A DNA stretch of 64,000 bases from Sinohyriopsis cumingii. Its lineage: Eukaryota > Mollusca > Bivalvia > Unionida > Unionidae. A model generated the notes under the pieces. The model was given only the letters and a program-made list of their open reading frames with translations, searched no databases and was not told the DNA's origin. Of the stretch, positions 1 through 64,000 are shown one piece after another (position 1 is the first letter of the stretch; the number at the start of each line of letters is the position of its first letter). The stretch is from contig CM068827.1 of the NCBI GenBank assembly GCA_028554795.2, positions 137,648,268 to 137,712,267 on the forward strand, in the 5' to 3' direction. Both the position numbers and the translations under genes were made by a program.

Positions 1-299
1 CACTGGACATGATACGTTTTCCAGAAAATAGTTTGACCTTGACTGTTCATTTTAATAAACACCAAATGTTGACCTGGATCCTGACCTTAATTCAAAATTA
101 GTAGCTGCCACGTAAATAAGTTCTATTTTTAATTTAAAATGTTTGGTTATTGTCAAGGTAATGATGGGACTACGTAGTTTAAGATGTAAACGATTTTTTA
201 AATTTTATTCTTAGAAATAAATGATTGGTTTTTGTCAGGATCATGTTAGGCGTACGTGATAAAAACATGATCACGTGATCCCCCTTTCGAATTCGCAAC
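1..299. other. No feature recognised
   Basis: AT-rich sequence without a credible reading frame or repeat that I could match elsewhere in the window. Confidence 0.5.
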
Positions 300-846
300 T
301 TAGGGATTTTTGAAACTGCGCTTTAGAATACGATATAACCTTTGTTTTAGAGAAATAATCTCAGTTTGGCTTTTTTCTTTACACGTCAAAGTGTATGTTG
401 TGTTGTTTGGAGTTATTTCAAATTATTTGGATTCGAAAGGATCAATTTTTTTTTTCCTGGAAAATACGTGTGCTCATATGAAATTCTTGAACAAAGACAT
501 CTCTTATAAAAAATATTATTTGGATTTCCAAAGCCGGAGTGATATTTCTTCTTTCTACAAGGAACTGTAGACTTTAACACACTACAGGTTACAGCATACG
601 TCATCATCTTCGGATTCTTCGTCGGGACTCGAACTTGAAATCATTAGAATATTTTATTATTATGATTTCTAAAATTTTATTCGTGGATTATTCTTGGATT
701 ATTTTTTGATTTGATTCTTAAAACCGTAAATTCTTTTTTTCTCCCTTTTTACAGTATTTTTCCAGGGAAATAAATTATTATATTTTTTAAAGCTAAATGT
801 TTTCAGTCTGTTTTGTGTAACTGTTTATTCGAGCCTAAACACGTAA
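300..846 (+). repeat. Degraded LTR-like dispersed repeat, copy 1
   Basis: This block aligns by eye, in the same order, with three other blocks in the window (about 8340-8838, 34822-35328, 60150-60565). Shared landmarks are TTCTTGAACAAAGACAT, TTCTTGGATTATTTTTTGAT, AAAACCGTAAATTCTTTTT and the near-3' motif GGGAAATAAATTATT. The best copy (34822-35328) starts TGTAAC and ends GTAACA, which suggests an LTR. This copy ends near CACGTAAG at about 846. Confidence 0.45.
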
Positions 847-3199
847 GAAAAGACTACTTCATGTATAAGAAGGCATCACATGGCCATGACAGACCGCTTT
901 GACCTTTTGATAACACATTAACCACCTTTGTACAATGGATTCAGCACGGTTCATCATAGATTGACCGATTCGTCCGTTTTTGTGTATTACTAATGTAAAC
1001 CAACTGACGTAGAGCAGACCCACAAGGACGTGCATTTTACAACCACCATTTTTTCATGAAACAACGAACAAATGCAACTTACTGTTCGATTCCATGAAAT
1101 TGAAAGTTTGCCCGTTCATAATTATTACACAAAAAGAGATTTCGTTTATTTTATACGTTAGCTGCAAACAATCCATGCAGACAAGCACATATTAGGAATA
1201 GCTTCTTGATTTTGGTCTGTCGGGGGGGGGGGGAGGAGGAGGGTCATTGTGATATGCGGTCAGGTCATTACTGTCCTATGCTATGAATAAATACAATATT
1301 GGTGACAATACAATGCCAATGAGGTAATCGGTATGGAAGAGCCGTGTGATGACTCCTGCACAACTAGCTTCAGGTGGTATTCAGTGATATCAATTGAATA
1401 CACTTTATGTAAAATATAGAAAATGTAGATTCACAACAAAATAAAGAGACTCATGGAGGATCAATTTTTAATCAAGAAGAGACTCTTTAAAATAAGCAAA
1501 CATAGTCACACGCCAGACACACGGTTATTAAGAATGCACGCTGACCTCGACATTTCCAACATAATGTAAATTGTCCAGTTTTTTGAACAGAAAATAAACA
1601 CGCAGGTATAATTAGATCAAAATGTGAAGTTCATTGGAACCTTGCTGGTATAAACGATTTTTTTTTAAAAAAACGGTAGAGATTTTTTTAAGAAATATCT
1701 GTAGCTTTAGATGTTTTGTTTCAAGTTACTAAATGCGAGTGAGCAAATAGTCTTTTAAAAAAAACCAACAAAAATGAATTTGTATAAAAATATGTGCAAA
1801 CGGATGGTGAAATTTGACCTCAAATACAGCCGTCATGTGCATATTGCATTCTGTCAGCAGCTGTAAAAAATACATTCCCCCATTGACAAAACTTGTAGTA
1901 CAAACGACTTATCAAGGAAATATGGTGAATACTTTCCATGAATCGAATTCTTGAATAACTTGAATATAAATAAAGGTGGCAGGAAACCGACGAGAACGAC
2001 ACATGTGTGACTCGCGTTTTTCGCTGAGGAAGGAAATAAATATTACAACAAAACAAAATCTCAGCTTCCATTTTCTGCATAGCATCCATAGAACATTTAT
2101 ATAAATAATGAATATAGTTATATTATGACACCAATACAAGAATAAAGTACACCTAAAACATATGTGTAACACATTCAATAAAATTCAAGTAAAACATATA
2201 TGCAAAACAAAACATTTAAAAATGACAGCGTCTATTTCTATTGAAAACAGTTTTCAGTCAAAACAAAATTAAAGTTTATTTAGGTCTTTTGTTGTGTAGG
2301 TTTGATATTGTTGCATTATCTAACCATTCCATCCCAATACACTAAGTCTTCTGGAGAAAGGACGTGTGTGTTCGCCCTCTGACTAAGGTATATGTTCCGA
2401 CCGGGGACAAAAAGCGAGAAACTAGGTAAAATTCACTTTGGAAATTACATAGAGCAGATGATCGCTACCTTCTTTCTGCAACTAGCTTTAGTACGCATAT
2501 TACGGCTACACACGGAGCCCCTCGGTCTTCACCATATTGCATCTGTTGCATAATGTTGAGTCCGTTTGCTTCCTATTACAACCCGAGATTTTGTTATTAT
2601 TTTAAGCAATTTTCGTCGAAATCCTCATGCTCAAGCATACCAAACACATTGTTTTGCATCATAATCAATAGCTCAGACGAGTACGTGCTACATGTACAAT
2701 GTAGTATTTACAGTAGTTGTCATTTCAAATGCATATAACGATAATTAAAACATACACTAATGACTGTAGATTTACATTATAATCTTATGTCGAAAATGAG
2801 CCTTTTGTTTTCGCGTGTAATAATCAAATTACGTAAGACAATATTTACTTATTATATTGAAGAAGAAAAGAGTTTTCAAATTAATATTTTATGCTTTAGT
2901 CTATATGCCTTGGATTTGTATTACATGAACAATTTATGAGATGTGGCCATTTTATTGGTGCGGGTCAAGTAGACCATCGCACAGTCATATCCGTTAAGTT
3001 GAGAAATTAATTCGAAATCTACTTGTAGGATTGCACATAAATTTTATGGGTTTCGCCTCATTCTAATATCATCAGTTGTTACAACAGAAAAGCCCGAGAG
3101 TGTCCTGACTGTGATGTTTCTCCTTCCGCAGACATATTGTGCCAAGTGAACATAAATAGCTCCAAATATTATTCTAAATAGCGACTTTATACGGTACTC
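847..3199. other. No gene; unique AT-rich sequence
   Basis: Only short open frames at the length expected by chance. A run of 12 G lies at 1222-1233. Nothing else was recognised. Confidence 0.5.
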
Positions 3200-3480
3200 C
3201 CTCGGCTATTTCTGCGGAAGAAAAAGATGCCTTAGATATATGACCACATAGTAATATACAAAAATAATCATATGTTATGTTCGCCGGAAATTTTTCGCCA
3301 AAAGCATATCTACTCGGAACGCCTCTGCTATTTCTACAATAGGATTGACTGTATGATTGACCGACATATCATAAATGCAAAAATAGTTTGATTATTCGTA
3401 ACTTCTAGATCAATCTCTATTTCGTAAATAGGCGAAGTGGACCAAATGGCTCTATCAATATCCATTTGAGGTAGGATTGA
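3200..3480. repeat. Dispersed repeat of unknown class, copy 1
   Basis: Resembles 46540-46805 over about 270 bp: CGGCTATTTCT, a GCCGGAA motif, and the stretch TTTCGTAAATAG-CG-AGTGG followed by TATCGATA-like and GAGGTA sequence occur in the same order. The open frames in the two copies do not stay in register, so this looks noncoding. Confidence 0.35.
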
Positions 3481-4667
3481 CCCCGAAGCTGTGTATTTCT
3501 CTTCTTGACAGAAAATGCCAATGATGTTTTGATTGTGCGCAGGTAGATTCCAAGTGTAAAAACAGTATACAATGCTATACATACAGACCTGTATGGGGTC
3601 CAACTTGGCTGCGTTAGAAAGTGGACTCATGGGCTCGTAGGATCCAAAATGCGGGGGAAATTAGTCTTGCTATGATCAGTAGAAGGAGAGAACAATTTAT
3701 AGGCCTATCTATTTCATAACTTGAAACAAATTTAATTATTTTAAGAAAAGTAAAATCCCAAAATATCCAGAGAAACTCTCGCCCACCGAAAATGTAATTG
3801 TCGTTCCCGTAGAAGAACTGGTTAATAATAGCAGTCAAAAAGATTATATAAATCTAGGTCTCTCTTTGTTCGGACCAATGGCGTCAGTACGGACTCTGAC
3901 ACGCTCGCCCAAACGTCTGACCAATAATCAAAGTGGAACGTGTTGCTAGTCAGAGACCTTTAGAACAAAGCCCAGTGTGGATATCTAGATTAAAATCAAC
4001 CTGATAATAACAAATATAGACGACAAGCAGCCATTTCATTAAGTATAACTTTGGATCCTCTTTAGAAGTCTCTGCAAAATTTATACAGACGACTTTATGA
4101 AGCAATATAAATAATAAAAATCAGTGTGCATAGTGTTGTATACAATATACTAATGTGCTAAGTGCATAATAGTATAAGCAATATAATAATGTACAAAGGA
4201 AAATGAAAGAAAGAAAGATAAATGCCCATGGCAAACCAATATACTTGACTTAAAGCCTCAATGCCGCCGTTTGTCATAAATTTCACCATTCTATCAATCT
4301 TGCTAATGTTTGAAAGGAAGGAAATGATCTGTAAAAAGGTTATCTGAGATAAACCCTTCTTTAAAACAATCAAGATGTTAAGTTAAAACGGCATTCAAAT
4401 ATTCAGTTTATATTTTACAGGTGACGCCCTTTCAATCAGTCAATGAAGTCGCTCGTAATTTCATTCTTTTGCAGGAGTGCTCCAAAGTAGCCATGTGATA
4501 CTTTCAACAAATTCATTTAGCGTCTAAACTAATAACAACATTCGCACGTGTCGCACAAATTGATTCGAGAGGGAATGAAAGGAAAGCCCGCCTTTACTAA
4601 ACGGATCTGAGAAGAAAAAGCGTACATTAGATTAAAGTAAGTCTCAAGTGAATATTAGTGAACAACT
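3481..4667. other. No gene recognised
   Basis: Short minus-strand open frames (up to 98 codons, using non-ATG starts) are within chance expectation for AT-rich DNA. Nothing else was seen. Confidence 0.45.
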
Positions 4668-5246
4668 GGTACTATGGAATACTATGAAGAGCTAACTTGG
4701 GCTGAAGACACTCTGACATAGCATGGAATACTATGAAGGGCTAACTTGGGCTGAAGACACTCTGACATAGCATGGAATACCATGAAGGGCTAACTTGGGC
4801 TGAAGACACTCTGACATAGCATGGAATACTATGAAGGGCGAACTTGGGCTGAAGACAGTCTGACGTAGCATGGAATACTATGAAGGGCGAACTTGGGCTG
4901 AAGACACTCTGACATAGCATGGAATACTATGAAGGGCTAACTTGGGCTGAAGACACTCTGACATAGCATGGAATACTATGAAGGGCGAACTTGGGCTGAA
5001 GACAGTCTGACGTAGCATGGAATACTATGAAAGGCGAACTTGGCCTGAAGACACTCTGACGTAGCATGGATTACTATGAAGGGCGAACTTGGGCTGAAGA
5101 CACTCTGACATAGCATGGAATACTATGAAGGGCTAACTTGGGCTGAAGACACTCTGACATAGCAAGGAATACTATGAAGGGCGAACTTGGGCTGAAGACT
5201 GTCTGACATAGCAAGGAATACTATGAAGGGCGAACTTGGGCTGAAT
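4668..5246 (+). repeat. 49-bp tandem satellite, about 12 copies
   Basis: The unit begins ATGGAATACTATGAAGGGC, continues TAACTTGGGCTGAAGACA, ends CTCTGACATAGC, and repeats every 49 bp. Two diagnostic variants alternate: GGGCTAACTT with ACACTCTGACA, and GGGCGAACTT with ACAGTCTGACG. The order of variants suggests that a block of about three units was duplicated. The last copy is truncated at about 5245. Since 49 is not a multiple of three, the array is not coding. Confidence 0.95.
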
Positions 5247-5249
5247 ATA

Positions 5250-6209
5250 TAGCTGGAGTTCTCAGTTTGAGGGAGAAACATCACGGCTCGTAATGTGATG
5301 ACACGTTGCTATTTCAGGTTTTAATGAAACCAGACGATGTTTGACTATCAATATATTTCAAATATTCCGTACTATTCAGATGACTTGGCATATAAGACTG
5401 ACGTCACTGCGTCATTAGGGCTTTAAGGATTTTATATATGACTTTGCTGTAAGTAGGAAGTAGACAAGGGTGTATAGGCCCTTTGCAAAATGTCTGTTTG
5501 GAGCCGTATAAAAGCATGCTTTGCTGTTGAATGGAATGAGCTGTAAGTCATGATGACTTACGCCTGTCTCAGGTGAAATATCCCCGGACAAATACATCCC
5601 GACTTGAGCCGGTACATTGAACAAGGGCAGTAGGAAAGCAACTATTTGATAACATAACACCAGCATTTCAAGTCAATTATTTTGAAAAATAAATGCAGAA
5701 GTTGTAGAAATTTAAAATTTAAAAATAAATAAATGACTGGCTTTAAATATCAACATTCTAAATTTTTCGTGTGCTTCATACGATTATTTCGATCTTTTTC
5801 GACGCTCCATAAATTTAAACATTTTACGTTTTACTGTCTACCTATTATATTAAAAAAACATAAATAACTTTATGTAAACATTCTACATTATTTTGCTTAT
5901 ATTTATGTATTCCTGTCGTACATTTTCATTAATATTACTCATAAATATCAACATTTCCTTCAATTTATAAAAATATTTATATTTGTGGACGGAACAATTT
6001 ATGAAGAATACTCAATTGTCTCAAATATAATTCAAAACTCTAGTGATAGTCACAGTAGACACTGAGGAAGTGTGCAGGCTAGTAGAGGGTGATTTCAGAT
6101 CTCTATTTGTAATGTAATTTTTATACCGTAGAAAAATTTCCCTCAATACCTTGGTATCTATTTTGTAACATAGTGTTCCTTATTAGTGAACCTGGATACA
6201 TATAACTGC
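5250..6209. other. Downstream flank of the K2P gene, presumed 3' UTR
   Basis: AT-rich sequence directly after the K2P stop codon on the minus strand. I did not find a clear AATAAA on the minus strand in the first 900 nt. An ATTAAA (+ strand TTTAAT at about 5319-5324) is the nearest candidate and would give a 3' UTR of about 0.9 kb. No other feature was recognised. Confidence 0.3.
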
Positions 6210-7048
6210 TTAATTATCGTTTTCATCGGTATTGTCGATGATTCCCAGCTTCTGTCCAATCCAGCGACACTTGGCTGTAATCTCGTCCTGCATCAGGGAA
6301 AAACACATAGACAAGATCGCCATACCGAAAAGCACGTACACAGAGCCGAGAATAAGCTGAGCCGAAGCTTGCGGGTTGTCAAAATCTGTGCCAGGAACCA
6401 CATCACCAAACCCAATGGTAGCAAGAGTAATAAAGCAGAAATACGCCGACTGAAGCCAATCCCATCCCTCCCAGAGACCAAAGAGAACCGCACCGCCGAA
6501 GATGTAGCCAGCGATGACCACCATCGTCACTGTCAGAGGGACTGTTATTTTATCATTTAAGTCGTCTTCGTCGTCATCATCGCTGTCATCGTCAAGAAGT
6601 ATCTGCTGTTTACGGATTGCTTGATTTCTGTTTGCGATCTCAGCCTTAGTTAGAGTCTTAATATCCAACGGTACAATCTTTGATTTCTTCTCTGTTGGAG
6701 TACTTTTTTCAGTGACGGTTATTTCATTGTTGATGACAGGCTCTGGCGACCTGCTTTGCATCCTTGTAAATTCTGTTGTTGTTGGCGCAGAGCTGGTAAT
6801 GATCGTGGACTTGTCGTTCCAGGCGTGTTCTGGCTCCATTGAGGATGGTTTGATTTGCATCACCTTTGTCTTCCGTTTCCTTCTGCAACAGCCGCAGCAG
6901 CATATCTTAGAATAGATAAAGCGAAAAATGTCGGCCAGGACGTCGCCAATGTTTGCCAGGCACAGCAGCATGAGAGGAATCCCAAGGACAGCGTAAGCAA
7001 TGCAAACCAATCTTCCCCAAAACGTCTTTGGTGCAATGTTGCCATACC
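6210..7048 (-). CDS. K2P channel exon 2 (filter 1 to stop)
   Basis: The acceptor reads TTTTCTCCTCAG|GGTATGGC on the minus strand, with AG at 7050-7049. The first two bases complete the split Gly codon, giving Gly-Tyr-Gly-Asn-Ile-Ala-Pro-Lys. The exon has 839 nt, so 421+839=1260 nt, an exact multiple of three. It encodes M2, the Cys-rich and acidic cytosolic loop, M3, pore 2 (Thr-Ile-Gly-Phe-Gly-Asp), M4 and a short tail ending in Asp-Glu-Asn-Asp-Asn before a TAA at 6212-6210. All of M2-M4 sits in a single exon. Antisense and frame-shifted open frames over this exon are shadows. Confidence 0.93.
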
Positions 7049-10000
7049 CTGAGGAGAAAATGAGAACAGGTAAAAAATAGCGATGGTTGTGAAATTATAT
7101 TTGAATGAAATATTTACAATTCCTAATGTGAAGTTCCAAACGTATACATTCAAATTGATGATCATAATATCTACGCGTTCAACATATCACTATAGCATAC
7201 ACATGACTACATGAATGATCTCACACCTACCTACCTACCTGCCTACCTGCCAATATTCCTACTTTGTCTCATATAGAGTCTTACATATGTTAAGGAACTA
7301 CGTCCATGGCTCCCTATGAGGAATCACATCTTTTATGGCATGACACTGTCCACACTCAACACAGATCGGACCTCCAGTTCCATCCCAGACTGAGACTCAG
7401 GGGTTGTAACCCAAATCTGTTTTATATAGCAACTGGTAACCTGCTTGGAATGAATGGAAATGATGTTTGTGCATTTAAATTTAGACCACCTCCCAGGAGA
7501 CCAAGGAAAAGGAAGAGACCAAACGTTTATAGTGATTGTGCACATGCTTTCCTTATGGGAAAACTAGCGAATGGGGATGGGGCGGATAAACAGGCAGACT
7601 TCAGACGGGCGGACAGAGTGAAGGTATCACGGAATCCATTAGCTAAAACGTTGGATACTCACCTTGACTTTGTTATTTCTTTAACGTAAACTTTCAGGCA
7701 TTTGTTCAGGTTAAGAGCTGCTGTCATATCACTATAACATAAACATGACCACATGCCTGAATTCACACCTACCTACCTATTAATTCACCGACCTTGTCTC
7801 CTACATCGTCTTGAATTCCAAAAAGAACTCTTAGGTTATATAACTTCCATTTGTTTCATTGCTAAATCGCTAAACTTTATCATAGACTATATATTAGAAT
7901 ACCTACGTGATGGTGGTATGTATATTTAATTGGTATTTTTTTCTTGGCTTTTCTTAATGAATATATGCTATTTACATTTGTACTTTCTACTTAACCTTAT
8001 CTAAAATCGAGGTCACTGTGTACCAGACTATGAGTATTAGGTTTTTAAACAAATATTTCATAGCTACAATTTTTCTTTATGTGTGTGGACTAAATATTCA
8101 GAACATAATTAATGTAAACATTTTTATCTTAATCTGAGTACAGCACACTGGAATTCCCACGTGGAAAAATCTAGGCTACCTGATGTTTGCCATGTTCTTT
8201 ATTATAATTTTAGTAATATACCGTATCTGATTTCACAACTTAGAATGTTCTAAAATGAACTTTTGACCTTCATCCTAGTTCTATATGTGTGTCATGGCTT
8301 TTAATATAATAGTGTTTACTTTAGAAATTATTTATTCTTGACCTAACATCATAAAGCAGAATCAGTCTCATTTTTGGGTTCATATTGTCATTTGGGTGGA
8401 ATTATTTATTCAAAATATTATTCAATGGAAGTACAAAGTGCTCATAAATAATTTTCTTGGACAGAAACTTTGATCTGTATTTATAATGTAATCAGACAAG
8501 AACATTATGATATTGTTATACATCATAAGATACGTAGTACATCGTCACAATCGTGGCTATTGACTCATTACCACGTTCGAGATTTCAGTCTCATCAACAA
8601 ATTCATTATAGGAATTTAATTGGGAAACGACTGGAATTTAGTTGGAATTTTATATATTTGGACTTGTGATAGAAAATGTATGACTATTTGGGATTTAATT
8701 TAAAATACTGTAAGTTCTTTTGAAAGTTTCACTTCAATTTGTATTCTAGGGAAACAAGTTATTTGTCGAATTTAACAAAACTTGTTGGTTTTCGATCTAT
8801 TCTGTTACCTAGTTTAAGACCGTAGAGTCGTGATACTGGCAAAGGTGATGAAATTGCTTTTGTGACCTTACTCTTCGGATACACTGGGCGCATTTGAAAA
8901 TCTCTTACTATTAGTGCGCTATACAATAAAGATTTTTAATAGTAAACATTACGTCAGTGCGTCCTCACAGAGTACTCCCGGGGACCCCGAGTGGCCGAGT
9001 GGTCTAAAGCGCCCACCGTTACGGATCACTGCCAGCTCACCTCTGTCTGCGTGGGTTCGATTCTCGGATTCGGCTAATGTGGGTATGTGAGAAAGCTTGC
9101 CAGTAGCTTCTCGTGGGTCGGTGGTTCTTTCCGTGGTTTTACCAGGTTCTTCCTCCACCATTAATACTGGCTGCCATGTATAGCCTATCGTGTGCTGAAA
9201 AATGGCGTTAAACCCTATAACAACAACAGAGTACTCCCCCATTCAGCTTTACATACAGTCTGATTATCCAATTATTAAACGTCATTTTTAATTCATTGCT
9301 TATACGCTCGAAAAATGCACTTCAAACGACATGACGGCTTTCTTATCGTCTGCAACTCATCCAGTTTTTGCTAACGGGATTCAGATAATAATCACTTGGA
9401 TCAGGGAGGGTAACGCTTGGAAGTTGTTCTTCTTCCGAACGTCTGTAACGAAGGCAGATTTTTGCACTTGTGCGTTATCAAGGAGAAGAAGGATACCTCA
9501 CGCACGTGTTCGCGGGCGCTTGAAATAATTGTGTACTTGGTTCAATTTAATATCATCATTTATTCCCACGAGCATGAAAATGCTAATATATTACATTCTA
9601 CAAAAAATATCCCGCAATTAGTCAATATTATATGCGTGCTATAAATAGCATACTATTATGTAAGTCATATATCCTTTTGATTTGTAGCGATAGGTTTCTA
9701 TTCAGTGACCAACAAAACTGTGGTCTACAATAAGGAACAAGCCTTGTAAAACTGCGTATAAGTGAAATACCAGATTTACTCACTGATAAGTAGAGCCAAA
9801 CTGCAAGCAACTAAGATCCTGATCTACTGTCGTATAATCAGATCTGGGTCTATGTTGTATGTTTTACTGATTACTAACAAACTGCACAGACACAGATTTG
9901 CCAGCGCATTATGCGACGGCAGATCTGGGTCTGTGCAATTTGCAGTTAGTGTCGTCTTATAAGTGAGTATAGACGGTACCTTAAATGCAATCAGATTATT

Positions 10001-13000
10001 AGCTTTTCATTACTTTTAAAGTGCATTATAAATACGCTTCTTGTTGGTGATGAGATTAAGCCTTTGTTAGATAATTATATCATCACGGTGTATCAAGTAA
10101 GGTAATAACGTATGGCATTAATTTGGCACTTAAGCTAGTCGATTTGTCGATCAATAGTTGTACAATTTTCCATGGGAAAATCTTTGCACATTACAGATTT
10201 ACTCAGGCCATGATTTAAGTAAGGTAACACTTTAAAACAAAACTGAGTTTGAGATTAGTACATGTAACTATTGACCTGATAGCTTTCATTGTTAATGGGT
10301 TTTGCACGAAAACAAGGACGATAGTGTCAAAGGTACTAGCAAGATCTTCATCCAAATAGTCTAATAGCATGTTGTTTTACTTGTCTTTGTGATAGATACA
10401 AATGTTTCGAATATACATATGTCAATTTATCACCCACTCACCCACCCACTCCGACTTCAGAGAGATGACCTAATCATATGTTGGGTCATCTCTTAGATTT
10501 TCATTTTTTTTTTCAGATTACATGTATATAAGTTATATTACCTTTCTTATACAGTCTCGTATGTTTTGATAGCACATGTGAAAAAATACGATGTTACAAC
10601 GTCACACAGGCTAAAGTGTCAGTTATGCTTTCACTGTTAAACATTATGTCTTACAGGTAGCAAAATCACTGTATTTGGACCTGATGTCAATAGTTAATAA
10701 GTATTGTATGTTGCTGAGGTCCTTATAACAGTTTATAAACTCGTCAGGCACCGTAAGAAAAGTATAGGAACTGAAGTGAAGCTGTGATCCATATACTTTT
10801 CTTGGGGTGAATGACCTGTGCATAAACGACCGCGAGGCCCTTATAGGACCATGCAATATTTGTTAAATATATCAAACTTCATGCATAACTTGTTCTGAGT
10901 AGGCTGATAGAATGAGTTTGATAGGCGTAGGAATACGTCAAAGCCGTTAGGTCAAGACGTATTCATGTGCCATCTCAAACGAGCTATTTTCCAAGACTCG
11001 GCTTTAAAAACAAACGCAGTGCTGTATATATTACATACCCATCTTTAATGCTTTCGCATTATTGTATGACATAATTCAAAATGATTTGGGGTGTATGAAA
11101 ATTAAATCCACTATATCTATAAATATCATCGAGTCGACGTCAAAGTAGACACCTAAGTAGTGTCTGATACCGAAATACGTACTGAACAGCTGAAAACCAT
11201 ATCAATAATTTTAACATTAAATGGGTATGTCATAATGAGTGAGCATCGATCCGTTCGTAAGGCGCTGCAATTTAGCAATGTATAACTTCCTGTAAGAGGC
11301 GTACCTTACCAAAAGAAACGGACCGATCAGTCCATGTCATGTTTAACGGACCGCTCGAGTTACAAGTGACAATGATAGAACTTTATTTTTTTACCCAGGC
11401 TGTCCCAACAGCATATAGAACACAGGACCCATATGTTTTAAGTTCGACGCTCCTGCGTTTGAGCTTTTGCGAATCCCTAAGAAAACAGAGAGAAGAAATG
11501 CAGTTCACTACGTGTTTTCTTCAACAAGTAATTCTTAGAAACAGAACACCTCTTCACCACCACCACAACTTTTGAGTGCACACTTAAAATCAAACAATTA
11601 TTGTTTAAAAACATATAGCGAAGCGTTTGGTACTAGCTGCTAGAAAAAATTGACAATATTAATCAAAATAGAAGAAGAAAAAAAAAAAAAAAATACAACA
11701 CATTTTAAGATATGATAGTTGTTATAGGGAATACTTTAGGGTCAATGGAAATCCCAGTCAAAAAGATCGTGTGACACTTTAGGGGTCAAGAGGAATTTAA
11801 CATGGCGAAATTCAATATTGAGTGAATGGGAATTGAACATAGCGACAAGGGATTGGGCCAGATTAGCATCAATGGGACCTTAATGTTAAAATAGTGTATA
11901 TCAAAACTGGCTTCAATGAGACTTTAACATAGAGACTTTTAAAATGTGTAGGACTATAGAGCGATACGGGATTGGGACTGTTTAGCGACGAGGGATTGGG
12001 ACTGCCTAACGATAAGGGAAATTGTACATGGGACGATATACGGACAATGGGACTTCTATGTCAATTTGGTCGTTTGTACTATACGTAAAAAACGGGAATT
12101 TAACATGGTGGGACTATATACGGACAAAGGAAATTTAATATGGGTGGGACGATATACGCACAATGGAAATTTAACATCGGTAAATTAAAAATGGGTGAGA
12201 CTATAACGGGACAAATGACAATTTAACATATGTTGTGACTCTATAGGGACAAGGGGAATTGAACATAGGGAATGTATAACAACGATTGGATTGGGACTGT
12301 CTAGGCACAAAGGGAAATGAACATGGGACTATCTAAGGACACGTGGACCTTGAACATGGATGAGCCTGTCTACGGAAAATCGGTAAATTGTACAGGGCTT
12401 GTCTAGGGACAAGGGTGTTAGAGGGCCAAGCACAACAGAGACAGAGACACACATATACTAATACAAGACAGAGATTTATATATAAAGCATTATCGAGACC
12501 TGACCGCTTCGGTGGCCTAGTGGTTAGAGCGTCCGCCTCGGATGCGGGAGGTCGCGGGTTCGATCCCCGGATGAGTCATACCAAGACTTACAAAAGTGGT
12601 ACTAACAGCTCCCTCGCTTGGCGCTCAGCATTAAGAGTTAGTGTTAGGAATGGTCGGCCTTGTGTCAGGATAATGTAACTGGGAGAGCAATCATGATACA
12701 TGTCTGCGGCATGATGCCACACTGATAGATATCACTTTAAGCTGCCACACTGCAGACATCGTAGTGATATGACTGAAAAATCGTAATAGCTACGTTAAAA
12801 ATCCAAATCACACAGACACACATAGACCTGACATTATGTTGGCGATGTTCATAAATTTTCATAACGGTAATGATACTATTGTTACAAGCCAAGCATCCTT
12901 ACTTGACCGAGCGGTAGTCAAACCCTGGCGCGATTCCCACTAGAAGTTATAAGTTTACCACAACTTTCCAAAGACTTCCATACAACTTCAGTTGTAAATT

Positions 13001-16000
13001 AAAAAGCCCGACGTGTCCATTCTATGCCTAAATTTTACTCAAATTAACGTAAGACCACAGATAAAACAACCTGCCAAATATATATCAACCGCACATCTGC
13101 ATGGTTTATCTTCATCATGTTTCCGTATCGCCAACCGTTCACGCCGTAGAAAATATACGATTATCCCCTAACACTGGGAACTATTTTAACTCCGCCGTAT
13201 TAGGTCAGTGAATGTAACCTTTCCAAGCACATTTCGCCAATATAACTGCACCCTATTTGCCCCATGGCAACATAAACGGTATTTGCCAAGTCCCTTCTTA
13301 TTTATTCTCTTGTGTAATTTACCGGTGTCTTACCGTAAATACTGCCACTGCAATCACACCACCAATGTACACCACTATATTTTAATATGGACTATCTTAC
13401 GACAGGGACATACATTCGGTTTTGGCCTGAATTCACTACCATGTGAACCATGGCATCATGGAAACTCACTAACACTTCACTCTGTGACATTTGCTCCTAA
13501 TAATTGGTTAATTATTTCGGGCTAGGAATATTTTCATTGCGCCGAATTCCAATAATCACACAAGTAATCACACAAATCTAAGAATTCCTTAAAACGGGGC
13601 GCTATAACCAAATGCGCAAACTCCATATTTATTACACTATAAATAGCTATAATCAAGGACAAGACCAACGCCAAAAATGGATGTGACTAATAGTAACGCA
13701 AAAATGACAAAAATTGCCCCAGAATTTAATGGAAAATAAACATATTCCCGAACATTAGGCTACATTGGGTTAGAATAAAATGGATAAACCTAGTAACTAT
13801 TTATAGTCTCAATTTGTGTGACGATCATGGATAAACATCCATGTATCTATTTATAGCTATAACCTGTTGAACTTTCTAGAAAACCCCACCTTCTGTTTAT
13901 AGCTACAACCGGTGGAGATTCCTATGAAAACCCAACTCTATATTTATAGTCACAATTTATGTGACGATCCTGTTTGAAAACACTAGTATCTATTTATAGT
14001 TACAGTTTGTGGAAATTCCAATTGAAAACCCAAAGTCTACATTTATTGCCTCAAACATTCTACCTTTTGTGAAGTCACTGTACTGGACACTAGGGGAATA
14101 CTGTCAACAGTGTTGCAAGTGGCTGACCGGAATGCTCGCTACAACAGGTAAGTAAGTGAATGAATATGATGGGATAAAGGGAGTTTTATGGGGAAAAACA
14201 AAGACCAACTCATGCACACAAATACACACACATATACACACAAACAAGCGTACGCGCGCACACATACACACCAACACATATACAAGCACATACTTATACA
14301 CATACCTACGCGCACACACAAAAACAATACACATACACAGCCACGTACGCGTACGCACATCAACTAAAAGACCAGCACGCACACACACATACACTTCAAT
14401 CGTTATGTGTTTGCTTATTATGTAAGAGAAGTCGAGAAAGCTCACAAAATAGACTATCTCTTACACTGCCAAAAATACTATGAGAAAAAACGCTAGTGGG
14501 ACAAACAAAGACTAATACATACATACACAATTAAAAGTACGCGCACACACATACACACACAAACAAAATACACACAAGCAAACATACGCGCGCACACAAA
14601 CACACATATAAGCACACACATAGTAACACACTTACTCGCGCGCACAAAAACAGAAAGACCAGTACATACATAGACAAACATTCGCCCACGCACACAAACA
14701 CAAAGACCAATACACACACACACACTTCGTGTCTGTTTGTGTGTGTATTTGTGTGTGTATGTGTTTGTGTGCGTGCGTATGTGTTTATGTGTGTATTGGT
14801 TTTTGTTTGTGTGCGTGTGTGTGCGCGTACGTGCTTGTGTATGTGTGCGCACGTACGTTTGTTTGTGTGAGTGTGTGCGCGTAGGTTTATTGTCTGTGTA
14901 TGTATTGGTCTTTGTCCCTATTAAACAACATTTATCCCTATCAGATTCATAACACCTACCCACCTACCTACAGTAGCGCGTATTCAGGTCAGCCTCTTGC
15001 AACACTGCTGCCATTATTCCAATAGTATCTAGTACAGTGACGTCATTGAAGCTGGAAATTTTGAGATTATAAATATAGACTTGGGTTTTTTTAACAGGTT
15101 GTAGCTATAATTATAGATGCTAGGTTAGTTCTAAGTATGTTCCTAAAAGATGAGATTATAGATAAATAGTAGTTTTTCCAAAGGAATTTCCCACAAGTTG
15201 TAGCTATGAAAATAATACCAGGTTTATGGAAAGGAATTTCCTACCAGTGGTGACTATAAACATATACTAGCGTTTTTCAAAATAATATTTTTGGCAGTGT
15301 AAGAGATAATCTATTTTGTGAGATTTTATCGACTTCTCATACATCATAAGCGAACACATAACGATTGAAATGTATGTATATGTGTTGATCTTTCTATTTG
15401 CGTACGCGTACGTGTATTTATGTGTATCATTCTTTGTGTGCGTGCACGTACGTGTGTGTGTACGTGCACGTGTGTGTGATTATATGTCTGTTTGTATGTA
15501 TAAGTGCGCATGTACGCTTGTTTGTGTGGGTGTGTTTGTGTCTACGAGTTGGTTTTATTTATCCCTTTAAAACTTCCCTTATCCCAATCAAATTAATTTA
15601 CCTACCTACCTACAATAGCGCGCATTCAGGTCAGCCACTTACAATACTGTTGCCATTATTCCCCTTGTGTCCAGTACAGTGACTTCACTAAGGCAAGAAA
15701 TTATGAGGCTATAAATATTGAGTTTGGGTTCTCCATAGGAATTTCTACAAGCTGTAGCTATAAATAGATACTAGGGTTTTCAAACAGGGCCTTCACACCT
15801 GTTGTGACTTTAAATATATAGTAGGTTTTTCATAGGAGTTTCCATCGGTTCTAGCTATAAATAGATAGTGGGGTTTTCATCGCAATTTCAACAGATTATT
15901 GCTATAAATAGATACATGGCCGTTTATCCACGATCGTTACACAAGTTGAGACTATAAATAGTTACTATGTTTATCCATTTAAATCCAACCCAATGCAACC

Positions 16001-17435
16001 TAATGCTCGGGGATATGTTTAGTCTCCTTTAAATTCTTGGACAATTTCGTCATTTTAGCGTTACTTTTATTCACATCCATTTTGGCGCTGGTATTTTCCT
16101 TGATTATAGCTATTTATAGCATCATTACAGTCATCCAACGTTATGAACACAGCCAACATAATTTCAGGTCTAGGTAATGCTTTATATATAAATCTAGGCC
16201 TTGTATTAGTATGTATCTGTTTTTGTCTCTGTTGTGTTTGGCCCTCTACCATCCTTGTCCCCAGACAGGCCCCTTCCAACTTTCCCCATTGTCCATAGAC
16301 AGGCCCATCCATATTCAAGGTCCCCTTTTCCTTAGATAGTCCCATGTTCAATTCCCCTTGTCCCTGGATAGTCCCAATTCATTGTAGCTATACATTCCCT
16401 ATGTTCAAGTCCCCTTGTCCTTATACAGTCCCAACATATGCTAAAGTTTCCCTTGTCCCGATATAGTCCCAATTATGTTAAATTTCCCCATGTTAAATTC
16501 CTATTGTCCGTATATCGTCCCACCCATTTTCAATTTCCCTTTTCTGAATATAGTCCCACCATGTTAAATTCCAGTTCTGTAGGTATAGTACAAACGACCA
16601 AATTTGACAGAAGTCCCTTTTTCTGTAAATCGTCCCATGTTCAATTCCATTTTCGTTAGACAGTCCCAATCCCTTATCGCTCTATAGTCCCACCCATGTT
16701 GAAAGTCCCCATGTTAAATTCCCAATGACGCCACTTTTGATATACAATATTTTAACATTAAGGTCCTATTGACGCTAATATCGCCCAATTCCTTGTCACT
16801 ATGTTCAATTCCCATTCACTCCATGTTAAATATCCCCATGTTAAATTCCCCTTGACCGCAAAGTGTCCCACAACCTTTTTGGACTGTGATTCCCATAGAC
16901 CATAAAATATCCCCTATAACTACTTATGATTTTCTTTCGAAAACGCCCGAGTTCACGTTCTAGCTGAGTAGGTCTGTAGTAAAACTACAAAGATAGCTAT
17001 GTACTCTTTCTTACCGATAGTTGTGATGACGGTGACGGAGAACATAAGGGAACCTGCCCAGGACCACGCATACACAGGGCCGTTTTCTTCTCCATATCGG
17101 TCGCAGTCGCTCCCATCATAACCAATGGCTAAGGCGTTGTTCCGAAATGTCTGCAGAATGCTCCGAAATTGTATCATTTGTGCTTCCAAATCTAATGGAT
17201 TCGATTCTATGACTTTCCGGAAATTTTCTAAAGTTTTGTTCTCCATTGGATCGTATTCTTTCTGAGACTCGTAGCAAATTATCACTTCATTGGCCTTCTC
17301 TAGATGCTGGAAAATGAAGCCTCCGGCAACTGTATAAAGCACAACCATACCGCATAGGCCGATGTGAGAAAACATGAACTTCATAATTTTCTTGCAACAC
17401 CCATCAAGTCTTCGTACTTTAACTGGAGACCCCAT
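6210..17435 (-). CDS. Two-pore-domain (K2P) potassium channel, TWK/TRESK-like, two coding exons
   Basis: The spliced frame (17435-17015 joined to 7048-6210) gives 419 residues plus a stop. K2P channels are dimeric leak K+ channels of the plasma membrane. The layout is complete: M1 about 24-46; extracellular cap loop with a sequon at N66 and cysteines C54 and C111; pore 1 with filter TTIGYGN at 138-144; M2 about 153-175; a long cytosolic loop about 182-306; M3 about 307-333; pore 2 with filter TIGFGD at 351-356; M4 about 371-393; a short tail of about 26 residues. The long M2-M3 loop with a short C-tail resembles TRESK (KCNK18) and many invertebrate TWK channels. The loop holds a Cys cluster (190-195) and an Asp-rich run (293-303). 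I chose the ATG at 17435 because it is the first in-frame ATG after an in-frame stop at 17547-17549 and has a strong context (GAAATGG). The family is certain; the orthologue is inferred, so no symbol is given. An extra 5' noncoding exon cannot be excluded. Confidence 0.93.
7183..7290 (+). repeat. Direct repeat, left copy
   Basis: Similar to 7722-7825: ATATCACTATA, CATAAACATGACCACATG-like sequence, CACACCTACCTACCTA and CTTTGTCTC / CCTTGTCTCCTACAT occur in the same order. The pair brackets about 430 bp inside the K2P intron. That middle segment holds a 127-codon + strand open frame (7306-7689) with a basic Pro/Arg stretch, which I do not accept as a gene. Confidence 0.5.
7722..7825 (+). repeat. 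Direct repeat, right copy
   Basis: Partner of 7183-7290. The arrangement could come from a local duplication or from the ends of an unrecognised element. Confidence 0.5.
7826..8339. other. Intronic sequence, nothing recognised
   Basis: AT-rich K2P intron sequence without repeats that I could match. Confidence 0.5.
8340..8838 (+). repeat. Degraded LTR-like dispersed repeat, copy 2
   Basis: Matches the 34822-35328 copy over CATTTGGGTGGAATTATTTATTC, the TTCTTGGACA stretch, GGATTTAATTTAAAATACTGTAAGTTCTTTT, TCTAGGGAAACAAGTTATTT and AAACTTGTTGGTTTTCGATC. It is diverged and the ends are blurred; the terminal GTAACA is decayed to CGTGATA. It lies inside the K2P intron. Confidence 0.45.
8980..9226 (+). 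mobile_element. tRNA-derived SINE, Leu/Ser-type head, Meta-like tail
   Basis: A 247-bp insertion bounded by a perfect 12-bp target-site duplication CAGAGTACTCCC (8968-8979 and 9227-9238). The head carries an A box (GTGGCCGAGTGGTCTAAAGCG), a long variable arm as in Leu/Ser tRNA, and a B box (GGTTCGATTCT). The body (CCAGGTTCTTCCTCCACCAT, then AATACTGGCTGCC) and the 3' end (GGCGTTAAACCC then AACAAC repeats) resemble the Meta-domain SINEs known from molluscs. This resemblance is from memory. The intact duplication suggests a fairly young insertion into the K2P intron, in sense opposite to the gene. Confidence 0.85.
9239..9778. other. Intronic sequence, nothing recognised
   Basis: K2P intron sequence with short chance reading frames only. 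Confidence 0.5.
9779..9967. mobile_element. Palindromic MITE, TA-flanked (family P, copy 1)
   Basis: The ends are inverted: TA|CTCACTGATAAG on the left and CTTATAAGTGAG|TA on the right. The inverted similarity continues inward through AACTGCA, AGACCC and GATCTG blocks, nearly to the centre near 9880. TA duplications fit Tc1/mariner-type insertion. A second diverged member with the same order of blocks lies at 44219-44378. No coding capacity. It lies inside the K2P intron. Confidence 0.7.
9968..11710. other. Intronic sequence with one short hairpin
   Basis: No gene. A hairpin of about 13 bp (AGAGATGACC..GGTCATCTCT, one T-G pair, 7-nt loop) lies at 10461-10493. A run of A lies at about 11676-11692. 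Nothing else was recognised. Confidence 0.5.
12505..12823 (+). mobile_element. tRNA-derived SINE (family S), copy 1, with target-site duplication
   Basis: A perfect 9-bp duplication AGACCTGAC flanks it (12496-12504 and 12824-12832). The corresponding site in the right arm of the foldback is uninterrupted (reverse complement of about 16170), so the insertion boundaries are certain. The tRNA-like head has an A box (GGCCTAGTGGTTAGAGCG) and a B box (GGTTCGATCCC). The body contains GGTCGGCC, then TGTCAGGATAATGTAACTGGG, then a TCTGCGGCATGATG segment. It ends AAAAATCC and a CACA-rich tail. The middle resembles the Nin-DC-type SINE core, from memory. Confidence 0.92.
12880..13636. mobile_element. LTR-like insertion, TG..CA ends, copy 1
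   Basis: A 757-bp insertion in the left arm of the foldback. It starts TGTTACAAGCC and ends TTTATTACA, with a 4-bp duplication CTAT on both sides (12876-12879 and 13637-13640). A second copy is at 34080-34815. Shared blocks include TTGACCGAGCGG, ACCCTGGCGC, AACGTGTCCATTCTAT and GGGGCGCT followed by AGCCAAATGCGCA. TG..CA ends, a short target duplication and no coding frame suggest a solo LTR. The open frames within it do not match between the two copies. Confidence 0.65.
14176..14925. repeat. CA/TG-rich core of the foldback, with its own local palindrome
   Basis: CACA-rich DNA with scattered CGCGCG and TACG steps turns into TG-rich DNA at about 14733 (CACACACACTTCGTGTCTGTTTGTGTG). The strands are complementary over about 200 bp on each side. 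This gives many overlapping open frames rich in His/Thr or Cys/Val on both strands; none is a gene. Confidence 0.8.
16925..17014. other. Unique intron sequence between foldback and exon 1
   Basis: About 90 bp separate the right end of the foldback from the donor site of K2P exon 1. The large element therefore sits almost against the exon. Confidence 0.6.
17015..17435 (-). CDS. K2P channel exon 1 (N-terminus, M1, cap, first part of pore 1)
   Basis: This exon carries 421 nt: 140 codons plus one base. It encodes a short N-terminus with a Cys-Cys-Lys-Lys stretch, M1, the extracellular cap loop and pore helix 1, ending at Thr-Thr-Ile-G. The splice donor on the minus strand reads ATCG|GTAAGAAAG, a good consensus, with GT at 17014-17013. 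Reading on into the intron soon meets a stop, so splicing is required. Phase is 1. The minus-strand sequence from 17522 to 17436 is open but lacks any ATG, which fits 5' UTR. Confidence 0.92.
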
Positions 17436-18240
17436 TTCAGCGTCTTTCAGAATATGATATGTATCGGAAATGAGCAAAATATCAATCTTATGCCCACTGG
17501 AAGTTTGGATATGTTTTTTCAAACGTAAGCAGGCATGTTTGAACAGTCACGTTCCTTTTTAATACACCTTTTTTGATGACCATCAATCAGGGTGATCACT
17601 AACTGATGGCGTAAAATCTCAGACGATTAGCAGTAAGGTCAACTGCAAAACAATAATAATAATAATAATAATAATACAATGAAAATATGAACTAAGAAAA
17701 TATCAGCGAAAACAACAGGTTGGCGACCAGCTCACATTACTAACTTCTACCGTGTCATAAAAATCTTATAAACATTCCCTTAAGACACGATTATTAGTAA
17801 TAATTATATTTACGACACAATTATTGGTTTTAGTTATATTTAACCAGTACTTAAATATTCTCTGTTTTCTGGTATTTAACAATGGAAACCTCTGAACAGA
17901 CGATATCATGCATACCAATATCTTCCTTAAAATCGTTTATTCGATTTTTCTCGTTTTCTGGGGCTAGATTGAAACTCAAAACTACGCAAACATAACTAAG
18001 ATTAATAGTAAAGTAACTTTGCAGCAGATGAGAGATGGTTTAAATGTAAACGGTTTTACCAATTTTGAATTTATGCTTTGCGATGATATATGGAATTCGG
18101 CTGCTTGAAGCATACCGTTGCTATACAAAGTCTGACCTAGGACGGAACATTTATTAACAATTTCGCTAGCTTCATTTTGAGCTTTATTTAACACCATTTC
18201 TAAATAATGCAACCTTGAATTTCTCAGTATTAACTCTTCC
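17436..18240. other. 5' flank of the K2P gene
   Basis: Minus-strand sequence upstream of the start codon. The first 87 nt are open but have no ATG, and an in-frame stop lies at 17547-17549. An (AAT)n run lies at about 17652-17676. A promoter probably lies here or further upstream, but I cannot place a TATA box or initiator with confidence. Confidence 0.4.
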
Positions 18241-18525
18241 CCTCAGGTGGCCTAGTAGTTAGAGCGTCCACCTCGGATGCGGCAAGTCGCGGGTTCAAAA
18301 CCCAGCCGAGTCATGCCAAAGACTTCTAAAATGGTACTAGCAGCTGCCTCGCTTGGCGCTCATCATTAAGAGGATATTGTTAGGACTGTTCGGTCTGTTG
18401 TCATGACAATGTGTTTGGGTGGAACGTTGAGCTACATATCTGCGGCACGAGGCCTTAGTACCAGACATCACTATAAACTGCCACAATGTAGCAATATGAC
18501 TGATATAAAGCTAAGTTAAAAATCC

Positions 18526-18566
<41 letters not shown>
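18241..18566 (+). mobile_element. SINE family S, copy 2, with (CA)n tail
   Basis: The head GGTGGCCTAGTAGTTAGAGCG and B box GGGTTCAAAACCC are both mutated. The body carries TTAGGACTGTTCGG, TGTCATGACAATGTG and a TCTGCGGCACGAGG segment. It ends in AAAAATCCAAATAA and then (AC)n at 18534-18566. It is more diverged than the copies at 12505 and 27245. Confidence 0.9.
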
Positions 18567-18567
<1 letters not shown>

Positions 18568-18849
18568 ATTTATCATAATACATTTAAAAGATATTCAACA
18601 CTGGTTGTATTGTTTCTGAGATCATTCAAAATTATAAGTTTTATGTTCAAATGAAAATATTTCACATCTTGCTATAAATAAAACAATAAATCTGTATTAA
18701 CGTAAAGTAGAAAAGGATCTATTCTCACCCAAATCTTGTCATGTCAATACGCTACGGCATTGTAAATATAATTTGCGTCTTCTCTTATAAAACCTACGAG
18801 TCACAAGAGGAATTTTACAGAAGTTATGTTCTGTACTTTTCTGTAACGA
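18567..18849. other. No feature recognised
   Basis: Short AT-rich spacer between the SINE and the minisatellite. Confidence 0.5.
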
Positions 18850-19625
18850 CAACAATTGATGTATATATTATATAATGATCACCATTTATGTATATACGGT
18901 TGTAATGATCACTACTGATGCACATATTCTCTAATGATGACCCTTGATGTATATACGGTTCTAAAGATCACCACTGATGTATATAATCTGTAACGATCAC
19001 CATTGATGTATATACGCTTCTAAAAATCACCATTGATGTATATAATCTGTAATGATGACCCTTGATGTATATACGGTTCTAAAGATCACCATTGATGTAT
19101 ATAATCTGTAACGATCACCACTGATGTATATACGGTTCTAAAAATCACCATTGATGTATATAACCTTAATGATCACCATTGATGTATGCAATCTGTAATG
19201 ATCACCATTGATGTATATACAGTTGTAATGATCACCATTGATGTATACTTTATGTAATGATTACTATTGATGTATATAATCTGTAATGATAACCACTGAT
19301 GTCTATAATCTTTAATGATTGCCATTGATATATGTACGGTTGTAATGATCACCATGATATATATAGAGTTGCAATGATCACCATGGATGCATATAATCTG
19401 TAATGATCACCATTGGTGTATATACGGTTGCAATGATCACCATTGATGTATATACGGTTGTAATGATCACCATTGATGTATATACGGTTGTAATGATCAC
19501 CATTGATGTATATACGGTTGTAATGATCACCATTGATGTATATACGGTTGTAATGACCACCACTAATGTATATATTTAGTTATGATCACCATTGATGTAT
19601 ATATTCTGTAATGATCACCACTGAT
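18850..19625 (+). repeat. 30-bp minisatellite (GATCACCATTGATGTATATA)
   Basis: The unit GTAATGATCACCATTGATG followed by TATATACGGTT repeats. The purest stretch (about 19420-19560) has a 30-bp period. In the 5' half two variants alternate, one with CGGTTCTAAAGATCACC and one with ATCTGTAACGATCACC (about 28-30 bp). Because 30 is divisible by three, several frames stay open, but the translation is only the repeat. Confidence 0.95.
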
Positions 19626-19628
19626 GGA

Positions 19629-19732
19629 CAGCTCCAGTGGCCTAGTGGTTAGAGCGTCCTCCTCGGATGCGGGAGGTCGTGGGTTCGATACCAAAGACTT
19701 TAAAAAAATGGTACTAACAGCTGCCTCGCTTT
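19629..19732 (+). mobile_element. SINE family S, copy 3, truncated
   Basis: Only the tRNA-like head and the first body segment remain: GGCCTAGTGGTTAGAGCG, GGGTTCGATACC, ATGGTACTAACAGCTGCCTCGCT. The segment after the B box (CCGGCCGAGTC) is deleted. It abuts the end of the minisatellite at 19625. Confidence 0.88.
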
Positions 19733-22639
19733 TCAGACATACAAGGCGTTGTCAAAATCGATGTGCCGCATAATTCATAGCTAAATTCGTCTTGAATAAC
19801 TGTATATATGATGTATCATTACCACAGTAAAGGGTAAATCGTTTCACGATATGATTCTTTCATTGGCAGTTTTGAATTTCATAAAAAAACATAAAATCTA
19901 CTGAAAACTTCATTTGTTTTTCAAAATGATACAAAAATGAGTCTTCTGCGTGTATGTAAACACTTATTAGTAAGCACTTTTAGGATACGAATAAAGGTCA
20001 GTGGCGTAGAAAAAGCCCAACCAAGACCCACATCTTTCTAAAGGCGTGGGAGGGGTAGGGATCCAGGTGAAGCGTGGGCCCAAAATTCCCATGGGGACTC
20101 GAGATTAAGTTCTGACTGGGGGGGGGTATAATTTATTGCTGTGCTAGAACAGCTATACAAGAAGCACTGTTTTAAAATTATAAATGAAGCCATATTATAG
20201 GCAGTTTTAAATGGATTCATTGCGCCTTTCGTAAATCTTGTCGGAACAAAATTTAGATATATATTGCATATCGGTGTTATGCATGTATTTTTCGCGTGTA
20301 ACGAAGTAGTTTGCAGTATTTCTTCCAGTTGTCGAAAGATTTGAACATACGAATTCTTCCATCACTGAGCCACCTAATGGTAATTCATATTGCTATTCAA
20401 GGTGAGCCTTACAATAACTGACGAAAGAAGCGCACAAACATAAGCTTTTATCAACGAAGGTGACTTAGTCATAGTGGAAGGGGATGCTGGGTTTTAAAAT
20501 TTAAGTACAGACTCCTTTTTTTGTACGCAACGACAATGCTCATGTAAGGGTCACACAATTTATGCTTCTTCAACCTAATGTTCGACATGTCGTTGATAGA
20601 AGGATTAGCTCGCACACGGCAGTCATAAGAGTTTAGCCAATGTTGTTATTGTTTTGTTGCTGTAACTATTATTATTATTATTATTATTATTATCTCTTGA
20701 TTCATATAAACCTGTGTCACCTAGTTTACAAAAGCATTTTGCATTGCTCAGAAGACCAATCCAGTAACTATATTCTGACCTGTAGATGTTATTTTCATTA
20801 CTGTACTCGTATCGAAGTATCCCAAATAATGTATTTTAACTTTACAATCATTTAACGGCCGTGATTGTTATTGATCCAAGGTATTATTCTAAAATAATTG
20901 CAATATATGACCGCTACGTTTGGTGATTTATCATTTCTAGGTGTGGTAATTTCGATATATTGATAAGAGCTAAATAAAGGAAAAAGTTCGTTTCAATCAA
21001 ACTATTGGATTGTCAACCGATGCTTTTTTTAAACACAATATCCTTTTCTGCAAATGATACTTAATAAATAATCTCTTAAATTGTAGTGTTCCATGCGGTC
21101 TTCCTCTTGTTTCCCCTTTCATTCAGAAACGATAAATATACAATGTGTAATGGTAGTTCAGAAACTATAGCGTATTGATTAGTTCAATTTGGATTAATCT
21201 GCCTGCAAACCGTGACAATATTTATGACGCAAATTCCGGTGTTTGTAGTAGTCTATAAATATATTGATGAACGTTTCTTGGTAAAAGACAAAAGTGGCAC
21301 ACACAAACCTGAGAAGGAAAAAATAAATAAATAAAATTAAAAACAGAAATCAGGGTAAATAAATTATGTTATCTCATAATCTGCTCCCTGCATTCTTTTA
21401 ATAAGAATTATGTGGCCTGATATTGTGTCTTTTTCTTTCAGAGAATTTCCTTTCTTCAACAATTCATCTTGCTCCCATAAATGAAACTTTAAAGCTGCAT
21501 ATATAGATAATATCCAATATATTCCGTGATGAGCTAATCAAAATTTGATTTCATTACAAGATCATACAGGACGCACTGTTTAGTACAAAATTGCAATTAT
21601 AGCTTCTAGCATTATAATGGTGTTGGCATGAGATTCTAAGGAAAATACTAGATAAACATGTCTGACCACTGTTGCTCACAATGTAGTACATATTTGTTTA
21701 ACTCTGGATTCCATATTTGCTATAACAGACTGATTCAAAACATATTTTATAAAATGATTAGCTTTATTTTTGTACAAATATAAGTTGTTGTTCTTTTTCT
21801 AATACTAAGTCCAGAAAACGAAGAGGAATAATCATAATTTAAATAGCATTGAACCAATGCAGTGCACTGAGATTTTACTTTCAATTTTCCATTTGAAAAC
21901 ACTACATTGTTTACAATGAAATCTAAACCTTTCTTGGAACATCTTCACAATACCATTTGCCATTGCCAAACTTAACTACTTTGCTGATGTTTGTAACGAG
22001 ATGGCATAATCATGGCACTCAACAATGAATCATTCATCTTTGCAGGTTCGTATTTTTAATCGCAAAGGAATACATTGTTTTACCAAAATGACAAATTAAT
22101 TACATAACTGAAGTCTTTATCCCACAGTTCGAATCGATGCTCGCCGCCATTTCAATTGTATAAAAAAGGAAGAGAAGGCACCCCACAGGTTACAGCAAAG
22201 GGTTCAGATATTGTATCATTAGCATTAATTTTCCTCCTTCTCCTCACTCCCGAGCGAAACAAACTACAAATCACACATTAATGAGACTCAAATATATTTC
22301 ACATCTTTGTGTTTTGTTGTTTCTATTTTCGCAGTGGTATCATTTCAAAATCCACAGCTCTAAGCCGTAGGTCAGTGTCACGGAATTGTATAAATTCTTT
22401 CATTTATTAAATAAATGTACTCGGGTTTCGTTTTTTGTGTACAACGATGCCCAAGGTGACTTATGTATATTGTACAATATTTCGAAATAGTGGGTTCGGT
22501 TCATCCTATGCCGCACTTGCGAAGTGTTTTCAGTAGGGAAACACCGAATGCGTCCAGCGCACAGACAATGTATGACGACTTCGTCCGTGTATAAATGCCT
22601 CACCGTAAGATTAAATCTTCATATTATGGAACGTCTTGT
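19733..22639. other. No gene; unique AT-rich sequence
   Basis: Holds a G9 run (20118-20126) and a (TTA)n run at about 20662-20692. No reading frame exceeds chance expectation and no repeat was matched. Confidence 0.45.
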
Positions 22640-23785
22640 CAGTGAGCAGTCCACTTAAAGACTTGCACATTTTTTCAGTACAACACAGCCTAAGCAAGCA
22701 AGTGGGAGCATGTGAAACGGTGTACTACAAAGGAAACTACTCTGAACGAATATGGACTAGGATATAAGACGATGGAAATATAATTAACACTACACTAAAA
22801 TGAACACGGACTAGGATTCAAGACAACGGATACAGGAATTATGATACTGGTACTCATTCTTGTGGGGTGGAGTCTTGCGACTATTCTCGCGATTGATTAG
22901 CGTCTCGCGATTATTCTTGCGATAGACACTACTTAACCGTGAACGGTACGTAGTATGAATCATACTATTTAAACAGTATATTACAATTTACAGATGAATA
23001 CAACTCGATATAAATATCGAAACAGGAAACGACTCGGAATGAACATCGACTAGAATAAAGGATAAAGGACGTTTCATATTTCTAAGGAAATGTATGTAAA
23101 GGTGTACTACCATAGAAATGACTGAATGTACAGGGTTTTTATTCAATAGCGGATTACAAGATGTAGAACTGAATAACTAATCGAGGGATACAACTCAATA
23201 ATAAACTAACAGTATAAAAGGATGTATACAATAAGTTTACTATAATACTAGAAATGAATGCAAGTTGAAGATACAACTTGAAAACACAATTATCACTATA
23301 TTCTGATGTGTATGACAATATTCAGATAACGAAATGCAAACATTTTTAATGGACGAACATACAGATTTACAAGCTTCTCTACTTCCTTTACTAGTTACTG
23401 ATCAACTCACTCCAACATTTTTGATATTTGCAAACATGCAAACACCATACAAAATAACTTCAAGATATCGTATTAGAATTAGCATTAGAATTATTTTAAA
23501 GTTTCGTAATGTTCTCAACAGAAAAGATATGCTACCAAATTGCCATAACATGTATCATGAATTTAACAAGTGGACCATAACACAAAGAGGCAATTTGCCA
23601 GAATTTTCTCTAATTTTAGACAAACCACAAACAAGAAACTTGTACACAAGAAACATTATTTACATATTTACTAATATGTACTTAAGAAATGCATTCAAAC
23701 ATGTAACACACTATCGCGGAATGCTGTAACTTAAACATTATTTAACCACATGTTATCAAGAAATTATATATAATTTGAACTTCTT
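22640..23785 (+). other. A-rich block with weak internal repeats and one 131-codon open frame
   Basis: Three loose copies of a motif like GAACGAATATGGACTAGGAT / GAACACGGACTAGGATTC / GAACATCGACTAGAATA occur near 22745, 22800 and 23040. An ATG-started open frame of 131 codons (23334-23729) follows. I recognise no domain in it. For DNA this AT-rich, one such frame in 64 kb is expected by chance, so I do not call it a gene. Confidence 0.2.
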
Positions 23786-23858
23786 GTAGAGAGAGAGAGA
23801 GATACTATTATCAATGCTATAACTTGAACTTCTTGAATTATTAATGGACATCAAACTT

Positions 23859-23913
23859 GCAGCACTTGTGCTAGCATGAGCAGCTGCTATCTCGTGCATG
23901 ACGTAAGTGCTGC
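23859..23913. other. Imperfect hairpin of about 55 nt
   Basis: GCAGCACTT pairs with AAGTGCTGC. Inside this, GCATGAG pairs with CTCGTGC (one G-T pair) around a 10-nt loop, with an asymmetric 6/7-nt internal loop between the stems. Its size is in the pre-miRNA range, but the internal loop is large. Confidence 0.3.
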
Positions 23914-24639
23914 ACGTGCATTAACTAATCAAATCAACTCTTAAGCTGACCGCGTGCGCTATGCAATCCAAGGTGACCATAAAATGAACTCAGTTAAGTA
24001 TTTCCTTACTTCTCTTTATACAAAACAAATACATAATACTTAATTCTCCTGTACTTAACCTAAGCTGCTTCCAAAAAAATTAAATTGAATATAGGTAAAT
24101 AATAACTCAAAATAAGTTTGATCTTTACTAGCCAGTCGGAACAGAAATACAAAGGATAAAATCGAAATTTATAAAAATAATTATACAATAAAAGACATAT
24201 GGCAGGAAAACTACAAAAACATATAAAAACCCTTTAATTTTAGACACGATGTAAATCTGAGAGGGACCACACCAATAAATTTAAGGACTTGCTCATCTTC
24301 AGCTGTAGAGGTATGTGAATTATTATTTTCTTGTGTATAAGTTATAACTATTGTACTACCACGTTTATTTTTGTTTATTTGCCATGTAGTTTCTGTTTAC
24401 GTAGTATAATGCAAATATTTTCTATTCTGGTTTGTGACCTGGCAAGGGGTTTATATTAACAATATAAAGCTGCATTTTTAAGAAACGTTTAGTACCTTAG
24501 GATTCTTGTCGGGCACGCTTAGGTTTACTTCTGAACCTGTTTGTTGTTGTATAAGTATTGTGCCGATAATGTAATCTGTATAACTTAACGTACATAATGT
24601 CTTTACGTTTTATCGTATATGGCCGTGTCATGCATAGTA

Positions 24640-25440
24640 CACGATGTTAGATGTATTTTCAGCTGACAAGAGTGGTCGGAGTGAACCGAGTGACCGGAGC
24701 GATCCGAGTTATCGGAGTGATCGGAGTCGACGTGGTACCAGCTGCAGAGCTAACCATAGAAAACGACCATATCAGCTGTGAAACTGAATCATAGCAGCCG
24801 TAGAGCTGAACAGACAGTGTTGCTGGTTGAATAGCAGGTGATCGGGCGATGCTAACAGAGATTGATGGGCGCTGATTGCTTGATTGGCCAACCTGGAATA
24901 ATGACGGCTTGATTGGCCACTGTGACTGGTAGCCGAGTGTGCTGGTGACGGAGTGTGTAACTCCATAAATGTAATCTTTTAGCCGTGGGCTCATTTTTTG
25001 GAGTTTGTAAAACCCAGTGTGTTTTTAAGACTGTAAGGAAAATTTGTATATATGTCCCTTTTGTTTGCATAATTTCACTATTTGAGTGAATACATTTTAC
25101 TATACGAGCAAAATACATTTGTTGTACTATTTGAGTAAGACACATCAACCACTTTGTTGTGAAATCACTGTGAATCATTCATCCCTTGTCCTTGTACTGT
25201 ATATGGTCATTTATTTGTATTTTCATTATTAAGTCCGTGCGTTTTATGTTAATTGATCCAATATTTGGATGATATACACGCACGTAGTAATTATAAGTAA
25301 TTGCTCATTAAGTCGTTCGTTATTAAACATTGTATTTGTATCAACATCAAAAGTGTTCTGTTGTAAATCGGAAATCCCACCGGGTTATCTTGATACAGTC
25401 TGTGTTTTATGGTACGCAGCACTCAACAGTCCCTAAATGT
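24640..25440. repeat. Possible LTR or transcribed retroelement fragment, with 9-bp microrepeats
   Basis: This block is more GC-rich at its start than its surroundings. It contains about seven 9-bp repeats of the type GGAGTGACC/GATCGGAGT (24668-24730), then an AT-rich stretch with ATTAAACATTGTATTTGTATC and ending near CACCGGGTTATC. The layout (GC-rich start, polyadenylation-like signal near the end) recalls an LTR, but no paired LTR, primer site or clear ends were seen. Confidence 0.2.
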
Positions 25441-26670
25441 TTTACACTAGTAATGTCATGCTCTTATTAATAATCGCTTATACGCGAGATTATCGTAAGA
25501 TATAATCATATTATTATTCATGATTGATGAAACAAAAAAGCTAAAGTCCCGTGAATACGTTTCATTATGACGAATGTACCTTCTAAGTTTTTAAATACTC
25601 TGTTTGGATACAGAAGAATATATTGAGTTATGTCACATCATCATATGTTTTAATGTGTTTTAATTTTCAGTTTAAATTCTGTAGCTATTCTGTCTCAATC
25701 CGCAATTTCCTTTCGTTGTTACAAACTCAAATTTACCACCTAATGTTTCAGAAACGCTGAGTGTTTACAGGATACAGTATTCAGTGCCTATTTGTCTGAT
25801 GACCAATTAGTAATGGGTTTACGAAATATTTGTATATAGAGAAAAAAAGACATATGTTTAACATGTACATTTATCTTCTGTTAAATAGCGCATTGCTTTG
25901 CTTCGATAGTCCTAACTTTTGATGGTGTTTATTAATTTGTTCTTGCGGCCCTGCTACTATGAATAGTACATATTAGTCAAAATGAAAAATGGTTTGCACA
26001 ATAATTAATAAGCCAGTTGAAAACTGAACAAAACCGTGCCCACATTTATACCTAAAATAACTTAATTATTCATGGCTCTTGCATGTAACAGTTTTGACAA
26101 TGCAATATACAGAATGTACACAGATCTGAACAAAGGATGCAGTTGTTTCAGGCGGCATCACTGCAACATCATACAAAGAGCAAAAATGACACAAAGAATG
26201 CACCATTATTTGTAATACATCACTGACGATTTGCAAGGCATTTGACGTTGCAATTATTGCAAGAAGCGACACAGTTATAATGGTAAAAGAAACACGCACG
26301 AGAATAAATTCTAATGAGCTATTCCACTCGGTATTAAATTGTGTATAATTAGGCTATAGAGAATGTCACGTGCAATTTAAGATTCTCATTAGATTTTTAT
26401 AAGGCATACCTATTTTTTTAGCGAAAAGTTTTGCAAGCTACATGATACTACTATTTTCCTATACCTCGTAATGTATTTTACTTTAATGTGATGGTTGACA
26501 TAATTGCTTTGATCGCGTGCTGTTCATTAAATATGCGTAGCTTCGCCGCTTCGCTTTCTTGCTCTAGCCGTGTTTGTAATTCGTAGATGATGTGCTTGAA
26601 CAGCCTGGGCAATGCATTTTCTCAGTAAGCGTATATTCAGAAATCTTTTAAGCAACCTTTAAAGCAAGAC
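25441..26670. other. No feature recognised
   Basis: AT-rich sequence with short chance reading frames only. Confidence 0.5.
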
Positions 26671-26674
26671 AAAA

Positions 26675-27105
26675 CTTAATCAGGTTATATGAACATCAAT
26701 ATTGACGTTCATTGAGATTATATGAACATCCATGCTGACCCTGTGTCAGGTTATATGAACATCAATATTGACGTTCATTTAGATTATATGACCATCCATA
26801 CTGACGTTCATTTAGATTATATGACCATCCATACTGACGTTCATTTAGATTATATGACCATCCATACTGACGTTCATTGAGATTATATGAACATCCATGC
26901 TGACCCTGTGTCAGGTTATATGAACATCCATGCTGACTCTTAGGTTATGTCAATATCCATGCTGACCCTTAGTCACGTTATATAAACATCCATGCTGACG
27001 TTTATCCAGATTATATGAACAACCATGCAAACCTTAAATCAGACTTTATGAAAGTACATGCAAATCTCAGATCAGGTTACATAAACATTCATTCTGACGT
27101 TTAGT
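26675..27105 (+). repeat. 33-bp minisatellite (TTATATGAACATCCATGCTGAC)
   Basis: The unit GATTATATGACCATCCATAC followed by TGACGTTCATTTA has an exact 33-bp period at about 26780-26880. Diverged copies stand on both sides, about 12 in total, many with CATGCTGACCCT in place of CATACTGACGTT. Confidence 0.9.
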
Positions 27106-27126
27106 CTAATTTTGTTTGGCTCATTG

Positions 27127-27244
27127 TCCATGCATGCATACATGCATACATACATACATACATGCATGCATACATACATACATACACACATACACACATA
27201 CACACACAGACATACAGACATACATACATACATACATACATACA
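27127..27244 (+). repeat. (CATA)n / (TACA)n microsatellite
   Basis: Tetranucleotide run of CATA, CATG and CACA steps directly upstream of a SINE. A second TACA/CAGA run (about 27565-27665) follows the SINE. Confidence 0.95.
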
Positions 27245-27560
27245 ACCGCTCCGGTGGCCTAGTGGTTAGAGCGTCCGCCTCGGATGCGGGAGGTCGTGGG
27301 TTCGATCCCCGGCCGAGTCATACCAGAGACTTAAAAAATGGTACTAACAGCTGCCTCGCTTGGCGTTCAGCATTAAGAGGTTAGTGTTAGGACTGGTCGG
27401 CCTGGTGTCAGGACAATGTGACTGGGTGGGACATCATGCTTCATGTCTGCGGCATGATGCCCCAGTGCTAGACATCACTATAAACTGCCACATTGCAGAC
27501 ATCGTAGCGATATGACTGAAAAATTGTTAAAGCTACGTTAAAAATCAATATCACATCACA
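27245..27560 (+). mobile_element. SINE family S, copy 4 (best-preserved)
   Basis: Intact A box (GGCCTAGTGGTTAGAGCG) and B box (GGTTCGATCCC), then GGTACTAACAGCTGCCTCGC, GGACTGGTCGGCCTGG, TGTCAGGACAATGTGACTGGG, TCTGCGGCATGATGCC, GACATCACTATAAACTGCC and the end AGCTACGTTAAAAATC. It appears the closest to a consensus among the six copies. It sits between TACA microsatellites, so a target duplication cannot be defined. Confidence 0.93.
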
Positions 27561-27665
27561 TCACATTACATACATACATACATACACAGAGACACACAGA
27601 CATACATACATACATACATACACACACAGAGAGACACACAGACAGACATTTACAGACAGACAGAC

Positions 27666-27864
27666 ATTTACACAGACAGATTCAAGTAGATATCTGATAT
27701 AAATCAGAAGCACAATAACCAAAACAAAAAGTAAATGAAAAAATTACAATTGCGTTTGCAACTTTATGTTGCAAACGCAATTGTAATTTTTTCATTTACT
27801 TTTTGTTTTGGTTATTGTGCTTCTGATTTATATCAGATATCTACTTGAATCTGTCTGTGTAAAT
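27666..27864. repeat. Perfect 97-bp inverted repeat with a 5-nt loop
   Basis: Left arm 27666-27762, loop TTTAT at 27763-27767, right arm 27768-27864. I checked every pair from the loop (GCAAC/GTTGC) outward to the ends (ATTTACAC..GTGTAAAT) and found no mismatch. Only at 27665/27865 does pairing fail. The left arm runs out of CAGACAGACATTTACA microsatellite DNA. No coding content. It could be a very recent inverted duplication, a cruciform-forming locus, or a fold-back artefact of sequencing or assembly. Confidence 0.97.
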
Positions 27865-28539
27865 TTGCAAATTATGTATTGCTTAGAATTAGGCTATGAC
27901 TGACTAGAAGCCATGATTTTCTAAATAAATAAGTAAAGCTACCATTCAGAACTTGTTTCTATCACTCATCAAAAACCTACCTGAAATTCTCTAAATTTTA
28001 ATTTCCATAGGAACGTTTCGTCCTGAGTGGTAACCACAAATGTATTGTTTACTAGAGAAGAATTGAGAGTAACCAAAAATGACGATTAAATATTTATTGT
28101 AATGGGAAGAACATGTTATTGATTCTACGAACGAAACCTGATATTTTAATTATCCCAGTGTAACAGCAACTGAATGTTTTGCAAAAGTTGCAGTTTTCAA
28201 ATGCGAATTCGGTACTTAGTTTCTTTTCTGCAGAGTAAAATATACTGCATTATATATTGGAAAAATATCGATATGTTGCATGGTACAGTAATTTGAATGA
28301 CACTGCATTGGATATGCGATTCAGCTTCTTTCAGCTAGAACAAACATAACGTTTCGCATGGGAAATCACACTGTCAGAAAGAATAAACAAAACAACACAC
28401 AGCAGCGTTACTACAAGTGTTGATGAATAGAGACTCAAATATTGCATGGACGTATTTTACCTTTGATTCTGAGTAATGTGTAGGCTTGCAAATTTACGTT
28501 TATACGCAGCGCTACGACAGAAGACCGGACAAAGCCATC
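27865..28539. other. No feature recognised
   Basis: AT-rich sequence between the palindrome and the next tandem repeat. Confidence 0.5.
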
Positions 28540-28715
28540 CATGATTAGCAATGACAGGAGACGGTGTCTTGAGGTACGATTAGCAATGACAGGAGTCGGT
28601 GGCTTGATGCACGATTAGCAATGACATGAGTCGGTGTCTTGATGCACGATTAGCAATGACAGGAGTCGGTGTCTTGAGGCAAAATTAGCAATGACAGGAG
28701 TCAGTGTATTGAGGT
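28540..28715 (+). repeat. 35-bp tandem repeat, 5 copies
   Basis: The unit ATTAGCAATGACAGGAGTC then GGTGTCTTGATGCACG has a 35-bp period. Single-base variants: GACATGAG, GGAGACGG, GTATTGAGG. Confidence 0.93.
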
Positions 28716-31700
<2,985 letters not shown>

Positions 31701-31701
31701 G

Positions 31702-31757
31702 GTTGTTGTTGTTGTGGGGTTTAACGCCATATTTCAGCACACGATAGGCTATGCAAG
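31702..31757 (-). mobile_element. 3' fragment of the Leu/Ser-headed SINE
   Basis: The reverse complement reads CATAGCCTATCGTGTGCTGA, then AATATGGCGTTAAACCCC and AACAACAACA. This matches the 3' end of the SINE at 8980-9226. The head is absent, as expected from 5' truncation at reverse transcription. Confidence 0.8.
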
Positions 31758-33776
31758 TGAAAAAGTTTCTGTATAAGCCGTGTGATTGATTGTGAAGGTG
31801 ACTTTCAATTTAAGTTTATTTTATGACAATGCAGGCAAATGTAAGCCATTTTTCATTTTTATTGTAATTCAGGTTTGTCATATCCTGTCGCAAGCTATAT
31901 GCTGATTTGACAATGAATTGCTGGAATAGGAACGCAGCCGGTTTTTGCAATATTTTCTAACGACCATTATTTTATGGAAAAGATGGAATTCAATTTGCAT
32001 AAGCCTTGTGCAATTCAACTCGATCTAATTTAGAAGGATAAGGCCTATTGTAGTTAATAGTGGTCACGTACCTAGTGACACTGGCACGTAAAATGCGTTA
32101 TCTGGATTCATTTAAGAAAGAATTAATGTCTTGGAAAGCAGTTGAGCTATATGGTCTTTATTCGACATGAATTATCTGTTGTGGATCTTCCACGTATGCT
32201 TTTGATGAATACGCATTGATTTTGCAGAATACCGTCCGATAATTTTAGACCCAACATGTTTACCTGACAACACGGCAAGCAATGGTACCACCTATAATAA
32301 CGTCTTCAGTAGCTTATTGACCTCAGCATGACCTGGTACTAAGTAAGATCGAATAAGAAGGTTGAGATTTCATAATAGGTTCGTGGTTGTTGCAAATAAA
32401 CAAACAAACTTTAATGACATGTTTATTTCAGATAGAGCAAACAAAGGTTGTGACTCGAGGATCACATGGGATATAAACATTCCGATCGGAAGAAATGAGA
32501 TTTGCTTCGTTAAGTTTATTTCTGAGCTCATCGCAAATAATTCATTAGACGTTAAAAATATGCCAGCATAAAGGATGTAGTGAGAATTGTCTGTGTTCCA
32601 CCTAATTATCCCACACTTTTTTTCCGTTTTTTTTTCTTATGCACAAATGAAGTACTTTATCTGGCCGTTAGCAAACTGTTGTACATGGCAAGTACGAAAG
32701 ATTTACCTAACATTATCGCAACTTCCTTCAAAATCATATTTAATCCGACCAATTTCATCCTGAATTCTTCTTGTTCTGTTATTATCATTTATTATCTGGG
32801 AATCCCGTCCATTTACGTACTGCCCTGACAATTATTTGTATAGATGTGGATTAATTAGCCATAAACATTGGAGGAGGTCTTCTACTACATATGAGATTTC
32901 CATTACACAATATCACATATCAATTAAAGATAACATTTAATAGGTGTAGAATACGTTAAGACAATAATGTTCTTATCAATTATGATCGGCTCCTTCAATG
33001 TTTTGCTTCATCTGCCCTCAGAGGCGTTCAGAAAATATTGTATATTATTTAAGGCTTTTGCAGATGAAAACAGCGATTCGTTATATAAAGTATATTGTTC
33101 AATCTGACAAAGACAAGATGACGATGCTTAGAGTCAAGCTATATATTCTGAGACTCCTCTAAGTTCGGTTTAAATTTCCTCCACTCTGTTTTACAAGAAG
33201 TCTGCCGCCATATGGCTCTGAAATCCTTAGCTAGTAAGTCTTAATTTGAAACAAAAACTGCACTTGTCTGTGCACTGTAGATATAATGCAGTTTCTCTGA
33301 GATTGTCTTTAGCTCTTTCGCACTCGTATAAAATTACGCACGTTGTAGTCTGGAAATAGTGAGAAATGAAGAAAGATGATGGATGGGTGGAATGATGGAT
33401 TTCAAACACACACACACACACACATTAAAGAGAGATTGAGAGATATACAAAATTGATGAGCAGAGAAAATAATGATTCATAAATTTAGCTGCTCGCATTT
33501 CTTACTTTAATTACATTTCAAATAGAAAGTTCGACCTTTCAGGGTAAGTACTAGACTCAACTGTGCCAAATTAGTGACGTAAAATGTATCCACTGTCTAA
33601 CGTATCTGCCCCATGTATGTATGTATGTATGTATGTATGTATGTTTTATCTATGTACATACAGAGGTTTTCGTTCAATTATTCATTCATTGATGCAACAG
33701 CGAGTTAAATATGAATCATGTACTGTATAAACTATATGCTTCCTTGCATAAGCCAATCAATGAAATTATATTCAGT

Positions 33777-33820
<44 letters not shown>

Positions 33821-34079
33821 TGACTGTTTTAATTTTATTCGTCGTAGACAACTAATACAAATCTAGAATATTACCCGTATGTATGAGTTTAAAATCAGCA
33901 GTATTATTAATAGAAGAAGTAAATATGTTTATTTAGGTAAAGGTTTTGGAATTTCCTTAATGAATTTTACAGGTTATTGTTTTTATTTTGTAAACATCAG
34001 GATCATTGTAGGTAATGTTTGTTTTTAAAAAAATAGAAAATGCTAGTCGTGACCTGAGGTCAAATAGAGAACTATATAC
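31758..34079. other. No gene; three microsatellites
   Basis: Contains (CA)n at about 33404-33423, (TGTA)n at about 33613-33643 and (CT)n at about 33780-33819. The remaining sequence has only chance-length reading frames. Confidence 0.5.
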
Positions 34080-34815
34080 TGTTACAAACCAGGGGTATTT
34101 GCTTTGACCGAGCGGTGTCACACCCTGGCGCAATTCCGCTAGAAGTCATAAGTTAAGAAGCTTCTGTTGTAAATTAGAAAACCTAACGTGTCCATTCTAT
34201 AAATAATTTTACTCTAATCAGTACATGACCACAGATCTCACAACATTCAAATTACCTATCAACCAGACATATGCATGGTTTCTCTTCATCAACTTTCCGT
34301 ACTATCAGCATTTCACTCCGTAAACCTATACAACTTCCCTTACACAGGGAACTATTTTTACTACGCCATCTTAGGCCAGTAAAATCATGGTTTCGAGCCA
34401 CATTTCGCCTGTAAATTTTCATTACATTTGCCACCATGGCGACATTAACGGTATCTGCCGACAATAAAGATGTCCCTTCTTGTTTATTCCATTGTGTAAT
34501 TTTCCAGTCTTTAACCATAAATGCTGCACCTGCAGTCACACAACCAATGTACACTACTAGATTTTAATAGGGACCATGGAACGACAAAGACACTAATGCC
34601 GCTCTGACCTGAATTCACCTAAAGTAAACCATAGCATCATGGAAACTCACTAAGACATCACTCCGTGACGTTAGCTCCTAGTAATTTGCTAATTATTTCA
34701 GGCTAAGAAATATTTCCACAGGACCTAATTCCAATCAAACAAGTAATCACAATAATCTAAAAATTCTTTAAAATGGGGCGCTGTAGCCAAATGCGCATAC
34801 TCCAAATTTATTACA
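34080..34815. mobile_element. LTR-like insertion, TG..CA ends, copy 2
   Basis: Same element as 12880-13636, about 736 bp, starting TGTTACAAACC and ending TTTATTACA. The flanks ATAC (34076-34079) and ATAT (34816-34819) may be a decayed 4-bp duplication. The two copies run collinear along their length, which fixes both boundaries. A 100-codon minus-strand frame here is not conserved in the other copy. Confidence 0.6.
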
Positions 34816-34821
34816 ATATAT

Positions 34822-35328
34822 TGTAACTGAGAGGGTTGTGTAGCTCCTGCTTTAATGTCTAGCACTTTCAAGTTGCATTTATTTGTGTCCATTTGGGATG
34901 AACTTTATTTCTTCAAATTATTGAATTCAAGTGATTAGTTTCTCTGGAAATACAAAAGTGTTCTGATAAAATAAATCTTGGATAAAGACATTCACTCGAA
35001 TTTACACTGAATTCAAAACCTGGAATTATATTACCGTGATACAATAAAAGATAGCTGACACATCAAAACTCTTTAAGCTATTAAATCACGTCATGACTTT
35101 CAGTTTTTGGATTTATTCTGGACTGAAGTTTTATTCGAGACTTTTAATTATTAGACTTGTGTCGGTTCTAATTCTTGGATTATTTTTGGATTTAATTCGC
35201 AATACCGTACGTTCTTTTTCTTATTTTCACTTTTTATTATAGGGAAATAAATTATTTTTTACGTTTTACAAAGCTTGTTGTCTTTCACTCTTTTCTGTTA
35301 TTTATTTTAAGAGCATATACTCGTAACA
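34822..35328 (+). mobile_element. LTR-like dispersed repeat, copy 3 (best-preserved)
   Basis: About 507 bp starting TGTAACTGAGAGGG and ending ATACTCGTAACA. These inverted TGTAAC/GTAACA-type ends are typical of Gypsy-like LTRs. Near the 3' end is GGGAAATAAATTATTTTTT (possible polyadenylation signal) followed by AAAGCTTGTTGTCTTTCAC. No primer-binding site or internal coding region follows, so it would be a solo LTR. It begins six bases after the previous element, so the two may share a history. Confidence 0.5.
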
Positions 35329-36781
35329 GTAATCAGATCTGAAACTCATCTGGCATTTTATATCAACTTAACATTAACTCAGACAACGTGTGCCCACCTC
35401 TCCGATTTCTTTGGTCTGAAGCTTCATCTAACGCTAATCCTAAAGATTTTGTTTATTTTTAATACAAAAATAAGTTTAAATTAAAAAGAAAAACATTTCT
35501 GCATTAGTATGTGCTAACGATAAATGTTTTCCCAGCGTGACGCAGGTCCCCGTTACTGGATCTTTTCTTTGGTGTTATATTAAGGACTTAAAAAACGTAA
35601 ACTAATAAACCTAATTGTTAATCTGTATTAGAACAAACATCAATCATTTCAATTGACTATCTAATTCCTCGTTTATTCTGAATTTATTGAAATCACAATA
35701 GTGTCAGAAATTATCAATATTTTTCATTCCTTCGGTTAAACTACATTAGTAATAAATTTTATAACAAATACTTTTTCATTAATGAAAAGTAATGCACCAA
35801 TATGACCGCGTTCTCTTACCCTTTCTATGAGTTCATCTTAACTCAAGTGACGTGTTGTTTCAATCAAGAACCTTACTTTCAAAGAGATGACGGTTTAATT
35901 CGTTATCATGCCAACAGATGCCATAAAATGTTTAATTGTCCTCCCTGTTGAAATATGAAAACGATTTTGTGGGTCACCTCTGAATTAACCTTAACATGTC
36001 ACATGTCAATTAGTATCCCTTTTATTAAATGAAATAACAATAATTTCATTAGATTTAAAATAAAATTAACTGGGATAATCTGTTCGAGATATTGAATAAG
36101 GAGCTCAACTACATTCTTCCCTTTTAAGTGAAAAAGCAATTTTGAATCCTAAGAAAATATGTGAGAATAAAGCTGAATGTTGAACAATGGTATACCAGTC
36201 GTATTAAAAATTATAGTAAATTATGGGATCGACTGAAGTCACAATATATCAAGAGCGGAAGTCCCTACCATTCTAAAAGTATAGCAACTGACAAAACGTC
36301 AACAATCGTAAATAATATGCAAAGAAAAATATAGAAATATGGACATTTCTTTATGGAAATCACGTGATTATTTGAAATTAAGACGATCATTAAAGACTAA
36401 TGCATGCTCAATTCTTAAACAAGATAATGGATATGAAACTAAATACTTTTACGATTGTGAGACTGCTGGTTGTCTCAGGGACTTATTTACATCTATATAT
36501 ACTGTACATGATACCCAGATTCAGCTCCAGTGCAAAACGAACCAGGATATATTTTATTGGTATTCAAGAACAAGATATTCTTGCCAAAATACAAAATATT
36601 CCAACTAGTAACGTAAGCGTCTATGACAGAATTATCTATAAAATACTCAACGTCACAACGTCTGTGGTTATTAGGTCACTATACTTACTGTTTAATAAAT
36701 CACTCGGAGAACACTGTTTCGCAAAAACCTTGTAAAATTCAGTCATTATACCTGTTTTCAGAAGTCGTATGTGTGTTTTAG
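35329..36781. other. No gene recognised
   Basis: Two overlapping open frames (36339-36608 and 36400-36735, 89 and 111 codons, both in the + strand) show no domain that I recognise. They stand just upstream of an RT remnant but do not join to it in a recognisable way. Confidence 0.35.
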
Positions 36782-37092
36782 TGATTTGGAGTTTTAACGT
36801 AGCTTTAACAATTTTTCGGTCATATCGCTACGATGTCTGCAATGTGGCAATTTCTAGTGACATGAAGCAGTGATGCATCATACTGCAGACATGGAGTATC
36901 ATGTCACAACCAGTCACATTATCCCGACACCAGGTCGATTAGTCGTAGCACTAACCTTTTAATGCTGAACGCCAAGCGAGGAAGCTGCTGCTAATATCAT
37001 TTTTATGTCTTTGGTATGACTCGTTCGTGGTTCGAAACCTCGACCTCACGCATCCGAGGCGGACACTCTAACCACTTAGGCCAGAGAAGCCG
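36782..37092 (-). mobile_element. SINE family S, copy 5 (reverse orientation)
   Basis: The reverse complement shows the mutated head GGCCTAAGTGGTTAGAGTG, GCATGCGTGAGG-like sequence, CAGCAGCTTCCTCGCTTGGC, TTAAAAGGTTAGTGCTACG, CCTGGTGTCGGGATAATGTG and the end AAATTGTTAAAGCTACG. The B box is decayed. Confidence 0.88.
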
Positions 37093-37169
37093 TCGTGTGA
37101 GGAGTAATTCTAACAATCATGGACTACTGTTACAATTGTGTTGTGCAGGAAAACATTTGGAAAGTGTTC

Positions 37170-37930
37170 GACTAATGTACTGATATAATTATCCTTATTA
37201 AAAAATCTCTTGGATGTCATTCGACAACTAATCAGCTTGTTGATATTTTGGACCTAATTTGTGCAGCTCTTAGCAATATGGCTTGATGGCTATTTAAACC
37301 AGTTCAAGCAGGTGTTCCACAAGGACATTTTTTAAGACCGCTATTCTTTCTTTTGATATTTAAATGCAATTTTTGTTGATTTACTTGCTCATACGAACTT
37401 TTTTGTAGACGACAGCTTTTTGGTATTTGAATCAAAAAAATAAAAAATACTGATGAAACCCAAAATGTTCTGAGCACCGATAAACTCTAATAGCCTGATC
37501 TAACCAATGGCTTCTAATGTTTACTAATAGCAAAGCCGATGCAATGCTGTTTAGCACTAAATTGTATGTTTCACCTCCCAAATCTAGCTTTTGAAAAAAA
37601 AAATACTTAGCTTCGTAGAATGTCATAAGCATTTGAATGTAATTTTCTTGTAATGATAGAACATAGTCATCACATTTACACAATCCCTGTAATTCTGTAT
37701 TAAAATGATAGGACCATCTGTGGTAGTAACATTGAAATTAATCCAAAAGTTAAAATACACGTACTTGTATTTATTCGAGCACGTGTACTGCAAGCATATG
37801 CTGTCTGGAGCGGATGATGTCAAGATGACAAAGCAAAATTAGAAAAACTTCAACTGGAGCAGAATAAAGTGTTACTGAAAGATTGTACATTCTGAAGCTG
37901 GTCTCGCTGCATGTTTGCCAGTGTGACACG
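37170..37930 (+). pseudogene. Decayed non-LTR retrotransposon reverse transcriptase (CR1/Jockey-like)
   Basis: RT signatures in order on the + strand: STTNQLVDILDLICAAL-type segment (37218-37271); GVPQG box inside VQAGVPQGHF..PLFFL (37302-37355); active-site-type FVDDSFLVF (37396-37434, in place of FADDTSL); the NQWL..NSKADAMLFSTKL segment (37502-37582); a LEKLQLEQNKV-like segment at about 37835-37870. The palm part between the first two is deleted, and frameshifts and stops separate the rest. The clade call is from the motif style and is not certain. A SINE lies about 80 bp upstream. Confidence 0.8.
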
Positions 37931-38199
37931 TAACAAATTAAATTAAGAAATTGGTTTACGTATCATGTCCAATCCATAGACTGCGGTGATTTTAATATCC
38001 CTGTTTGGGATGGAGTTTTGATTAGGGCCCGTTCGTGAATGGCCAGACAGATGGACAAAGAAAGGTGAGTTTGCGACTAAATACCGGAAAAATGATAGAA
38101 GAATGATCAAAAACAATTTTATATCAATTGAAATAAATGTCACAACCTGAAACTTTCCAGGAATAGGTATTAAGAAAGAGATATTACCCAAATATGGGT
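37931..38199. other. No feature recognised
   Basis: Short AT-rich spacer between the RT remnant and the next LTR-like block. Confidence 0.45.
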
Positions 38200-39141
38200 A
38201 GGTGTTTGTTAATTTTCGGTGGTTATGTAAATTTAATCCTGATTGGCTAAGCTAAATAAGGTGTGATCGTTTCCCAGAAGTAATTCAGTGTTTTAAGTCT
38301 TCTCAATCGCAAGATTAGTCAGTCTAAGTTTCTGCTCCTAGGGGAATAGTAAATATTCAGTAGTTGATACTTATAAAAGGGCCGGGTGTCTGGAAGTCTG
38401 AGGGACGCGAAACCTTAAAGGTTCAGGGAGATTCCACTACAACAGTAGTGACTGAGTGTATTTGCCTCCATGATCTTGCAAATGATATGAGTTAGTAATT
38501 ATTTGCTTAAATTTATTTGTTCTAAATTCATACATCAATTTCCCATTGATACGAGTTCAGAAGATAATTCATTCGTATGTATTGCATGTTATATGACTCA
38601 TTTATTCTAAGAATTTCATACATAATTTCCTTGATAATACTCTTGAAAGAATTCTTCAAATTTATTCGTTTTTTATGTCTGATTACACGAAATAGGCTGG
38701 AAGATAAAGAGAGGGGAGGAAAAGGAATACGACGACTCTAATCTGCCACCAGCGTTGTATTTGGATAACCATCAGACTAACAAGTTATGTAGGCATGCCG
38801 GACAATTGATTTCGATCGTCCATTCTATTAAATAATGAAATATATCTTATCAGTATTAACAGTATAGCTGATTGCATGCTCATAAACCTGATACCTATTT
38901 CTAAAAGAAATGTATCCATCAAAATGTCACGTTCAATTTCATGTTGTTTCGTATAAGTGATTAAATTGTTATATTTTATACATGGGTGCTCGTGTTTTTC
39001 TATTATATATCTCTGCTAAAAGCTCTGTTTATTCCATTCATTAATTTCATATTTTATTCATTATTTACTCGATTCGGACAATAACACCGAGGTCGATCAT
39101 CGTCTACATAACGACAGCCAAACCAACCGTCACGTAACACT
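38200..39141 (+). repeat. Possible LTR-like block with a TATA box
   Basis: A TATAAAAGGGCC motif stands at 38372-38383, preceded by GATTGGCTAAG (a CCAAT-type box in reverse) about 120 bp upstream. The block ends in ACCGTCACGTAACA at about 39141. TATA box, inverted CCAAT and a GTAACA end suggest a Gypsy-type LTR, but the left end and a target duplication could not be fixed. Confidence 0.25.
38372..38378 (+). promoter_or_regulatory. Candidate TATA box (TATAAAA)
   Basis: TATAAAAGGGCCGGG is the strongest TATA-like match I noticed in the window and is followed by a G-rich start-site region. No gene follows on the + strand, so if it works it more likely drives a retroelement. Confidence 0.3.
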
Positions 39142-39249
39142 GGACATACCAGAATTACCTAAATTTTAAACTTTTACCTGGTCAGTGGTACGTCAAAATT
39201 ATACAAAAGATGAAAAGTCCACAAATCATGTACCTTGTTCATTATTTGA

Positions 39250-40195
39250 GATAGTAAAAGCCCATTATGCACCTCATATCATCTTATATGTATCAAAAGT
39301 CCACTATGTACCTTGTATCATTTTATAGGTAGCAAAAGTCCATTATGTACCTTGTATCATATTATAGGTATCAAAAGTCTATTATGTACCTTGTATCATA
39401 TTATAGGTAGCAAAAGCTCATTATGTAACTTGTATCATATTATAGGTATCAACATTCCATTATTTACCTTGTATCATATAACAGGTAGTAAAGGCGCGTT
39501 ATGTACCTTGCATCATATACAGGTAGCAAAATTCCATTATGTACCTTCATCAAATTATAGCTCGCAAAAGCTCAGTATGTACCTTGTATCATATTATAGG
39601 TTTCAAAGTATATTATTTAACTTGTATCATATTATAGGTAGCAAAAGTCCATTATGTACCTTGCTTCATATTATAGCTCGCAAAAGTCCATTATGTACTT
39701 TGCATCATATTATAGGTTGCAACATTATATTATGCAACTTGTATCATATTATAGCTAGCAAAAACTTATTATGTGCCTTGTATTATATTATAGGTAGCAA
39801 ATTTCCACTATGTACATTGTATCATATTATAGGTAGCAAAAGCTCATTATGTACCTTGTATCATTACAGGCAGCAAAAGGCCATTATGTACTTTGTATCA
39901 TATTACAGGCAGCAAAAACTCATTATGTACATTGTATCATATTATAGGTAGCAAATTTACATTAGGTACATTGTATCATATTACAGGTAACAAAAGCCCA
40001 TTATGTACTTTGTATCATATTATAGGTAGCAAATGTCCATTATGTAGATTGTATCATATTACAGGTTGCAAAAGCCCATTATGTACTTTTTGTAAAATTA
40101 CAGGTAGAAACAGCCCATTATTTACATTGTATCATACTATAGGTAGCAAAAGCCCATTATGTACCTTGTATCATATTACAGATAGAAAGAAGTCC
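39250..40195 (+). repeat. 39-bp minisatellite, about 24 copies, open in one frame
   Basis: The unit CATTATGTACCTTGTATCAT then ATTATAGGTAGCAAAAGTC repeats every 39 bp with small indels. As 39 is divisible by three, the + strand keeps long frames (39313-39951 and 39893-40294) made of a 13-residue repeat like YHIIGSKSPLCTL. The break between the two frames and the lack of non-repeat coding sequence argue against a gene. It runs directly into an (AT)n tract. Confidence 0.95.
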
Positions 40196-40197
40196 GT

Positions 40198-40290
<93 letters not shown>
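40198..40290. repeat. (AT)n microsatellite, about 90 bp
   Basis: Uninterrupted AT dinucleotides at the 3' end of the 39-bp minisatellite. Confidence 0.98.
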
Positions 40291-40293
<3 letters not shown>

Positions 40294-41979
40294 ATTCTGT
40301 GTCACCCTTCGTTACATATCTTACAGGTTTAGAAATATCAGGGAGTTTATATATTAATTCGTCTTTATATTTAGGGAGCCAAACCTCCTGAAACTATATG
40401 GTTCATCCCATCGGTTAGTGAAATAATACGAACTATTAACGAAGTATTTTAAATGAAAACCCACTTTTACAATGACCAAATAGAAGTACCAGCAACAAAC
40501 TTTGTCCTGGACGTAATTTAGAATTAATAAAATGTCGATAGAAAACTACATACTTTCGAGTACATCATATACACAGTTATGGGCTTTGTGTTAATTACAC
40601 AAATGTGAAATACACTGCGGCCAAATTTGAGTAGAAATACAAGAAAATTAGCCGAATAATGTCCCCACTTGCATAGCTATTAAGTTAATGTTTGATCCGG
40701 GTGCAATCGGAGATAAAAAAAAAAAAAAAAAAAAAAACATTCCAGTCGGTATAACATTGTACACAAACGGTTGTAGCTTTAACTGTAGACAGAAACTTAA
40801 GAAAATAAGGAGCTACTTGGACAAGAATATTTGTTTGGATCTACTCGTTTACGAAATACAGCCATGATATACATCTCTCTAGCTGATAGAGAAGAGGACA
40901 CATATAACCCTTGCATAACAGAGGTAAATTCTCAACGCAAATTCTTTTAAAGGTCGTACGTGCTGCATATGCTATGCTAATCGTTTGTTTACTTTTTTTT
41001 TTTATTACCCTTGGGCTAATAAGCAGGCACCACGATTAATATTCTTCTCATGTCGTGATAATAGTTATGGGGTTAGTGGGGTTAAAGCCATTATTCAGCT
41101 TGTGATATGTTCCAAATGTAGATCTGATGAAGAAAGAACTCTTCAAAACATTTTAAATATATATTATCGATGTTGTCTGTCCTATAAAATCATATAATGA
41201 CCAGGCAGAGTCAGTATACTTTGGCGAAATACCTTTTCTATCATTTCATCAGTTCACATGTAGAATTATTGTTTTATAAATATTGGCGATTATATTTAGA
41301 AAGTCCCATAAACCATATCACCATATACGGACACAAACAAGAAAGTATACCCTGCGGATAAAGAAAGATATGTAACTAGGCAAATTCTTCAAAGATAATT
41401 CCTATTCAATTCGTCTGTTGTTTGAAAGAGTAAGACGATTTTAGAAAACAAAAGTTATGCAGAAAATACATAAAAAAAACAGAACTATATTAGAGAGCTG
41501 ACAGTTAGATAGAATGTAACATTTTCCCCCATACCATGCAAATGATGCTAAAGCTAACAGAAAAAGAAAGATAAAATTAATAGTTATTTTAGTAATGGAT
41601 GTGTAATGTACACTATAATCACATAGTTATATACAATGAAATGTGCGCGCTATCACTTGGGGATGAATGGGGATAAACAATCAAATAATGAATCAACTTC
41701 CACATTAATATTTTCTTAACCGTAGATGAAAAACAATTCTAATGTGAGTGATGTAAAGTCCAAAGTAAAGAATAAATAAAATGGTATACGGAGACTTCCT
41801 GTCCAATACGAATCACTCTGTAGGGTCAATTATGTAGCTTATTAGACTTGGTCTACTGTGTTTTCCGTACAGAGACATAACGTATGTATGGTGCAGTGAA
41901 ATCAGAGTGACGCGTGGGTATCACGTTTGTTCAGCCCGTATTAGTAAGTCGTGTATCATTAGGTATCATTACAAGCCAT
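40291..41979. other. No gene recognised
   Basis: AT-rich sequence with an A-run at about 40716-40737 and a T-run near 40993. No feature is supported. Confidence 0.5.
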
Positions 41980-42970
41980 TGTTTGATAACTAAACATTGC
42001 CTCAGGCGAAAGTTAGTCTCTTATGCAAGGTTACCGTGACCAGAGGGAAGACCCGATATCTTGAATCGGCACATGTGTTACAGCTTAGTACTAATATCGG
42101 AAGAACCCGCGAGGGACCAGGGCGTGTTCTAAATCCGTCCCCACGTGGACGTACAGCGAGAAGGACATTGTCCGCTAAGTTTGATTGGATCGGCTCAAAG
42201 CGACACTCTACCGGACTTGTAATAAAAATTTCGATAACTTCTAACTAGCAAGCAAAATTTTAGTCTCGCCTCGGAAGATTGCTGAGCAACATAGGATTAC
42301 TCCGAGGAAGCCACTTGTAATTTGGCGGTAACACTTTGAGAGGAGATTCTAAGGAGAGACAAAGCTTCGTAAAGGTCAGTAAGTTATTTGCTCGATTTTC
42401 GCAGAATATTAAGAGGGAGACGGAAGTGAGACTAGCAGAGCAGTCGGAATCGACAAGTCTAGACGGTGGAGAGAGTCAAGGAGGAGGAGGAAAAGGAGTC
42501 AAGGTGGAGGAAGTGGAGAAGGAGGGGTATAGAGAAGTCGAGGAGGAGAAGGAATTTGGAAAAAGTCGGGAGGAAGAGGAGAAGGAATTTGAGGAATAGG
42601 AGAGAAGAATATACAGATGACTAGAATGCAAGGACAGGTGGAAAGCTATCTCACACTACTTATCAGGTGATGCAATAGGCTATTACAGGATAGAGCGGAC
42701 TGAGAGTACTTTGGAAATTTGAAGCACTTGACTATTGAATTATTATTAAATTGTTATTTGTTGAACTTCACTTTTGTATATTCAATCATTTAACCGTCAC
42801 CATTGCTGACTGGAAGCTCGGTGCTTTACATCTATCTTTCACTAATTTAACTTCCAACCAAATTCGAGCCTGGGTGGGACTTCTATAATAATTTAAATAG
42901 AATATTGGGAGCACCCCACCCCAACAATAACACACCTAACACAGTGGCGGCATAACGACCCGTTACATCA
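41980..42970 (+). repeat. Possible LTR / retroelement leader with a purine-rich tract
   Basis: A GC-richer island within AT-rich DNA. It includes a purine-rich run of about 190 bp (42410-42605, mostly GGA, GAA, GAG steps) and ends GGCATAACGACCCGTTACA at about 42966. A CCGTTACA end is typical of Gypsy-type LTRs. Two + strand frames (41997-42248, 42336-42599; the second Glu/Lys-rich) cover part of it, but I recognise no domain in them. No matching second LTR was found in the window. Confidence 0.25.
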
Positions 42971-43380
42971 CAGTGGTCTTAGAAACCAAAACGAAATAAC
43001 GAGTAAAAAGTACATAGCATGCCACACCATTAAAACAATACAAACATAAGGCAATATATACCTACATGTATGACCTTGAATTTTACATTGTTCATCTTTA
43101 ACTGTTGATTGCTTTAATTTTTCAACATTATTTTGCCATCTAGCGAATGATAAAAATTAAGTTTGATTCTTCTTGAAAACAACATGTGTCTATTCAAAAT
43201 AATTTACAATTTAGAACATGCACCTTATACGTTTGTAAATTTATTCCTTTTTGAAGATTCGGTATACACTTTTCAGTTTTGTTCACGATCTCAACGTTAG
43301 CGAAAAGAAACAAAGTCTAATGAAATATTTGCCAAAGACTATCTAGCACGCCTAATCGGATCTGGTGGAAATTTTCATGA

Positions 43381-43383
<3 letters not shown>
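42971..43383. other. No feature recognised
   Basis: AT-rich sequence after the LTR-like block. Confidence 0.45.
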
Positions 43384-43411
<28 letters not shown>

Positions 43412-43443
43412 CATACATACATACATACATACATACATACATA
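43384..43443. repeat. (ACAT)n microsatellite
   Basis: About 15 uninterrupted ACAT units. Confidence 0.98.
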
Positions 43444-43689
43444 AAGTGATAAAAATGGACAACGACTGCAGCTTAACTTATGTTTTAAAATAAGTATCTT
43501 TCTAGAATTGTTAGTATTCAGTCGAATATTTTTAACGTAATTGGACGACATTTTGGAAATATAGAACGTAATAATATAAAACCAAGGTTTGCTACGGATG
43601 AAATTCTTCAATAACATCAATATGGTTACAAGCATGATGCCGTCACTAAGTTAACTTGCAACAGCTTACTGATAACCAGAAAGGAAATT

Positions 43690-43728
<39 letters not shown>

Positions 43729-43794
43729 CAGTAATTTTTTCATCTGACATTATCTGGCCCCGTATCCTAAAACCATTTAAGCACAAATCTAATG
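43444..43794. other. Spacer with a (CT)n run
   Basis: A (CT)n run lies at about 43691-43727. Nothing else was seen. Confidence 0.6.
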
Positions 43795-44075
43795 AAATTT
43801 AAGTATTTTAAACATGACGAAATTTAGCATTTTAAACCTAATGAAAGTTAGCATTTCAAATTTAATGAAATTAGCAACAAATATAACGAACTTTAGCATT
43901 TTAAATCTAATGAAGGTTAACATTTCAAGTCTAATGAAATTTAGCATTTTACGTGTAAGGAAATTTAGCATTTCAAATCTAATGACATTTAACATTTCAA
44001 ATCAAATGAAATTTAGCATTTCAATTGCAAAGAATTTTAGCATTTTATATCTAATGAAATTTAGCAATCTTAAGG
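43795..44075. repeat. 24-bp minisatellite, about 12 copies
   Basis: The unit AATGAAATTTAGCATTTCAA then ATCT repeats every 24 bp, or 21 where shortened. Both strands stay open with an 8-residue repeat, FSILNLMK-like on + and MLNFIRFE-like on -. This follows from the unit length and is not evidence of coding. Confidence 0.93.
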
Positions 44076-44218
44076 AACCTGTTTAAAAGATGCTGATTCT
44101 AAGTTATTTTCTGTCCACATTTACAAATGATTTTGATGCATAGAAAAGTTTGTAAAACGTTTGGTTATTTCCATCCTTGCAGAGGAATTCTATACAAGGA
44201 TGAATTGAACCATATGTA

Positions 44219-44378
44219 CTCGCTCATAAGCTCAGTCCAGCTGTAAACTGCACAGATCCCGATCGCTTTGTATGCAGTTTGTTAGGAGTATAAAGAAGAA
44301 AAAAATAGACCCCGGCGCATTTTGCTATAGCAGATCAGGGTCTAGTTTGTTTGCAGTTTGATTGTACTTATGAGCAAG
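44219..44378. mobile_element. Palindromic MITE (family P, copy 2)
   Basis: Left end TA|CTCGCTCATAAG; right end CTTATGAGCAAG|CA. Inward it has AACTGCACAGATCCCGATCG on the left and, in reverse complement, AACTGCAAAC..TAGACCCTGATCTG from the right. The order of blocks is that of the element at 9779-9967. The right-hand TA has become CA. Confidence 0.65.
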
Positions 44379-46539
44379 CACATTCAGTATTTTTTCAATG
44401 TGAATGATACGATAAAATCGACCTGAAAATTTAGCGATCCAGTTTGTTTTTTAATTAGGTAAGAATATCTAAATATAGTAAATTAGTTCATTTAAATTTT
44501 CATCATGATAATTGGGGGTGGGAGCATATGTAAATCAAGAACTCAAAACGGTACCTCACGTAATATCCTCCATTACATTATTCCATTAAAATACTTTTTG
44601 TTATTATAATTTTAAAATGGAATGATTGGAATGAATTTTATTGTTGCTGTTTATTTAATTTCGCGAAATTGGAACAAGTGATACCTACATATGTATTTGT
44701 CGTGCATCGATCCGAATCTGATTTTCGGTGCATGTAATTATAAAGTATATGTTAAACACTAAAAAGAGATTTGCTTAAAATACGAGACTGTTTGAAAGAA
44801 CTAGTATGACACCTATGATGCCTTTACATATCGGGAAAGTAGCCTACTTGTATAACAAATTGCACTGAAAAAATACAACCGTCCAGATGGTTCGTTTTAT
44901 CTGTAGCTAAATGTAATTATTCAACAGTGCAACGTTTCATTTTTTTTCTATTAAGCTAAGACCAACTATTGCAGTTTTTCAGATTTCTAGAATTCGAGAT
45001 ATAATAATAATAATAGTAATAATAATAATAATAATAATAATTTGTTTAACTAAAATGGTTTTACCTATTAATCAAGGCGGTGAATGGAGATTTCCATATA
45101 ACTGACTCACATTAACTTGTTTTATGATTAAATCAATTACATGCTTTGCAGGTTATTAATTTTGAAAATTGTTATTGCTGAAGCAATAATATTTTATTGA
45201 TGCTTTTTTCTACAAGATCTATGAACTCAGTATTGTTAAAACCTTCGATAGCTTATGTAATCGTTTAATGCCATAATGGCGAGTCATCCCGATAAAATCA
45301 CCAACCAAATCAAAGTATTACACTTCGATTACAGAATTTAATTAACCCATCTGCATCCTATTATTAAATGTTTCATTTTTTGACAAAGCGAATGTAAGTC
45401 ACTATAATTGGATTTATAACTTACTACAATTTAAAATATAAATTAAAACGTATGAAAATAATAAAAAGGTAAATAAAATATAAGAAATACCTCCATCCGG
45501 TAAACTAAGCAGCCTGATGCAGTTTCATTGTAGTTTTCATATTCTAAGAGTTGATGATGCGAATAAGCGTAATTCAACACCTGAACTTTACCTGTGAAAT
45601 GTAAATGTCGCAGGTACTAGATTTTTACATGCATTGTGACAGTTTTCCCGCACACGCCGAATCGATCGTTGAACCAATGTCGCTAAGCACCGGTCTGCGT
45701 CAAGAAAGGTGATCGATATCCATATAGATTGTTGATACATATAACATCAAATGAAAAGCTATTATTCAGAAAGTGAAATATATATAAAAAAATGTGTAAA
45801 TAGCTCCAGATTTCAATCTAAGCATTCGATGCAAGACCAGTATTTCAAATGGCTTTAATGCTTGTTCGATTCAAATAGTACATTGTATAAAAGTAATGGG
45901 TATATATTGATATAGCAATTATAAATCACGGCTGATACCTGGCAGAGCGTACTATTGTCACAGTATCGACCTGTGTTCGAATTCTGGTGGAAATCTCTTG
46001 GATCGAACATGACTTGGATTAACGTGATAACTCCTTCCTTGCATTATGTGGGATTAAAAGATGCTACGAATGTAATCCCATTGTAGTATACTACGACAAT
46101 ATATAATGTCTTATAACGTGTTCTCTCTATTTTCCATATGCATTACTGCTAATAAAGCACGTTATGGAACAAAATTATTTTAATGGTTACTAGAATATGA
46201 TATGACTGCTGTGACTCGCCTATATGTTAACATATCTTTAGTTTTGTTCCAAGCAAATACACAAAACGCCCGCACGCACTTACATACGTAATAGAATACC
46301 ATACAAAACGGATCTCCTAACACATTTCTGTGCTTGTTCCGTCATGTAGAAAAGACAACTGTTTATGTCTGAATAGCAACAACAAAAATGACGTTATGAT
46401 AATGTTAAGATATTATACGAGTCCTCTCCTTTATTAATTGTTGTGCCTGTTGATATCCTGGTCGTCCGTTGAACACTAAAGCCAACCAAAACGGTGGATA
46501 TATTTCTTTATCCTAACTCTGACCACTTCAGCTACTTAT
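44379..46539. other. No gene recognised
   Basis: AT-rich. An (AAT)n run with one interruption lies at about 45001-45042. Nothing else is supported. Confidence 0.5.
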
Positions 46540-46805
46540 ACGTGAGGAAATATGCCTCTGATATACGTTGGCATAGTAATTTACAGAAAAATCATATATT
46601 TTGCTTGCCGGAATATGTTTTACCAACAACAACAAAAAAAGATTAAGAAATTCATTTAGACGACATCGGCTATTTCTAAAATTGGATTAACTGAGAAGTG
46701 TCGAAGGAAGATCAATGCATTCACAACTTTTCGTTACATTCTTGTTTCGTAAATAGTCGCAGTGGTCCGAACGGTAGCTATCGGCATACAGTCGAGGTAC
46801 GATCC
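46540..46805. repeat. Dispersed repeat of unknown class, copy 2
   Basis: Partner of 3200-3480, sharing CGGCTATTTCT, GCCGGAA and TTTCGTAAATAG-CG-AGTGG in the same order, at moderate divergence. Confidence 0.35.
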
Positions 46806-48224
<1,419 letters not shown>

Positions 48225-48700
48225 CACGAGCTTATTGCTCATTACATAATCTTATACAGGATTACAGTTTATTTCATGATGTATCAAGGGATTACTGTTC
48301 ATTCATAATATCACAGGATTACTGTTCATTTCATACTCTTACACGGAATTGCCGTTCATTTCAAATTCTTATACAGGATTACTGTTCATTACATAATCTA
48401 ACACGGGATTATTGTTCATTACATAGCTTTACACAAGATAACTTTTCATTTCATAACCTTACACAAGATTACTGTTCCTACATAATCTTGCATAGTATTG
48501 CTCTTATGTTCATAATCTTTCAAAGGATTGCTGTTCAGTACATAATCTTACACAGGATTACTGTTTATCTTACAATCTTACACATAATTACAGACCATTT
48601 AAGAATCTTACTCAGGATCACTGTTCATTACGTAATCTTTCACAGGATTACAGTTCATTTCATAATCTTGCAGAGGATTACTGCTCATTACTTAACATAT
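48225..48700 (+). repeat. 30-bp minisatellite (ATTACTGTTCATTTCATAATCTTACACAGG)
   Basis: About 16 diverged units: ATTACTGTTCATTTCATAAT then CTTACACAGG. Common variants are TTCATTACATAATC and CAAGATAAC. The 30-bp period leaves frames open. Confidence 0.92.
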
Positions 48701-48906
48701 CATGAATCTCTAAGCTAATGATTTCTCTGTTCTAGCGATACGTCACTTCATTATAAAGCTGATATAAATGCAGACATTTTCTGAATCAAATATTCGTCGC
48801 ATATAATGAAATGGTATTCGAATATGTATCGATATTAATGAAGGTAACAAATTCGTTCTCTTTCTTTGACTAATATGATAGTCATTTATAGTCCTCCACC
48901 AGAAAC
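48701..48906. other. No feature recognised
   Basis: Short spacer between minisatellite and SINE. Confidence 0.5.
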
Positions 48907-49208
48907 AGCTCCGGCGGCATAGTGGTTAGAGCGTCCGCCTCGGATGCGGGAGGTCGCGGGTTTGAACCCTAGCCGAGTCACACCAAAGACTTATAAAAAT
49001 GGTACTTACAGCTGCCTCGCTAGGCGCTCAGCATTAAGAGGTTAGTGTTAGGAATGGCCGGCCTGGTGTCAGGATAAATGTGACTGGGTGGGACATCTTG
49101 CTACATGTCTGCGGCATGATATGATGACCCAGTGCTATAATGCGGACAACATAGCGATATGACTGAAACATTTTTCAAGCTTCTTAAAATTCCAGATCAC
49201 ACACACAC
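48907..49208 (+). mobile_element. SINE family S, copy 6, with CA tail
   Basis: The head CGGCGGCATAGTGGTTAGAG and B box GGTTTGAACCC are slightly mutated. The body has GGTTAGTGTTAGGAATGGCC, TGTCAGGATAAATGTGACTG and a TCTGCGGCATGATATGATGA segment with a small duplication. The end CCAGATC runs into (AC)n. Confidence 0.92.
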
Positions 49209-51039
49209 ATGCAGGTCATCTCATTCTACTGCAGGTCATCTCAATCTAATTAAAAATTAAATATTAGGACCTTGGAATGAATTTTGTTGCAGGATATGAA
49301 TTAAAACTTAAATGATTGTGTGTTAAATTTTATTTTGTCTTCAACTCATTACAAGCATAAAAAGTCCCTTAGTGCTAACGACGGACGGTAAAGAAGGGCA
49401 GGAAACTATATTACCTGTTCAATTAAAGGCAGTTACTATCACAGCTACTCTGGGAAATGATTTGTTTGCAATCAAACTTGCTTTGGCATGTGACTGATTT
49501 AATTTAATTAATTGGATACATTGATTTCAGGTGTTCGGAATTTGTCGTACTAATATATATCGGACATATCCGTAGGGGCTAACGTTTCCACCAACAGTTA
49601 TGAAATTGGACATTGGGATTTTCTGTCCAGCCTTAATAAAGGCAAAATCAGAATAGATAGAATATATAGACCTGTACGAGTGACTGACTTGATAATACAC
49701 AAGATTACATTACGATGGCTGTGAATGACCATGTGACTTCTGTAAACAGTATAATGTGTTTTTTACCAGGGGCATACATGGGAAGTCGTTCCGCGCCTTA
49801 ACCGAGTTTTGGAAGAGACCTTCAGGTTTCATGAGCAAAAAAAGGGATTCCTAGCAAGCAATTAAGTCAGAAACGTGAAATAATCCCAGCTCCAAGTAAG
49901 ATATATGCAGGAAACAATGACGTTGTAATAGCGCACACACTAGCAAGCTTTATTGTAAGAGGAAATTGATGTACCCTGCAGCTTAAATGGTTCTATACCA
50001 AAATTCATGTCATTTTGGTCTAAATATATCTTACTGACATGACTGTAGACGTAGCATGACTGACTTGTAAGAAAATAAAGAAATAGGTTGTATCATATTT
50101 TTTTAGCATACTGGTAATTCCGTTACTGTATGTCTTTGAAACTTACACAAAATACTAAATACGGAAATATATTAGAGTCATCTTTCCGAGCAATGATGAC
50201 CGGGGATTTTCGGGACAGATTACAACTGTTCGCGACGAACAAGTATCCAACAACTGTTCACAGAATAATAAAAACTCTGGTTGACTGATACATAAGGTAT
50301 TTGTTCACATTGATATAATCTATATTGTATCAACTTACCAGATTGCTAGAGCATAATGAATAGAAATGGTGATGTTACGCCCAATGTGACCGTTCAGAAT
50401 ATTGAAATCATTATTAAGTTATGATTCGGAGTTTTTATTCCTTGTGATTTAGAAGGTTTGAAGTTGTTCCCTTGTTAACCAGTTCGACAATGCATAATTT
50501 ATTTCTTTTACAAAAGCCCTCTGTAGATGAACAAATGAATATTCGAACACCAGCCGTCTACTCAGATATTCGCAGAATCATATTCTGATTCGAATGTTCG
50601 GATATTCGTTTAATTTCTACTTCCGCATAAATTATAGGGGACGGTAATCCATTAAACGCAGGTATTCTTAAATACTTGAATAGTAATTTATAATGATAAC
50701 TAATATGAGGTGCATATACATAGGAGCTTAAAGAAACAAGTTATAACAGCTAAAGTTTAATCAGTGTTCAATAAACCCTGAAAAGCATTTAATTGTGACT
50801 GGGTTTCGTTTTGCTTCTCTCTTTTATCCTAAGTTAATAAATACAGCAATGAAAAGTAGGTCTACAGGGACAGTGTGCGATTTACACATTTATTTTAATT
50901 TTTAGACTTTACACACCTATAACCATTTTTCAGCATTTTACTTGATTTACTTTTGCAAATGCGGTATTTTGTTTTTAACGTATGCAGAAGTTTGACAATT
51001 TAATTTTTTTTCTTCACATTTAATGATGCTACAAACGAC
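49209..51039. other. No gene recognised
   Basis: AT-rich sequence with a direct repeat of GCAGGTCATCTCA at about 49211-49240. Nothing else was seen. Confidence 0.5.
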
Positions 51040-51690
51040 CTAATATTGATGGGCGTCAATGTAATATCTACCATGTTTAGTGCTATTGATATGCGTCAAT
51101 GTAATATATCCATGTTTATTACTACTGATATGCGTCAATGTAATATATCCATGTTTAGTACTATTGATATGCGTCAATGTAATACATCCATGTTTAGGAC
51201 TATTGATACGCGTCAATGTAATATGTACCATGTTTAGTACTATTGATATACCGTCAATGTAATATATCAATGTAATATACCCATGTTTAGTACTACTGAT
51301 ATGAGTTAATGTAATATATACCATGATTAGTACTATTGATATAGCGTCAATGTAATATATCCATGTTTAGTACTATTGATATGCGTCAGTGTAATATATC
51401 AATGTAATAGATACCATGTTTAGTACTATTGATATGCGTCAATGTAATATATCAATGTTTAGTACTATTGATATAGCGTCAATGTAATATATCAATGTAA
51501 TATACCCATGTTTAGTACTATTGATATGAGTCAATGTAATATATACCATGATTAGTACTATTGATATAGCGTCAATGTAATATATCAATTTTTGGTACTA
51601 TTGATATGCGTCAATGTACTATATCAATGTTTAGTACTATTGATATGCTTCAGTGTAATATATACCATGTTTAGCACTTTCATGGGTTTA
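51040..51690 (+). repeat. 39-bp minisatellite (TAGTACTATTGATATGCGTCAATG)
   Basis: The unit TAGTACTATTGATATGCGTC then AATGTAATATATCCATGTT repeats every 39 bp, with insertions that double the CAATGTAATATA part. About 16 units. It is unrelated in sequence to the other 39-bp array at 39250-40195. Both strands are open in places. Confidence 0.94.
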
Positions 51691-52671
51691 GAGGACAATG
51701 TGGCTTGCATAGTACGTACCAGTAATCAGTTAGGAACGATGTGCAAAATATAAGGTGCTTAATTGGTTCCATGGGACATGCTAAATGTATTCCAGGGTCA
51801 AATCTTGAAAATTACCAATGGGGTGGGAATACTATTCCAGGGTCAGGTCTTTAAAATTATTGATCCCCAAAAAACCAACCCCGATATACTTGATATATGT
51901 TCACATAATCAGCACGAAACGCGAAATAATTATATGAACTCAAATGTTTCCCTTGTTTTGGATTTGGGATTTGGGGATGGGGAGTGGGTTTTGCGATGGG
52001 GAGTGGGTTTGGGGTCGGGGAAGGTGAGTTATTAGCGATAGCAAGCATCCCCTGAATTCGCTATTTTGCATAAGGGTAGCCAACTTCGTGGACATTGTTT
52101 GTGCTACAGACGATAACGAAAAATGTTATTTTCTTGTTCAATCACGAAAACTGATAGCCACAAAAACTGAGACCCATGAAAACTGATACCCAAGGAAACT
52201 TTTGTCACGAAATGAAATCAATTGGTAAATTCTCGGTAAATGAAAGAGCCTTGGGGATTTGCAAACATGTTGCACAATTCTCGTTTGGATTCTGGCCAAA
52301 TAAATGTCATTTAGACTTTTAAGGTGGTCGTGTTTAATTTGAAATATTTGCTCGCCTTTAATTAAAATGTACAGTGTATATATTCACGTATGTCTCGAAG
52401 TTACAAATTTGCCGTGGCGATTTAAATACTAGAAGACTCTTGTAAAAGAAAAGTCACAAGCACGCTATGAACTAAAAATGTTCGCATACTATTTATTTAG
52501 TAGAATCAGTATATCCAGTACATAGTGTTGAAGGCAACATAATTATTGGAAAACAATAAAGGAAGTGTGTTAAATACTCCTGAGTATATAAATTGTATAG
52601 ATGATTGGAATGGGATATTTGGCGCGGTGCTCTTGTACCTAACATACAGTAGTGCGTATATGTGTATATAT
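51691..52671. other. No gene; contains a G-rich tract
   Basis: A 90-codon + strand frame (51763-52035) is not recognisable. A near-duplicate TATTCCAGGGTCA phrase occurs at about 51788 and 51832. The G-rich tract is listed separately. Confidence 0.45.
51966..52024 (+). other. G-quadruplex-prone tract
   Basis: Eight runs of three or four G on the + strand within 60 bp, separated by loops of 2-9 nt (GGGATTTGGGGATGGGGAG and TGGGGAGTGGGTTTGGGG are part of it). This fits the usual G4 pattern at least twice over. It stands out in otherwise AT-rich DNA and lies within the GGGGATGGGGAGTGGGTTT-type tandem duplication. Confidence 0.8.
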
Positions 52672-53012
52672 CAGAGGTGGGCAAACTTTCCAGTGCAAGT
52701 GCCGCATACACAAAGTTACACCTTCGCGGGCCGCATAGTTCATTAAGTAAAATAATTAATATTTGAAATAGCAAAAACAAAAGGTTTTTCTAAATTACAT
52801 CTAATTAATTTTCAGTTGTTAATATGTTGTTAATATTTGAAAACTTAAACTTAAACTTCAAAAGAAGCACATTTATTTGATAAACAGAGTAACATAAACA
52901 GAGTCAGTGCGAATGATGACTTGTTCCTAGGCCGCATGAAAACCCTTGGCGGGCCGCATGAAAGCCCTTGGCGGGCCGCATGCGGTCCGCGGCCGTAGTT
53001 TGCCCACCCCTG
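52672..53012. mobile_element. hAT-type nonautonomous element (MITE)
   Basis: Terminal inverted repeats are CAGAGGTGGGCAAACTTTCC on the left and, in reverse complement, CAGGGGTGGGCAAACTACGG on the right. Subterminal CGGGCCGCAT motifs occur at both ends, repeated three times on the right. CAG(A/G)GGTGGGCAAACT ends are typical of a widespread hAT group. At 341 bp with no frame, it is nonautonomous. An 8-bp target duplication is not clear because the right flank is microsatellite. Confidence 0.82.
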
Positions 53013-53185
53013 GATGTATATATAGGTATATATAGGTATGTATATGATTGTACATACATGTATGTATGTATGTATGTATGTATGTACGTACGTACGTATG
53101 TATGTATGCGTGCGTGCATGCATGCATGTATGTATATATGTGTGTATGCATGTATATGTGTATATGTATAAATGTGTGTATGTTT

Positions 53186-53257
<72 letters not shown>

Positions 53258-53310
53258 TACATATACACACATATTTACATGCATACATACATACATACAT
53301 ACATTGTTGC
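53013..53310. repeat. Palindromic microsatellite cluster (TGTA)n-(AT)n-(CATA)n
   Basis: TGTA/TATG and ACGT/GCGT steps (53013-53188), an (AT)n run (53189-53245), then CACA/TACA steps (53246-53306). The outer parts are complementary, so the cluster could extrude a long hairpin. All open frames here are repeat-encoded. Confidence 0.93.
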
Positions 53311-53544
53311 AACCATTTTGCAACAACATCATCTGAATTATCTATATATTTATTATTGCAGTGTTCACTTCAACGCGTCCGATATATCCCTTTTGAAATC
53401 TGAGATATAATGCGCTATTAAACCAAAAAACTATGTCGATTTTTGCATACTCTAATACGGCCAGTGCCATAATGGTTGGGTGTGTATATATGCAATTAGC
53501 GTGGACTTAGAGATGAGATGGTCTTAGAATGGTCGCAGCTAATG
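53311..53544. other. No feature recognised
   Basis: Spacer between two tandem arrays. Confidence 0.5.
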
Positions 53545-53800
53545 TACTTTGGGCTATGCTTGTTCATTACAGCTAATGGTATCTGAGCTATGTTTGTTCA
53601 TTACAGCTATTGTGACTTGGGCTATGCTTTTTCATTACAGCTGTTATAGTTTGGGCTATGCTTGTTCATTACAGCTATTGTAATTTGGGCTATGCCTGTT
53701 CATTACAGTTATTGTCATTTGGGCTATGCTTGTTCGTTAAAGCTATTGTAATTTGGGCTATTCTTGTTCATTATAAATATTGCAATTTTGGTTGTGCTTT
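53545..53800 (+). repeat. 34-bp tandem repeat, about 7 copies
   Basis: The unit TTTGGGCTATGCTTGTTCAT then TACAGCTATTGTAA has a period of 34 bp with small variation. Confidence 0.92.
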
Positions 53801-55198
53801 TTGCTGAAACAGATGAGTACAATTTCAAATTAGTGCATGACTTTGTGTTCCATTTTGCTGCTGGCGGTGTATGCATTTTGATATGTCTTCCCTTAACCAA
53901 GAAATTGTTTTCATGATTCGAGTTGGAACAACATTACATCATGACCCACTGCTGATTGGCTAAAGAAAGCAGTCGTAGTAGGACTCAATAAAAACCATGT
54001 ATTCAGGTGGTTTTGTGTCCTCTGCAACGAGAATATTTTTCTGATATTTTTGTTTAAAAGTCTCGTCCTGAAAGTAAAAGCACAAATTTAATGGTGAAAC
54101 CTATTTAATACGTGTAGCACAAAAGTATTATAACAAGTATCGTAATAAGCATAGTTAAATAGTTCCACAAAACAAAATCATGTTTCCCTTTAAAACAGAA
54201 GGTGGATAAATATGAATACATTTGTAGAAACAAAAACGCGATTTATGCGTCTCACATGATATGTATGATGAATATTCCTATCTGTTTCAGTGTCAATATA
54301 TTGTTGAAACAAGAAACAATATATAAATAACAAGTACATAGTTCGTGAGTTGCTATATAAAGCTAACGCTAATGTACTAATTAGCTTAAGTAACGTTTAT
54401 AGAACTGATATTTAACACATTTAATCCGGTGTAAACTCAGAATACATCTGTCATGCCATTTTGTCATGTATATCCATCCTTACATATATTGACCAGATTA
54501 ATCTCTTTCATTATCATTCCATGATTGCTATACCACCGACATTAATAATTTATAATTGCATTTAATCTCGTATGTATGTTGTTAGACCTGAATTGACATT
54601 ACAGTTATGTTCGGTTCTGTACTTGTTCTGTCTCTGTGGGATAATAAAAGGATTAAAATGATCACTGTTTATGTGATTCCTTTAAGCAACACAGATATAT
54701 ACAAGAGGAATGTTTAGTCTGATCTGCATTTAAATAATAAGAAACATTTGTTCATTGGACCTAAAATGGTGTTAAAACTACAAAAACTACCACAATTATA
54801 CACAATATTAAAATGAGAATGAATATTCACTTCGGAAACTCGCCTATTCCCTCCCTCACCCCTAATTTATACAGTTAGTTAAAAATCTAATGAAGAGAAA
54901 TCAATTTACATGGAGAGATTCCAGTCTTCGGTTAAATGCGGTGTTCAGATACAACTGCGTAATGGCTTGCCATTTAAGATACACATGCACATTTAAGATA
55001 CCATTTTACTTAGATAAAGATGTTAAATTTACAAGAACACGGAGTTAGAAAAGGCTATTCAAAAGGTAGAAACGGTACGTGTTAATGCATTAGAAGCATA
55101 TATATCACAGTATAGATCATATACCAGGAAAAAACAGCCTTTACAGAGAAAGAAAAAATGGGAACAGGGTACGAGAGTGAGAAAATTGTTCAGCAAAG
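53801..55198. other. No gene recognised
   Basis: AT-rich sequence with nothing I can support. Confidence 0.5.
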
Positions 55199-55333
55199 GA
55201 GCTTGGATGACCGAGTGTTTAAGGCGCTCGTCATGGAAGGTCGTTCTCATGTGACCCTTGTCCGCGTAGGTTCGAGTCTCAAATTGACCAACGTGAGTAT
55301 GTGAAAAAGCTTGCCAGTACCTTCCCGGTTTCG
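55199..55333 (+). mobile_element. 5' part of the Leu/Ser-headed SINE
   Basis: AGCTTGGATGACCGAGTGTTT, AAGGCGCTCGTCATGG, a decayed B box (GGTTCGAGTCT) and GTATGTGAAAAAGCTTGCCA followed by GTACCTTCCCGGTTT match the first half of the SINE at 8980-9226. The rest of the body is missing. Confidence 0.75.
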
Positions 55334-55849
55334 ATTAATTGGATTGTATTTAAGTCATTTATCGACTAATGGCATGCGCAAGCTGTTGGCGTGCTATATA
55401 ATTTATGCAATTAACCTCCATTACCATGCCACCAGAGCAAGACGCAGAAAGAAAGGGCACCCCTAATGCCCTCGTCTGTCCATTTCTGCCTAAGGCTGTG
55501 ACCTTTCACTCAAACAACAGAAAATTCCCTGTGTTCCAATCCACGTCCAGTTTCTTTTTATTTTTGCGGACCTGTCCCGAACCTACATCCGAGTCGAATT
55601 TTTCCCGAGTTGTGAATTTTCCTACTTTGTAATAGTTACTGTTTTTCGTACACTATGAGTACTATTTTCTTCTTAAAGATTTACCGAATAGGTTTGGCTT
55701 AAAGCAGCCGCTGTTTTTGCGATATCAGTTCTGGTGTTTCGATGCCGTCACTTTGTAAATGAAATAAAAACAGTTTTAGTCCAAAGAGGGCTTTCTTCTC
55801 TCACTATGAAAACCCTATTTGATAAGGATTGGTGATTTTGTTTGGTGGT
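55334..55849. other. No gene recognised
   Basis: A 75-codon + strand frame at 55405-55632 lacks a recognisable domain. The exact 3' end of the neighbouring retrotransposon may lie within this stretch. Confidence 0.4.
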
Positions 55850-58800
55850 GCTGGTGGCTGTATATATGATCTGTTGTATGCACGTTATAGGTGTATATAT
55901 ACTATGTGTGCTATTGTGGTTGTGTGCTATAGATTTGGTGTTTCTTTTAAGGTGGGGTGATCGGGAGATATATACATGTTTTAGTAATATGTTTCCGTTA
56001 TTTCTGTCTCTTCCTGGTCTTTTTGAATTTCTGATACTACCGCCGTTTTGCTTTTTCTTGCTTGTGTTGTCGCTTTCTTTTCCTGATCGTTTTCACTGTT
56101 CCTGGTCTTCTTTATTACTGATACTGTTGCCTCTTCTCATTTGTCCTACTGCGATGTTGCTTTCATTTCCTGATCTCCTTTAACTGGGGATGGAAGTAAA
56201 TGGTGTCGGTAAGTTTGGACGTACTATTAACCTTTAACTTAGTGTTCTTTGTAGCCAGCCAGTGTCTTAGTCGTTGCGATAAAGCTATGACTTTCGACGA
56301 TCCTGCTATTTGTTTTGTCGAACGTTTGGGGTGGTGTTGCGGAGCTGGTTTCGATCAGTTTTGAATTACTATTAATTTTTAATTTAGTGTTGTATGCTAC
56401 TGTGTTTAGTTTAAGACGTTACGAAAAAGCTGTGACTTTCGACAACTCCGACTATTTTACGTTGTGGTTAGGATTTATTATATTGTAATAACTATATATT
56501 GTTCTAATTTCAAATTTGCACTCCGTTTCCTATATTATTTATAAAATACCGAATGTGATTGTATGTCCTCCCCATGCTTCTGTTTTTAGCCTCTAGTAAC
56601 ACCGGGAATGTACTGCGTTCCCCTATGATTGCTTATTGGTTTATAGCCATGCCCTTTCTTAATCGTATTTTGGGCAGGGGTTTAACATACGGTCGATTGT
56701 TTCCGGGTTAGGCAGCGGGGGCAGTTTGTAATTTCCTGCAGATCCTATCAGTAGGGTTTTACTTTGTACTTATCTTGTTTATGATAGTTGCATCGTATGG
56801 TTTTTTGAAGTTCGAGCACTTTCTGTTCCTAATTGCTTTCTTTTTTCATTTGCCTACTTGTGGTCGACATGTGCCACTGTTCTTGGCACATTGCGTTGAC
56901 TTTGTTCTGGATGATGATATTGACCTCTGCGACGCTGCATGAGACATTTTTAACCATGACGTCATCAATATGGTTTCTCGTCCCTGCCTCTGATTTTTCT
57001 TTACCAGAATTTACATCTGGAATAGGATCCATACCTATTCTACTTTCTTACTGCTGAGCCCTACTTGTTTGAATTGTGACTTTGTGTGATTTATTATGCT
57101 TGGTATACTCTTTAATTTGTCGGATGCTATGGCTGGAGGATTCTGTGCGAGTTGCTCAGTATAACAGCTTCTGTGATTTTTCTAGCTTTTTTGGTGTAGT
57201 TTAGTGCTGCTATAATTGCCATACATTGTGCACTCGTCTGGTAGTCTTTTTCCGAACTACCTAATTTTGGGATGACTGTTCCTGTTGTTGTTTCATTTCA
57301 GCATTTTGTTTTCGATCCATATGTGTAAAGTTGAGTATAGACCTCGTATTTGCTTTATATGCACATTAAGGTTATAGCTTTATGCCCATTGCAGCGTCCT
57401 CTTTGTTCCCAAATTCTATAAGTTTAAAGTAATTTTATGGTGTGGGACGGGTCCACGGTGGGCCTGGAGAGCATCTTATTTTTTTCTGGAGTAACATCTG
57501 GGATTTGTAAGTCTTGTTAGGGTCTGACATTATCTCCCCACAGGAAATTTTGCTCTTGACTCTTTTGCATAATGGTTTATTGCACTTTGTGAGGGCTTTC
57601 GTCCTAAGGTGGTTTAGTGCCGTGTGCTGATTCTCGAGTAAGGTATCGGAGCATCATTTCCTTAGGCCTTATTTCGAGTGGGTCTTCTCTTGTTAGTATT
57701 TGGATTTATTGTGCTTGTCTGCTGTTTAGTCCTCCTGTACTCGCCCCTAGCGCTTTTGATTGGATTATAATTTCCTGAGTTATGCTGATCTCGCTGATCC
57801 ATAGACTTTAGAACATTAGTCAAGTTTAGCTCGTATTAGCGTCCTGTACAGAGTTACTAGCGTCTTTTGGTCAGCTCCCCAGTTTGCGCCTCTGAGACGG
57901 CTGAGAAAAAAAAACTGATACCTCGATTGTATCGTTTTACGAACTTTTTGATGAAGGTTGCCCACGTGAGATCTTCATCGAGTATCATACCCAATAAAGT
58001 TGCTTGTTTTTCATACTTTATGGGTACTCAGTTTAGGAATAGTTTGTTTGTGGCAGGTGGTTTTATAGTCCTGGTTTAAACACTATACCTTTTGTTTGTT
58101 TTGCTGTGCCAGGTCAAATCCCCATTTATCTGCCCATTTTCCTATGTCATTTATCCCTTTCTATAGCTGCCTGATTACTTCTTTGCTTGTTTGTTTGACA
58201 TCTTTCCATAAGCCACTATCATCGGCGATTTGTGATCGATCGATGTCTTTTGAGCCGATGTTTTGTTTTCTTCCAGATCGTTTAACATAATGTTGAAAGG
58301 TGTGGACTGATCACATCTCCATGTGGCGTGCCTTTCTCTAGCAAGTATTGCACAAATAAATCTTTTCATATGTGGACTTGCATTTTCCTGTCGGTTAGAA
58401 AGCTTGCTATCCATTTGTATATATTGCCGTCTATTAATTATTTTTTTCTTCAGTTTATCTTGAGCGTTTTCGTCCACATTAGGTCATATGCATTCTCCAC
58501 GTCTAGAAAGATGACTGTAACATATTAGGCTTGTTTGTTTCTTTGACCACGTGCTAGTTTAATGGCGGAACCCAGTCGAATTTGTAGGTCTATCGTACAT
58601 CCGGTGTGGCAGATTCGTTATTAGTCCCTGGCTTTTAGGCGGTATTTAAAACGATTGTTTATCATTGTTTTCTTTACTTTACATATGCTGTTAGTTAGTG
58701 TCATGGGCCTATATGATTTGACATCACTAGATGGTTTTCCTGGTTTAGGGTCTGGGATGACTTCTGCTTTTCATATATTTTGGGGATTTCTCCTGTTTCC

Positions 58801-59950
58801 TATATTTTGTTAATGAGGATGATTGTTACTGTTAATAGTTTGTTTGGCAGGTTTTATATATTTCGTGTCCTAAGGAATCTTCTGCAAGAAATGTTGTTTT
58901 TTTCTGTTTTGGGAAATTAGTCGATTTGGCGATGGTTAATGGTAAGTTTAAGGGGGCGCGGTTGACCGCAGTCTCGTTAAGACTATTGTAGTTTGTTTCG
59001 GAGGAACACTTTTATGTTCTCTAAATTTGTCGTCGAGGTTAGTGTCTCAGCCTATTCTGGTAAAGAAGTCATCAAAAGTTTCTGTTTTACTTTTATTGTC
59101 AGGTCTAGGAATATTTTAGGCTATTGATTTGCTTTTACCTGTCATTGATTTATTTTTTGTCATATTCCCTTAGATTTTGTGCAGCGATCTAGTTTTGAGC
59201 AATAATATCTCCAGGAGTTTTGCTTTGCTACCAAAATCATGTTTGGGCTATTTTCACTTTTTCTTTGCAGTTTTAAAATCCTTAGTCTTGTTTGTTTCTA
59301 TAAATTTATTTAGTCTTTTTTATCTCTCTAATGGTTGTTTGGTACTCGTTATTTCACCATGGTGCTGTGGGCTTGTGGACTAACCCTTTTGTTTTGGGAA
59401 TCGTGGCTTGGGCTAAAGTATTTTGGGTTTCTTTTATGTTATTCATAACAATATAGATACCCTGGTTGTATATATTTGTGACGTTTATTGTTCCTCGTAA
59501 ACTTTCCGTAAAGGTTTTTTATGCACCTGTTGACTTGTTTATATTTCCATCTTGGCGGAGGTTACTTATCTATTTAGGGTGCTTTGAACTGCATGTCTAT
59601 TTTTATCGGGAATTAGTCGCTCCCTAGCGTGTCTCTTTCATTTACTTGCGATTCATTTTTCCTTGCAAGTTTTGGTGTGTAGAAGGGATAATTCGATAAC
59701 CAATGTTTGTCATGATATGTCACCTAATCGAGTGTGTGCTAGTTATTTATATTTCGTTATGTATACTTAATTAAAGTCTTTGTTAGTTTTCAGTTTTTTA
59801 TTCGATTACATGCTATTGTAATGTAACTTTGTTAACTCGATTTGATATTGTCTAGAACAGAGTTCAGTTCTGACTTTTTTATTTTTGTTGTTGACGTAAA
59901 CAACTTTATAGAGACATTGTATCTAATGCTGATATAGTTCCTTACCTTGA
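55850..59950 (-). pseudogene. Decayed I-type non-LTR retrotransposon (EN-RT-RNase H)
   Basis: Read on the minus strand, segments follow in the right order. First comes an EN-RT linker (about 59400-59150: a PHWWN-like APWWNNEY segment, then Lys-rich helices). RT follows: IPDPKPGK..SYRP (58770-58680), FLDVENAYDLMW (58511-58473), GTPHGDVISP (58332-58303), FNIMLNDL (58296-58270, after a frameshift) and ADDSGLWKD (58229-58200). RNase H then shows a YGSKTK box near 57320 (Asp replaced), an SAQCMAIIAALN-like helix near 57220 and a VWI box near 57030. Last is a W-containing tail (QEQWH at about 56890). RNase H after RT points to the I group rather than true Jockey. Many stops and frameshifts make it inactive. 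The ends are approximate, and the EN domain itself (about 59950-59500) is only faintly visible. Confidence 0.8.
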
Positions 59951-60149
59951 TTCAAAAACAGTGTCATTTCTGGTAAACAACCTTGTTTATTTTTTTTTAA
60001 ATTCTTTCCCAGAGTAATAACCATTTATTTTAGTTAATGCTACACTGGAAGTACATGATGTTAGACATATACAAAGCTTATATTTTGTTCTAGAAATATG
60101 ACCATGTGACCCTCATCCGGGCATCTGTTTTGCTTTGTAGTTAGACTTA

Positions 60150-60565
60150 TTATTGATGTTTTGAGAAAGAATAGTCAGTCATGCCTTAACACTTGAGAAG
60201 TCAAGTTGTTTTATGTTGTGACCACTTTTGGACTAATTAGCCCTATCTTTTCTTCAAATCATTTCGATTTCAAGTAATTGGTTTCCCTGAAAATACCAAT
60301 GCTTTAAATGAATTCTTGAACAAGGACATTTATCGAAATTGATACATAATTGAAAAACTATAATAATAATTTATGTAATTCAACAAGAGACTGCAGACAC
60401 TGCAGCACTTCACAGGTTACAACAGACGTCATCGTCTTTTATTTTGGATTTCATTAGAATTCGAACTCAGATTCACTAATGATTTTTTTTAATTCTTGGA
60501 ATAATTTTGGATTTGATTTTTAAATCCGTACCTTTTTTCTCATTTTTACCGTAGAAAAGGTACAT
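60150..60565 (+). repeat. Degraded LTR-like dispersed repeat, copy 4
   Basis: Matches the family of 34822-35328 and especially 300-846: ATTCTTGAACAAGGACAT, CACAGGTTACA and CAGACGTCATCGTC (CAGCATACGTCATCATC in copy 1), TTCTTGGAATAATTTTGGAT and AAATCCGTACCTTTTTTCT. The 3' end with the AAATAAATT signal is lost. It lies just upstream of the decayed I-type element. Confidence 0.45.
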
Positions 60566-61244
60566 AAAGTCGTGGACAGCAAACTAAAACTATTTTTATG
60601 TCGTCCAGAATCGCCATTTAATCGTACTACTGCTACAGTACGCCACTTTGTACCAGTGATGTCCACATGCGTCAGGTAAGGGGTCATTCGGGGTACAGTT
60701 TTCTCAATGGGAACTTCATTTCGTATATATCATAAAATGATATTTGATAAAGACATAGCAAGAATCTATTTTGGTCTCATTTTTCCTGTAGATATGAACA
60801 TTTATCGAACATTCCTCAAATCTTTGTTATGTACACAAGTAACGTTTGTCAAAATACCTTCCTTATAAAGACTGTTGGATGCAGAATGACCTCTGTCCTT
60901 TGGAGTTCTTCACTGTGTAGAAAGCAATATGTGCCAGTACATCTATTTGCTTTGATATTCATTGGCATTAAATCGGTCCGTCAAGATAGGCAGAGGGACA
61001 GAGTACACACGGATACAATTAATTGTATCATAACATTATACAAGCAAGCAGAAGTATATCATGGTCACATCATTACTGTTAGTTACATGATTCATACTTT
61101 CTTGTATTCTTGTTTTTTTTTTATAAAGTGCCCTTCTTCGTTTCACGAGATCTTATCGTGAACCGAGTAGGATGCCTCATAAATGCATTTCAGAACGAAG
61201 GTGTTTTAAAGACATTGATGTCAATGTTTTTCTGTCCTGTTTCT
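60566..61244. other. No gene recognised
   Basis: A 110-codon + strand frame (60829-61161) has no domain that I recognise. The sequence is otherwise unremarkable and leads into the large minisatellite. Confidence 0.4.
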
Positions 61245-63425
61245 TGTTTTATGGCCTTGTGTTTGTCCTTGTTTTTCTTTCCCTGTCATTGTCCTTGTTT
61301 TTCTCTATCCTTGTCAATGTCCATATTCCTATGTACTTTTTTCTGTCCTTGTCATTGTCCTTGATTTTCTGTCCCTGTCCTTTTCCTTATTTATCTGTCC
61401 TTGCTTGTCCTTGTCCTTGTTTTTCTGTCCCTGTCCTTGTCCTTATTTATCTGTCCTTGCTTGTCCTTGTCCTTGTTTTTCTGTCCCTGCCCTTGTCCTT
61501 ATTTATCTGTCCTTGCTTGTCTTTGTCCTTGTTTTTCTGTCTCTGCCCTTGTCCTTATTTATCTGTCCTTGCTTGTCTTTGTCCTTGTCTTTCTGTCCCT
61601 GCCCTTGTCCTTATTTATCTGTGCTTGCTTGTCTTTGTCCTTGTTTTTCTGTCCCTGCCCTTGTCCTTATTTATCTGTCCTTGTTTGTCTTTGTCCTTGT
61701 TTTTCTGTCCCTGTCCTTTTCCTTATTTATCTGTCCCTGTCCTTGTCCTTGTTTTTCTGTCCCTGTCCTTGTCCTTGTTTTTCTGTCCCTATCCTTTTCC
61801 TTATTTATCTGTCCTTGCTTGTCTGTGTCCTTGTTTTTCTGCCCCTGTCCTTGTCCTTGTTTTTCTGTCCCTGTCCTTGTCCTTATTTATCTGTCCTTGT
61901 TTGTCTTTGTCCTTGTTTTTCTGTCCCTGTCCTTTTCCTTATTTATCTGTCCTTGCTTGTCTTTGTCCTTGTTTTTCTGTCCCTGTCCTTGTCCTTGTTT
62001 TTCTGTCCCTGTCCTTGTCCTTGTTTTTCTGTCCCTATCCTTTTCCTTATTTATCTGTCCTTGCTGGTCTTTGTCCTTGTTTTTCTGTCCCTGTCCTTGT
62101 CCTTGTTTTTCTGTCCCCGTCCTTTTCCTTATTTATCTGTTTTTGCTTGTCTTTGTCCTTGGTTTTCTGTCCCTGTCCTTGTCCATATTTATCTGTCCTT
62201 GTTTGTCTTTGTCCTTGTTTTTCTGTCCCTGTCCTTTCCCTTATTTATCTGTCCTTGCTTGTCTTTGTCCTTGTTTTTCTGTCCCTGTCCTTGTCCTTGT
62301 TTTTCTGTCCCCGTCCTTTTCCTTATTTATCTGTCCTTGCTTGTCTTTGTCCTTGTTTTTCTGTCCCTGTCCTTGTCCATATTTATCTGTCCTTGTTTGT
62401 CTTTGTCCTTGTTTTGCTGTCCCTGTCCTTTTCCTTATTTATCTGTCCTTGCTTTTCTTTGTCCTTGTTTTTCTGTCCCTGTCCTTTTCCTTATATATCT
62501 GTCCTTGCTTGTCTTTGTCCTTGTTTTTCTGCCCCTGTCCTTGTCCTTGTTTTTCTGTCCCTGTCCTTGTCCTTGTTTTTCTGTCCCTGTCCTTTTCCTT
62601 ATTTATCTGTCCTTGCTTGTCTTTGTCCTTGTTTTTCTGTCCCTGTCCTTGTCCTTGTTTTTCTGCCCCTGTCCTTGTCCTTGTTTTTCTGTCCCTGTCC
62701 TTGTCCTTGTTTTTCTGTCCCTGTCCTTTTCCTTATTTATCTGTCCTTGCTTGTCTTTGTCCTTGTTTTTCTGTCCCTGTCCTTGTCCTTGTTTTTCTGC
62801 CCCTGTCCTTGTCCTTGTTTTTCTGTCCCTGTCCTTGTCCTTGTTTTTCTGTCCCTGTCCTTTTCCTTATTTATCTGTCCTTGCTTGTCTTTGTCCTTGT
62901 TTTTCTGTCCCTGTCCTTGTCCTTGTTTTTCTGTCCCTGTCCTTATCCTTGTTTTTCTGTCCCTGTCCTTTTCCTTATTTATCTGTCCTTGCTTGTCTTT
63001 GTCCTTGTTTTTCTGGCCCTGTCCTTGTCCTTATTTATCTGTCCTTGTTTGTCTTTGTCCTTGTTTTTCTGTCCCTGTCCTTTTCCTTATTTATCTGTCC
63101 TTGCTTGTCTTTGTCCTTGTTTTTCTGTCCCTGTCCTTGTCCTTGTTTTTCTGTCCCTGTCCTTGTCCTTATTTATCTGTCCTTGTTTGTCTTTGTCCTT
63201 GTTTTTCTGCAACTGATTTTTTTGTCCATGTCATTGTCATTGTTTATATGTCCTTATCATTGTTATTGATTTTAATGACTTGTTTTTCTCTGTCCTTGTC
63301 ACCGTTCTTGGTTTTCTGTCATTGAATTTGTAATTGTCCTTCGTTATCTGCCATTGTCCTTTTCTTTGCTTTTCTGCACTTGCTATCGTTTTTCTGTCAG
63401 TGTCCTTGTTTTTCTGTAATGAGGC
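61245..63425 (+). repeat. 2.2-kb CTGTCC/TTGTTTTT minisatellite, open in all three + frames
   Basis: Two unit types alternate: a 26-bp unit (TTGTTTTTCTGTCCCTGTCC then TTGTCC) and a 30-bp unit (TTATTTATCTGTCCTTGCTT then GTCTTTGTCC). They form higher-order blocks of 56 (30+26) and 82 (30+26+26) bp. The + strand has almost no A apart from the TTATTTATCTG box, and the unit contains none of TAA, TAG or TGA. Frames of 717, 622 and 603 codons therefore overlap in all three + frames. They encode only LVFLSLSLSLFFCPCP-like repeats. Edge copies (61245-61400 and 63220-63425) are degraded with CATTGTC and CACCGTTC variants. Confidence 0.96.
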
Positions 63426-63478
63426 TAAATCCGGATGATGTTACTGGTAGTGAGACTAAATCCGGATTATATTACTGT
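63419..63478 (+). repeat. Tandem duplication of about 31 bp
   Basis: TGAGGCTAAATCCGGATGAT then GTTACTGGTAG is followed at once by TGAGACTAAATCCGGATTAT then ATTACTGTAAC. Confidence 0.85.
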
Positions 63479-64000
63479 AACAACAACTCCATTCCTGGGC
63501 GATTGAAATTATAATTCAGTTCTGAGTACTGCTAAAAAGAGTCAGTATGTAATTAAATCTTTCTTCATTGATCTTTACTTAATAGCTACATTGATTACCT
63601 GTCAATGTATATAATATTTTTCAAACAATGCGTCCATTAGGAAGAATCATATAAAATCTGTAAATTCAATGTTTTTCTTTTGTTTCTATTGTTCGTCTTA
63701 GTTTTGTACTGTAATTGCCTTCTTCAAAGACTCGGTGGGATTCAAATAAATATGCACACACAAACACGATTTATCACTGTAAAATAGCAATTGATTTAAG
63801 GACGCGTAATACAATAATAGAAATGAACTGCAAAGATTTGAAAGGAATGTGAATAATTCAGAATTTTATTTAGTACATGTCCATGATCATGGTTACATTG
63901 CTTTTCTAATAGTTGCATCAACGTTGTAATAGCAAGCAAGCAGACCTACATTCTGAAGAAAATATAAGAACGAATATAAAAACTAAAGGAATTTTACGTA
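63479..64000. other. No feature recognised
   Basis: AT-rich sequence to the end of the window. Confidence 0.5.

What the first reader, a model, noticed from the sequence alone, without database searches (positions are those of the whole stretch)
11717..16924. 5.2-kb foldback element in the K2P intron, possibly a new TU/FB-like family
Seen: inverted termini (AGTTGTTATAGGG / AGTAGTTATAGGGG), collinear inverted similarity over about 2 kb on each side, short sub-repeats (GGGACAA, GAATTTAACATGGG) inside the arms, a CA/TG core and TATGAT on both flanks. Known: foldback elements such as sea-urchin TU and Drosophila FB have long inverted repeats built from short tandem modules. Inference: this is a nonautonomous foldback transposon. 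The arms have diverged by roughly a fifth in the stretch I aligned, so it is not young.
Basis: partly seen in the sequence, partly recalled or inferred. Interest (0 to 1): 0.7.

Follow-up and report, generated by a model that had tools for sequence, protein, structure and literature searches.

The report
Gene-free foldback relic of a Polinton
A 5.2-kb hairpin-like mobile element in an intron is made of two long end-repeats of a virus-like Polinton (Maverick) transposon with no genes left between them, which would add a virus-like lineage to the transposon groups that give rise to 'foldback' elements.

Summary
Positions 11717-16924 form a two-armed inverted repeat (arms about 81-82% identical) flanked by a perfect 6-bp duplication, TATGAT, 90 bp inside a K2P pore intron. 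It belongs to a dispersed family. The TU/FB kinship is not supported. In the same genome, about 17-kb elements carrying DNA-polymerase-B genes begin with a homologous end: both ends of 10 sampled pairs read AGTAGTTA...TAACTACT, and 9 of 10 have perfect 6-bp duplications. Published vertebrate Mavericks have that end motif and duplication length (PMC8097293). All 4 complete foldbacks among the copies I fetched have perfect 6-bp duplications. The left arm holds two later insertions (12504-12819, 12880-13636). Arm-to-arm K2P distance is 0.172. Best reading: an old, non-autonomous Polinton/Maverick derivative consisting only of terminal repeats, probably moved in trans by Polinton enzymes. The direct parent was not seen intact. 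Foldbacks whose papers I checked belong to Mutator or P; seven searches showed none assigned to Polinton. Whether it arose by internal deletion or by copy-back replication is open.

The parts
11711..11716 (.). left target-site duplication TATGAT
11717..12503 (+). left arm, outer part: Maverick-type terminus, then GGGACAA / GGGAATTTAACATGG modules
   Evidence: inverted match to 16164-16924, 82.0%; genome copies
12504..12819 (+). later insertion in the left arm, tRNA-derived SINE (not part of the original element); AGACCTGA on both sides
   Evidence: RF00005 at 12506-12578; further copies in the window; flanks
12820..12879 (+). left arm continues
   Evidence: inverted match to 16116-16175, 81.7%
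12880..13636 (+). later insertion in the left arm, about 757-bp dispersed repeat
   Evidence: second copy at 34077-34820; L014 6321-7047, 90%
13637..14497 (+). left arm, inner part: M, A and S modules with a CA-rich stretch
   Evidence: inverted match to 15266-16119, 80.8%; module map
14498..14724 (+). centre, CA-rich side
14725..15265 (-). centre, TG-rich side, with a second A module that has no counterpart in the left arm
   Evidence: direct match 14740-15278 to 15371-15928, 68%; module map
15266..16924 (-). right arm, read inward from 16924; terminal ACTACT at 16919-16924
16925..16930 (.). right target-site duplication TATGAT

Best explanation
The element is a non-autonomous derivative of a Polinton/Maverick transposon: two long Polinton terminal inverted repeats with no coding DNA between them. 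SHOWN: ends homologous to those of polymerase-B Polintons of this genome, 6-bp duplications, dispersed copies, no Polinton gene found inside. INFERRED: it was mobilised in trans. Polinton proteins would have recognised its ends, replicated or excised the linear DNA, and the retroviral-type integrase would have joined it into a 6-bp staggered cut, here in a K2P intron. INFERRED: the copies date from one old burst; since then each copy has gained point changes, insertions (here a SINE and a 757-bp repeat) and changes in the number of inner A/S modules.
For: (1) Five of six fetched PolB-side Polinton ends (L034-L038) align with base 1 of the foldback arm (64-72% over 89-143 columns), and in 8 of the 10 comparisons among them their own similarity starts within 2 bases of that point (2 start 10-29 bases earlier). 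(2) 13 inverted pairs 15.0-18.2 kb apart among 40 scored places of 3439 candidates. Of 10 pairs whose ends I fetched, 10 of 10 left ends read AGTAGTTAAGTGGGATACTATAGG, 10 of 10 right ends finish TTAACTACT, and 9 of 10 have perfect 6-bp duplications. Foldback copies typically start AGTAGTTATAGGGGATACTTT; L064 is intermediate. (3) Perfect 6-bp duplications at 4 of 4 complete foldbacks: window TATGAT, L013 TGTAAT, L019 GATGAC (scan), L015/L016 TTCGTA (read by eye). (4) The same arm type bounds a 36.5-kb element with TCTGTC at both ends (L025/L027, by eye) that keeps a diverged zinc-knuckle/PolB-N-like stretch beside its arm. (5) In L009, L010, L014, L015/L016 and L022 the arm runs straight into one shared sequence, X; its first 100 bases match the Polinton ends L034-L038 (53-72 columns, 72-77%, E 5e-4 to 3e-6). 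(6) PF03175 at all 75 scored places of 21,499 candidates, 0 of 14 control genomes. (7) Vertebrate Mavericks: (AGT)2//(ACT)2 ends and 6-bp duplications (PMC8097293). (8) Star-like arm tree, 13 of 17 inner branches unresolved; first-position A modules cluster (6 changes against 11.7 shuffled, 0 of 500 as low).
Against: The element encodes nothing, so enzyme use cannot be read from it. Identity to the young Polinton ends is modest. The central junction differs among window, L013 and L019, which also fits separate deletions. Second-position A modules do not cluster beyond chance (110 of 500 shuffles as low). PolB in L020 and L025 probably belongs to younger Polintons nested beside or in the old ones, so the direct parent with these very arms was not seen intact. 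The capsid domain in L022 (E=5e-10) lies 6 kb from the arm and its link to it is unproven. The window's left end is AGTTGT; of 8 complete-foldback ends 4 are exactly AGTAGT.
Confidence: 0.8

Rival explanations
1. Deletion in place: full Polintons inserted first, and each later lost its genes at its own site, leaving the two terminal repeats. The foldbacks are then corpses, not a mobile family.
For: Central junctions differ among window, L013 and L019; L014 and L015/L016 keep sequence X in the middle. L025/L027 still spans 36.5 kb. L017 keeps a gene-like frame between two ends with TACGAA.
Against: Complete loss of all coding DNA in three complete copies (window, L013, L019) would have to stop at or inside the repeats each time. 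First-position A modules cluster across copies and the arm tree is star-like, as expected for copies of similar masters.
Confidence: 0.15
2. A true TU/FB, Mutator or P (Galileo-type) foldback, related to Polinton ends only by chance.
For: Long internally repetitive arms with variable module number, as in Galileo, Tetris and Tm1 (passages).
Against: 6-bp duplication at 4 of 4 complete copies, not 8-10 bp; Maverick end motif; end homology with PolB elements in the same genome.
Confidence: 0.02
3. Another integrase-type superfamily with 6-bp duplications, IS3EU/GingerRoot.
For: They also make 6-bp duplications (PMC10045372, passages).
Against: Their ends are TA..TA or TG..CA, not AGT..ACT; Ginger has 4-5 bp and TGT ends (PMC2836005, passages).
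Confidence: 0.02
4. Assembly artefact or local inverted duplication without transposition.
For: None found at this locus; inverted duplications can arise in assemblies.
Against: Arms differ by about 15% of aligned sites, perfect 6-bp duplication, dispersed copies with the same ends.
Confidence: 0.01

Closest known systems
Polinton/Maverick transposons (virus-like, about 17 kb here)
   Same: 6-bp duplication, (AGT)2//(ACT)2-type ends, long terminal inverted repeats, homologous ends in the same genome
   Different: no polymerase, integrase or capsid gene; 5.2 kb; arms of about 1.7 kb without insertions, against about 351 bp inferred for the young Polintons from partial matches and 46-1447 bp in vertebrates
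Galileo of Drosophila (P superfamily), two-TIR copies
   Same: non-autonomous copies made only of long, internally repetitive terminal repeats of variable length (PMC3573991, passages)
   Different: different superfamily, enzyme and duplication; P duplications of 7-8 bp are recalled
Tm1 and Tetris foldbacks (Mutator or assigned to it)
   Same: composite arms, variable module number, nested insertions, mostly no transposase
   Different: 8-10 bp duplications; other ends and lineage
TU (sea urchin) and FB (Drosophila) foldbacks
   Same: overall foldback shape with short modules
   Different: duplication length (TU and FB values recalled, not checked) and lineage
Snapback defective genomes of adeno-associated virus
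   Same: palindromic, gene-poor derivatives that depend on a helper (PMC8235507, start of abstract in a listing)
   Different: analogy only; no such origin is shown here

Membership tests
Polinton/Maverick | 6-bp target-site duplication | tested here: met
   4 of 4 complete foldbacks; 9 of 10 young Polintons of the genome
Polinton/Maverick | (AGT)2//(ACT)2 end motif | tested here: met
   right end exact, left end AGTTGT with one change; 4 of 8 complete-foldback ends exact; motif from PMC8097293
Polinton/Maverick | terminal repeats homologous to those of PolB-bearing elements | tested here: met
   L034-L038, 5 of 6 fetched
Polinton/Maverick | own protein-primed PolB and integrase genes | tested here: not met
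   only low-complexity long frames inside 11717-16924; hence filed as a derivative, not as a Polinton proper
Polinton/Maverick | size of about 13-25 kb | tested here: not met
   5.2 kb; 12.7-24.6 kb in vertebrates
TU/FB foldback group (structural) | long inverted repeats built of short modules | tested here: met
Mutator-type foldbacks (Tm1, Tetris) | 8-10 bp target-site duplication | tested here: not met
   6 bp; 8-10 bp printed
IS3EU/GingerRoot | TA..TA or TG..CA ends | tested here: not met
   AGT..ACT ends; definition
Polinton/Maverick | mobilisation by Polinton enzymes | not testable with these tools
   inference from ends and duplications only

The most novel reading that the evidence does not exclude
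The foldbacks are satellite or defective genomes of Polinton viruses: palindromic linear DNA made by copy-back of one end during protein-primed replication, carrying only origins and integrase sites, replicated and perhaps packaged with helper proteins, then integrated. A head-to-head PolB palindrome with 99.7% identical arms in contig C119 would fit such copy-back, unless it is an assembly artefact.
Probability: 0.2. Interest if true: 0.75.

Novelty: new variant of a known kind. Interest (0 to 1): 0.5.

Why it matters
Foldback elements are a structural class reached from different transposon lineages; the passages I saw name Mutator and P. Adding Polinton, a self-replicating virus-like element, would show that the shape also arises where movement runs through protein-primed replication. 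It would also give a gene-free substrate for asking which parts of a Polinton end are needed for movement, and it offers a fossil record of helper-dependent Polintons in a genome that also holds many young, open-frame Polintons.

Tried and rejected
Phage collection, distant DNA search with the element: no match. PHROGs: polymerase families for L020, nothing for L017, L022 or the L025 N-terminal frame. Sequence search of solved structures with the L020 polymerase: none up to E 0.1. Pfam did not identify the frame in L017 that I take for a major capsid protein from recall; it reported only a below-cut-off OCRL-like hit, E=3e-4. I first took L020 and L025 as simple autonomous parents; two searches showed a second, different Polinton start inside, so I dropped that. 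L039 looked like a palindromic Polinton end; its 93.5% arms and a terminus at 2073 fit a nested insertion, so I do not use it as evidence for copy-back. Guessed ends of the C13 and C8 pairs were not found in L060-L063. L015 and L017 left flanks: not clearly homologous (alignment scores above all 200 shuffles at 30 and 300 bases, not at 60 and 120). Rows dropped: arm tree used 20 of 26 matches, those of at least 380 letters; A-module tree 35 rows, matches under 150 query bases and overlapping L015/L016 duplicates left out. The species was not identified.

Full report
What is there. Window 11717-16924 is a two-armed inverted repeat. The arms match in three collinear blocks, 82.0%, 81.7% and 80.8% identical, which is 84.7% of 1642 aligned sites and K2P 0.172 when the two later insertions are left out and gaps are not counted. 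TATGAT stands directly outside both ends. The left arm is broken by a tRNA-type SINE (12504-12819; Rfam tRNA match; AGACCTGA on both sides) and by a 757-bp repeat (12880-13636) with a second copy at 34077-34820. The arms are modular: outer modules O1/O2, then M, A and S. The window reads O M A S, then S A S A M O.

Setting. The window is C4:137648268-137712267 of a 2.9-Gb genome in 1138 contigs; the animal was not identified. The element lies in the intron that splits the K2P selectivity filter (..TTI / GYGN): the exon ends at about 17015 and the element's right end is 90 bp into the intron. Pfam supports the channel through 6213-7094(-) (Ion_trans_2, E=4e-30) and reports nothing for the 16956-17546(-) frame.

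Other copies. The left outer arm matched 63 stretches, with 40 of 1657 candidates scored; the right outer arm 50 stretches, with 40 of 2671 scored. Counts are therefore lower bounds. Among the 20 stretches that I fetched (L009-L028), complete foldbacks besides the window are L013 (2.4 kb), L019 (5.8 kb) and L015/L016 (9.7 kb). All four have perfect 6-bp duplications: TATGAT, TGTAAT, GATGAC, TTCGTA. The first three came out of an unguided scan; TTCGTA was read by eye across two loci. L013 has a second arm end with a similar flank (86% over 79 bp) further right, a local duplication. The remaining stretches hold one arm or fragments.

Lineage. In this genome PF03175 (protein-primed polymerase B) rings at all 75 scored places of 21,499 candidates, open frames 648-1363 aa, some with a stop inside the match, and in 0 of 14 control genomes. 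I fetched six PolB-side ends. In five (L034-L038) base 1 of the foldback arm aligns at the point where the Polintons' own similarity begins: within 2 bases in 8 of 10 comparisons, 10-29 bases earlier in two. The sixth, L039, is a special case, read as a nested insertion. A search with one such end gave 13 inverted pairs 15.0-18.2 kb apart and one 36.7 kb apart among 40 scored places of 3439 candidates; partial matches suggest a repeat of about 351 bp. I fetched both ends of 10 pairs (16.9-17.5 kb): 10 of 10 left ends read AGTAGTTAAGTGGGATACTATAGG, 10 of 10 right ends finish TTAACTACT, and 9 of 10 have perfect 6-bp duplications. Vertebrate Mavericks are printed with (AGT)2//(ACT)2 ends and 6-bp duplications (PMC8097293; passages, section 7). 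Foldback copies start AGTAGTTATAGGGGATACTTT or close to it, and L064 is intermediate.

Links to old Polintons with these arms. L025/L027 share this arm type and TCTGTC across 36.5 kb (by eye), and the two arms are sisters in the tree (100/97). L025 keeps a diverged zinc-knuckle/PolB-N-like stretch beside its arm (59% DNA similarity over 819 columns; zinc-knuckle E=1e-6). The better PolB frames in L020 and L025 lie behind a second Polinton start and probably belong to younger nested elements. In L009, L010, L014, L015/L016 and L022 the arm runs into the same sequence X; the first 100 bases of X match L034-L038 weakly but repeatedly. L022 has a double-jelly-roll domain (E=5e-10) about 6 kb from its arm, link unproven. 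L017 has TACGAA at both ends of 4.95 kb around a frame that I take for a capsid protein from recall; Pfam did not support it, and its right flank is 92% identical to that of L016, so it is not an independent case.

How it works. Shown: ends, duplications, dispersal, lack of genes. Inferred: movement in trans by Polinton enzymes, the integrase making the 6-bp stagger. The arm tree is star-like (13 of 17 inner branches unresolved); the window's arms are not sisters, while those of L019 are weakly so (88/91). That fits one old burst with near-identical arms at the time. First-position A modules cluster across copies (0 of 500 shuffles as low); second-position modules do not (110 of 500). Central junctions differ among window, L013 and L019, and L014 and L015/L016 keep X, so separate deletions remain a serious rival.

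Known and new. Foldback shape has arisen in Mutator-type elements (Tm1, and Tetris by assignment) and in P (Galileo) (passages); [quoted passage not shown] Seven paper searches on Polinton/Maverick terms showed no paper that describes a Polinton foldback; I saw listings for most and passages of a few, subscription journals are mostly missing, and Repbase was not available. So 'new variant of a known kind' rests on that limited search.

Most novel reading. The copies could be defective, helper-dependent Polinton genomes made by copy-back of one end. A head-to-head PolB palindrome in C119 has arms 99.7% identical over 1930 columns and a 794-bp centre without a recognisable arm (one AGTAGT hexamer occurs in the centre on the minus strand). 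It may be an assembly artefact and belongs to another Polinton lineage (about 80% similar to L034).

Noticed in passing
own genome: Very large Polinton population: 21,499 first-look candidates for PF03175; all 75 scored places are over the cut-off with open frames of 648-1363 aa.
   Followed up: partly
L065 (C119:553900-558560): Head-to-head PolB palindrome, arms 99.7% identical over 1930 columns with a 794-bp centre; copy-back product, inverted duplication or assembly artefact.
   Followed up: partly
L039: Two PolB-side Polinton ends face each other, arms 93.5% identical, a terminus at 2073; read as one Polinton nested in another.
   Followed up: partly
window 12504-12819, 18239-18548, 19627-19731, 27172-27555, 36768-37111, 48905-49209: Copies of one tRNA-derived SINE family; Rfam tRNA matches at 12506 and 27248, ARAGORN only at 27248.
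   Followed up: partly
window 12880-13636 and 34077-34820; L014 6321-7047: A 757-bp dispersed repeat of unknown kind, about 75-90% identical.
   Followed up: no
L020 5840 and L025 about 5850: A second Polinton start with different flanks inside or beside an older Polinton at both loci, as if old Polintons attract new ones.
   Followed up: partly
L016 and L017 (C4, about 194 kb apart): Right arm and right flank shared at 92% over 513 columns while the left flanks are not clearly alike, yet both show the hexamer TTCGTA at both ends.
   Followed up: partly
window 61127-63322: Long stretch of low-complexity tandem sequence open in all three plus frames.
   Followed up: no
window 39250-40291: Tandem array with a roughly 15-residue repeat in the plus frame.
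   Followed up: no
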